NCBI GenBank assembly: GCA_009760855.2
Contig: WPIO01000001.1
Coordinates: 17,367,001-17,431,000 of the forward strand
DNA length: 64,000 bases
Direction of reading: 5' to 3'
Origin: Cristatella mucedo
Lineage: Eukaryota > Bryozoa > Phylactolaemata > Cristatellidae
Every line of letters starts with the position of its first letter. Position 1 is the first letter of the stretch. The notes below the pieces were generated by a model. It was not told the origin of the DNA. It did no database searches and saw nothing but the letters and a program-made list of their open reading frames with translations. Positions 1 to 64,000 of the stretch are shown here, one piece after another. The translations under genes were made by a program, and so were the position numbers.

Positions 1-504
1 AAGGGAGGTTTGCAGGCTCATGTCATGAAAGAGCAAATCCATTAACCGGTTCAGCATAAAAAAACAAGACGTAATAAAAAAGATTGCAGCTGGCAGTCAA
101 TACTAGGAGATAAAAATGCTCGGTTTTGCTAAGCAACCGATTTGCTTATCTGAGGCAGTCTCCTTGTTTCGTATCCAACCGCCACGATAATGAAACGCAG
201 GCCGATCTCAACAATCCCTCGTTTATATTTATGCCCAGCAAAGTTTACTTGCGCTTGGCCTATCCTAGCGATTGGGGATCATCCTGAGCATAATCTTGGA
301 TTTCGTATTTTGCAATGCTATACAAGCTTCGATTGTCTGACACTGGCCCACACAACTGCTCGAGAAAAAAGCCTTGTGCCCCTGTGCCTTTATTGACCTG
401 CCATACAGTTAATGGCAGCGGTTGAAGACGGCCGTCCCTTCTCGCGCTTTAAGACCGTTGGCGACAGATGCTTTTGCTCTGAAGGTCCTAGCCCGTTGAA
501 TTCA

Positions 505-760
505 CTTCCACAAATCTTACCCAATATATACTCTGTTGCTGCCGACAGTGGCACATCCTTTCCAGCCACCTTGAGCTGCTATTTCCATGCTAATCACTAC
601 CTCAACTGACCTGCGATAAATTCTGTTGGCTATTGCATGCGTACCAAAAGCCGCTTAGGCTTTGAGTTCGTTACAGAAAACTCTGCTGCGTAACACCCGC
701 TTAAGTATGTGTGACTTATTGGAGTTACAGACGAAGATACATTACATTGCATTACGCAGT
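505..760 (+). repeat. R3 repeat, copy 1
   Basis: Shares with the other R3 copies the blocks TTGAGCTGCTATTTCCATGC, CACTACCTCAACTG, GCGTAACACCCG and TGGAGTTACAGACGAAGATA. No coding or tRNA-like part is visible. Family unknown. Confidence 0.65.
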
Positions 761-1375
761 CATTAAATATTGCTTTCTGAGTTATGGGTGATATTAAGAG
801 CCGTTTACAAGGCCGTCGTCTGGACCTAACTGCAATGCAGCAGCTTTGTACAATTCGCATGCCAGTTCTACCAGTTCGTGCAAGTTGTGCCGCCTATCGA
901 CTGTGAAGTGACGAGGTTTAGCACCTGTTGCTAACAACCTGTTTGGGTGAAAGTCAAGTTATCGTCCTTAGTCCTTAAGTGTGCTCATCATGACAGCAGT
1001 TTTCATGCTAAAAACGACTTTACGGATTTTTGCAGAGCATTTTTAAGCTTCTGGCTGTGCCTGCGGTGGAATTCTTGAAGCTGACACGATCGAAAGGCAT
1101 GAGCCTGTTTTCTGCTTCTTCTGCATTCAGCGTTTTCTCCTTTTCTTCATTTTCTTCAGTTTTCTCCTTAGTTCAAGTTCTCGCTCCACTTTGTAAATAA
1201 ATTTTTTTAGCGAAGATAGATAGATACTCTAGTACCGCAACTCGGCAGACACTTCCGGCTACCATACTGCCACGTGACCACACTTGAGTCCGCGCCCACG
1301 GCAGCAGCTTGAAGCAGCCTGAGCCAGACGCCCTGAGCAAGAGCCGGATACAGAAGTAACCTTCTAACTGCTACG

Positions 1376-1536
1376 GCTATGGTTTGGCCAAGCGGTTAAA
1401 TTGCTCACTTTTAAGACAGAGGTCAGGGTGCTCACCTGCACGACCGAGGGCGTGGGCTCGAGCCCAGTGGCACATGTGAAGTGCCTGGATAGAGATTAAG
1501 TTCTCTTAGGGCACTACGCATATGAATTATTATTTG
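1376..1536 (+). mobile_element. SINE A (tRNA-derived, L2-tailed)
   Basis: A tRNA-like head with A-box text GGCCAAGCGGTTAA and B box GGGCTCGAGCCC, then a tail AGTGCCTGGATAGAGATTAA and onward that matches the L2 3' stem-loop. It carries a small duplication between the boxes. Confidence 0.8.
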
Positions 1537-1624
1537 TATCAAAGCATTTAGCATATACGGATTGACTGTACATGTTTCGAACAATGCACAGCTCACGTAG
1601 CTGCCCATCAATCTCACAGCTGTG

Positions 1625-1750
1625 TGAGCTAATGGTAACCAATCATTCTGTAATGCTTTCTATACAGCGTCTGTAAAGTTCGTAGGGAAGAGATTCGGTT
1701 CAGTGAGGGCGCTATTATTATTGTATTATTATTATTATTATTACTCACGA
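1625..1750 (+). mobile_element. Decayed L2 3' terminus
   Basis: A degenerate stem-loop (GAAGAGATTCGGTTCAGTGA, then GGGCGCT) followed by (ATT)n. Confidence 0.6.
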
Positions 1751-2235
1751 AACCAGTACTTCGGAGGAGGGGTAACAAGTGAGGGTAGGAGATTCGTTTC
1801 GTACACTGGTGTGCCGATGATAGCAAAGCACGACAGCAGCAGCTCGTGTCACTCATACGTCAATAACAACCAGTGCAGCTTTCTTGCAGTATCGTACTCA
1901 GTCGTCACAAGACAGAGGCCAGACATAAACGGGCAGGACTGTTGATCTACTAATCTTACACTGACTATTGACCTACGCCATAGATTGTGACGCATCGGCA
2001 GGCTCCGAGTAACCATTGTTTAAGAGCAGCTTATAGTCTCTAGCGATCGACACAGTCCGGCCGATTAGCGTGCCAGCGTTTCACAACATCGGACCACGAG
2101 ACACATTGGATCGGCCAGAGAAAAGCTGCCGATAAAAGCAAAATCCGAATAACTGCAACCCTCCAGTCGTGTTGCTAGATGCTGCAACAAACATGTAAAG
2201 GAAGAACTCGTTGCTGCAATCCCCGCCATACAGAT

Positions 2236-2241
2236 TTTATT
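2236..2241 (-). promoter_or_regulatory. Poly(A) signal of the aldo-keto reductase gene
   Basis: AATAAA on the minus strand, about 110 nt past the stop codon at 2351. It is the first canonical hexamer downstream of that stop. Confidence 0.6.
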
Positions 2242-2350
2242 ATTAGCGGCCTACAAGCGGCACCTCGATTTCGCGAGATCCTCGAGATCTTCAGTCACCA
2301 TCGAGTTTCGCCAACGGCCGGGGATACCAGTCGCTGACATGGACATATTC

Positions 2351-5300
2351 TTAGCTGCTCTTGAATGGGTAATCCTTGAATGGATAGTCGGGATGTTTTC
2401 TTGCGCTGCAAAAATTCAAAACTCCCACGTTACTTAGCTAGATTTTGGCAATAAAAACAACAACACTCTAAGCTTAGCAGAGACCTACTGCTTGCCAATC
2501 CTCGTCATAAAATCGCGAAAGGTGCCGGGCAACGTAGTCGGGCGTAAGCTGACTCAGCGATACTTACGCTGACTCTAAATAAAATCTGAGGTCCTTATTC
2601 AGATTGTCGAGAGCAGTCATGTCACTGCTGGCGATGGAGAAATCGAAAACCTACACGAATCATGGCGAACACCTTTCGCTTGCGACGGAGCTTTGAGATG
2701 AAGCTTTTTATATGCTCTGTCAAGTCATGCATCCAGACAGGGAAACAAGTGACCGTACGTTATTGTTATTCCTTCGAAGTTTTTTGTGCGAGCACGTGGG
2801 GGTTTCCTCATGAACATTCTCTTGGAAGGCCATGCAAATCACGCGGTTCTAGCACACGCACACTCCCCTTCCTAGCACTTAAATGTAGCGTTCTCGAGTT
2901 ACTCTTACTTTATCTACTTGTAAAAAAAATGGCTGCCACCAGCTTGCAGGTCGAAGTGCATCCGACCTCACTGAAAGCTCGGCGAAAGAGAGAACCACGG
3001 GCGGGAGATGACAAAGGCACATACAGTCTTAGAGTTAATGTGGTATACGTGACGGTATACAACCGTATGCTTGGCATGCATATAGCTCAGTCTAGTTGCA
3101 GCATGCAGGCAGCACTCAGCTACACAGTATAGTTCTTGAATGCTTACTTGAGTATTTTCTCTTATCCTGGCAGGGTTCGTGCTCTTCGGTATAACAACGT
3201 AACCTTTTTGAAGCAGATAGCGGATTGCCACCTAGAAGCGATGGGAGATTTCGCATAAATCAGCAAAATAGATCAAAAACAATCTTAATTACAGCAAGAA
3301 CTTGCTAATCATGATAGGTCACGCTAAGTTATTGGGTTTTTTGACGTTGAAAAATCGGTTCGTCTGAATAGCATGATGTGTGGAGCACTTCTAAATTGTC
3401 TGGCTGCCTACTTACCAAAGCTAGGGGTATAGGATAAATTTTGCTCTTACAATGAGCCATAAGCTCGAACAGGTAGTCTTGCTAGTGCCTGCCAAACTTC
3501 ACCTAGATCAATTTCAGGCTGGCAAGCAATGTTTTCATATGAGGATGGTATGAGGCTCAATACTAGAGAGAACTAAAAAAAAAGCCAACTAGCCTCAGCA
3601 ATTGCCCAGATAGACTAGAGCGATGTTGGAAAGAAGCGACTGCATGTAATGATGCACCTCCCGAGGGCATTGACAGAGCACAGCACTTGAAAAAGGAAAC
3701 TTAGCCGCAAAGAATTATACCCAATACCAAAATGTTGAATAAGAAATCTGTTGGTTTCATCTGGAATATTGGAAATGAATGTGCTACACCACCTTCATAT
3801 TTTTATAGTGCAATATGTATTGAGATTAGTAAAATACCTGACAAAACATGCAAGTGGTTGTAACAGAATTCGGCAGAGAACATGAAAAAAAGCTGGTGTT
3901 ACCAGATAACGTGGCCTGACACGATACCAATGACATAGAAAGCCAATCCAGTCCAGTGCGGCTCAAACGCTATCTTCACTAGACTGAAATTGTAAGCAAA
4001 CCATATTCTAAAGCCGAAAGAATTGGTTCACACTCGGGGCAGGTTGAACTACCATTATTAACGCCGAGCTGGTTTGGTCTAGCGGTTAAGGTGTTCGCCC
4101 CGATTAAGGTCTGACTGAGGTCGTGGGCTCGAGCCCCGAGACATATGTGAAGCGCCTGAATAGAGAGAGATTAAGTTCTCTTGGGGCGCTATATAAATGA
4201 ATCATATATAAATGGGTTATATTAATAGCTATTTCCAAACTGCCTAAAGAAAGAGAAACGGAATAATGGCGGCATTTGACGAGGTTCGATGAGAAAAATC
4301 TAGCAGATCTCTTCTCATCCCTACTCATTACTTGCTATGTTCATGATAATAATAACGATAATAATAATAATACGTTTGTATATCACCATCGGAGAACGGA
4401 ATTTCTTTCTAGGCACTTTACAGATGCTGCAAAGAAAGCATGACCAAAAGATTAGTGGTAACATTCGCAGTTTCATAAAGTATAACGTAGGTTATTCTAA
4501 CCTCTTAATAGTTGCAGGGTTCTGTTGGTATGGCAGCTTAGTCGGGTCGACTGGGGCGGCGAGAACTTATAAGGATAACAATATTATTCTCATTTGTATA
4601 ACATCCAAAGATAACACAATCTATATTGAGCTACTTTACATCTCTCTGCGGTAGAAGCAGTCACCAAGGTTTAATGACACGCATGGTATCAAGCATTGAC
4701 AAGCATGCAAAAGCACACATGAGTATCATGCTTAGACCAGCATTCAATGGCACACAAAAAGGCACATTGGGGCCCAAAAGTTAGCAGCACCTCCGGTTAG
4801 TTTTACATACTGAATCGTGCATGAGAAAGCAAGCAAAGCACACAGGAGAGAACAACTTAAGTTCACTTTGGCACCGGAAAAGCTACACAGAACTGATGTG
4901 AACGCCTTTAGCTGAGACCTAACGATGCACAGTCGATGCATGAGGCGACAGAGGATGGAAGCAAGTTCCAGACTTTGGGTGAATAAGAACCACGAGAATT
5001 CGGTTTAGGAAATTTGACTGGGGTTTTCAGGAAGAGCAGCCTTTTCTGCTTCGATAAAGGCAAGCCTTTGGGCTGCAACTCCCCCTGGCATACTCAATGA
5101 CAGGCCGCAGGAACAGCAGCAACAGCAGCAACAGCCCGAGTTAAACCGACAGCAGCCGAGTCAAGGCCTGCTAACGCGCCTGGGGCACCGGCGATGCCGC
5201 GATTCCCGCCAAGCAACGCCTCGCCACCCGACGACGCAGACCTGAGCTGGCGTCCTGTTCAGCTTCGTGGCGATGGCCACGACGACAGGGTCTTCGATGA

Positions 5301-8300
5301 GCACCGGTTCGTCACTCTTTGCCCACGTTCTGCCAGGAGCAGCCAGTGGGGCGTACGCCGTGACGGCCATGCCGTGCTCGGCACAGAAGCGAGCCACGTC
5401 GCGGTTCTGGTTGTAGATGTGCAGCTCCACCTAGTGGGCAACAAGCCAACATGGCTGACAGCTGCTGGCTGTTATCAGCTTACGTGTCATGCATTGCGCA
5501 CGCCAAAGCCATGTTGACTTGGAAGCGAATCGTCATTCAGAAGCGGGACAAAAATAAAATGCCACTAAAGCAGTTCCTTTTGCACAAACTTGACACTGCA
5601 AGAAAATGTTGCACTCAGCATCAACGGTTACACACATTTTTAAGATGTTTCAGAATGGAAAGTAAAAAAAAACTCGATAGTCCTATTGATAGATTATCCC
5701 CTCTATAACCGCTGCTTTGTTGTCTGCACTCATTCTCAGCAGCCTCCAGGCTTGTTTAATGCAGCTGGTGCATCACTGAGACACTTTAATGCGACTCAAG
5801 TGGTGCCAATTCTTAATGATAAATCAAGTCGCCAAAAAACGGATTCGTACCAGCAAAGCCCCTATTGGCCCAATGCTGGATTTTAGTGGCACTTGTTGAG
5901 CCACGACCACACGCACTGGGAGGCTTAGACTCTAGGCTCTAGTCCCTGCACACAGAAACCCGATGGTTCAAGCACAGGCGCAGCCCCACCTGCCACCATT
6001 TTGCTGCAGCCCCTCCCTGTAAGTTCAAGTTCTAACGAGGGCTAACGCACACTTGTAGAAAAAGGGCTGAAGAAGCTGCAGCTTCAACCATTAGGCTTTG
6101 CCTACTGAGGAGTATGCCTCCTGGGAGGGCTACCTCTCGGAGGCCAACCGTCGGGCTTGCCCTAAGATCACCTCAGGCAATCAGGCTAGATAGGGCTGGC
6201 TACGAACATGGCTAAGCATTCATTGAAAAATCGAGGTAGCAAACAGAAGAGCCGGTAAAACCGAGCCTATTGGACTGCTCATGGTGCAGATGCTGCTCAC
6301 CTGATTCGTGGCTGGCTTGATTCTTGCATTGTCCCACACCCGCTGCATTTGCTCGATGTTGAAGTTGGACAAGCCAATCGAGCGAACCTTGCCTTGATCC
6401 ACCAGATCCTCCAGGGCCTGAAGCAGATGAACGAATGGTTCGCATCGCATCCTAAGTCGTCCGGCTATCATCAGAACAAATGGGCTTCTCGGAGCTGCTG
6501 AATTGCTGTAAACACTCAAGCTGCCGCAGGCCCTGCACATGCTTGTAAACCTTGCTGGGCTTAATTTATAAATTGCTGCATTTCTGGACAGTAACGACTG
6601 ACAACCCACGAAATGTTACCGCTCGAACAGCCAGCCACATGCTGCACTTTCGAGTGCTAGCCTTTGCATCATGCTCGACTCGCTAGCTGCCTTCCTGCTA
6701 AGCTTTGGAGTAGCCAGCAGCTTGCTTCCCCTGTGAGCTAGCCATTAAGACCAGCGACGATTCGATCTCTTATGACTGCTGCCATCAGCCTGCACACTGG
6801 CCATATCCTAAGTGTAACTAAGCAGCTGGAGCCCTACCCAGCGGGTGAAAGCCAAGATATCTAAATGAAGCCGTCAAGGCTCCAGAGTTTGGACTAGTGC
6901 AGCCCCAGATTGTAGCCTTTCCTCTGCCTGTGCCACTCGGCAGCGCATGTGATGGCACCCATCAGCTGCCTTCAAATTTGTACTGCCTGCGAATGTGTGC
7001 TGTGACTAGCACAAATCTGTGCCATGTGTGTTAGGCTCGCATGGGTACCCATCGGCTGCTGTCATCGCATTCGAGGCTGGTAAGCCTGCGATGAAAGGCT
7101 TGCCCATGCAAGCTCGCAAGTCATGCACGAGCACATCTACCACTGGTTCACCACAGGCATTCGGCAACCTGACGAGCGGGGGGGGGGGGGGGGGGGGGGG
7201 GGGCGTGTCGAGGGCACGGTCTTTCTCGGGCCTCACTGCTGAACAATGCACAGCAGCTAATGTGCATCACCGTCGACAGCTGCAGCACAGCTTAAGGTGG
7301 ATCTGCACCTGTGCATGAGCTTGTGCTCTCGGCGAGAAATTGGAGGTGCACTTTCCTTACCTTCCAAGTTTCGAGGTAGTCGATGTCTTCAGCAATTAAG
7401 AAACCTTCGTTGTCCTTGGGAAAGAATCCTTTCCCTCTCTACAGCAGCAAGCACCGCAAACCTTGACTGAATAGCAGCACATCAAGCATGAAAGCACCAT
7501 CTGGAAAATTAACTTGGGCTGCTGTTTCTGTATTCATCCATTGCCATGCTTTTGTTTGCTTGCAAAGGTGAAGGCAGCAACAGTGAGGGGAAGCTGCAGC
7601 GAGCTGAGGACGAGGCAGCAGAAGAGAGCAGTAGCAGTGAGCAGCAGCAAGGCCGAGTCGGTGGCAGGCAGAGGCTAATCAGTCGTTAATCTGGTGAGTA
7701 GCAGTGCCCATGAAAGCCTGCAGGACTAGCCATCGCAAGAAGGGCTTGTTGGCAACTTACAGGATAGGCCATTGGCCAATGTATAAGATAAAGGTCGAGG
7801 TAGTTGGTGCCTAGGTCTTTCAGAGTCTGCTCGATAGCAGCGAAAACCACTTCCCGAGAATGGTCAGTGCACCACACCTTGAAAATACACGTACATGCTT
7901 TGAACGATGCGATTCATACAGAAAATGCCATTGAGTAAACAAAGCATCAATAAGCGTGAGAAAAAATTGGTTTCTAAAGAGGTTTTTTCTAACCGCGGTT
8001 ATTGCAAGACATACTGGGGGAATGCTGTGACCTAGAACAGTACTTAAGTCGATACAACACCACCACCCCCCCCCCCCCGTGCACCTGGCTACGATACAAA
8101 ACGGTACCACTTGGCATATTCGTGAGGTACTGTTCAATCGAAGTTGTTGCTTCCAACAAGTTCAATAGTGCAACCGGTGGCAGCCGGATGTAACCAGTTG
8201 GATATGCCTTTTTCAGCCATGTTACTCTAGGATAAATTCTCTGGCCACAAGGGACCATCAACTGAGACTTATTAAGAGTAGTAATAAAACCAGATACACA

Positions 8301-10483
8301 GCCAAATCGCTTTCCGGGAGTTTGACATATACTGAAAATGAACAATTTAGACGATTTCGTCCTCTATACAGCACTCACTGACTGGAATAATGCACTTGCC
8401 CTAACTATCTGTCCATTTAGTTCTACAGCTCTTCGGCGCCTGCTAGTGCGACCTTCTTGGCAGTGACCAGGGCAAAATGTTTCCTAATAGCAGCCGAAGA
8501 CAATCGCTGCTCCCATGATACCAAAGGCAGAGGAACGGCAAATGTCACCCTCAGGAGGGTTGACTTTAATAATGTCGCTGCCTGATTATTGGGCTTTTTC
8601 TTACACAAGGATCAGCAGCCAATCCTTTGGCCAATGAGCTCTGTTAGCCAGCCCTCAACAGAAGCAGCAGGCGAATTTGAAAAACTATTGCGAGATCCGT
8701 CACTCATTTCTTCGGTCGAAATTTATCAACGGCCGGTTGACTGACATTCGCCACGATCTCATAAAGGATGCTATTCCAGAGACGACGGTCGCTAGACGAC
8801 CTAGTTAAGATGGTAACCACGGTCGAGGCAATAGTTTCGCCATCACCCACGCTCAAAATGGTTGAGATCCACCAATGCTCTGCCGACGACACTGGCAAGC
8901 CTTGAGCCTTCTATGCATGAAATGCTGGACATACGAGAGCTTGCCTAGAAGTTGTCGGCCTGGTTGTGTCAGTGGTCATATGGGTGTAGGGAAATTGATT
9001 CCTTCTGGTCCTGGTCTCCTGCCCGACCTAAAAGAGTTTACCAATCAGTCATATTGGCCCCTTCACTTAGATTGGCTTCCTCGGGGAAAGGTCAAGGTGT
9101 TGACTATCTGCTTGACTAATCATGCGTATGCCTATGACTGAGGTCTTTTAACGTGCAGTGAAAATATGCCAAGGGATATAAACGTCGACAAGATTACTGC
9201 TGTAGGCCCGGCATCCAGCAGTGTACGGTTTGGGAGGAAACTAGCAGTTAGCTGTGCGCCAAAACGGTAAGCTTATTAGCAGCAGCAAGTAATGGTGCAG
9301 ATTCATTGAGCAGCTTATCATTGTGAAGTGTGACTGGCGGACAGCTGTCTGTCAGTGCCGGTACAAGGGTCACTGAGCCAGCTGTCTACCTCCAGTCAGT
9401 ATGCACTCATGCTATGCTAGCTTCGGCAGCAGCGCATCTCTCCGTCTCCCTCATCCCCGGGTGCCAGACAGTGGTCAACTTTCGGCCAGGTGCATCTGCT
9501 GCTCAGATGATGCTATTCGAAGTCACTCAACTTGCATAGATGGCATCCTGCTTACTACGAGGCTGGTGCAACCTGACGAAAATTATGCTTCGGAGGCTCT
9601 TTGGCCCATCGACTAGATGAATACGAAGAGACACTCTTTAATAACCAGGTAACCAGTCATAGACCGGTCTCGACGTTCTTGGGGCTTATCGGCATCTACA
9701 GAAATATGGGTTATGCTAGCATATCGGCACACCTGTACGACTGGTCTGAAGAGCTCGACTGGTCTCCGGAGGTCACTGCATCATATTAAAACCTGATAAC
9801 AAGTTAATGGCCAATGCAATGTCACCCTTACCAAATCCAGGCATGCTATTCATCGTTATGTGTGACACCCAGCAGGCAGCAGGGTTCGTTAACGAGCAGC
9901 CTGGCGATTGTGGGAGCTGACAACCGGCGGTGTTTCACGGCAAGAGGAACGCTCGTGATGCCCAGTATTCAGCCACAATCAGCTGGAATATCTTGCAGTG
10001 ATCCAAGCACTGAAGGCATAATAACCTTACCATTCGCACACTAAGTTCACAGTTTATATGGACCACGAGGCACTCAAGTGGCTATTGCCAAGACAGGACA
10101 GCATGGAGACATTGGGCATGTATACGGGGTGGGCTGCCACTTGATTTAACAGTCTAGCACAAGGTTTGTCATACGAACACAGCTTCTATTGCCATGAACT
10201 GACCTCCAAACTCCAAGTGCCCCTGGTTCGAATCGATAGTACATTTTGCACAGAGGAAGATGATCAGAACTACCCAGGAATATTTCAGTTTTTCTGCACT
10301 GTGAACATAGTTTAGTAAGCGCAGCTCTTGCCTACAAAGCTTCAATACCCCATCGGTATGGATGAAGGCACAAGGCTACTTGTGTATGCTGGCACCGGGG
10401 TCACCGATTTTTAGTTTAGTGCTCAGCATTGCAGTAGCTCGTCGGCTGGTCACTTGGCCTTCGATATGATACGGAAAGTAGCT

Positions 10484-10570
<87 letters not shown>

Positions 10571-13500
10571 AGAGAGAGAGAGAGAAAAAGGGATAGAGAG
10601 ATGTTTTTGATTGGCATTCATACAAGTGTCAGCCGCTGGGCATCCACTTGGCATCCCCCCATTGAAAACGACTTGCGAATCTTAGCAGCCTTTGCACGTT
10701 CAAAGCAATTCGAGACGACGCAGGTCGACTTGAAGGGCGGACTTACCATGAACGTGACAGGAAGTGTGTGCCTTACGGACCACTACGACTAATCTTTTCA
10801 GGTATGTCATTATCCCTGCCTAATAAGTGAACTGAAACCTCGAGGGAAGCAATGCTGGTGCATGGCATGTTTAATAACCACTGCATCAATCAATGCTCAG
10901 AATATCAGCTCTCCCTTCTTCGAGAGATCTGCAGCAGGCTTCGGATAGAGAAAAGGTGATCTATCGGCTACCATTCGGCAAGAACGTTGGTGTTTAATGC
11001 TGCAATTCTCACCAACGATAAGAGACAAAAGGCCTCATGGTCAAGTTGCAGCCATATGGGAAGAAATACCGGTTTCTAATATGGCGATCATTTAATAACT
11101 CTTCGTATGATTTGGTGAAAAGAGATACAAGTTTTTTACCGTCGTCTACAGCTTGCTTATCATGTTGTGAGCAAAACAAAAGACAATGCTCCAGTGGCCA
11201 GGTGAGAACAACGTTCATGGTAGAGGCAACATCGAGCCCACAGCTATGATAGAAAACCCACTAATTCTATATCACACTTGCAGGTTCCTAGCAGCTACTG
11301 CATGCTGAAAAAAGCTTGGCAAACCGTACAGCAATGTGCCGCAAACTCACTAATTCAATGCGGCTCAGTGATCAATATGACAAACCACTTAACACTGAAG
11401 ACGTGGCTCGGATGCAATGGCCGGTTCATGCCCAAATGCAAACCAGATTCCGTAGAGTCTGGGTAGTCTCGCGAAGAGTGACCAGAAAGTGCCTTCACCC
11501 ACCTTGCCGGTGATGAAAACGTCCTCGCGCTTGATCGGCGAGCCAGAGGCTGCTAGCTCGACAAACGCCTTGCCAATCAGTGGTTCTGTCTCGTAAATTG
11601 TGGCCGTGTCGATATGCCTGTAGCCGCATTCCAGAGCTGCCTTCGTAGCAGCTTCTATTTCTCCGGGTGGATTCTGTGTGCACAAAAATGTGAACGATAT
11701 GTGTACTGTTAAGAGCAAGTTGTAGCCGCTCCAGAAATAAACTCTCTCCCACATACACGGTACAGGTAACGGTATTAGTTCTAACAGAATCGGTGATGGA
11801 TACTGGTGTAACGACCATGTCGAAGCACACCTAACGAGCCTTACAAGACACAGGGATGCAAGCAGAAACAGAGGCGATAGCAGAGTAGGATAGCAATAAA
11901 AAACTAATTTTTGTTTCCTGTTCTCAATGTATACACATGCCACAGCCGATGAGAAACGCATCTGCAAACGTCGACCTATGGAGCACAACCGTACTACAAG
12001 TTACCAACTGATTTAACAGCAACATTTGCATACCCACGACCTCGATCGTTAAGAGTGAGTACTTTATTTCCCGACCTATCACGGCCGAGTACATTTTTAT
12101 AAGATCAAAGTCATATCCGGCTCGTAATGATTATAACTCAAGAATACCTGCAACTTCTCCAAACTGTCACAACCTAACCAGTTTAGCATGCCAGCATTTC
12201 AATATGTACTTGGGTTTTGCATAACCACAAGCTTGGTCGATGCAATAAAGCTACTTCCCAATAAGTTAATGATACTGGCACTAATTAATATAGTCACCAT
12301 AATAAAGCAAAGAAGCAAAACTCAATTAATTCGGGAATCTCCTTTTCGCGGCAGCAGAGGTACTTCAGTGGACATCACCTGGTTTTCGTGAGGCATTAAA
12401 GACTGTCTGATGCAGGTTCTCTATACAAATGAATCAGTTAATGAATTTTGCACCTGCATATATATATATATGCAGGTGCAAAATTCATTAACTGAGGTTT
12501 GAAGTGCAAGAACCTTACCACAGGCCGAAAAAGCAGGCGACGTAATCTAATCGCGAGGAAATTAAGAGAATGCAACTCTTTCTGATTTCATATATGATAA
12601 TAAAATGCACCTGCCGAAAAAACAGCAAAGTGTGTGACTAGACACCTCTGTAATTAGAAACCTCCCCTTTGAAACTCGGATAGTCAATCCTAATCTACCC
12701 AGGGTGCGTTTTCATGCCGCGGCAGAGCGTATTCACGTTTATGCATTAATAAAAAATTAAGAGCTACGCTTGCTAAGCTCGGGTCTTTGCTATGCAAAAT
12801 AGGAGCAGCGATTGCTAAAAGAGGTAAGTCTTGGACCACTCTTTAAATCGAAATCGGCGGCCGTTTCCAGGGCCATCATGCAGAGACAGCTCAAGTCTTC
12901 CTTTAGGTTGGAAGTGTGGAGTGTACATAAGAAAAATATATTCCGTCGCCGCCTTCTGCTGTAAATTGATGTCGACCATCGGCTGAATCTCTTTGGCGTA
13001 CTAGCGGCTAATGCTAGCCACTTTGCCAGCTTGGGGGGTCTAGATTGCTCGGAACACTAGACTTTCCACTGGTAGGCCCTCTGGACGAGTTTTCCAACGA
13101 GCGATAACCAATCGCGAAAGAACGGATTCGCTTCAATAATAATAATGCACTTGATAAAGCACCCTCAGAGAACTGAATCTCTTTCTAGGCGCTTTGCATT
13201 TGCTGCAAAGGGGAAAAGCTTGCGTGCTTCGGGCAGGAGAAGGCACAAAAGTTAACCCGTCAGTGACCTAAAAGGACTTTCGCTGGCCGAATTTCAGTGG
13301 TGTTACAATAAGCCACGGTGGCTACCTATCTGGGTGCTGCACCACGCCTTTGCGACAGTACGCGACGCTCTGCAAAGGCGCTTGCATTTGTGTGTGCCTA
13401 AGCTTGGAGCTTTCCTCGAGAAGCGACTCGAGATCGGGTTTACTTAGTTGAAGATGCTTTCAAAGAAAGCCTCAAGTATGACACAGCTCTCAGAGGCCGA

Positions 13501-15117
13501 GAAAGATGAGCATTGCCGCACTAACGGTGCAGGCGTCGAGGAGGGTACTGAATTGAAGGCCGCGATTCATGCGGCGTACAACGAAGGGGCCATTTTAAGG
13601 GCTTCACCCCCTCACCAACCCCGAAGGGGCGCTTTCGAGCGACCGGCAGTCCGGCACGCCCCTTCAGCCCTCTTCTGCAAGGTTTGGCAATCTCTAGGAC
13701 TCGGGTCATCTGTTGGTAGGCGAAGGTAGCCCTGAGCTTCGTCCGATTGACGGCAGCCAACAGCAAGAGAGGTGGATAAAGCTTTCGGATAAAGGGGAGT
13801 GAACGTGAGCCTGGGGGGCGGCAGCAGTCAGATAAGTGGGGGGGACACGTGAGCTGGAGCGCCATCTGGCCTTGAACAAGCCGCCCGTCCTGTCCTGTCG
13901 GACTATTTCGGCAGTAGCCGCCGCCTGCGCCCCCTATAGGCGGCATGTGGCCGGCGAATTTGGTGTATGACTTCGACAAACGGCCTCAGCGAGCCTGCCG
14001 GAGGGCCGCGAAATACCTGCTGGCGCCTGCTCCGTGGCTCCCGGCCCTCAGCAGGTCCGGCGATGAGCTTACAACCTGCACGGCCCGATCGAGAAAATCG
14101 CCGCCCTTAGAGGTCGCTCGGCTGCCTTGGTAAGAAGAACGTGGATACCTCTTAGAAGCAACGAGCCCGTACGACCGCTCCAGCCTTCTCTTACACGAAA
14201 TGAGCGCCCGAGCTGCAGCCGCACGTTGCTAGCGCAAGCGAAACGCTGGCGACGTCCCATTTCGCGAAACGCTGCCACCGCACGCTCGCGACGCAGCTTA
14301 CATCGCCGGCCAAAATTCGTACAAATGTAACGCCCACCCTTCACCACCGTACCCAAACCGGCCCACCCAGGCCCCCCCCCACCTGCCGAGGAACGCTCGC
14401 CCTCGCCCTCTGGCGGAGCGTCTCAGCTCGACGTAAGACGGCCGGTCGCAATTACCGAAATCGTCGCTCGCCGCCAGCGACCACACTCACGACCAGCAAC
14501 TCATCGGCACCTAGACTCGCCAGCGACGAAGGATTCTCGCCCCCAACCAGCCCCCCCCCCCGATTTTTGCGACCGGTATCGCACTTCAAGCGCTACACAC
14601 GTTGCTCGCCAGATAAGAGCAGATAGATCGCTAAACAATTGTGCGCGCGGTACAGGTACGTATCAGGGGAGGAGGCAACGGTGGGAAACGCAGGCGAGCG
14701 AGCGCGCGTCGGCCGGCCGGCCGGCTTCGGCTTCTCATAGCCGCTCGCAGCTACCACGCCACACGCACGCACGCACGCATGTATAGATATATGTTCGCAT
14801 GCGCACGCGCAAATACGCACACGTATACACAGGAGGAGAGATGGAATCGGAAGCGCCGACCCAGCCGAAAGCCGAGCGAGCGAGCGAGCGAGCGTGGCGG
14901 CGGTGTGGACGGTTAGCGCCGCCTCTACGGAATACCGCCAAATGCCTCTCTGCCGCCGCCACGCTGACACCCGCGCCAACCCACGTCGCCGGCGCTGCGC
15001 GCGCGCTAGCGCGCGTGCGCGACCTACGTTAAAAACCGTCCACGTTCCCAGGCCGAGCAGCGGCATCTTGTAGCCGCTGTTGAGCTGGAACGAGCCCCAA
15101 GACTCTGGCTGGCTCAT
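2351..15117 (-). CDS. Aldo-keto reductase (AKR1-like), complete, nine exons
   Basis: NADPH-dependent carbonyl reductase of the AKR superfamily, expected to be cytosolic. Exons in coding order: 15037-15117, 11503-11673, 7761-7877, 7361-7438, 6301-6417, 5242-5430, 3148-3231, 2568-2650, 2351-2405; total 324 aa, the usual AKR length. All junctions are GT-AG. Introns 1-7 are phase 0 and the last is phase 2. Visible motifs: [14 protein letters not shown] with catalytic Asp49 and Tyr54, Lys84 in VFITGK, His117 in LIHWP, and the NADPH 2'-phosphate motif [10 protein letters not shown]. The C-terminus is HPDYPF followed by a duplicated DYPFK. An in-frame TAA (2564-2566) lies just past the exon 8 donor GTAAGT; I take the donor as real because the next exon restores frame and supplies the family tail. 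Introns hold L2, Ty3/gypsy and microsatellite DNA. The substrate class cannot be told from sequence. Confidence 0.94.
4062..4210 (+). mobile_element. SINE A, well preserved
   Basis: GCCGAGCTGGTTTGGTCTAG, GCGGTTAAGG, B box GGGCTCGAGCCCC, and the tail AAGCGCCTGAATAGAGAGAG...GGGGCGCTATATAAATGAAT. Confidence 0.85.
4341..4470 (-). mobile_element. L2 3' terminus
   Basis: (AAT)n followed by the antisense stem-loop and GGCACTTTACAGATGCTGCA, in aldo-keto reductase intron 6. Confidence 0.65.
7178..7203 (+). repeat. Run of 26 G
   Basis: An uninterrupted homopolymer in aldo-keto reductase intron 4, 157 bp before exon 4 in plus coordinates (C-run on the coding strand). Runs this long are prone to sequencing length error. 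Confidence 0.85.
8066..8078 (+). repeat. Run of 13 C
   Basis: Homopolymer after CACCAC in aldo-keto reductase intron 2. Confidence 0.8.
9330..10170 (+). mobile_element. Degenerate Ty3/gypsy pol remnant
   Basis: Broken plus-strand frames in aldo-keto reductase intron 2. Around 9665-9715 the text [12 protein letters not shown] followed by HLYDW matches the RT-RNase H connection of Ty3/gypsy pol, and around 10050-10090 [11 protein letters not shown] is the RNase H motif. Several stops and frame changes separate them. No LTRs, protease or integrase were seen. It is inactive. Confidence 0.65.
10485..10586 (+). repeat. (GA)n microsatellite
   Basis: About 40 uninterrupted GA units, then G-rich imperfect units. 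It generates false Arg-Glu and Leu-Ser repeat frames. Confidence 0.95.
12434..12495. repeat. 62-bp perfect palindrome
   Basis: TCAGTTAATGAATTTTGCAC, CTGCAT, a central (AT)5, then the exact reverse complement. The arms are 26 bp plus the self-complementary core. In aldo-keto reductase intron 1. The 20 bp before it (TTCTCTATACAAATGAA) resemble the end of SINE A. Confidence 0.9.
13135..13228 (-). mobile_element. L2 3' terminus
   Basis: AATAATAATGCACTTGATAA, then the stem-loop and CTTTGCATTTGCTGCAAAG; aldo-keto reductase intron 1. Confidence 0.75.
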
Positions 15118-15700
15118 GGCGGGCGAGGGCGATGCGAACGAGCGAGAGAAAGGTAGGACGACCGCCGGTCCTCGCGCCGATAAGAAGCTATCGTGTCGCA
15201 CCGGCGATTAAATGCGGACCTCCGGAGCCTCGTTTCAGAGTGGCCTCGCTCCCGGCCGACTCGAGATACGAGCTCCGCCCCGCGTCCGCGGTCTGGACCT
15301 GCGCAGGCGCGAAGTGGCCACGGCAGCATGGCGTGGCTTCCGGTTGCGGTCTCGTCCCACCCAGCTCCCGCGCACTGGCTGGCATGCGCGGCGGCGACGC
15401 GCAGCACTAGCGCTGCAGCGCAAACTCGCGTCGGCTCATCGGGGCAAGCTTGCGCTCTACGGGATTCCGCAGCACTCCAAAGCGAGGGGTCGCAGCTGGA
15501 GCCTGCAGACGTCGGGCTCGCGCACGCACGTGCCGAACAGCAGAGCGCGACCCCTGCTGAGCGCGCGCGCAGGCGCAACCAAGAGAAAGCGACAAGCTTA
15601 GCTTAGTCAGGAGGGCAGTCGAGGACCTTTCGTCGTTTGTGTACCGGCGTGTGCTTGGTATCAGCACGTCAGCTTGCAAGTAGCCAGGAAGTAGCTGCCC
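13400..15700. promoter_or_regulatory. GC/CpG-rich zone around aldo-keto reductase exon 1
   Basis: About 2.3 kb of markedly GC- and CpG-rich DNA in otherwise AT-leaning sequence, spanning the first coding exon (15037-15117) and its upstream flank. It probably contains the promoter and 5' UTR. Many long open frames here on both strands (for example 15193-15606 plus and 15114-15578 minus) are what a stop-poor, GC-rich stretch gives by chance. No TATA box is clear. Confidence 0.45.
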
Positions 15701-16023
15701 GCGACAGCTGGGAAGGATGCACTTTAGTCAGCCGTAGGAGAAAAGATGTCGTCGCATAAGAATTGCGAACTTGAGTTTCACAGTCTAGGACCTGCAGAGC
15801 AAAAGCCTCTGTCGCCAGCTCTTTAACCGTAGGAATCCTATGGGTAAGAGGCTGGAGGCTGCATAAGAATCTGTCAGTACAGTGGGAATCTTCGCTGCAA
15901 AGTTGTCGGCTGACACAAACCGGTTGGCTTTGTACTTTGTTCCGGTGTCGTTTAACTTTCTTTGTTTACCGCTTCTCGGGGAGGGGGAGATCGTCCCTGT
16001 GGGTGAACCTTGGCTGATGATAA

Positions 16024-16130
16024 GAATCATAATAATAACAGTAATAATAAATTATTTACATAGCACTTTAAGAGAACAGAATCTCTTTCTTGGCACTTTT
16101 CGTATGGGGCAGTGAATGTTCGTTTATTGA
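16024..16130 (-). mobile_element. L2 3' terminus
   Basis: A diverged (AAT)n and stem-loop with AGAGAACAGAATCTCT preserved; intergenic. Confidence 0.6.
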
Positions 16131-17206
16131 AACCTTAAAATACCTCGTCGGCCAGATTAGGTGATCAGAAGTTCCTGAATTACAAGCTATATGAGCCGGA
16201 GACTGTATCTATTAATTAGCAGTTGCGTTTAGGCGGCGTCGAGACAAGAGTTATGCTCACACTACGGTATGCCAGTGCATTCGGGCCTATCTGTAGATGT
16301 GAAATAGAGAGGACAAAGTTAACGGCACGACTTAATCTATATTAAGTTGCAGGTGGTCTTTACTGGCTCCTCGCTCATCCGCCATCGTAGTACCTGCGCG
16401 TATCGGTTTAACAGACGCGACTCGTTAGCCGGGCTTCGTGTTGCCAGCTTCGACGGCATTCGCACAGCGCAGGCGGCAAGGGCTGGCTCTTGGCCAAGAG
16501 CGGAACGCTCGCGCTTAAGGACTTCAGTTTACAAGCCGCTACAGCCTGTTCGTAACAGTCTGCTTACGCAGACGACTTCGAGAACCTGAGAAGGGCGCTC
16601 CCCACTAAACGCAACCTCACCATCGCACCGGGGATAGCAAAATCTAAGGGGGGTCCGGCAGGCCCACCCACACACCCCACCCTTACCCTCCCCGCCCGTA
16701 GGACTAGCCGAGGGAGGGTGCGCCTAGCCGGCCCGATCTCTGCGGCTCTTCGATGACCCTCTGCTCGCACGCTACCGTATCTATAACGGGAAATGGAGGC
16801 GTACACATTCCACTACGGACAGTGTCCAGCGATGGTGTAAAATAAACGCCGCTTACAATGTGTCGGGGAGGTTGCCCAATCCGAAGACTAACAGGTGCAT
16901 CGCACCTTCGGCAAAGTGCTCACGGTTGGTGTCCTGAGGACAGCTATGCATTTTATCTCGAAAAGGCAATCATATTTTAGATGCTAAACAAGTAATTCTA
17001 ATTAAAGAACCCGAAAGGATCGGAGCTTCATTCAGCCTGCCCAGCTGGAAGTGAGCTTGTTTCTCTGAAGCTGCCAATTCGGGATCTGTTTTAGCCATCG
17101 GTCTAGAAATCCATACGTCCTAGACAATGCATTAGCAATCCGTGCCACTTCTTGGAGTGGGAACCTTTCTTCGACAGCTGAGGCTTAAGAAAGACTCGGG
17201 GTTTCT

Positions 17207-17350
17207 ACCGAGCTGGTTTGGCCCAGCAGTTAAGGTGCTCGCCTTCGACCAAGGTCTGGCCGAGGTCGTGGGCTCGAGCCCCGTGGCATTCGTGGCGCAC
17301 TAGAATAGAGATTACATTCTCTCAGGGCGCTATACAAATGAATTATACAT
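17207..17350 (+). mobile_element. SINE A
   Basis: A full-length copy with A-box text, B box and stem-loop tail ending GCGCTATACAAATGAATTAT. Confidence 0.85.
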
Positions 17351-17762
17351 TCTGCGTGTGCCTGCCATCCAGCTAAGCTTCGCGGTTACGCTGGTTTGAG
17401 CGTTTTTCAGGCCATTATTTCCTACACATCATTACCTATGATTTCCTAGCTAGAGGGTCTTCGGCTATTGCTTCACCCAGCTTTAATGCCTGCCCATCTG
17501 CAATGTTAACCCAGCTTCGCTGGCTGCTCGACTTAATCAATCGCGTGCCTATCTTCGACGCTGGCCGAGTACAGGTCAGACACGCCCCGACTTTGTCCGT
17601 CCTTGTCGTGGCAAGCAAAAGACACTCTCCTCGCCGCTTGGGATTAGCAGATGCTCTCTTCTCTGCCTGCTGTCGGCCTGATGGGACCACTTCTTTCTAC
17701 CCCTACGGTGGCCGATTCATGCCCAGCAGGTCGAATCGGACCGGCTACGCCCCCTAGAAATA

Positions 17763-17905
17763 ATACCAGCTGATTTAACAGCCTCTTTTGTACAGTGACA
17801 GAAGAGCCTTTACGGCTACCGCCACCGCTTGCAGTGGCGATACAGGATCGCCCACCACAGGATTCGAACCCACGACCTCGGGCCGAGGTCGTGAAGAACC
17901 AATAG
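17763..17905 (-). mobile_element. SINE B (tRNA-derived), partial
   Basis: Antisense AGCTGATTTAACAGCCTCTT tail, the body CACCGCTTGCAGTGGCGATA, and B box GGATTCGAACCC; the A-box end is missing. Confidence 0.8.
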
Positions 17906-17972
17906 GGAGCTGAACCGTTGCGGTGAAGGTTGTATTGCAGTAGCCGCTCTCTCACCCCAGGTCATAGCCCAA

Positions 17973-18083
17973 ATATTAGCTGATTTAACAGCCTCGTTTG
18001 TATAGCGGCAGAAGAGCCTTAACGGCTATCACCACCGCTTGCAGCTGGCAACGGAGGACCGCCCACTGCAGGATTCAAACCCA
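17973..18083 (-). mobile_element. SINE B, minus arm of an inverted pair
   Basis: Tail and body in antisense up to GGATTCAAACCC, where a plus-strand copy begins. Confidence 0.75.
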
Positions 18084-18222
18084 ACGGTAAGGTGCCTGCC
18101 CTTCACGACCCAGATCATGGTTTTGACCCCTGCAGTGGGCGATCCTTTATTGCCCACTGTAAGTGGTGATAGCCTTTACGGCTTTTCTGCCGCTATATAA
18201 ATGAGGCTGTTGAATCACCTAA
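18084..18222 (+). mobile_element. SINE B, plus arm of an inverted pair
   Basis: GGTAAGGTGCCTGCCCTTCA, then CAGTGGGCGATCCTTTATTG and the tail GAGGCTGTTGAATCACC. Confidence 0.75.
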
Positions 18223-18481
18223 CCTATTCCAGACCCAAACATGGCTGAACTACTTCTGCCAGGGTCGTGCCGCCTGGCCCGCCCACTCCGACCACGAACG
18301 AGCAGCCAAACGGTCGCCACGTCTGTTTTTATTGCTGCTACTCACTTACTCGCCGGAATGAAATTTTAAAGCTTCATCTGTCCATACTAGCCTCAATTTA
18401 ATTCTCGTTTATTTATCACAAATAATTGCCTTTTACCATTCTCCTTGAATTGCATCGAGCAGCGGTCCAAATAAAATATTT

Positions 18482-18666
18482 ATCATTCGTTTGTTTAGCA
18501 CCCTAAGAGAACGCTATCCGGGCGCTTCTCATAAGCCGCAGGGCTGGAGTACACGACCTCGGGCATCAAATACATTAACCTTGACCTTAGTCGAGGCGAG
18601 CACCTTTACCACAGAGCTAAAAACCAGTGTCGTCAAAAGAGAGTACTTTAACCGTTCGGCCAAACA
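18482..18666 (-). mobile_element. SINE A, diverged
   Basis: Antisense copy. The tail (CACCCTAAGAGAAC...GGGCGCTT) and head (GTTCGGCCAAAC) are recognisable; the middle has an insertion. Confidence 0.65.
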
Positions 18667-19831
18667 AATAGGCCATAACGCACGTAGCTATTGGTTACAA
18701 CGTTGAACGGCTGGTCCCAAAATGGGCTGGCATTTAGCAAGCTCCTACTATTTGGGTGAGTTCAGGAATAGCAAATTTGTAGCCACTTGAAAGATGGGAC
18801 GATGCTGTTTTGATATGCTGATGTTCGTCAGAGTAATTCGTCTGGTCTGCAGGAGCACGAATGTTCATGGTATCTAGAGGATGCCAGTCGCAAACCAGGT
18901 TTAGCCTAATTTTTTTTGACAATGAAAACATTAGACTCGTCTGATCCAGCTCCTCCCAGGGGCTGCTTGGCGAACTGCACTTAATCCCACCCATAGCCAT
19001 ATTGAGCTAATCAAAACGAATGCTTGCATGATTTTGCACACTACAATTCCATACCCTCAACAAGAGATGATTCCGATGGTTTGATTCGAAGGTTAGGGCA
19101 GACCGGCAGGTATGTTTAGCACATCTTGAATCAGCAATTTGTGTTAGCCCCATGCACAAAGTACCACTATGTCACTGAGACCGGTCAACCACATTTAATG
19201 TCAACTGGCCAGGGAACCTAACCAACCACAGGACTCAAGTCTGGAATATCATGATCCAGAATCCACAGCAGTAACCACTAGGCCACATAGACGACTCTAG
19301 GCCGAGCAATGGTCCCCATAAGATAAAAAGGCCCTAATAAACCTAATGATCATGCCAGGATACCAGGGTATAAGTGATATCACATCGAGTACACTGCTAG
19401 CCAGCAGGCGACAGCTGGGTTTTTAACATCTACCTGAGGCCTTAGGCTTTCAAGAATTGCTGAAAATCACTAGAAAACAACTCATTTTGCATGTCTAAAA
19501 AAAGTATATATTTTTAAGGAGCCTTGAAGTCTTATACTTGGTGATATTATCATTACGGCTTAAAAGTGGCTGGCGAGGGATACAAAACAAAACTTGCTTC
19601 CAAGATTTTGAAAACCAGTTACTTTTTGGCTAAAAACCAGTTACATTTTGAAGGAAGCTAATAGGATGAGCACTGGTGGAAACAACCACCTTGCATTGAT
19701 TCTACAGCACTAAAGATTTTTTATGTTAGTGATCACCATATAAATCATTTGCTTTGTAAATTACACACAAGTAGCCGTATTTCACAATTCACTAATATAA
19801 CGGCCTTGATTTGGTTTTGCTATAGTGGTGA

Positions 19832-20012
19832 TACATTGGTGAGCCGTGTGGCACACTAGGTAAGACGGTTGCTTTTCACGACCTCGATCCCGAGGTCGAG
19901 GGTTCGATTCCTGGGGTGTGTGATCTTCTATCGCTGCTACAAGCGGTGGTGATAGCCGTAAAAGCTCTTCTGTCGCTATACAAAAAGAGGCTGTCAAATC
20001 AGCTAGCATTTA
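19832..20012 (+). mobile_element. SINE B, well preserved
   Basis: TGGCACACTAGGTAAGACGG, the CACGACCTCG/CGAGGTCG hairpin, B box GGTTCGATTCC, body, and the tail AAATCAGCTAGCATTTATTA. Confidence 0.85.
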
Positions 20013-20656
20013 TTATTTGTTTTATATAGGGCTAGCTCCCTAGAGTTTCTGAATGATCAGACAGCTAGCAACCTTTCATTTCATAAGGTTACAGCTGGCA
20101 TATAGCCTAATGCATAAATGTGATATTACAGTTTTAACGCATCAACAAGGGACGCCTATGGTGTACTGCACAGGCGACAGCTACAGGCAAGACAGAAAAG
20201 GGCAATTGCGATGGGACGTCAGACCAGTCAAATAGACAGGCCATCAAGAAAAACTCGAATGGAATACCCTCAATATCAAACGCCTATAATCAAAGCGAAA
20301 GCTTAGGCCAGGATCCGAACTAGCCTGCAATTGCATGCCAGCAAAAATTAACCTATAGGCACTGCACACAAAATTTAGCAGCCAATTTAGTCGTGCTGAA
20401 AAAACACGGGAGTAATCAAACGATACACCCTTGTCAATAAGGTATATTATATGCTGCAACAGCAGAGTTCAAATTCCCCCATTGCCAAGGTCGAAGCAAG
20501 AAGTTGACAAGGCCACTATGGCCGTTGGTAGACTGACACTGCTATGCTTTCACTGTTGACAGGAAAGCTCGATGCCATGTAATCGAGTCTACCATTCAGT
20601 TCAAACGGTTAATACCCTTTTGAGTGTGAGACAAGAAATGCCAGCAAGACGATCAA

Positions 20657-21374
20657 CTATGTTAAAGTATCTTCACTCCTGATGTATTCTCCAATGTCGG
20701 CCTGGTGAAAAACCACGATATTCATCGGATCACAATGGCGACACTGTTGAGTACTCTTAGCTGCTACTCCAAAACCCTAGAACAAAGAAAACGAATTCGT
20801 GGCAGAACCTCCAAAATATGTCAAATAAATTAAAGTAGACCAAAGAGAATAGCCGGCCACCAATCCTAAGCATGCATTGAAAACCAATGTTAAGTCTTGG
20901 GTCACGAAGGCAGCGATGTCTAGAAGCAACCAGGCCATCAGCAGCACCGTAATAAGCAGCAGCTCTTGCATTATCACTTTTGAAAATGTGTGTGCACCTT
21001 CGGTTGGCTGATTGCTGAAACAGGTACATGGAGGATATGCTAAAACCCCGACACGTTCAGTAATGCTGGGGTCGGAGTGAGCCTTCTAAGCTTCCTACTT
21101 GTAATACATTTGATTCGTTGGATTTAAAGCTATCCTCTAAAGAGCTAACGCTTAACTCCGAGAAGCTAAAGCAAGCCCTTTCTCCCACCATAGATAATGT
21201 TGTCAGTCAGTTGGCTAATCACAGATTTACAATAATCTGACTTGCAGCTTTTTGGTGAGGCAATAGCTGCAGCTGTCCACTAGGTTACAGCCTTTCCAGC
21301 CGTCCTGAGCTGCCATTTCCATGCTGCTCACTACCTCAACTGCTCCTGACTCAGCCATGCTTCTCACTTTCTCT

Positions 21375-21409
<35 letters not shown>

Positions 21410-24400
21410 TCACTTGATAAAGCGCCCTCAGAGAACTTAATCTCTTTCTAGGCGCTTTACATTTGCTGTAAAGTGAAATGCAATTGAATGGTGAGTAAAA
21501 TCATGCTTGAAAAACACGAGAAATGAATAATATGGTTAGGGGTGACATGCACAGGGTCAGCATGCAAATGTGGTTAGTGGCAGAATGCACAGTGTCAGCA
21601 CGCATAAGCACATCAAGGACGAATCACAGGGACCCACTAAATGCTGTCCTAAATAGGTGTGTTTTTAGGTTCCTTTTAAATCTGGTCAGGTCAGGGGATG
21701 TTCTGACGCAGGTCGGGAGGGAGTTCCAGGCTTTGGGAGCATGTGAACTAAATGCACGGTCTTTGTTTGGTGAGATGAAGTCTGTTGTCTACCGGATGAG
21801 TACGGAAAGCCTGCGAGTGCACCATACAAAACTCTCATGCGTAAAACCCGCATATTATTTTTGGCTTAGTGGAGTTACAGCCGGAGATACATACATAACA
21901 CACATAACTTCAGTAGACAAAATGCATCCCTGGCCTAGACAATCAACAAAAGGTCAGTTAAGCTAGACACTACTTGAGACATAAATCAAAAGCCAAATCC
22001 ACTCAATACAAAACGCAAAGTTATTCTCTATTTTCACAATAGACAACTGCACTTGCGGCAGACCTATACAATCTGCTAAGTACTGCAGGTGTCTGCAAGA
22101 CATGCATCAAGGATGTGCCAAAACGGCACGAGGCTGCCACAGTACCGCAAGGCATAATAATAATAATACATTTGATAAAGTGCCCTCAGAGAACTCAATA
22201 TCTTTCTAGGCGCTTTACATTTGCTGCAATGGAAACGCGATCGCATGGTTAGTGGTAGCATGCTGAATAAACACTATGAACCAGCTCTCTTCTTTTACGA
22301 ATACTTGTTGCTGTGACACATCACAGACCACTACTGGTTAAATTGTTACGCTTTTGGACGAGTTGCTGACTAGATTGCTATGCTTTTGAATGAGTTATGC
22401 ATTCTAGTTTATTTTTAGTGAGACGTAACATTCATCGTTAGCCAAGATATGAGGCATAAGCAGAAAGGCAGTTGTGCTTGGGGTACAGTGCACAACAGCA
22501 AACTCCACTATAATACTTACTAGGATTTTTCGGCTTTGTGGATTTACTGACAGAGAAACTTGAACATGCATGCACCGTCAAGCTTCACACTGGGTATCCT
22601 AGCCACCAAATTCCTATATCTAAACTACCAAGCCGTCATATCAGACCTATGAGGCAGCCGGAAATTCTAGGCATAAATCTTGTAGCAGTGTCCAACCGAC
22701 TGCAGCAGCACTAGTAAACAATACCACAGAGAGCCCTCCATGTCCTACGAATGTCGGAGTAGCACTACGAGCTAGTTTTGGTTAAGAGTAAGGCAGTAGA
22801 TAAATAACAAATTACACAGACCCAAATGTACCATGTAAAATGCATATGCGACTGCATTATCAGCCGGGTTGGCAAAGCATTACACCACACCCTCGAGATG
22901 TCACTGCACTAATGAGAAATTTGTGTCGTCGGAGAGCTGAATTCATGATCTTGGACACCGGGGCTCAAATCCTAGCAATTCACACATTTCGACATTATGA
23001 CAATTACATCACGGCAGTAGCAAAACTAACTCAAAACTAACGTTGCACACAACAGGATTAGCAGCAATTTTATAACAGAAGGACACCAATCAATTTGCTC
23101 AGTGCAATTCTAATCCCTAAACCATCTTGGCACCTCGACGTTTCTCAGCCAACACTTGGAATGAGAAAATAATTCAACTCGCATCGAAATACTTACCAGA
23201 GGCAGGTCAGCCATGTTGTAAACGACAACACCTTGATACTGAGTCGTATTATCAGTTATTCGCCCCAGTCCTGACTTCATTACGTGATGACCATACAAGA
23301 AGGTTTGTTCAGCACTTGGTTTCAGCCATATTTTATACTAAAGCAACGAAAAGATTGGTTTTCTATACATCGCTAATAGTATAGCACGATATGGCACAAA
23401 AACGGCAAGAATGCAAATATGCCCTGCAATTAAACAGTCATGCCGAGGCAAGTCAGAGAGAGCTGTCAGTTATTGGTGTGCCAAGTAGCAAGGCAACATT
23501 GTGGCTCAAACTTTTAACATAAATGCACCATCAAACTTCTTACTGGATATCCTAGCTATCGAATTCCTATATCCAAAATCTGTCGCTAACTGACTGCCAA
23601 TTAGTTGGCCAGTGAATATTTCTAGCAAGCAGAACTAGCTAAGTTTTTTAAAAAGCGACACAGTAGCAGAAGAGCAGACTTGTGCACAAATGCAACTATC
23701 CAGATGCGCAAGCAAAGACAATAGTTTTTCTTGTAGCCAAGATTGTAAATTGGGTAATAAGAAAAATACATTTGTCTAGCACCCTCAGAGATTTAATCTC
23801 TTCATAAGCACTTTACATTTGCTCCAAGGGCATGATGAGAAAGTTGATGGTAACGTTACCCTGTCAAAAAGCATAACATGGTTAGTGGTGACAAGCACAG
23901 TGACAACATACAAATATGGTTAGTGGTACCGTGCACGGTGTCAGCACTACACTAGGGTAAAATCACAAGGACCCACCAAATGCAGTGGGAAACAGATGCA
24001 TTTTAGCTTCTTTTTATATGTCAAACAGGAGGACGTCGTGACGTCAGTAGAAAGTAAGTTCAATGCTTTGGAAGCATAGGAACTAGAGTCAAAGTCTCCA
24101 AAGGAGTTGAGGTTCGTGCGAGGTGTAGCTAAACGATATGATTCAGAAAAGCTGGTGGTTACTACGCTTAGCCTGCCTAGTGGGGGAGTGGCTCCGATAG
24201 GTAGGCTCGAGCAAGAGAATAAAGGGATCTAAAAGTGAGCGACAGAACCTTGGAGTCGATGCGATGCTTGATCGGAAGCCAGTGCTGGTCGGCGAGAAGT
24301 GGAGTGATGCTGCAACAGCAAAACTCGTGACAGACAAGCCTAGCTGCAGAATTGTGCACCGACTGTAAGTGCCTGATTGCACAGGCCGGTAGACCAGCAA

Positions 24401-27400
24401 GCTGTGAGTTACAGAAGTCCAGATGGGATGTCACAAATGCATGGACCAATTTGGATATAGTCTCCCTATCTAAGCACGTATGAAATTTTGCAAGGTTATA
24501 TAGCTTAAAGTCGGCAGGCTTGAGCTAATTAAATCGTCTAGCGACAAGTCACTCTATAACAAGACATCCAGATTTCGTGCCGATGCTACAAGAGATATGC
24601 TGGCAGAGCCAACTTTGAGCATTAAGCTTTCCAATTTCTGAGTCACAGTTTGTCCATGACTAGCAAGTTAGTTTTGTCGCCATTCAGTTTAAGAAGTCGC
24701 TCACTTTTTAGGTCACTTCATTCTTTGGCTCCAGCCTATCTCTCAGATCTACTCCCCCACCAGGCCAAGCATCGTACCACTCGCTTTTCGGAATCCAACA
24801 GTCTAGAAATACCTCGTACAAACCTCAAATCCTTTGGAGACCGTGAATTTAGTTCGTATGCTCCCAAAGCTTGGAACTCACTCCCGATTTGCATCACAAC
24901 ATCCCATGACTTGACCACATTTAAAAAGAACTTAAAAACACATATTTAGGACAGCATTGAGTGGGTCCCTGTGACTCGTCCTTATGCATGCTGACCCTGT
25001 GCATGTCACCCCTAACCATGTTATTCATGTTGCTTATCAAGCATATTACTCGCCATTCAATCGTGTTTCCCTTTGCAGCAAATGTAAGGCGCCTAGAAAG
25101 AGATTGAGTTCTCTGAGGGCGCTTTATTAGCTTTATAAGTGCAATATTATTATTTTATTATAAGACAGTTTCCTGCCATACATATGCAGATGTCAGCAGT
25201 ACATGCAGAAAGGAAGTTTGGAGAATTTGATGCACCGGAGAGCTGGGAGGGAGCAAAGCAAAGCTACAGCTGGGTTTCCTCTGCATGGCAGTGAAAGCCT
25301 ATATTGCGCTTGGCGATCACATCGGTAAGAGGAAAAGTATAAATTGTAAAAAGAAGCAGACCAAGAACAGATCCCTGAGGAATTGGCAGCCTAAAGGTAC
25401 ACGTGCTAGTCCATAATAATATATCTGGTCTATAGCTTCAACACGTTTTTGCTGCAAAGCAGCCTCAAAACCATCCCAGATCCCATCGAATTTGTACAAT
25501 ATGCTGAAGGCAGTCATGCCTGTATGCCATATCTTCTTTCGGCTAACCCTTAAGCATCGGGTTCTGTTTCAAAATATTGTAAACCTATTTAATAGTCTAT
25601 AAAACTAAATCTCAGTCGTCCTCTGTTCCACGGCCGTGGGCTACTCGAAGTCTGCTTTATGATAGCTGGTGAGCAGAGGCTTGAGTTTGTATAGCCACCA
25701 GAAGATACCATTCTTACCAAGGCTCTTACTTAACAGATCTTTACTATTATCGATCCCTGTAGCATCATTGCATGACCGAAAAAAGTCTCGACATGGCAGT
25801 TCTATTCTGAGGCGCTGCCATGCTTAATGAGCCGATCCCCCTGACACCAGTCCTGTGCAGATGTCAAGATCTGAAGCCACCGAAGCAACCAAACCAGTCC
25901 TAGTAGATTTGTTGGTAGCATAGGGCACAGCGAGTTTGCTAACCCCAAGCCGGCACTCAATATCATGACTGCTATGGCCTTGTTGATGCAGGAGCATCAG
26001 CATCTCCTTAACATGGTCGCTAGTGTTTCGTAGCTCCATGTGGCTGATCCAGAATTATAGGTACAGCAAGGACATAAGTTTATCCTATGACCACACAGTA
26101 GTGTGAAGAAGTATGGTGCTAATTCGTGCTATAAATATTGAAAACCCCATAGAGCTGACATTGCCTTAAAAATAGTGGATCTGCCCGCTCAAATGGACCA
26201 ATTTTTAGTGTTTTTGTAACAAGCCTATAGTTGGGGCTACTATAGTCGCCCACCAAGAGGATGATGCTCCTAGACAACTCCAGCTGACCGGAGTTCCCAG
26301 GGTTTGGTTTGTGCTCTGTCCAGCCAAAATACTGAGAACTGAGGAATGCAAGAATTTCTACATGGTATCTCAACCAGATTTTATGAACAATAATCTGGAC
26401 TTACTTTGGCATAAGGTGCAAGAAAATCCAATGCTGTTATATGTAAGCGAAACTTCTGAGTTTTAGTGAACTTTCCGAAGCACGTACCGAAGCTAAACAG
26501 CTTGTCTCGAGCCACTGTGGCTGCATGCTTCATTAACGTCTCCCTGAAAGAAAAATCTACATGACATCAATTATGCATAACTAATAAAAGGAAGTGCAAT
26601 CAATGTCAATCAGCATTGAACGAAGATACGGTCAGCACCACTATACACACTTGATACTAGTTCTACAGCAGTGCAAACCCATGTTTCCACAGCCCGTATT
26701 CTCTGTAACTTTTACAGGCAATGCATATCTCAACATAGATATGGTAGGAATCTGTAGCCGACTAGCTACCTTAGTGCTGATGAATGGTAACTGACAATCT
26801 GGTAGATGCATGGTTGGTGTAGTGGATTTGTTTATGCTAGTTGCAGTTAAGCATGGCAGCAACAGATCTAAACATCATGTAAGTAGGAGAGTGGGAATAG
26901 GGTCTAGAAGGCTATTAGTCTTCTTTGACTAACAAATGGATTAAAGGATGAGGTCACTAGTAGCTGCCTTGAATACAGACATTGAAATGCTGCAAGGAAT
27001 CGAGCGAGAAGAGTTCTGCAGGAATGTAACTGAGGGACGGGAGTCCAGTGAGGATGCTGTTGCTTTAGCGGTGGACTCTGATCTCGTATATCTCTTTTGA
27101 TAAAGAAGCTATAGAAGCAATCAGCTAGATCACCACAAGGATCACTAGGTAAGGAGCTAACATGAGTGGTTAAGGAGATCGTTAATGGTAGATTTCAGCA
27201 TTTTTGGGTTGTGCATCTGTGATTAAATCATATCTTTATAGAAGCTAGACTGGACTTTACTAGGATAAATTGGTATACAATATCATTCATTTGTATAGCA
27301 CTCTAAGAGAATTTAATCTCTATTCAGGCACTTCACATATGCCACGGGGCTCGAGCCCACGACCTCGACCAGAACTTGGTCGAGGCGAGCACTTTAAACA

Positions 27401-30400
27401 CTGGGCCAAGGTATGATCTACATAGTAGTCATCGCACGCCTGTCGATGGACAGTCAGTCCCGATCTTTTGTATGCTTTCTCAAGCTTGCTCTTAGTAGAC
27501 CTAGCTAGCTTAATGTCTTCGGTAAACTATTGGCCTTCTAGGCAAGAACGCACAGTGTGCTTAGTCAGAAACTCGTCAAGAATGTTGGCTAGTGTCATGT
27601 TGTGGCAATGTTGCTCCCCCAGTGATCAGAAGAGAGATTGAGCAGCGGGGGCAAAGAAGATACTCAAGCATGGCTGCACTAACTGGATAATAAAACAACC
27701 ACGCTGCATTAATGGTTTGAGCAATCTTAAAGACATACAGCAGATGGTCCAAACTTAACTAACACAGGCACCTGATCATAAAATGTGGCTCTAAGACTTG
27801 GATGCAGTCTCCACAATTTGGCAAGACTAAGACATAGATCAATTTCAGAGTAACTAGTGCTTACTTTGACAAGTTAGTGAGCACAATCCCACCACCCCAA
27901 GAACTTCTTACAAGCACTTTACCGATAGAGAAGTGAAGCCACTCTGCTTCAACAATGAGCTCTACGTCGATCCCAAAATAAGGTTTATTGGGTCTTTACA
28001 GTAACTAATACAGCCGTCGGATTCAAAAGCTTGCATGCATCACAACTGCTAGGATTGTGTATGAAATGATCGGCTGCTACCGTGACATTTTTACCTACCA
28101 CAGTATGTAGGCAGTGACAAAAGCAGCATTCACTGACATTAAATGAACACGTGTCGTAACAGCAAAAGATTGACCTAACCATCACTCAAAACTAGCACCA
28201 CACTCATTTGACTTGCATCTCTTCATCGTCGATGGCCTTTTGTTCTGCATGACGAAGAATATGCATGTGTGGCCTGCCGGTGCAAATGCATGCTTACAGC
28301 TCTGAGATCGCCAGCCGTTCCCACTTTTCAACTCCAACAAACAATACGGTATCGATGCAAACAGGCCATGCTGGCAGTTCCGTAAGTGTAACACTAGGTA
28401 TACGAACAATAATTCAGGATTAAAAAAACAAGTATCAACTCAACAATTCACAGCCATAGGCAAGGTATCCATCACGTGCTAGTGGACAGCACCAAGAATT
28501 CACCCTTACTTTATATGCCCACAAGGCATCGTGACTGCATGTCTCTAAGAGCATGGCTATTGTAAGTTGTTACAAAGAAGAACACTTGGGGCACCGGCAG
28601 GATTCGGCCAAGACAGGGGGCAGTTAACTGCATATTTATGTCATATTCTCTGCATCATATTACTTTCGGATGCATCAAAGTCAAGAGCAGCTACAGGCCT
28701 TGCCAACACTAAGAACAACAGATAAAAATACTAGATCGTTGTACAAAACAAGAATGATGTGACCTCGTACCAAATTACTCGGGAGTTGACAGACAAACCT
28801 GCAATAGTAGACTCGATCTCGATGGAGGCGAAAACAGTAGGCACCATCTGGTCGATCAATTAACAACTTAATGTTTTCACCGATGCTGCAATGAGAAGTG
28901 AGTCCTAGAAACAAGCTCGATTGATAGGCAATCATGCACACGTTTGAAAAATGTGGTATGGCAATATAATATCGGTTAGGGCAGTATATCAACTTCACTT
29001 CCCTTCCCCAATGCTCATACAATTTCAAAACTCAAGCAACATAAACGGCCAAGAGGAAATGATATAGAAGCAGTCCGAAGTGCACAAAACTGGTCAAGTT
29101 TTAAAATGGAAATTATTGTTCATATATAACATTTCCGAGATTTGCTTTTAAGAGGATTATATCTTGTCATATTTCACCACTGCAGATGACAGTAGCTAGC
29201 CAAATTGTTCGATGTGGCAGTGGTGCTCACTCTTCACGACTGAGGTCGTGTGTTCGAATCCTGCAGTAGCAATTTGTTATTGCCAACTGCAAGCGGCGGT
29301 GACAGCCATTCAGGTTAAACGATGTCACTAAAAATGGCTGGCTAAGGACTGTACAAAACTAATTGCAATCAGCAAAGATCCTGGTACAAGTCGAAAAAAT
29401 CAGTGCTAACCTTAGCGGCGATAATGGAATGATCGATGGTAGTCCTCCCAATCCCTAAATGAATGGTGCCTTATAGGTGGTTAGTCACAAGCTCATGATG
29501 CCTGGACAGCTGCACGATGACACAAACTCCTTTCTATGGCCGAAAATAGCAAATATCCTCAGATGCATTGAAAAGTTTATCTGTCAGCCTTCAAATGAAA
29601 GCCAGTGGAACAATGTACTCTAAATAGGCTCAGCTCCTATAACTACTCAACATTTTTAAGTTTTAACTGCACTTCCAGAGTCCTGAGCCTGACCGCACTG
29701 TGCTGATCGCGGACTGCCTAAGTCCGCGCAGGGTGTTTGGTAGACACAACTTTATAATTTATGTTTCGATGACAAGGACAATATATTGTGTTGTTTACAA
29801 TTACAATAACGGTATATTGCATTTCTTGCTATTAAAATGCAATAACATTTGTTTAGCTTTGAAAATTGACAATAACAATATGTTCCTAGGCCTGCCGCCA
29901 GCGACCTAGTGATCGGAAGTATCTAGAAGGACGCGAATTATTAAAGGAAAGAGAAGGGGGTGAATACGAAAAGTGAGATCATTTGATGAACTTTGGCACT
30001 AAAAAACTACTATAAGTGACTCTTCGTTCAAAAATGAAAAAGACTGTTTACGACCACCATTTTGGCGACATGGAAGGTTGAGCAGCACTAAAATTTGAAT
30101 GAACGAGCCACAGACCAAACGTCTAGAGGGACTAATACAACTAAAGTCATACACTAAGACGATGAGTAGGATTGAAACTTAACCGGGACCTCGGCAACCG
30201 GAATCAATCAGTCTTATACAAAACTAAAGAGCCCGCTGTTACTCCATGTAAGCAGCAACGACGGTCACAGTAAGCAGCCTCCAGAAGTCTATGGAAACGG
30301 CATCGACTGCTATAAGCCTATTAACTCTATTATCTTCCTATAAATATTAGCTCAGAAATAGATACACGCTTTTCAGAGCTTTTGAAACAGGGACGACTTC

Positions 30401-30592
30401 GGGAAGCCAGCTCACAGCCAGCACACACATGCCGAACAGCAAAACAGCTGACATGCGAAAGCCAAAGCACGATAAGCGCCACGGAAATAAATATATCATG
30501 TAAAAGATCTAAAATGATTCCTAGAGCTAGCCTTACTAGTTTGAAAGCTTCTCGAAAAAGATCTTAGTTTCCTCTTCTGTAAGAGGCCTCAT
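20657..30592 (-). CDS. NIP7: 60S ribosome subunit biogenesis protein NIP7, complete, five exons
   Basis: NIP7 is a nucleolar PUA-domain protein needed for pre-rRNA processing and 60S assembly. Exons in coding order: 30537-30592, 28799-28885, 26405-26543, 23197-23337, 20657-20776, with phases 2, 2, 0, 0 and clean GT-AG borders. They join to 180 aa, the same length as human NIP7. Recognisable blocks: [10 protein letters not shown] at the start, [20 protein letters not shown] in exon 2, [10 protein letters not shown] in exon 3, [20 protein letters not shown] in exon 4, and GFGVAAKST with [17 protein letters not shown] at the end. Conservation is near-continuous, so the call is very safe. The 10 kb span is nearly all intron, filled with L2 fragments of different ages, an R3 copy and a SINE A copy. 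No AATAAA is evident within about 200 nt past the stop. Confidence 0.97.
21268..21900 (+). repeat. R3 repeat, copy 2, split by an L2 insertion
   Basis: The left part (21268-21376, CCTGAGCTGCCATTTCCATG to CTTTCTCTTT) and right part (21760-21900, GGTGAGATGAAGTCTGTTG to TGGAGTTACAGCCGGAGATA) are separated by an antisense L2 3' end. Confidence 0.75.
21377..21759 (-). mobile_element. L2 3' end inserted in an R3 repeat
   Basis: An antisense L2 3' terminus starting with (AAT)n, then the stem-loop, 3' UTR and the last ORF codons. It interrupts the R3 copy at 21268-21900 with TCTTT on both sides (21372-21376 and 21760-21764). Confidence 0.85.
22158..22262 (-). mobile_element. Short L2 3' terminus
   Basis: About 105 bp: (AAT)n, stem-loop (GCCCTCAGAGAACTCAATAT and onward) and a few 3' UTR bases, in NIP7 intron 4. 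Confidence 0.75.
23765..24690 (-). mobile_element. L2-like LINE 3' half, minus strand
   Basis: Minus-strand RT C-terminal region (frames 24143-24449: [20 protein letters not shown] and [10 protein letters not shown]), then a 3' UTR and stem-loop ending near 23765. It is older and more diverged than the plus-strand copy abutting it at 24691. Confidence 0.85.
24691..25165 (+). mobile_element. L2-like LINE 3' end, plus strand
   Basis: Frame 24650-24949 carries [20 protein letters not shown] and PKAWNSLPI, the conserved C-terminal tail, followed by the 3' UTR and stem-loop (GCGCCTAGAAAGAGATTGAG) near 25090. It lies head-to-head with the copy at 23765-24690. Confidence 0.85.
25262..25545 (-). mobile_element. 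Diverged L2-like RT fragment
   Basis: Minus-strand text with frameshifts reads as [14 protein letters not shown] and FPLTDVIA, the RT core of this family, more decayed than other copies. In NIP7 intron 3. Confidence 0.55.
25824..26039 (-). mobile_element. Possible Tc1/mariner-type HTH fragment
   Basis: A short minus-strand frame reads [20 protein letters not shown] then VSKLAV, resembling the N-terminal helix-turn-helix of Tc1-like transposases (charged start, hydrophobic helix, S-x-x-x-I-x-x-x-L-G-V-S). The catalytic part is absent and no inverted repeats are visible. It lies in NIP7 intron 3. Confidence 0.25.
26880..27950 (-). mobile_element. Old L2-like fragment with a nested SINE A
   Basis: Near 27420-27620 the minus strand reads [14 protein letters not shown], then [20 protein letters not shown], typical of the region between endonuclease and RT of L2-like LINEs. 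A SINE A copy (27284-27411) sits inside. Heavily mutated; ends approximate. In NIP7 intron 2. Confidence 0.5.
27284..27411 (-). mobile_element. SINE A inside an old L2-like fragment
   Basis: Antisense copy: ATTCATTTGTATAGCACTCT, AGAGAATTTAATCTCT, then GGGCTCGAGCCC and GGTCGAGGCGAGCA. Confidence 0.8.
29212..29345 (+). mobile_element. SINE B, diverged
   Basis: The B box TGTTCGAATCC and body TTATTGCCAACTGCAAGCGG are clear; the A-box part is shortened and the tail is lost. In NIP7 intron 1. Confidence 0.65.
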
Positions 30593-31682
30593 CGCGTGGT
30601 TTGCAGATCAACTAATATGAATGGAAACGCTGTAACAGGGTCATGGTTATCCCGGGTTCGTGCCATTCCATTCGAATTAGCTCAAAGGTTTCGAGAATTC
30701 CCGTCCTAATCTCAAATATTTCCAGTGCATGACGTTTATAATGCATTCTTTCAGAAAATAATATTAACTAAAGTAGAATTTTATAAGTCCATTGCATCTG
30801 TAATGTCCCCACGTTACTAAATGTACGGCCACCCCCCCCCCTACAGGAGCGGACTCGGCTACCCACACAGGTATGCATGCCTAGTCCAATTTTATTCGAC
30901 CACTAGCTGGATTTTTAACCCAAAAAATAAAAGCAGATAATTTTAGGTTCCTAATTGATCACGGGGAAATAGATAACTTACACTTCCCACGCAAAACCTG
31001 TACCGCGTGCATGCATTAAATAGGGCCAACGTGAGACGGACACCACCTAAATAACGTTTTCTAGCGTTTGTCGAATTTTACAAACTCTTATTGGTAATTA
31101 TTATTTCATTCTTTACTATTATTGTTTTCATTTTGATTTAATAACCATTATTTTGATAGCATCAGTAAACTAAAAATGTCTTCGCAATTTTAAACTTCGG
31201 TTATGATCAGCTTCTTAAATTGAGCTAGCAGCAGGCATTCTACTGCGGGATGGGCTGTATAGATATGACCATAAGGCCAGCACTAAGCCAGACAAATTTA
31301 ATTAATTCTTAGTGGCCGCAGCAAAAATTCTGTGAAATATGGACCTTGCATCCACATGAACGCTGTTGGCAAATTTTTATTTATTGCCAGTGCAGTAAAG
31401 GAATGTTGATTGCGGTGGAACCAAGCGACGCGCAAGCAAGCGAAGACGTAATTAAAATATTAAAACTACCACACGTACGTCATCTTAAAAGCACGGGTCT
31501 GTTTTCGAGCACGGCCTTCGTCGCTTCTTCTTGCCATGCTAGCCTTCCACTCTATTGAAGTAGGTCGTTATAATGTTGCTCCCTACTTGAGCATAAGTAG
31601 TGCGAACATGTGCGTCTACCAAAGCAAGCATCGCGAAGCCACAGAATCTAATCTGTTTCTAATTAAAGAATACAATAATCAT

Positions 31683-32445
31683 AAGACATTTTTATAGCGC
31701 CCTGAGAAAAGAATCTCCTTCCTTCGGACCTTTGCATATGCTGTACGGGAAGGACGTCAATGACAAAAACTTTGAATTCATTACGCAACCAGTGCAGGTC
31801 GGTAAGAAGTTGCATAATCTGGCAACTGAAAAGTTCGCGACAGACAGGCCTAGCTGCGGATGTGTGACGGTGTCTCCAGCGGCGGCTGTTCTAGTGGGAG
31901 TAAATAAAATAAATAAATCCTAGCTGATTTAACAGCCTCTTTTGGAGCGACAGAAGAGCCTTTACGGCTATCACCACCGCTTGCAGTGGCGATAAAGGAT
32001 CGCCCCGCCGCAGGAATCGAACCCACGACCTCGGGACCGAGGCCGTGAAAGCAACCGCCTTACCTAGTGTGCCATCACGGCTCGTCTCACGGAGTCAGAG
32101 CGGGCGCACGTGCGCGGTAAACGAGACTCTCTTTATTCCTCTCAACGGGCACATATATGAGAGCCCGATTAATTGCAACAGCGACACGAAATACAACATG
32201 CATAAGTGGCCCGACGCTTCGCTGCGCTGCATCGGTGGCTTGGCTGTTGGCCGCCGGTAAGGCTGGTGCATTAATACCAGGCGCCTCGCTAAATACAGCA
32301 GAAGCCGCACGCGCACACCACATATGCTTGCACCAGCTGTTAGCTCCTTATTACACATGCCGGAAAACCTGCAAGTGGTGAGCTACAGAAGTCGAGGAAG
32401 AGCGTCGCAAATCCATGGAACAACTTAGATGTGGTCAGGACCGAC
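31683..32445 (-). mobile_element. L2 3' fragment interrupted by other DNA
   Basis: The stem-loop and C-terminal codons run 31683-31875 and resume at about 32350-32445. The gap holds a SINE B (31918-32092) and unidentified sequence. Confidence 0.6.
31918..32092 (-). mobile_element. SINE B, near full length
   Basis: (AAAT)n, then CCTAGCTGATTTAACAGCCT, body, GGAATCGAACCCACGACCTC, and CTAGTGTGCCATCACGGCT. Confidence 0.85.
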
Positions 32446-33683
32446 TAGGCAGGACACGGTTTGTGATGTTTTCAGCATTAAATCTTACGCCTTTTCTTGT
32501 GCAGTGCATGAAAACTCCTTTTGGTAAGGGAAAGTAATACTCGATCATAGAAAAACTTTGCTTAAGAAGTCTTTGTGGCCTTCTAGAGTCAATGACGGAG
32601 CTACACACCAGTATAAGCAATTTCTTGATGGCTAACCACATTTGCTGTCTTCGGTGTCAGATTTTTGAGTGCCAGTCTTGGTATTCGGATTTTTGTTTGA
32701 TTTTGATTTCGCAAAGAGCTTTCATGACCACAATATTTTCTTAGTTCTAAAAGTATCACCAATCATGGGTGTAGCCACAATAAAGCGTAAGTGGTGGCCA
32801 GATTTTAACCACGCCAAAGACAGCCAATCGAAGCAAAGCTGAATCGATGACTCGGGTTGCCCAGCCGATTGACACACTGCTTCCGGTCGGTCCAAGGGAG
32901 TCGCCGTAGGAAGCCACCAAGGGAACCAAGATGGTAAAGGTGGTGGGCCTGTTTTACCTACGCCTTTTCATCTTTACAGATTTCAGTCAGTGCACTATGC
33001 TATTAATAAAACTAAAATAAATATCGCATTCCCAATCCTGGTACGTCGATACTAGGAACATCCGCTGCTTGGTAAGTACCAGCCCTTCGACTTTTAAATA
33101 AAAAGACCCGCGGAGAGGTATAAATGAAGATCAAATTAGAGTGTGCTAGTTTTACCAGAAAATTCTTAAGGTTCAACAGCTAAAATCATCATTAACCATA
33201 GAATGAGTCAAATGTACGTGGTACATCCCTGATAAACGGGCTCCAATAACCCAACCTATGTAATTGTGAACACGCGTACGCTCGTCCCGTAAAAGGAAGT
33301 CACCGCTGGTTCACTAGCGGTTGCTAACTAGTTTGGTGAGAAACCGAGAAATTTGCATACATAAAAGCTAGTAACACAATTAGGCTTAGGTTTTTAGTAA
33401 CACAATTTTCAGATTACCTCCTATACGTTTTCTACGCTAAGAAAGGACTGCCGGGTTGCGCGCGGGTACGGCGTTCTCACCAGCTAGGTCAGTAGACACT
33501 AGGCTCGCTTTAAGGGAGCATGTCTGAAGGGTGGGGAGTTATGCACAAGCATAGTTTGAGTGATCGGTGATCGTTCGCGGGTATAGACTAGTGCTTTACT
33601 CAAACCTGTGGCTTGGACGCAGGCCCGTATGCAGCTGTCGCTCACTATCCTACATATGACTAGCTATTACATGTAGCATAACA

Positions 33684-33832
33684 TGCCGAGCTGGTTTGGT
33701 CAAGCGGTTTTGGTGCCCGGCACGACCAAGGAGGTTCTGGCTGAGGTCGTGGACTCGAGCCCCGAGGCATGTGTGAGGCGCTTGAATGAAGTTGTCTTGG
33801 GGCGCTCTACAAATGAATTGTATATTTTCAGT
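33684..33832 (+). mobile_element. SINE A
   Basis: GCCGAGCTGGTTTGGTCAAG at the head, B-box-like GACTCGAGCCCC, and a shortened stem-loop tail. Confidence 0.8.
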
Positions 33833-33841
33833 AAACTATAT

Positions 33842-33950
33842 ATAATAATAATCGTACGTTTGATATAGCGCTTTCTTTCTAGGTACTTTCTCCGGGTACT
33901 TTCTGTCTCTCTTTCTGGGTACTTTGCATTTGCTATAAGGTAAAAGCCGG
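33842..33950 (-). mobile_element. L2 3' terminus with internal repeats
   Basis: (AAT)n, then TTTCTTTCTAGGTACTTT; a 'CTGGGTACTTT' block is repeated about three times before TTTGCATTTGCTATAAGG. Confidence 0.55.
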
Positions 33951-35373
33951 CAGGCAGCTGTGTTCCATCAATCCGACATTGATTAGTTGTTTCTGATAAG
34001 CAGAGGCAGGATGAGGAGACAGGAGAGACCCCAATGTATGGGGAATTGCAGCGTGTGACGCTGGATCGATCGGTCTGTGTGCTGGCGCGCGCTGCTAGCC
34101 GTCTCGAGAAGAGAACATGCGCCTGCTAAAGCACCGCGTTTTCGCGTCGTCGCTAGTGTGGCAACGGGAAGTTGCGTATTAAAAAACCGGATGGAGTTAC
34201 TGGCCAATTTTATAGTGAGTGCGTTGCATGGTTTTCTTGATGGCGCACTTTTCATATTATGGCGATGACATTTAAAAGGATAATGAACTTAAAAAAATGG
34301 GGTTCGTTAGCGTCCACTGTTTTGAGGTTTGTAATAGACTCCAGAATGTCTGCGTGTTTATAAAGATGCGTGGCGGCGTCGCTGAATTTTCGACGGAGCG
34401 CAGGTGCGGAGGTGTGCCTATTCATTCCACTAAAAGGGTGCGGGACTGTGGGATCGTCAACGAGGCGAATTTTGCGCAGGTATAGCAGTAGCGATTTGTA
34501 ACGTTTTCTTAGCCGTCATGGGCTTTATGCCCAGCTGACTTTCTCTACTCTCCGAGTTGCCTTCTTGGAAGCAGTGACATCTCAGAAGGGGGACGTGCAC
34601 GCTAAGGCGGTGAACGGCTTTTAATCGTAATTCATTGCGGAAAATCGCGTTGAAGTTTAATTTAAATGCCTCAAATCGCGCTGAGGATTTGGCATGCCAT
34701 AAAGTGATGCGGCTGACATTGCGTCAACGACTTGCACCGCGAATTCGTTGGCGCAGCGTCACTCATGGCTGAAAACAGGCGTGACGATTCCGCGGCAGTG
34801 CATAGTCACAAGAAAGGCAAGGTTTTCCGGCAGTGGAGCGGCAGCAAAAAAATAAATTTACATATCTATCTACTCCACTTCACACAGTCCGAGTTTAGCA
34901 TTTTAAAACTTCAAGAGAATCGAAAACGGAGCGCGATTTTTGTATGCCTCCGCGCTGGTAGCCAAATGGCAGTCAGCAGGGCGGACAATTAACAATTTGT
35001 GTGACGTCGTCAAGCGCAGTAGTTGCAACCGGATAAACCGCGCCTCTGGAAACCAAAGCTGAGGAGCCCTTAAAAGACAGAAGATATTTTCACCAGGTTG
35101 ACGTCGCATGCAATTGGGCGTTGGTCTAACGGCATATATCGACTGAACCTTTTTTCGCAAACATATTTAAGAGCGCTTGAAAAAAACGACTAACCCAGAA
35201 ACATCACAGAAGTTGAAGGCCTAATAACAGCTTATCTACTGACAAAGCTAAAGAGTTGCTCGAGTAAGTTGCATCGAGAACTTTTGGAAGTAGCTATCTC
35301 ATCGCTTCATAACGTGCGGACTGGTTTTTCGCAACTACTTAACTGATAGGAAGTCTGACTCAGTAGGTGTACT

Positions 35374-35467
35374 ATGCCCAGGACTCGTACCGGGATCAAA
35401 AAAAGTACCCATAAATACGCCGATGACGGCAAGAAATTCAAAGATGAGATTCAGCTTCAGCGAGAGG
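35374..35467 (+). CDS. Candidate first coding exon, unrecognised
   Basis: ATG at 35374 opens a lysine-rich frame (MPRTRTGIKKSTHKYADD, then KKFKDEIQLQRE) that meets a consensus donor GTAAGT at 35468, leaving phase 1. No second exon could be paired with it among frames up to 39 kb, and I recognise no family. Its support is the composition and donor only. Confidence 0.2.
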
Positions 35468-36180
35468 GTAAGTGCAGTAGTTTCAGTTGGATATGTAGCA
35501 TGCTTACAAGTCCATGCTTTGATTTAGGTTTTCTATCGCAGTATATAGCTCGGTACGTTACAAGCTCCGTGCTCGATCTTTTTGCGACTTTTGGCTGTAA
35601 CTCGGGATTGGCAAGGCTGCTTTAAAAAGCATTTGAGTCTCTACTGCTGATACTAAATAGGACTGCAAGGCTGGTCTTCAAACTAAAAAAAAATGACTCG
35701 CGTGTCCCTGTGCTAAACCAGCTGCCGAGGGTTCCGGTTGGCACAAGTCAGAATTATGACTCGGATGCGACGCCGCTTTGATCCTCCGTATCTGGCCGAA
35801 CTGCTGTCGCGGCTTTAGCCTTTTCGAGCAATCGGATGCTCGCGTGATAATAAATTAGCCATCCATTTTTTCACTCAAAGACTCTTGGTCCAAATTTTTT
35901 TTTATGGTGGTCCTCGACAGTACGACTAACTGCCGCAATAATTGCGCACCGGCATTATCTTCCTATGTCGACTTCGAGGCATCCTTCCTACCCAGTCGCC
36001 CTACAGCTACTACAGCTACGCTGCTACTTCTCTTCTTCTCCCGCTCGCTAATCAGCTTCTTACTTTTTCTACGGGGGCTGAGATGAAATTCGTCCGCGCC
36101 AAGGAGGGTTTGGTTGTTCTAAAAAAAACTCTTCTGTGTGAGTCTTACAGGCGGAGATAAAAATGGCGAGTATATATATA

Positions 36181-36232
36181 CTGCATATATATACTGCATA
36201 TATATACTGCATATATATACTGCATATATATA
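36181..36232 (+). repeat. 13-bp tandem repeat, four exact copies
   Basis: The unit CTGCATATATATA is repeated four times without error, preceded by a short (TA)n. Confidence 0.9.
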
Positions 36233-38253
36233 AACCGAATGTGCCTTAATACCTGTATCTACGGAAACGCGTGCAGTACGTGCATGCAGGTATTTCCCCA
36301 GCATCTGTACAATAAGCAACTTGTTTCACTGGCGGAGCTTTACAGAGGCTTAGACTTTAAAATGTTTGTACTAATAAGCTGAAAGATTCAAGTTCATTCC
36401 ATAAATAAATTCGACGTGCATCGCGGATATAACTAGTTGGCGCGTCGTGCACACCTTAATATCTATGAGTGCTCGTGCAGCTCTAGTTCAGCCTTCCATC
36501 ATGGCAGACGGATGTGGAGCCACAGGGTCCTCTTTACGAGGTTTAGGTAAATATTTCTTCGGGAGGACCGTACCGCGCGGATCCAAATATCCTGAAGCAT
36601 GGAGGAAGTTCTGCTCTCATTTTAAATAGACTGCGTTGTTTCCAGTAAGCAAATCGGATTTGCGTTAGTGAGCTGCGCTAATAACAACCTACCATCGGGT
36701 TAACTGTTGATTTCGCGGGCTGTAGTCGCTTCCGCCGCGCTGGTAAGCGTGTCTCAAGCTCCTGGTTCTTTCCGTATACCATTTCTGGTACTGACTGCTG
36801 CCTAATCCCATGCAAAAGGGTCCTGCATTAAGCTCAACGACCGGCTGCTCAGGGAGGTCGTCCTGATTTGCTAGTCTAGCGTTGATGCGAATGTTTTTCT
36901 CTACTGCTATGCACTCGAGACGATGAGTTTATATGTAAGGCGCCCTGTAGATCTGGCCAGAGTTTATTTAAACTACGCAGCCGTTTTTCATGGGCTTTTA
37001 ACGCCAGATGCAGCTCTGATGCTCTCTGCAGATACGCTCTGATGCAGTCAGTATTCTTCAAATACTGGCGCAATTAACCCCCCAAGCCTCTTCGAGTCAT
37101 CGAGGTTGTGAGGTGTATGCACTCGTGGATGGATGCTAGCTAGTAGGACGAAGGACCGGGGTTAGTCGATTGTATGTCTCAGACTGTTTTTCATGGTACT
37201 GAACGTTATCTGGGTTTAAAAAAGAGGCATCGACGTTGTTCGTGATTTGAAAGGGAGTGCAGCTTCAATGGCTGCATACACATGTGCATTGGCATGCACT
37301 TTGACCTGGTCGAAGCCTTATTGTGCATATATGATGGCTCTCTGGCAAGAAGCCTGCGTTAGCTCTACATTTTTCTTCCTGTTTGGAGCACTTGGTGACA
37401 CTTTTTGGACCTTTTGCAGTGTGAGGGCATTTCCTGGTCATCGTGTTACGTGTCCTCACGAATCTCACGAGTCCCAAGGTGGAACTCGTATGAAAAGTGT
37501 GCGTGCACAACGGCTTGGCTGTTGCTGACTTATTGCATAAATAGTCTTAGTGAAGTATCAAGCCCGAGTTTTTTATATACGAGTTTGTGTGAATTATTGT
37601 GTTCGTGTTTGGGTTGTGGATTCCATGTTTCGACAGTGGAGCCATCTCCGTTGTCGAGCACAGTGGATCTTGGTTGTTTCTGACTGTGATTACACGTTGA
37701 TCCTGCTTGATCTTATAACCGAATCAGCCGTTCAGTCTGTTTTCGGGCAGTTCTTGTTTGTAGTCACTTGTAGATGCTTCGAGTTTTGCTTCGGCCTCGA
37801 ATGAATCTGTTTGCTTCCTGATTTATTAGGTAAAAATGATCGCTCTTTTATTGTATGAATGGCATTGATGCTAGTGTGTGCAAGAAACTGATATCCCATG
37901 TCAGAAAGGTGTCTGTGATATAGCTCATTGCAGAATTTTAACGCAGCTGAAAAGTATGCATCGATTGAACCGAGCAGCAGGACTGAACTGCTGTAGCCTT
38001 ATTCCATCCCGCTTCGTCCCCCAATAGTTATTCGTGACCCAGTTCCCAGGTCAAGTTGGCCTGGCAAAGAGGCCTGCTACTTATTAATTACAAGTTTAGA
38101 GTGACAGCTATTGCTGCCTAATGCTCTGCCTCGTTTGCCTCAGTTACCCTGCTGCTCCGTTGCTGTGTGCACTTGCAATTATTTTCTGGTGCTGTTGCTG
38201 ATGGTAAAAAAAATGATGTGCATAACGTCATGGGAGAAAATAATCTGTATTTG

Positions 38254-38338
38254 TTTGGGCGTTTTACGTAAGCCGCAGGGCTCGAGCCCACGGCCTTGGT
38301 CATTGAAGACGAGCGCCTTACCCCTCGGCCAAACCAGA
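38254..38338 (-). mobile_element. SINE A, head only
   Basis: Antisense head with GGGCTCGAGCCCACGGCCTT and CTCGGCCAAACCAG; the L2-like tail is largely lost. Confidence 0.65.
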
Positions 38339-38443
38339 GTGATGCTGCTGCTGCTTTTGCCCTTGCTGAGCTGGTATCGGTGATGCTGCCCCACACACGA
38401 TAGTGCCAGGACACACTCGTGCATAATGTACTGTTGGGAAACC

Positions 38444-38540
38444 TAATAATAATGTTAGTAATACTTTTGTATATTACCCTCAGAACTAAATCTCTTTCTT
38501 GGCACTTTACATATGCTGTAAAGAAAGCTGTTTTGGTGAC
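38444..38540 (-). mobile_element. L2 3' terminus
   Basis: (AAT)n, partial stem-loop and GGCACTTTACATATGCTGTA; about 0.8 kb upstream of TOPBP1. Confidence 0.6.
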
Positions 38541-38710
38541 GAAATACAGATGGCCTAAGAGAGAGAGAGCGGAAGCTTGGTTGGTAGCCTAATAGCCTTG
38601 GTAGCCTAAGGCAGCTGAGAATGTTATTTTTGCTCATTCTATTCACGGTTAGGCAGAACCTCGGGGCTTCTCACATGCTTGCTGTCTCGGGCAATGCGCT
38701 TCACAAGCCT

Positions 38711-38815
38711 GTCCTCTCTCTCCCCCTCTCTCTCCCTCAGTCTCTCTCTCTCTCTCTCTCCCTCTCCTCACTCTGTTTCTCTCTCTCTCTCTCTCTCTCT
38801 CTCCCTCTCTCTCTA
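38711..38815 (+). repeat. Imperfect (CT)n microsatellite upstream of TOPBP1
   Basis: A CT tract with interruptions, ending about 540 bp before the TOPBP1 start codon. It may fall in the promoter region; no other promoter signal is clear. Confidence 0.9.
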
Positions 38816-39356
38816 GAGCACTATGTTGCACTGCTGGTCGGTATGGCTGCTTTTAAAGCCGTGGCAGCATATTATGTACCATGCCTGGAATTTCTTTCCA
38901 TGGAAAGTAGATATCTAGCACACTTATCTCGATCACTTATCTCGATCATTATTGTATGCACGGTATGCTTTCTTATCGTTGGGGACGAGTGAAGCGATCG
39001 AGTGTCGATTCTCTAGTCCAAGAGAGTCTGCATTTGTTTCGGGGAGTAGGACTTGCCTACGGTAGCCATTCTTGCTAGCTTCTTTCATTCGGCCACTGAA
39101 AGGGTGTGTGTCCGTTCGTGTGCGTGTGTGCTGAGCCTCTGAGCAGAGGAGCAGTGTGCTGGAAGGTATCCGCATGAACCAATCTGCGCTGGCTCCTCTG
39201 CATTTGCCTCGCACTCTGCCGCTCTGCCAATGCTTGGCTGCTGCTGCTGCAGCTGTGCAAGACTTGGGGTCTTTGCCCAGGTCGTTTGCCGACTCGCTCC
39301 CACTTCTATTTCGTGCCTGTCCAGGTGTTTCCTGTTTTCGATCGCTGCTGACGGGC

Positions 39357-42300
39357 ATGGCAGACGCCGAGGTGTTCTTCGTCACCGTTGGCACAGCTGC
39401 CGGGCACGGGAGCAGCTTCAAGCGCACTTTCAAGTCGTGCCAGGATGCCGACCTCGAACCGCAGCTGCTCGACGCCTCGTCTGCCAGCGGTGGCGCTCTC
39501 GCAGCTGCTACTGTGGCAGCAGCGCTGGCCAGCCCAAAAGACAACGCCGTCTACGTGTTCGACGCGTTCGAGGGCGAGGCATTCGAGCGCTTGCAGGCAC
39601 GCCGGTGCCGCATCTATGGCCTGCCGTGCGTGCGGCAGTGCCTCGACCGCTTCGAGAGCCTTCCCAAGGTCGGTCATCCGGTTTACTCACTCGGCATGCG
39701 AGGCGCCGTCGTCTGCTGCACGAGCGTGCCGGCCGAGCTGCGCTTGCGCCTGCACCGCCTCGTGCAGTACATGGGTGGCGAGGTGAGCGGCAACTTCACC
39801 GAGGCCGTCACGCACCTCGTCACGCTCGGCGTCGGCTCGATGAAGTACGAGGTGGCCGCCTCCAGGAAGCTGCCCGTGCTCACGCCCGAGTGGATCCTGT
39901 CGGCATGGCAGCGTTGCTGCCGCAGCGACGATGACGGCGGCAGCGGTGACGGCATGGCAAATGGCGGCGGGGACGGCTTCGACGGGCCGGCGTGTTTGCT
40001 GGAGTCGGCTTACATAGCGCGCTTCGCCTGTCCCGTGTTCAAGGGCCTGACCATCTGCACGTCGGCACTGCCCGACCGCAAAGCGGTGCGTGATCTGATC
40101 GAGCGCAACGGCGGCGTCTTCACGGGCGAGATGAGGGCAGCCGACTGCACGCACCTGGTCGTCAGCGAGCCGACAGGCAGCAAGTACGAGCACGCCAAGC
40201 TGTGGAAAGTCGCCGTCGTGCGGCCGCAGTGGCTGCACGACAGCGTGCGGGCCGGCTATCGCCTCGTCGAGCGCCCGTACGGCTTCGATGGCCAGCGCCA
40301 GGCATCGACGCCGAACGGCGGAGGCGCCGCCGCCGGGGCATCGTCCTCCTACTCTGTCGGTCCGGGGCTTCCGTCCATATTGGACATCAGCGCCATCAAT
40401 GCGTCGACTGCTGCTCCTGCCAACGTGACGGTGCAGAGCTGCGATGGGAGCGGCGCAGGAGGCTGCGGTGGCGGGAGCAGCAGCCTGGCAGTGGCGACGT
40501 CGGCAGCGGCGCCGGCGGGCGACCCTCTCGACGAGATCAAGGTCATCCGGGCCGGGTTCTACTTGGACGGCTGCCGCGTGCATGCGCACGGCTTCGCACC
40601 GCCGAGGCTGGACAAGGTGCAGAAGCTGATCGACTCGTCCGGCGCCGTCCGAGTGGGCGCCGTTGCGCACAAGCCCTCGCACGTGCTCGTGGCCGACGGC
40701 TGCGCGCGCGACGGCTTGGCTGCAGCGCTGCGAGCAGTGCCCACCACCGCCCCGCCACCGCACCTGGTCAGCGTCGCATGGCTGGTCGAGTGCGTCAAGC
40801 GCGAGAAACTGCTCGACAGCGCTCCATTTGCCGTCAGCCTGCCGGCCGTGGGTGCTGCGCTCTCGGCTTCCTCCTCGTCGTCGTCTGCTGCTGCTGCAGC
40901 GGTGTCGACTGCTTCATCGCGGTGCGCCACAACGCCCATCAAGGCGCCGCCACCACCGCCGCCGCCGAGCAAGGGCGAGCCGGTCAGGAAGCCACTGGCT
41001 GTTTGCAACGAGACGAACTCCTCCGCCGGAGTCGCAGCTAACGGCAGGCGGTCGACGTCGGCGGCTGCTGCGAGCAAGAGCAGCGTGCGAGAGAAGGACC
41101 TCGACATCATTAGCCAGTACTCGAGCGGCTGGACCGCTGACGAGAGCGCTTTCGCTAAAGCCGTGCCTCCTCTGCCGTGCTCGGACGCTGCCGGCTCGCC
41201 GGCTGCAGCCACTGCGGCTGGCGAGGCAGCCTCAGAAGCCGTGTGCAGTGCGGCACTTTTAGTCGTCGGCACCTCTGCAGCCGCCACTTCCGCCGCCGCC
41301 GATGTGAGCGATGGTGGCGCCACCGACTCGACGATGTTTGGCTCCGATCGCACGTTTTTGGAAGCTGCCCAGCCGATCGAGCAGCCAGGCGGGCCGGGCG
41401 CCGGCTCGCCGTGCTTGCAGGGCGCGAGCTTCGCGTTTTGCGGCTTTGTCGACGACGATCTGGCTTTGCTGCAGAAGCTGGTGGTCGAGAACGGAGGCGC
41501 GGTCGTCGGTGCCGACTCTGCGTCGGCTGCTGCTGCAGCAGCAGCAGCGGTCGGCTACTTCGTGCTGCCACTTGAAGGATGCAAAGCAAAGATTGCACTT
41601 CCGCCGCCCAAGCACTTCACGGTGGCGACGGTCACGTGGCTGCAGGCGTGCCTCGAGATGGGCCGCTTGCTGGCCGTCGGCGACTGCCCGCTGTACTCGC
41701 CCATCGTCGTGGCCGACGAGGGCCTCAGTCCGCTAGCCGGCTGCGTGGTGAGCGTGAGCGGCTTTGTCGGCTCCGTGAGGGAGGCCATCTATCACGTTGT
41801 GCAGCTCACCGGCGGGCAGCCGCAGGAGACTCTGGCGAAGAAAGCGAACGGCGCCATCAAGGCGACCAGTCAGCTCATAGTGTCGGAGCCTTCGGGCCGC
41901 AAGTACAGCGCCGCCAAAGCCTGGGCCATCCCGACGCTGTCGCTCGCATGGCTGATGGACAGCGTGCGGTTCGGCAGCAGGCAGCCCGAAGCGGACTATG
42001 CGCTGCCCCTGGCAGCAGCGTCCTCCAAGCAGGAGCGCAAACGTGCCCCGGCCGCCGACGTTGCGCTGTGCGCCTCAGCTGCCAGCGTGCCTGCTAGTGA
42101 AGCTGTGGCTGTAGCAGCAGCAGCAGCTGGCGACGGCGCCGGCCCTGCGGCCGACGGCCAAAGCGAAGGCCGCGACCTCGCCGACCGTGTGGAAGGACGC
42201 CTTGATCCGGCCGGCAGCCAAGGACCACACGCTGAGACGTCAGCGGTGGGCGACCCGGCGGCACCGGACGAGGACGGTTTGCATGCAGACCTAGATGCGC

Positions 42301-45300
42301 CGAGCCGCTGTGCCGAGTCGGCCGTAATTGGCGGTGGCAGCAGCAGCAAGGCTGCCGCCGCTTCTGCCGCCCTCGGTCGGCAGAATGGCAGAGATCCGGC
42401 CTCCGCCAGCATGCCGCCGCCGCCGCCCCCTCATGCCACCGCAGCCGCCGGCCGAGCTGCTCTCGAAGCGTCGAGGCTCGGCGGCCGGGCCGGTGACATG
42501 ACGCCGATGACCAAGTCGCGCAAGCTCGGCATCGACACCCCGTCCAAGTGGCTCGACCCCGACGCCAGCTTTCACCCGGGTTTTGACCTTCCGGGCTTCG
42601 TCGTCGACGCCGGCACGCCGGTGGCCGCCGGCCACCTCTCCGACAGCAGGCGCAGATCCAGCCTGCCCATGGAGGAGCTGCTCAGCAAGCATCTGCACCT
42701 GGCTTTGGAGGGTCAGCAGCAGCAGCAGCCATCGGGAGAGTCAGCTACGCCGGCGCCGCAGCCGCCGCCGCCGCGGCGCCCTGCATCCTCGCCGTCCGTG
42801 CCAGCTGGCGCCACTTCGACGCCTGGAGCGCAGCGGCGCAGCCGGCAGCAGCGGCCTGCTGTGGCCGCCGCGGCGGCTGCTTCCGGTGCAGGCGGCCCGC
42901 CGCTGGCCGGAGTCGTGGCCTTCCTCGGACGCCAGCTGCTCGAGGGAGATCGGGCCGCTCTGGGCGCCATTGCGGTCGCGCTGGGTGGCAGGTTGCAAGG
43001 CGTGCCCGACGCGATGTGCACGCACCACGTGTCGAGCGTCGGCCCGACCGCCGACGAGCAGCGGCTGCTGCTGGCTGCCGATCGAGTGCACTTCGTCTCG
43101 CCGCTCTGGCTGAGCGCCTGCCGAGACGCAGCCGCGCGAGTCGATGAGAAGTCCTACCCGTGCAACCCGGAGCAAGCTGCGGCGCCTGCCGTCGCCATCG
43201 CGGTCACCGGCAGTGGCGGCGGCAACGTCGGCCCGGCCTCCGTGCGCCGGTCGGCGCGCCTTCACGCCGACGCTGGTGCTGCAGCCGCCGTCGGCCGAGA
43301 GGAGTGCCTCTCTGCCGCAAGCGGGCAGCAGCAGCAGCGACGGGAACTAGCAGCCCGAGATGGCAGCAGCCTGGGCGCAGCGCGCTCCGCCCTCAGCGAT
43401 CAGCTGCAGAGCTTCATGTCGACGACGAAGAAGCCGGCGAGGTCAGATCGGCGCAGGAGCCGGAAGCGTGCGATTTCGGCAGCGGAAGACGACGGTGGCG
43501 GCGGCGGCGGCAGCAGCAAGCTGTCGACGAGCTGCAATCGAGAAAGCCCCGGCGTCGTCGTCATCGGCAGCAGCGGCGGCGGCGGCAGCAGGGCGAGCGC
43601 TACCGACTCGGCTCCTGTGGACCCGTCGCAGCGGGTCCAGGTAGGTGCCTCAGCGCGAAAGCCAAAGTGTGAGTGTGAGCAGAGGATGAAATCTTAAGGC
43701 ACAAATTCTCAAAACGAATTGTTGAGCACTCATTAGCTGCCAACAGCCTAGTGGTGCGTTTTATCGAATTTTTTCCATGTGGTGTTAAACTTTCTGGCTA
43801 TCTGCACTATTCTTGTAGGGCGATTGGCAGGCTGAAAACGTTTGCTCTCAAACGTTTTCTTTATCAAAATGTGCCTGCTAGCGTGCTGCCATGTTAGAAT
43901 GAGATCTTCAGTAGAAGGAACAACTCCTGAACAGAAGATAATTGACAAGGCAATTGAATAGTGTCAACTTAGTTAGTGTCTAACCCTGGGCATAGCTGGT
44001 ACTGTACTGCAATGTTTTAACTCCCATCTCAGTGGGAGACTCCGGAGTATTGATGTGAACGGAAAAAGATCATCCGAGGATCCACTGAAGTATCCGTTGG
44101 TAAGCCGTGGTTGCACGCTAGGTAAGGCGGTTGCTTTTCACTACCTCGGTCCCGAGCCCTTGGGTTCGAATCCTACGGTAGGTGATTCTTTATCGCCACT
44201 GCAAGGGGGGTGATAGCCGTAAAGGCTCTTTTGTCGCTATACAAAAGAGGCTGTTAAATCAGCCAGTATTTTTTTATCCGGTACCTTAGGGCTCTGTGCT
44301 CGGTCCAGTTCTTTTCACGGCTTATACTCGCCCTCTTGCAGATGTGATTGCCAGGCACAATCTAGGCTTTCACTTTTATGCAGATGACACTCAGTCGTAC
44401 CTTTGCTTTGATCCCTCCCAGCCCTCGAGCACGTCGAATTCTCTCAACTCCCTTGCAGCATGTATTGATGACATCCACACATGGATGGCAGCAAACTTCT
44501 TAAATTGAATGATGATAAAAACCAACTTACTAGTTACGGGCAAGCCATATGTGATTCAGAATTTGGAAAGGCTAATGCTCAAAATCGACTCTGCCAGAAT
44601 ATCTCCTGTTGAATGTGCACGAAATCTAGGTGTCCTGTTTCAAAGTGACCTTTCATTAGACGACAACATCAGCCCCACAGTCAAGTCGGTCCATGCATTT
44701 GTAAGATCCTATGTCGACTTCATCAACTCCCTGCTTGCTGGTTTACAAGCCTGTGCACTCAGGGGCTTAACAGTTGGTGCAAAACTCTGCAGCCAAGCCT
44801 GTCAGTCGTGAGCGGCGCAGTTGCAACACCTCGACACCTCATCTCGACGACTTGCTCTGGCTCCCAGTCAAGCAGAGCATCGACTTTAAGGTTCTGTTGC
44901 ACACTTTTAGTTCCCTTCATTCTTGGGCTTCAGCCGACCTATCAGATCTGCTTCCCTCACAAGGCTAACATCGTACCACCCACTTTTCTCACGCGAGTCG
45001 TTTCCCTACACCTACTACGAACCTCAAATCCTTTGAAGACTGTGCCTTTAGTTCATATGATCCCAAAGCCTGGAACTCACTTGCGACTGGCATTCCGACA
45101 TACCCTGACTTGACGACATTTTAAAAGCTAAAACGCATCTATTTATCACATTATTTAGTGGGTCCGTGTGATTCGTACTTTGTGTGCTTATAAAATAAAT
45201 AAATTAATACTAGCTGATTTAACTGCCTCTCTTTGTATAGCGACAGAAGAGCCTTGACGGCTATCACCACCCGCTTGCAGTAGCGTTAAAGGATCGCCCA

Positions 45301-48109
45301 CTTCAAGATTCGAACCGTCTTACCTAGTGAGCCATTACGGCTTATGCATGTAGACACAGCATGATGCCACTAACCATATTAACGTGGTGATCCTGTGCAT
45401 GTCACCTCTAACCATGATGTTATGCTTGTTGTCATTGAGCATGCCACCATTAACCATTCGATCGTGCTTCAATCTTTTTGACGACACGCCGTCGCCACCG
45501 CCACCACCGAGCTTCTTCGCCCAGGTCACGTGGGACGATGCCATCAGTCGCGAGGAGGCAAGAAAGCTGGCAGAGCACCTGGACCGTGCCTCATGCCCGA
45601 TGGACGACGGTCAGAGCGCCCTGGCCACCATCAAGAAGCTGCTGCACGAACGGCAGCAGCAGGAAGCAGCAGCCGACGCGTCGCACGGCAGCGTCGGTGC
45701 GGACTGCACCGGCGGTGGCAGCGGCACGGCTGCAACGTCGTCCGTTTGCCCCGCGATCCTGCTGTCGGGCCTGTCGGCCGAAGAGCGCGACACCTGCGGC
45801 GCCGTCGTGCTCAGTCTCGGCGGCACTCTGCTCGACTCGCCGGCGTTCGACGACCGCTGCACGCATCTCGTCGTCAGCAAGCCGACCAGGAACGAGAAGT
45901 TTCTGGCGTGTGTCGCCACCGGCAAGTGGATTCTCCATCCGTCCTACTTTGATGCGTGCAGCCAGGCGTCGCGCTTTGTCGACGAGGTGCGCTACGAATG
46001 GGGTGGGCCCGGCCTGGCGGCCCTGTGTCAGCAGCTGGGCGAATCCACCACCAAGCTTGCCGCCGCCGCTCACCGGCGACGCCTGGCTGCGACGACGGCG
46101 GCAGCCGCTGCTGAGAGAGGGTGCGCCGGAGGCAGCCGCTCAGGCTGGCGTGCCTTCGCCAACTGGCGCGCCGTGCTGTGCACCGAGGAGGCGAAAGAGG
46201 GCGGCTTCCGGCGTCTGCTCGAGGCTGGCGGCGCTGTGGTCGTCGCAGCCAGGCCGCCATTTGCCGGGCTTCACGCCGGCGACGTGTCGCATGCGTTCGT
46301 CGACCTGCGCAAGACTGCCTACTCGGTTGCGGACTTTGAGCCGTTGCTGAGAATGTCGGTGCCTTGCCTGAAACCGGATTATCTTGCCAGTTACCTCACC
46401 GACGAGACCCTGCCGAGTATCAGAGACTTTCAAGTCACGGAGCTGCGCTCTGCTGCAGCCGATGTTAGGTGAGCAAACCGAGAGCTCTCTACTCAGGTGA
46501 CCCTTGTCTTTTCCCATTCAATGTGAGAGGGAAAGATAGCAACTCACTACACATAGATAGCAACGATAGCAAAGATAGCAACTCACTCCACAGAGTCAGC
46601 ATCGCTTCGGGTGTACAACGACCTACTTAGGAACGCAGACATGGGTAGAGTGTCTCTGCTTGTTTAGCTCGATCTTTTGATACTATCGATCACCAAGTCC
46701 TTGTTGAGCACATCTCGTCTCGCCTGGAAATCACTGACACTGCACTGCAATGGTTTAGATCCTATCTCAGTGGGAGACTCCAGAGTATTTATGTGAATGG
46801 ACAAAGATCATCCGAGGTACTTCTGAAATATGGGGCACCTCAGGGCTCCGTTCTAGGTCTGGTTCTTTTCACGGTTTATAATATAGGATACCTCACTGCT
46901 CCGTGCTAGCTCCGGTTCTTTTCACGATTTATACTCTCTCTCTTGCCGATGTGATTGCCAAGCACAATCTAGGCTTTCACTTTTATGCAGATGACACTCA
47001 GTTGTACCTTTGCTTTGATCCCTCCCAGCCCTCAAGCACGTCGAATTCTCTCAACTCCCTTGCAGCATGTATTGATGACATCCACACATGGATGGCAGCA
47101 AACTTCTTACATTGAATGATGATAAAACCAACTTACTAGTTATGGGTAAGCCAAGTGTGATTCAGATATGGGAAAGGCTAACGCTTAAAGTCGGCTTTAC
47201 CAGGATATCTCCTGTTGAATCTGCACGAATTATAGGTGTCACAATCCAAAGTGACCTTTTGTTAGACGACCACACCAGCTTCAAAATCAAGTCTGCCTAC
47301 TTTCAGCTACATAACATTTACAATTTGTATAGATAGGGATACCACATCTAAGTTGGTCCATGCATTTATGACATCCCGTCTTGACTTCTGGAACACACTG
47401 CTTGCTGGTCTACCGGCCTGTGCACTCAGGGTTTACAGCTGGTGCAAAACTCTGCAGCTAGAGTTGTTTATCGTGAGCATCGCAGTTGCCACATGACACC
47501 ACTTCTCTCCGACCTGCACTGGCTACCGGTCAAGCAGCGGATTGACTTCAAAGTTTTGTCGCTCACTTTTAGGTCACTTCATTCTTTGGCTCCAGCCTAC
47601 CTATCAGATCTACTGCCCCACCAGGCTAAGCATCGTACCACCCGCTTTTCGGAATCTAATCGTTTACCTATACCTCGTACAAACCTCAAATCCTTAGAGA
47701 CCGTGCCTTTAGTTCGTATGCTTTCAAAGCCTGGAACTCACTCCCGACTTGCTTCACAACATCCCCTGACTTGACCAAATATAAAAAGAATGTAAAACGT
47801 ACCTATTTACCACAGTATTTAGTGGGTCCCTGTGATTCGTCACTCATGTGCTTATGTGTGCTGACACTGTGCATTCTGCCACTAACCACACTTGCATGCT
47901 GACCCTGTGCATGTCACCCCTAATCATGTTATTCTTGTTGTTTATTGAGCATGCTACCACTAGCTATTCGATCGTGTTTCTTTGGCAGAAAATGAAGAGT
48001 GCCTAGAAAGAGTTCTCTGTAGGCGCTTGATCAAGTGTGCTAATACTATTATTATTATTAGCTGACTCACGGAAGGGGAGGGTAAGATAGAGACAGAGAT
48101 GGGGGAGGT

Positions 48110-48197
<88 letters not shown>

Positions 48198-50909
48198 GGG
48201 AGAGAGAAAGAGAGGGAGGAGAGACAGAGGAGACAGACAGACAGTGAGGATTGACGGCACTGTTGCTTACTTTACCAGAGCATGCGATGAAGCGAGTGCT
48301 TTGTAGGTCTCCTAGACTGGCTTGAAGGCTTGCCTGTTCAAACTTGTCTTTTGCATGGCAACAAGCGAGGGTCCATGCAAGCATTCATTGGTGGCCACTC
48401 ACCAAGCGCAGTGGAAAGCATAGTACTAAAGCAAGACAGAAAGTTGAATAATCTCAAAGAAAAGTATCAAATCAAAGGCAGACAAATCGTATGCTTTGTC
48501 AGTACTGCACTTAGTATGCACGTCAGTACTGCACTCTTAGTCCTTTTTTTCTGTACCTAGCGCTCTGACGCCCACTTCAGGGTGCACGGCTAGACTGTTA
48601 CTCGTAAGAAAACGCTGTAGTCAGGTCACTTCTCAAGAAAGTGACACTAGACCATGAAAACTTGAGCAACTACCGCCCAGTCTCCCTTCTACCATTCCTA
48701 TCAAAGACACTGGAACGGGTCGTGGCAGACCAGCTGAACTCGTATATCGAAACTTCAAACCTTGCTTTTAAGTTCCAGTCTGGCTGTAGAGCTAATCACT
48801 CCACAGAGTCAGCATTGTTTAGGGTATACAACGACCTACTTTGGAATGCAGACATGAGTAGAGTGTCTCTGCTTGTTTTGCTCGATCTTTCGGCAGCTTT
48901 TGATTCTATAAATCACAGAGTTCTTCTAGAGCGCCTCTCATCTCGCCTGGGTATCACTGGCACTGCTCTGCAGTGGTTCAAGTCCTATCTCAGCAGGAGA
49001 CTCCAGAGTATCGACATGAATGGACAAAGATCATCCGAGGTACCTATGAAATATGGGGTAGCTCAGGGCTCTGTGCTAGGTCCGGTTCTTTTCACGATTT
49101 ATACTCTCCCTCTTGCTGATGTGATTGCCAAGCACAATCTAGGCTTTCACTTTTATGCAGATGACACTCAGTCGTACCTTTGCTTTGATCCCTCCCAGCC
49201 CTCAAGCACGTCGAATTCTCTCAACTCACTTGCTGCATGTATTGATGACATCCACACATGGATGGCAAGTTTTCTAAAACCAAACGATGATAAAACTAAC
49301 TTATTAGTTATGGGCAAACCCAGTGTGATTCAGAAATTGGAAAGGCTGACGCTCAAAATTGGCTCTGCCAGCATATCTCCTGTTGAATCAGCTTGAAATC
49401 TAGGTGTCATGTTCCAAAGTGACCTCTCGTTAGACGACCGCATCAGCTCCACAGTCAAATCTGCCTACTTTCAGCTACATAATATTGCTAAAATTTGGGC
49501 TTGTTTAGATAAGGATACCACATCTAAGTTGGTCCATGCATTCGTGACATCCCGTCTCGACTTCAGTAACTCACTGCTTGCTGGCCTACCGGCATGTGCA
49601 ATCAGGCGATTACAACTGGTGCAAAACTCTGCAGCTAGGGTGTCTGTCGTGAGCATCGCAGTTGCCACATGACACCACTTCTCTCCGACCTGCACTGGCT
49701 ACCAGTCAAGCAGCGGATCGACTTCAAAGTTTTGTCGCTCACTTTTAGGTCACTTCATTCTTTGGCTCCAGCCTATCTCTCAGATCTGCTCCCCAACCAG
49801 GCCAAGCATCGTACCACCCGCTTTTCGGAATCCAACAGTTTACCAATACCTCGTACAAACCTCATATTCTTTGGAGACCATGTATTCAGCTTGTATGCTC
49901 CCAAAGCTTGGAACTCCCTCCCGACCTGCGTCAGAACATCCCCTGACCTAACCACATTTAAAAAGAACTTAAAAACACCTATTCAGGACAGAATTTAGTG
50001 GGCCCCTGTGGTTCGTCCTTGGTGTGCTTATGCGTGCTGACACTGTGCATGCTGCCACTAACCACATTTGCATGCTGACCCTGTGCATGCCACCCCTAAC
50101 CATGTTATGCTGTTTATCAAGCATGATACTACTCACCATTCAATTGCATTTCCCTTTGCAGCAGATGTAAAGCACCTAGAAAGAGATTGAGTTCTCTGAG
50201 GGTGCTTAATCAAGTGCATTATTATTATTATTATTATTATTAAGAATACAAGGACCGTGATAGCCCAGAAGGTAAGGTGCTCGCTCTTCATGACCGAGGT
50301 CGTGGGTTCGAATCCTGAAGCGTCGACCCTTTATTGCCAACTGCAAGCAGTGGTGATAATGTGAAGGCTCTTCTGCCCCTATATTAATGAGGTTGATAAA
50401 TCAGTTAATAATATTACTATTATTTAAGTTCGCCAGGATGATAAAAGAAGTGTGAGAGGAGAGATGCATGAAACAAGTGACGATTGAAAAGAAGAGATGC
50501 GCTGGCTATGTCGCACGTGTACGATGTAGATGTAGAAGCCTCGTTGTAAGGAGTGAGGCTTGAAGCCCCACAGTGTGCCACCTGCCCACTGTAGAACAAC
50601 TCGTTGCCAACAGGTCTGAGCTACACATACGGTGTATGTGTAGCGAGCTGACTTGTGGTTGCAGATATTCAGCGGATCACTGCAATTATTGCAGTGATCA
50701 GTCACTACTCACTCATTTGCAGCATGTAATTGTCTTTTATTTCTGATCTCGAGTTCTGGCTCGTTAGCCGTGCAACAGCCCAGCAACAGCACATGCGAAT
50801 TTTTTGCCGTCGGCTTTTTTTGTCATTAATTAGCGCATCGTCTGTCGGAGGAAAGCGGAGGCTGCTGACGACTGCCAACGGCAGCCTGCCTGCCAAGAAG
50901 CCTCGATGA
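39357..50909 (+). CDS. TOPBP1: DNA topoisomerase 2-binding protein 1 (TopBP1), three exons
   Basis: Scaffold that binds phosphorylated RAD9 and Treslin and activates ATR. Exons 39357-43640, 45525-46468 and 50834-50909 give 1767 aa (human 1522). Approximate domains: BRCT0 1-100, BRCT1 106-183, BRCT2 220-310, BRCT3 392-488, BRCT4 688-783, BRCT5 790-883, BRCT6 1181-1272, BRCT7 1503-1587, BRCT8 1635-1725. The region before BRCT7, with VTWDDAISREEARKL opening exon 2, matches the end of the ATR-activating region. Exon 3 adds a basic tail (GGKRRLL...AKKPR), as in the human protein. ATG 39357 is chosen because MADAEVFFVTV aligns with the family start; the frame is open back to 39156. Stops at 43697 and 46472 lie just past donors CAG/GTAGGT and TTAG/GTGAGC and are intronic. 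Linkers are rich in Ala, Gly and Ser with GCA/GCC runs, and the exons are far more GC-rich than their surroundings. Confidence 0.95.
43834..43859. repeat. Perfect 11-bp hairpin in TOPBP1 intron 1
   Basis: GAAAACGTTTG, loop CTCT, CAAACGTTTTC. It lies about 190 bp past the exon 1 donor. Function unknown. Confidence 0.7.
43983..45175 (+). mobile_element. L2-like LINE copy split by SINE B
   Basis: RT fragments on both sides of the SINE B at 44097-44274. The FHFYADDTQ motif is near 44370-44400, and the C-terminal region runs to about 45130 with frame changes. It occupies most of TOPBP1 intron 1. Confidence 0.85.
44097..44274 (+). mobile_element. SINE B inserted in an L2 copy
   Basis: A complete copy flanked by TATCCG at 44091-44096 and 44275-44280, splitting the L2 RT codons for the segment before GSVLG. 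In TOPBP1 intron 1. Confidence 0.9.
45204..45345 (-). mobile_element. SINE B with internal deletion
   Basis: (AAAT)n, then ACTAGCTGATTTAACTGCCT and body, with the inter-box hairpin deleted (GATTCGAACCGTCTTACCTA). Confidence 0.8.
45355..45478 (+). mobile_element. L2 3' UTR fragment next to TOPBP1 exon 2
   Basis: Contains the tandem-like GTGCATGTCACC...AACCATG 3' UTR text of the L2 family. It ends about 45 bp before the exon 2 acceptor (45522-45524). The 3' stem-loop is lost. Confidence 0.75.
46575..48056 (+). mobile_element. L2-like LINE copy with internal duplication
   Basis: The second L2 copy in TOPBP1 intron 2. RT fragments at 46903-47336 and a C-terminal region at 47442-47774 are separated by frame changes. 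About 45 bp around the GSVLG/LFT codons is repeated in tandem (46845-46880 and 46888-46931). It ends with the stem-loop and an (ATT)n tail near 48050. Confidence 0.85.
48117..48194 (+). repeat. (GA)n microsatellite
   Basis: An uninterrupted GA tract between the two L2 copies of TOPBP1 intron 2, with degenerate GA-rich flanks to about 48245. Confidence 0.95.
48600..50245 (+). mobile_element. L2-like (CR1 superfamily) LINE, longest RT copy
   Basis: Lies in TOPBP1 intron 2. From 48641 it encodes an RT with NYRPVSLLPFLSKTLE, LLVLLDLSAAFDSINH, AQGSVLGPVLF and the active-site FHFYADDTQ. A TGA near 49394 and a frame change near 49670 break the frame. After the stop comes a 3' UTR with the stem-loop (GCGCCT/AGAAAGAGA/.../TCTCT/GAGGGTGC) and an (ATT)n tail. 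The endonuclease half is missing, so the copy is 5'-truncated and dead. Confidence 0.9.
50246..50412 (+). mobile_element. SINE B in an L2 (ATT)n tail
   Basis: Begins directly after the (ATT)n tail of the L2 copy at 48600-50245. B box GGGTTCGAATCC, body, and tail AATCAGTTAATAATATTACT. Confidence 0.75.
50736..50741 (-). promoter_or_regulatory. Candidate poly(A) signal of the PNGase F-like gene
   Basis: AATAAA on the minus strand, about 525 nt past the stop at 51265. I see no nearer canonical hexamer. If used, this 3' UTR would cross the last TOPBP1 exon in antisense. Confidence 0.4.
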
Positions 50910-51264
50910 TGAGGCAGCCGCTTTCAGCCGGCCAGGTACGTGAGCACGTACGCGTGGAGTGGCGGTTCGCGGAAGTGCCGAGCGCCGTCTTATGCAGTAT
51001 CCGCCGCTCGTTCTTAGTCGGCTCGAGTCGACCACTAGCGTCCTGTTTGAGCTGCTGCTGCTGCTGCGGGAGCATCTCGTGCGGAGGTGGGGCGCAGCGC
51101 TGCCGCTTCTGCTGGATGGCCCAGTCTGTCCTGGGGAGTTTTGTGCTGCGAGGCCGAGCCCAGCTTAGGCTTAGGTTGCCTCGCTCTCACGCTCCCGGCT
51201 CGCAATCTCTTCTTGCCAGGCGTCTCGAGCTCGTGGGCCGCGCATGCGTCGCCTGAGCGGCGGC
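50910..51264. other. GC-rich gap between two convergent stop codons
   Basis: 355 bp between the TOPBP1 stop and the PNGase F-like stop. It is GC-rich like the flanking exons and has open frames on both strands (for example 51035-51268 minus), but no domain I recognise. It has no AATAAA on the plus strand; the first plus-strand hexamer is at 51791, inside a PNGase F-like intron. Best read as overlapping 3' UTRs. Confidence 0.5.
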
Positions 51265-54200
51265 TCACGAGTAAGCGGTGACGTACGAGTACACGACCAT
51301 TATGCCAGGACTCTGCTTCGGATTCGGACTTGCACCGTTGAAGAAGCCGAAGTACTCAATCTGGCCCGTGAGCAGCGCCGACGAGCGCCGGCCACGCAGA
51401 ACGTCGTCCGTGACGTCGACGACCCAGGGTTTGACCATCTGCCCGTCGCACCAGCCGTCGCGTCCATACAGCCACGTGCCGTGCTCGTTGGGCAGCACGC
51501 CGTCCAGCACGTGGTCGGCGCAACCCAGTGGCGAGCCTGCGGCGGCAGCGGCGTGCTTGCTCACTGGCGTGCACAGCCCACAGCAGCCAGAGGTGCTAGC
51601 AGGCGAGGCTAGGGCGGGCAAGTGTGGCCTGCTTGGCCACGGCAGGCGTGGCACAGCACTCACCGGCGTCCGCGAACGTCACGTTGTGATAATTTCCGTT
51701 CACGACGATGTAATGCGTCGTGACGCAGAATTCGCCACAGCCGTTCTCATCGCTGCCGTGGCCCGTGATGATGGCGGTGATGAGGACCTGGAATAAATCG
51801 CACCACAGACCATTTGAGCACTGCAGCAGCTATTCCATGCTTCCTGTCCGCCACTGCACCGCCGCTGACGCATGCCTCAGCGCTTAGCCAGTCAGTGGGG
51901 CTGCGAGTGTCGAATCAGGAATATACCTTTGTCGTCTCGGCCGGCAGGACGTACTGATAGGGCTTCCAATGTAGGTTGTACGTGCTGTCGAACGTGGCAC
52001 CAGGGTAAAACAGCGAGTCGATCGAAGTTGCAGCAAGGGCTTGCTTGCCTGCCTCTGAAACGGTGAGACCAGTGAGCTGCTGCCTCGCTCTCGTGCAGAG
52101 GCAGCTGCTGCAACACTAGTGCGAGTGCTCGCGTTGGTCATTCTAGTGTGCAACCAGTGGCGGAGCCAGGGGCTTTGCGCATCAACCCCCCAATCCCCCA
52201 TGCAAATGTCGAATAAATCGATTAATAAACGAATAATGCGATTGAGCACTGTAATTTTTCATAACTTGTGGGTCTGGCCACCCTTAATGAAAATCCTTGC
52301 TCCTGTGTGCAATCAGTCCATCGTGCACTGACCTGGCTGTTAGAAACTGCGAGCACCCATGCACATCCTAATTCTGCTTGTGTGCATCGACGGCTAGAGG
52401 GCCTTGGTCGTAGCCTCGGACTGGACAGGCCAGCGACGTGTGCAAAGCAAACGGCCCTGATTGCTTGTAAAATGACTGCATGGGACGTGTTAGGGCCCCT
52501 GCTGCTTGGGTAGACCCCGTGCCATAATCAAACATCAGCTGTAGCTGAGCTGAAGAGAAGCCCGAGCTAGGGTGACCATCGGCAGTGAGTAAAGACGGCA
52601 GAGAGCTATGAGCACAGATGCTCAGGGTTGCAGCTGAAGATAATCTGGTGCTCACCGAGTACGACTCGAGCCAGTGCTCTGCCACTTTGGCATCACCAGA
52701 TGGAGAGAGGGAATGAGAGCAGAAGGGAGGAGGATTTGAGTAGATAGGACCCTGGAATTGAGGAACCGGCAAGAATTCGCGTAGGCATAAAGTGGTGAAG
52801 GAGGGGGTAAGCAGTTAAATCACATCACTCATTTTTTTAAATAGATACTGCTGAATGGCTGACGACTTTTAAAGTTTGAGCACATTATAGCTTTATTGTA
52901 GCACTTAAGTGAGTAAAATGTTGTCATCATTATGAGTCGAACCAACGACCTCTATAACCAGAGGTAAGAGTCATCACAACTCAACTCATTTAGATTGACG
53001 TGCAGATGTAACACCTACGCAAGAAATGTAGATTTCCAGAGTTCTGGACCCACGTAAAAACAAAGGGTCTGTGTCCAACAGTTTGTAGATATAATTTCGG
53101 GAAGTTGAACTGGTCTAAAGCAATATATATGTGATCCCAAGCTAGTTTACATCTTGATGGCTGCAGAAGCCTACTTTAGTGAGAATTGTTATCGGTGCGC
53201 TGTTTCATTGGAAGTAAGTGTAGATTCAACAAGGAGTGTGACAAAGGGTGGGTATTCTAATCTGGAAGACGAATCACGAGCTAGGTGGACAGGAGGGGAG
53301 GTTTTGAGGACAGAATGGCAGCAGTCTGTCCTGGTAAGTCCTGGTGAGTTGACTCATTAAACCGACAATCACAGGCTCCCAATGATGCTGAAGATAGGAA
53401 AATCGGCAGAGCACTCGGCCTACCTGCATTCTCTGCTAGCAAAGAGTAGAAAAAAATATAACTTTAAAAGTGTCGCATACAGTGCTTTCTTTCAGCATTA
53501 CATACAAACATGCCGAGTCTACAGATGAGACTATATGGCTATGGTTTCTGTATAGCCTTAGCACTACCGCCCACGAGGAAAAAATATGTGAGAACATCCT
53601 GTAAGCCTCAGGATTTGAAGCCACTGACAAGAAAGCCTCGAAAGGAACAACCCTCGGTAGGCTTGTAGTTGTGCTGCCGTGTGGACAGGTGCCACCTTAA
53701 GTGGCATCGTGCAAGCATAAAGTGGCCTGGTACCAAGGAAAATTCAGTTACACAAGCAAGGACACAGCTGCTGGCAGAGCTTACCGGCAGGGATAAACCG
53801 TAAGTTGAGAGTTGGGTACCATACTTCCCACGAGGTGGCTTGCATTGTAAACGTGCATGTGCTGGAGTCAAGCAGGTTCATCAGAGATGTGACGTCTGTC
53901 AGCCATCGCCCGATGCGACTGAAAGACGAAAGTGAGCCCGGTTTCTACATACTGAAGTGCTCCCTAAACCCTCCCTCTTTGATATTTATTGAGTCATGCA
54001 TTTTTTCGAAAACTACACCAGTGAAGTGGCAGAAAAGTCACAGGGAAACATCATGCTGCAAATCGTATACCCATGTGACATTCAGAGGGGTCTCAACCGG
54101 AAAACTTCATAACAACGTTTGTCCCAATATCTTGATAATAATAATAATAATAATGCACTTGATAAAGCGCCCTCAGAGAACTTATATCTCTTTCTAGGCG

Positions 54201-56198
54201 CTTTACATTTGCTGCAAAGTGAAATGCAGTTGAATGGTAAGTAAAATCATGCTTGAAAAACAAACAAAATGAATAATATGGTTATGGGTGATATGCACCG
54301 GGTCAGCATGCAAATGTGGTTAGTGGCAGCATGCACAGTGTCAGCACGCATAAGCACATCAAGGGCAAATCACAGGGACCCACTGAATGTTGTCCTAAAT
54401 AGGTGTGTTTTTGAGTTCCTTTTAAATGTTGTCAGGTCAGGGGATGTTCTGACGCAGGTCGGGAGGGAGTTCCAGGCTTTGGGAGCATACTAACTAAATG
54501 CACGGTCTCCAAAGGATTTAAGGTTTGTACGAGGTATTTGTAGACTGTTGGATTCCGAAAAGCGGGTGGTACGATGCTTGGCCTGATGTGGTAGTATATC
54601 TGAGAGATCAGTATATCAAAATCTTGATCGATCGCTCTGTACCGACAGTGTGCCTGTGTCACTAGCTATAGAGCGCTAACTATTCCTTAACAGCCATCAA
54701 GTTTACAACATGCTGTGGGTATAGTCTGCAAGTTAGCGTCCTTTGCTTCCCTGCTTATGCCGGCAAATCGATGTGAATTGCCAAATAGCACAAACTAGCA
54801 TTTGTAGGCACACGCGAGCATGAATTCGTCTCAAAAGGCTAATTTAACGTGACTTAAGCACCTACTTACGGGTAACTAATCTAAGCATCACAGTGTCTGG
54901 CTGTCTGGACATGATAACCACAGATGCTTAGCGAGCTGACCCAGTCAAAAGTCGGTTCAAGCAAATCTCTGCACTCAAGTCTATCACTCCGACACGACTT
55001 AGGGTGCAAGGCTGCAATGCACTGCATCGATCACCTCATTATTTTCTATTCTCATCCATGCCTGCCCTATATGAAAAATTCGACTTGTAGTCTCCCACTA
55101 AAGCTTGGCAGCTACAGCCTTGGAGATGCAGCAGCTACAATAATTTAGCAATAAGCCCTCTTTCACTTGCACCACACAGAACAAATCACCCAGCGTCGAC
55201 CCACAATGCTTGCTAAACATTAAGCTACCAATCTATGACACCTGCAGCTAGAAGCGTAGGAGTGCACCTACTGGGGCCTGGCTCAGTCTACTTGCTGCTC
55301 AGACGGCAGTTTTGCAATTGGATTAGCATAAACACTAAGTTGGGTCTACATGTTTGACCCATATGAGCATTAGCCAACGAGCGTGCGCACTGCCCGTATT
55401 GGCCTTCGTGTGCAAGCAGCTGCACAGAGATTATCCAGTAGATCATTTACCGCCTAAAAGGAGTAATCCAGCGTCCCAGCTCGGCTCCACAAATGGGCGA
55501 TTGCGGCGAGCAGCAGACGAAGAGCTGCACCACGCGGTCCCAGTGGTAGCAGTCTTGATCACGTGTGCCAGGACACGACAGAGAGAGGTCCAGCTCGAGG
55601 CGATTGTAGCTCTTAAGCTCTGGGAAATGTCAAATAAGTGCACACATGTACAATCCTACAGCGATGCCTAGATATAGTAGATATTACCGATGCATATCAT
55701 CATCTCTTGCACTGCCCCTACGCATATGCAGTGTTTGCACACAAACTCACTCATGAAAACACATGCAGACATGCATACACATGCGATATTACTTGACCGT
55801 TAAAAACACATGCAAGCAAAACATGCAAACCAGCCAGCTAAGAACAAGCCGAAAGCAGCAGGGTGCATCTGATCAGCAAGTTCATTGCGTTAAGAAGAGA
55901 AGGAATACGTCAATCCTTAAATCAAGACATCAAGACACAGATATGCAGTGGAAAGCAGTCTACCTGAAACCCGATGAAACGTGGAGCAGTCTCTAGGGTG
56001 TGCAAAATTCGCAGACGGCATGCACCGGTAGGGCATTTTGTAGTAAAGCCTTAACAGTGAACACAAGAGAGGTTTAGGGTTTAAGCACAATGATCGAGAG
56101 GTCAAACTGCTGGAAGGCAGGAAGGGATCAAAGCACAGGCATAGCTGTGCGTCTAGTGCATAAAATGAAGCCTAGATCATGCTTGGCTATTGAATCGG

Positions 56199-56277
<79 letters not shown>

Positions 56278-56713
56278 ATGAATAGTGAAAAGCAGCTGGT
56301 TTGGGCCAGCGGCTAAGGTGCTCGCCCAGACCAAGGTCTCGCTGAGGTCGTGGGCTCGAGCCCCGAGGCTTATGTGAAATGCCTGAATAGAGATTGAGTT
56401 CTCTTGGGGGCTATACAAATGAATTATATTTAATTTTATCCATTTATAGGCACTACTCAAGAAAGACTTCGTGACCACTGGTATCAAATGTCGAGAGATC
56501 CAGTTGAACTAGCAGAGAGAGACTACCCAAGTCAGCATTTATGACGTAGTCATTATACATTCGGACAATGCTGACTGTGAGGAGTACTTAGCTCTAATAT
56601 CTGACAGAAACTTATTTGCTGGGCTTGAATTTAAGATTATGGAGTTTTGCTGGTCGGCCATTACTAATTTTTGCATATACAGGTATAGATAAATATATAT
56701 TTGTATACATAAA

Positions 56714-56753
<40 letters not shown>

Positions 56754-58225
56754 ATTAATATACACACATATATGTGTGTGTGTGTGTGTGTGCCTGTGTG
56801 TGCGCGTGTGTATGCGTGGTGGTAAACTAGGAAGCAGCAGTAATTTTAAAGACAATACTGGAAGCTATTCAGCCTCCAAAACTCGGCGCCAAGATGATGC
56901 TTGATTCACCCAAAGTGAAAGTCGGCGCTACAGTAAAGTAAGGCTAGCTGTCACAGCCTTATTTATATCACGACAGAAAAGCCTTAATGGATATCACTAG
57001 CGCCTGTAATAGGCAATAAAAGACAGCTTGCTACAGGAGTCAAATACACGGCCTGAGATGTGAAGAGCAAGCGCCTTACCCCTAAAAAAAATCTTAGCTG
57101 ATTAAACAGCCTCTTTTAGTATAGCGACAGAAGAGCCTTTACGGCTATCACCACCGCTTGCAGCGGCGATAAAGAATCGCCCACCGCAGGAATCGAACCC
57201 ACGACCTCGGGACCAAGGTCGTGAAAGCAACCGCCTTACCTAGTGTGCCATCACGGCTCTACCCCTGGGACTACCACCCAGGGGTAATGTAAATATAGCT
57301 GATCAAGCAGTCTCATTTGTATATCAGAAGAAGTGCCTTGTCGGCTATCATCCCTTCTTGCAGTTGGCAACAAAGGATCGCCTGCTGCAGGACTCGAACC
57401 CACAATCTGGGTGGTGAAGTTCGAGCCACTTTTTCTTCTAGCAGTAAGTGAATGATACCCAAAAAACCCGTGAAAAACCTGATACAAGGGGCTACATATC
57501 TTTATTCCTCACACTAGAGCTCTTAGATATGGCAATCACTGATCTAGATTGCTCCGACTTCATTGGTGGTTTCAGATTCTGCAATCAGGTCGTTCCTCGG
57601 GAAAAATTGTCTGTTTAGCTGCTTTTACCTTGGTAAATAGGAAAGACTGCCGGTTCACTTTTTTTTTAGGAGCACGAGTCTCTCAGGTTTAGGCGGCAGG
57701 CCTGCTAAGTCTGCGGAACACCAACTTTTTAAATGTGGGAGACTTTCAAAGCTTGATGGACGAAAAGTGGGCATCAGTTTCTTTGCAGCAAACTATCCGC
57801 AAGGCCACCTCATTATACGACGTTGTGCATGCTGCCACTAACCACATTTGCATGCTGACCCTGTGCATGTCATCCCTAACCATGTTATTCATTTTGTTTG
57901 TTTATCAAGCATGATATTACTCGCCATTCAATTGCATTTCCCTTTGCAGCAAATGTAAAGCGCCTAGAGAGAGATTGAGTTCTCTGAGGGCGCTTTATCA
58001 AGTGCATTATTATTATTATTATTATTACGACAGTCAATCAAGCCATCCAGTAATCAACCACTTCGGGTCAATAGAGAATCTCGCAGCAAGTACCCACTTG
58101 AAGGGACAGGAATAGAAACGCTGGCTGACGTTCCATTGGCGCCTGTCATCGCCGAATAGTTGAATACTTGCACGACCGTGGCAGGAGCAGACAGTCGCTG
58201 TGCTAGAGTGAGCTCGTAGTCAAAC
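51265..58225 (-). CDS. PNGase F-like peptide:N-glycosidase, six exons, start exon missing
   Basis: Matches the two-domain bacterial PNGase F fold, which removes N-glycans from asparagine. Exons in coding order: 58098-58225, 55451-55619, 53785-53918, 51927-52054, 51664-51787, 51265-51536. Every junction is GT-AG with matching phase (1, 2, 1, 0, 1). The first listed exon opens with one base of a split codon. The 317 aa is close to mature PNGase F (about 314), so only the start, presumably a secretion signal, is missing. Motifs: CPGTRDQDCYHWDR (catalytic Asp in WDR), GRWITPFRRIGRWLTDVT, TGHGSDENGCGEFC (catalytic Glu in GEFC), GTWLYGRDGWCDG. The paired cysteines suit a secreted protein. The residue aligned with a third active-site Glu of PNGase F appears to be Thr, in QATSW. 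Family identity is strong; activity is inferred. Confidence 0.9.
54135..54600 (-). mobile_element. L2 3' end in a PNGase F-like intron
   Basis: Antisense (AAT)n, stem-loop, 3' UTR and the end of the ORF ([15 protein letters not shown] on the minus strand). It closely matches the copy at 21377-21759. Confidence 0.85.
56201..56276 (+). repeat. (AG)n microsatellite
   Basis: 38 exact AG units just before the SINE A at 56292. Confidence 0.95.
56292..56432 (+). mobile_element. SINE A
   Basis: Starts just after the (GA)n tract at 56201-56276; intact boxes and a tail AATGCCTGAATAGAGATTGA...CTATACAAATGAATTATA. Confidence 0.85.
56713..56796 (+). repeat. (AT)n and (GT)n microsatellite
   Basis: AT units, then a short unique piece, then GT units. 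In a PNGase F-like intron. Confidence 0.9.
56950..57078 (-). mobile_element. SINE B, old copy of a three-copy cluster
   Basis: A strongly diverged antisense body (AGAAAAGCCTTAATGG..., GGCAATAAAAGACAGC), followed by two younger copies in the same orientation. Confidence 0.5.
57092..57258 (-). mobile_element. SINE B, well preserved copy of the cluster
   Basis: TTAGCTGATTAAACAGCCTC, body, GGAATCGAACCCACGACCTC, and CTAGTGTGCCATCACGGCTC. Confidence 0.9.
57293..57432 (-). mobile_element. SINE B, third copy of the cluster
   Basis: ATATAGCTGATCAAGCAGTC, body CTTGCAGTTGGCAACAAAGG, and GGACTCGAACCCACAATC. Confidence 0.7.
57822..58028 (+). mobile_element. L2 3' UTR copy with (ATT)n tail
   Basis: Only the last 207 bp of the element: 3' UTR, complete stem-loop and (ATT)n. 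It ends about 70 bp before the PNGase F-like exon at 58098. Confidence 0.85.
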
Positions 58226-58988
58226 CTGCGCAGCAGACGAGAAAATCTCCCGAGAGTGAAACCTGCGCAGCCTGCAGCCTGCCGCACAGTGCAGTTGCCT
58301 CGCATCAGAATACAGCGACACGGCTTACTCAGTCGCTTGACCGACACACTTGCAAGCAACTTTGCACTAGCTTCACTTCGAGCAGACATTGGGCAGAACA
58401 CCAGCAGCCGTGATCGTCTCCAACTAACGGCCCCTACCACTTCAGCATCTTCAGGGTGCCATCCAGGAGCGGCTGCGATCGAAATCTTCACAGCAGCCAA
58501 ATCCAAGCTGGAACACGCATGTGACACGTGACACACGCATCCCTACCCGCGGGGTTCGGCAGATGCACGCTCTTGAGGGCACCCAGTTAGCATACACTTT
58601 TTTCAAGGCCACCAGTCTCATTCTTCGCGTTGGTTCTTTCAACCAGTTTGCACCTTCTTGTGTGCATGCTGGAGCTGCCTTCGGTTCATACGTCTGTCGT
58701 AGCAGCGTGCATTGTGCAGATGTAGTAATCTGACAGAATTGATTACGTAGCATACTCGGACAGCTATGCAGGACCACTGCTATGCACAGCTCGTTGGTAT
58801 GGGGGCGAAAGCAATTTGGCCAACGACTTCCAGTGCAATAGTTAAACGGTAGCAAATACAGCAAAAAACACAGCGACAGAGCCGTCGTCTGAATCGATAT
58901 GTTCAGAGCTCAGATTTCAGAGTCGATAAGTTCAGAGTTCAGAGCAAAATGCCGCCCGAGCGAGAGCTGTGGCAGCATGCTCCCTTGC

Positions 58989-59256
58989 AGCGCCAGCGAC
59001 ACTGCCAGCCAGCGTACCACTGTGCCTGCCAGACAAGGAACTGGAAGGACGGATACAGAAGCCAGCCCACTTCTGCCAGGCTGCCACTCGGGTTTATGGC
59101 GAAGAAAAAGTTGTCAGAAGGGCTCGTTTGGTAGGTGACCGCATACTGAACGCCACTGAAAGAAAACGGTACACGTGCCACCGCTGCTACACTCAACTAG
59201 CAAATTCTGAAAATGCACTTGCCAGAGGCTTCCTCTTGCTCCTTAGCACTGATTGA
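58989..59256 (+). CDS. Candidate exon, unrecognised protein
   Basis: A plus-strand frame open from 58930 to the stop at 59256, without an ATG near its start. Its composition looks natural: LPDKELEGRIQKPAHF, then charged residues, then YTCHRCYTQLANSENAL with a CxxC pair. A good acceptor (CCCTTGCAG) precedes 58989. About 290 nt further on, CCAG/GTGAGT at 59548 is a strong donor ending another GC-rich open stretch. It could be a real terminal exon, an old transposon fragment or a chance frame; the minus strand is open here too. I do not recognise it. Confidence 0.25.
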
Positions 59257-60235
59257 GTGTGCAGACGCCGGAAGCGGATGCGAGTATCGCTAGGAGAACA
59301 TGAACAGAAAGCAGCAGCTATCTTGAGCACACCTGGTAGCTCAGAGGGCTTCACTTCAAGCGAGCCTCGAGCGATCGATCAGAAGAATGCTAACTGCTGC
59401 CCCGACAGAGGAGGGCCGGGCTGCCACGGCAACAGAAGCTGAACCTTTGCTGCCACAGCTGCGCCATCGGCATCGAATGCAGGCGCACAGGCTGATGCGA
59501 ATAATATCGAGCAAGCTTCAACTGCGATTGCACCCAAACGATTGCCAGGTGAGTGCTGAATACACTCTACAGGTTCGACAGAACAGTTTCCACCGATTAT
59601 TTTTCAAGATTCAAAAGCAAAAGGCATCGAGCTGTTTGCAGTGAAAAAGCTCTCTAGATATTGGCCTGCTTACTGTGCTTGCCTTTTAAAGACCGTGCCA
59701 GCCATGCATGCATGGCCGTACTGATTAAGCTATTAGACAGCGATTCCAAAACACGGTCGGCATCGATGATGAAAAACATGCAACCATGATCATTCAAACC
59801 CACCGCACCTTCATCACTGGGATCAATCTATAGCAGTTCTGTTGACTTTCATAAACAAGAAAACAATCTAGCTTTTCCATGGGTTAACAAAGATTATGGT
59901 AGTCGGTTATCAAGATCAAAACTTCCCAAAGCATCACAAATAGTATGTAGCAACTGGAAAATAAGTTCATCACAGTGTATAATAGTCTAAACAAATCTGG
60001 ATATAGCTTAAGCCACTGAAATTTGGATACACCTACCCTTTTGATATTATCTGTGATTTTATTTTGTTTTGAGCTACATTTGGCATAATATCCCACTGTT
60101 AGCAAACGTTGGGGCCTACATTCGAAAACCTTCATCTGGACCAACAGCACCCAAATGAAAAGTATAGTCCATTTTAAAAGGACGTTCTTGTTTGATGTAC
60201 ACATCACTACAGCAGGGTTATGCAACGACAACTAC

Positions 60236-60465
60236 TTTTCCTGCTGCCGACTCATCCTTTTCAGCAGTCCTGAGCTGCTACTTCCATGCTACTCACTACC
60301 TCAACTGCTCACCTGACTCTACTATGCTTCCCACTTTCTCTTTGTTGCGTGAGATGAAGTCTATTGGCCACCAAATGAGTACTATATAAAACTCTTGCGT
60401 AACACCCAAATAGTCTTTTTGGCTTTGTGGAGTTACAGCTGGAGATACCTTACATTACAAATAGC
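60236..60465 (+). repeat. R3 repeat, copy 3, uninterrupted
   Basis: TCCTGAGCTGCTACTTCCAT, CACTACCTCAACTGCTC, TTCCCACTTTCTCTTTGTTG, GTGAGATGAAGTCTATTGGC, GCGTAACACCC and TGGAGTTACAGCTGGAGATA in one piece. This is the empty-site reference for the L2 insertion in copy 2. Confidence 0.75.
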
Positions 60466-60482
60466 CACATCTATGTATATGC

Positions 60483-60532
60483 ATGTGCACAAGCATGCAT
60501 GCAAATATATATTTGCATGCATGTGTGCACAT
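60483..60532. repeat. Inverted repeat around an AT core
   Basis: A perfect 30-bp palindrome at 60494-60523 (CATGCATGCAAATAT and its complement), extended outward by TGTGCACA on both sides with small mismatches. (AT)n and (CA)n tracts follow at 60536-60670. Confidence 0.8.
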
Positions 60533-60535
60533 AAT

Positions 60536-60622
60536 ATATATTTAATATATATATATATATATTATGTATTATATATTATATAAATATAATATAATATATA
60601 TATATATATATATATATGCATG

Positions 60623-60670
<48 letters not shown>
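60536..60670 (+). repeat. (AT)n and (CA)n microsatellite
   Basis: AT-rich tract to about 60617, then about 22 CA units. Confidence 0.9.
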
Positions 60671-60676
<6 letters not shown>

Positions 60677-61486
60677 CAGTGCTGGATCAAAACAATCCAT
60701 GCACCCTGGGAATCAGCACCAATCTAAAATGTTAGTTTTAAAAATAAAAACCAAAAATTAATGTAGTGCATTGTGCATGCTGCCACCTTGGTTAGCATAG
60801 CAGGTGTATAAAAAAGTCTGCCTTTAGTTTGGGTGTTTAGTTTGGAAATACTCAAGGTTTGAGACATCTGGATTTTCACATTCAAAGATGTAGGCTAGAC
60901 CTGGTTCAAGACTCTGCAAGAAATCTATAGTGCAGGTAGAGCAAAAAACCAGCCAACAAATTTTTCTGACAAAAAGGAGCTGTAGGCCCGAATAGAATTG
61001 TGTCAGCAAAAACATACGAGATCCCGAAACCCTGACGGTCTGCATGCATTCATAAGTTTTCACTGAAATAATGAAAAGGTAGTTTAATCTAGTGTATGCA
61101 TGTGGTAGAGCTTGAGAGTGAAGACCTAGAAAATAAATGAAAAGATTTCCTAAATTATTGGCTCATCAGAAAACGCTGTTGGATAGTTTTTCCTTGCCGC
61201 GGCTCCATCGATTTCTTGCATTTCTTCGAACTATGTAAAACCAATGGTTTTGTATGCTCAAAATAGCACGCTTCAAAATTTGGATGATTTCGGAACATAA
61301 TGCCCGACACGGTTGTTGAGATACATTTCTAGAGAGGGGAATACATTATGCATCTATCAAATCTTTCTTTATAGTGCTCCTACGGGACTACAAAATAATA
61401 CCTGTCAAGAATGGTGACTACATCGGAAGCAAGAAATAGCCCCCAGGTAATGCAAAACAGGGTCACTACCAATATTCTTTTTACAC

Positions 61487-61670
61487 CTGGTACGAAAATC
61501 AAGATGGTAGCATGCACGATTTGTTAAAAATATAGCTAACTCGTGCAAATCTAATGCTCTGATGAAGTTTGTTGGCCAGCACTCTATGAAACACTGAAAT
61601 ATCAGAGGCCAAATCTTGATTTCCAGGATGAGGACATTGTTGGGCCCACTCTGTAAATATCTCTCTCCCT

Positions 61671-61752
<82 letters not shown>

Positions 61753-62111
61753 CTATCTCTTGCTCTCATATTAGCTTTGCTTTAACGGAAGTCTTGCATC
61801 AGGAAAAGCTGACAGGTTGCTCACTTCTACAATATGAAAAGATCTCATCACTAGATTGCCGGTAGCAGCAGCAGAAGCTAGCAACAACGCACGGCAATAC
61901 AGAATGTTGACTACCACGATAAAGTCTTCCTAAGTGGCAACAGGTGACAATCATACCTTTGAAAAATCCAACCAGGATTAGCTATCATGCTGGCAGGTAT
62001 AGACAGTGGCATCGAACACTCGTCGCCGATACAGTTCATGTCGACAATTGGCTCATCGACACTAGCGACGACGATTGCTGTTACTGCTCCTGCGTTCTGA
62101 AGGTTTCTAAC
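61487..62111 (-). CDS. Candidate protease-associated (PA) domain exons, gene incomplete
   Basis: Exon 61957-62111 has an acceptor (TTTTAG) and donor (AAAG/GTATGA). It encodes 51 residues beginning VRNLQNAGAVTAIVV and containing CSMPLSIPASMIANPGW. The NAGA-hydrophobic block followed by IP-x-x-MI is the core of PA domains, found in membrane RING ligases, SPPL2 proteases and some peptidases. A second candidate exon, 61487-61648, would continue in frame as SGPNNVLILEIK, a plausible last strand of the fold, if the acceptor is the ACAGAG/T at 61649. I could not find the start, the upstream half of the domain or a downstream transmembrane or RING part, so the protein cannot be named. The opposite strand also has an open frame here. 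Confidence 0.4.
61671..61748 (+). repeat. C-run plus (CT)n microsatellite
   Basis: Eleven C followed by about 34 CT units, next to the candidate PA-domain exons. Confidence 0.95.
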
Positions 62112-62352
62112 CTAAAAGGTAAGTGACACAGTCTGCAAAGTCTCAGAGAGCACGACGAAGGAAGTCAAGTCTTAAACGTAGACGACACCCGACACAGCCC
62201 ATTAAACAGCTTCGTGCCATGTAGTAGTTCGCAGTGATGGCTAAGAGTGGCAGCTTTGCTTCTAGCCTTAAACTTGGATCGGCAGTAGGGGGCAGTAGCC
62301 ACAGGAGAGCATAAGGCAGGATCGGCAGTCTTGACGAAACCAAATGATAATC

Positions 62353-62424
62353 ATCAGAAAACACTCCATTACTGACCATGGACAACAATGCATAGCACAA
62401 CATCAGACGTAACGATTCTTTCAT
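62353..62424 (-). other. Possible signal-peptide-coding exon
   Basis: A minus-strand ATG at 62424 begins MKESLRLMLCYALLSM, a good secretory signal: a basic start, then a hydrophobic core. The same frame runs on to 62143. It could be the missing start of either the PNGase F-like gene or the PA-domain gene. Cutting at the weak donor GT/GTTTTC at 62362 would give the phase the PNGase F-like exon needs, but that donor is poor. The end given here is approximate. Confidence 0.2.
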
Positions 62425-62767
62425 TCACCCATGCATTCTACATTCTGCATATATGCAAATTGAGCCCATTAAGATTGCACAGAAGAAAGTGCCTAAATCT
62501 AGTGCATGCTCCTTACAGAAATCAGCAATGCTCCTCAATGTCTATGCTCAGAAAAATGCTTTGCTACTGCTTCCGGGTCAAAGAAAAACCTTGCAGCCTC
62601 ACTACATCATTCACTGGGTTGGACATTTACACCAAACCTCGCTCAGTTGGTAGCTCATAAGCCGCAGCACGCACGGTCACACAAAATTGAACTATTCAGT
62701 CACACCGGACCCGACAGCAATATTGCTCTGTACCCAGGCAAGATTCGGTTGGCTGGGACAGGACGGC

Positions 62768-63374
62768 TGTAATGTGGTAAGGGTCACCGGCTAGGCCGGG
62801 GTCTGACCTATGGCATGTGCGGTGACGAGGGGTCACCAGGGCTCTTGGGTAGGAGAAGTTGGCCGAGCAAGGCGTGGTGTTGGAGGCTCCCGGTCTCGCC
62901 GAGTTGTGCACATGGATTCGTGCAGGCGTACTCCGGCGACGCTGCCACGAACGCAAGGCAACGAGTGCCCAAGGCACGAGCGGTGCTGGAGCTAGATAGC
63001 ACGCTCGTTGTTGTGATTTGTATATTCCGTGTTCCCCGTGTAGCGTGTTCGTGACCCCCCCCCCCGTGAGTTGGCGTCTTTCGGCGGAAGCTCTCGACTG
63101 TGGTGGACCTCGACTTTGACTAGCCAAGCAGTTACTCAGCCAGCCGGGTTTTGGACGGCATACGCTCGTACTGTTGGATTCGGAGTCAGTACAACAGCGG
63201 GACTGCGGAAGCCGACTGACCAACTAACACGTTTGTGCGCGCTTGCGGCGTTGTCTTGCGCCCCTTTAGTGTACTTTGTATAGGACCTTCCCCTGTAGAC
63301 TTGTTTAGCTCCCCTGTTGTTGGTGGTGGCGGGCTTGGTGGGAAATAGCCTCTGACCCCTGGAACTCGGCTACA
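62768..63374 (+). mobile_element. Possible solo LTR or unclassified GC-rich repeat
   Basis: 607 bp, more GC-rich than its flanks, beginning TGTAATG and ending GGCTACA, the TG...CA ends typical of LTRs. It has a TATA-like GTATAG near 63280 and a run of ten or more C near 63056. The flanking bases do not form a clean target duplication and no second LTR or coding part is in the window. The open frames inside (for example 62696-63223 minus) resemble nothing. Confidence 0.25.
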
Positions 63375-64000
63375 GCTCTACTTTAGAGACTACTGCTCAA
63401 CCAGCTGCCCGAATGAATGGTTAGATAATAGTTTATGCATAGGCACAACTAACAGGCAGGAATAAGTCATCCAGCTAATAAAGCACACATTGACAAATTA
63501 AGTGTGCCAAACCCTGCCATATCAGGCGAGGAAGGCAATAGTCACGGAGAGATGAAACGGTCGCATTAGCCAGCAGTATATGCTTGACCACTGGTGCGAT
63601 TAGTTTGAGGCTGACATTATGGATACAATCAGTGTTAATGCTTCACATAGTACTATCAATAAGAAAATATATTGCGAATCACAGCACGCGAAGGGTATCG
63701 AACTGGTGATCACCGCAGCATCTTCATCTCATGGTCTGACTTCGTGTCGTGACTGCTACAGCTACCGAACTTCCGCCTCACCAAAGGCTATACGGAAGGT
63801 GAACGTACGACCGCTGAAGCATAAACTTTATGAAATAATCAAAGCTATTATGCAAATTTACCACTGAAAATTTGGATGTACCACTACCAGGGAAGGATTA
63901 GTGGCAGAAAGCTCTGACCGCAGACAGTTTAGGAGCTAATCACGTGCTCTCATCCAGACCTCGCTCTCAATAATTAAATGACAGCCTCGCTGTGCTCACC

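Follow-up and report, generated by a model that had tools for sequence, protein, structure and literature searches.

A ten-exon gene on the minus strand

The window, by which we mean the whole 64,000-nt stretch of Cristatella mucedo DNA analyzed here (G000:C111:17367001-17431000), lies on a contig of 24.8 Mb in a genome of 572,011,866 bases. On its minus strand, at 58225..51265, six exons with compatible phases and AG/GT borders joined into one open frame of 317 aa with a TGA stop, as the first-pass annotation had described, and the WDR, TGHG...CGEFC and GTWLYGRDGWC motifs that it had listed were found in the translation. These six exons were correctly drawn, but the gene is bigger: they are the last six of a predicted ten (Table 1), which join in phase to 699 aa without a stop or frameshift and place a thioredoxin-like (Tx-like) and a PA domain ahead of the PNGase domain. 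The upstream exons were sought in the window and the adjacent 20 kb, guided by matches to the zebrafish chain 9lwg_A. Two of the four lie inside the window, one has only its last base there and one is outside, and the predicted gene extends about 1 kb beyond the window end. The nine introns range from 127 to 2801 bases and have GT/AG borders in all cases, and the first ATG is preceded by an in-frame stop. Exon 4 offers two in-phase donors 3 bases apart, the later of which was picked because of its fit to the zebrafish length. The exon 1, PA and linker pieces match 9lwg_A colinearly. The short exon 4 query also matched 15 other entries, one ranking above 9lwg; these were mostly designed or repeat proteins with about 17 residues matched, and we take them to be chance or repeat matches.

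Table 1. Exons of the predicted gene and repeats in its introns. Coordinates are positions in the 64,000-nt window; values above 64000 are extended past the window end. The DNA source of exon 1 was G000:C111:17431001-17441000.
Feature	Position	Strand	Content
Exon 1	64988-64328 (L003:988-328), outside window	-	Start codon, hydrophobic N-terminus, most of Tx-like domain; match to 9lwg_A, E 3.5e-22
Exon 2	64190-64000 (L003:190-1 + window base 64000)	-	Joined frame
Exon 3	61957..62111	-	Remainder of PA domain; PA-region piece versus 9lwg_A, E 6.5e-16
Exon 4	59018..59155	-	Second Tx-like segment and linker ahead of PNGase domain; versus 9lwg_A, E 2.6e-12
Exon 5	58098..58225	-	First of the six exons noted first
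Exon 6	55451..55619	-	PNGase N subdomain; W451-D452-R453
Exon 7	53785..53918	-	W511 (= zebrafish W480)
Exon 8	51927..52054	-	Joined frame
Exon 9	51664..51787	-	TGHG...CGEFC; H578 (= H546), E587 (= E555)
Exon 10	51265..51536	-	GTWLYGRDGWC, stop codon
Repeat in intron 6	54135..54608		Five other window sites, 81-94% over at least 200 bases, plus weaker or shorter ones
Repeat in intron 5	57824..58027		End portion of same family as intron 6 repeat
Second repeat family in intron 5	57085..57263		SINE-like by eye; copies near 31911, 44099, 19838 and 17751

Repeats were looked for in the three long introns of 58225..51265. Two of them, 58097-55620 and 55450-53919, contain sequence that recurs elsewhere in the window at 76-95% identity, and the third has none. 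The first-pass annotation likewise put resident repeats in two of the five introns, of which the remaining two are short (139 and 127 bases). The introns, the resident repeats and the 24.8 Mb contig rule out bacterial contamination, in agreement with the annotation.

In the whole genome, PF09113 gave two matches only, in exons 9 and 10 of this gene, which, on this one domain, suggests a single Ngly2 copy. A six-frame, exon-by-exon genome search with PF09112 returned nothing, not even this gene; because that domain is split across exons, the blank result is no proof of absence. NGLY1, the cytosolic PNGase, catalyses the same reaction as Ngly2. The first-pass annotation had named it as the enzyme that animals normally use, and the genome does have its own copy alongside Ngly2. 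A single open frame of 658 aa encodes its PUB, transglutaminase core and PAW domains (PAW match at G000:C177:5000169-5000783), which set it apart from the window protein. Separately, the mitochondrial contig (21,008 bases; C688) carries a COX1 with 11 internal TGA codons, read as Trp; under table 5, not table 4, this COX1 shows animal-conserved motifs and has a form typical of invertebrates, which points to a bilaterian invertebrate.

Domain order and active-site residues

Searched against Pfam, the 317 aa matched PF09113 (E 7.8e-27, 94.2 bits; curated cut-off 25) and PF09112 (E 3.6e-16, 59.8 bits; curated cut-off 22.4). Both of the PNGase F domains claimed for the protein are therefore above their cut-offs, although the best PF09112 stretch takes in only positions 105-177 of the 177-position model. 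With the full 699 aa, a scan at E up to 1 yielded PF09113, PF09112 and PA alone; the two PNGase families were again above cut-off, and the PA match (E 2.8e-4, 21.4 bits) was just below its cut-off of 23.9. The transglutaminase core and PAW of the NGLY1 type and PF12222 of the PNGase A type were absent from the same scan, and an NCBIfam scan gave no match.

In the PDB, the 317 aa matched zebrafish Si:dkey-256h2.1 best (9lwg_A, 687 residues; E 1.4e-94, residues 384-686), and PNGase F chains matched the same query at E 7.8e-12 to 1.5e-11. For the 699 aa the best match was again 9lwg_A, at E 1.2e-161, with residues 77-698 on 82-686 in a single alignment with small gaps. Si:dkey-256h2.1 is ngly2, a lysosomal acid PNGase, according to PMC12753239, whose text carries no PDB code. 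The 9lwg chain numbering equals the numbering of PMC12753239 plus 25, an offset that puts D421 and E555 on the correct letters; the native zebrafish protein would accordingly have about 662 residues. The aligned parts of the two proteins share 269 of 600 residues (45%), divided as 45/128 and 15/25 in the Tx-like parts, 49/130 in the PA domain and 146/291 in the PNGase domain, and the two have 17 of 19 cysteine columns in common. The window protein has the Tx-like, PA, PNGase order of Ngly2, the Tx-like part being assigned by the zebrafish alignment only.

PMC12753239 (J Biol Chem, 5 Nov 2025) identifies Ngly2 as the acid PNGase of fish, built from Tx-like, PA and PNGase domains. According to that paper, the zebrafish enzyme forms a homodimer by cryo-EM, is maximally active at pH 3.5, loses activity on D421A or E555A mutation, is lysosomal and is expressed nearly exclusively in the ovary, and ngly2 knock-out strongly reduces free egg glycans. 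Besides those of fishes, its list of orthologs names 16 groups outside the vertebrates, ranging from sponges to molluscs, and some bacteria are mentioned. With a structure, assays, a knock-out and such widespread orthologs on record in that source, the first-pass view that a PNGase F-like gene is unusual in an animal is outdated. A full-text literature search covering few subscription journals returned nothing on Ngly2 besides this paper.

Like the zebrafish enzyme, the window protein keeps the catalytic Asp and Glu (D452 = D421, E587 = E555), as well as W451 (= W420), W511 (= W480) and H578 (= H546). No CxxC occurs anywhere in its 699 aa, which matches the fish Tx-like part as portrayed in PMC12753239, and its seven sequons equal the number of predicted N-glycosylation sites given there for zebrafish Ngly2. 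It differs in having C117 at zebrafish Leu97, His at zebrafish C597, and 699 aa against the 687-residue PDB chain. These results indicate that the window gene is very probably orthologous to zebrafish ngly2, which encodes the animal acid peptide:N-glycanase, as judged from sequence. It is an invertebrate counterpart in a known animal family, not a bacterial oddity.

One active-site neighbor is changed, zebrafish His422 being Arg (R453) in the window protein. H422 and H546 are suggested, not proven, contributors to the acid activity of Ngly2 in PMC12753239. In our alignment, H422 pairs with Arg61 of PNGase F and H546 with a Trp in its TGHG-like stretch; the pairing of the two histidines with PNGase F residues differs in the text of PMC12753239. 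Among 82 aligned rows, the 555 position is Glu in 82/82 and the 421 position is Asp in 63 and a gap in 19. Position 546 carries either His (60 rows) or Trp (22 rows), so His there is the usual state across the family and not specific to animals. The 422 position is Tyr in 28 rows, Arg in 19, Gln in 10 and His in 1, the rest being other letters or gaps.

Because of R453 in place of His422, the pH optimum may differ from that of zebrafish. The same change could be taken as the mark of a decayed or catalytically dead copy persisting as sequence only, which is very unlikely given that 699 codons over ten exons contain no stop or frameshift, that both catalytic residues are present and that active bacterial PNGase F likewise has Arg beside Asp. 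Alternatively, the protein could be an active PNGase that descends from Ngly2 but works best at neutral pH, or over a broad pH range, and is secreted for a role outside the lysosome. R453 is as in PNGase F, which PMC12753239 describes as active at neutral to alkaline pH and as having no PA and Tx-like domains, and the window protein has only one of the two suggested histidines, that at 546, where His is common. We consider this alternative unlikely nonetheless, since the H546 equivalent and the PA and Tx-like parts are retained, and acid PNGase activity is recorded for the zebrafish enzyme and, through a citation in PMC12753239, for the native enzyme of medaka.

Bacterial relatives and the family tree

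Relatives were collected by scanning genome_contigs with two short peptide patterns; 213 were found and 80 kept. An ORF could be used for 79 of these, and all but L073 (<170 aa) went into the tree, giving 78 loci. With the window protein, zebrafish Ngly2 and PNGase F, the tree comprised 81 rows, only two of them animals. A viral_contigs scan gave 22 pattern matches and zero relatives.

The window and zebrafish proteins paired at 100/99, and one 100/100 branch divided the tree into 13 and 68 rows. The smaller side holds the two animals and 11 bacterial loci (Chloroflexota, Myxococcota, Pseudomonadota), whose titles read Anaerolineae, Myxococcota/Myxococcales, Deltaproteobacteria and Proteobacteria/Pseudomonadota, with one labelled Klebsiella pneumoniae; the larger side consists mostly of Bacteroidota and includes PNGase F. 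Elizabethkingia PNGase F (1pnf, 3pms) shares PF09112/PF09113, the WDR motif and the equivalents of its catalytic Asp60 and Glu206 with the window protein, but has Trp for His in TGHG, is 31% identical in an alignment that used 248 of its residues and lies on the opposite side of the 100/100 branch.

Recent bacterial transfer is disfavoured by this tree. Another reading is that a bacterial PNGase F gene was transferred independently into this lineage alone and acquired introns later. It would suit the bacterial name of the family and the bacterial identity of all non-animal relatives found; it is nevertheless highly improbable, as the window and zebrafish proteins form a pair (100/99) to which none of the 78 bacterial loci belongs, have the three-part plan in common across some 620 residues and are separated from the Bacteroidota PNGase F type by the 100/100 branch.

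Within the 13-row side, long-branch flags fell on WINDOW, L014, L015, L018, L022 and others, and L015 was flagged for letter make-up too. In the free tree L018 stood next to the animal pair with a support of only 14/3. Constraining the window and zebrafish proteins with L014 gave a log-likelihood 2.20 above the free search (p-AU 0.579), a difference of no significance; the constraint with L015 gave 5.25 below (p-AU 0.332) and that with both L014 and L015 gave 0.63 below (p-AU 0.486).

L014, from an Anaerolineae MAG (JAJCYU010000044.1), is one unbroken ORF of 911 aa stop to stop, with colinear Tx-like, PA and PNGase parts aligning to residues 62-686 of the window protein. Its Pfam matches were PA (E 6.5e-14) and PF09112, the latter below cut-off. 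An rRNA methyltransferase-like gene follows the ORF, so the setting looks bacterial. L014 thus has the three-part plan of the window protein and falls on the same side of the 100/100 branch, but it is identical at 195 of 639 aligned residues, reads WDY for WDR, carries about 200 extra C-terminal residues and has no introns. Six of the 11 same-side bacterial loci, L014 among them, were scanned with Pfam, and PA was absent at E up to 0.1 in the five scanned loci other than L014.

It is possible, and we offer it only tentatively, that animal Ngly2 stems from a three-part bacterial enzyme of the Chloroflexota/Myxococcota kind that was acquired whole before the lineage of this invertebrate separated from the vertebrates. 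Its members would then have come to differ in pH range according to which residue follows the catalytic Asp, His in zebrafish and Arg in the window protein, with the window enzyme nearer neutral. The direction of transfer is what we infer from a tree with two animals.

Predicted action and significance

By analogy with the fish enzyme, the hydrophobic N-terminus would direct the window protein into the secretory pathway, where it would be N-glycosylated and then delivered to an acidic compartment, probably the lysosome. It may dimerise through its thioredoxin-like and PA domains. The PNGase domain, with D452 and E587 as its predicted catalytic residues, would cut unfolded or linear glycopeptides between Asn and the first GlcNAc by hydrolysis, the products being Asp and free glycan. 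An acid pH optimum and any role in the egg would likewise follow the fish enzyme.

The genome combines an intact-looking invertebrate Ngly2, from a family whose name dates only from 2025, with an NGLY1. Two points go past naming: the Arg in place of His422, and the existence of a three-part relative in bacteria. At one of the two positions where a histidine is proposed to underlie acid activity, the window protein varies naturally (R453) and so allows a direct test of that proposal, and the bacterial relatives, one of which shares the domain plan, are relevant to the origin of the animal enzyme.

Retroelement and other neighbours of the Ngly2 gene

Stretches similar to the repeats in the Ngly2 introns were found at window positions 49775-50239, a short distance 3' of the reverse transcriptase frame of the resident retroelement. 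In the TopBP1-like gene, a frame of 1520 aa gave several BRCT matches, including PTCB-BRCT (E 6.6e-44) and TopBP1_BRCT0 (E 6.2e-7), and further BRCT matches fell in a second frame of 372 aa. The G+C content was 67-68% across window positions 40001-44000.

Features located in the window and at the NGLY1 locus of the same genome
Feature	Position	Strand	Observation
Partial aldo/keto reductase gene	window 11392-12000	-	PF00248, E 3.3e-9
TopBP1-like gene	window 39135-46472	+	BRCT matches in two frames
Reverse transcriptase frame, resident retroelement	window 48608-49393	+	RVT_1, E 4.5e-26
NGLY1	L005:148-2121 (contig G000:C177)		658 aa, single open frame

NGLY1 and the mitochondrial contig

The single frame of the cytosolic PNGase NGLY1 encoded the PUB, transglutaminase core and PAW domains together, with no intron required. 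The mitochondrial contig (G000:C688, analysed as L012 and L013) comprised 21,008 bases, with a G+C content of 44% over the 20,000 bases covered. Reading of its frames placed genes on both strands, and a search of L012 and L013 by ARAGORN under the bacterial code yielded no tRNA.

Assignment of a bacterial locus

An Ngly2-type gene was present in L019, a locus from a MAG titled Klebsiella pneumoniae. In the 81-row tree, L019 clustered tightly with MAGs of uncultured proteobacteria, and the Klebsiella pneumoniae label is therefore probably wrong.
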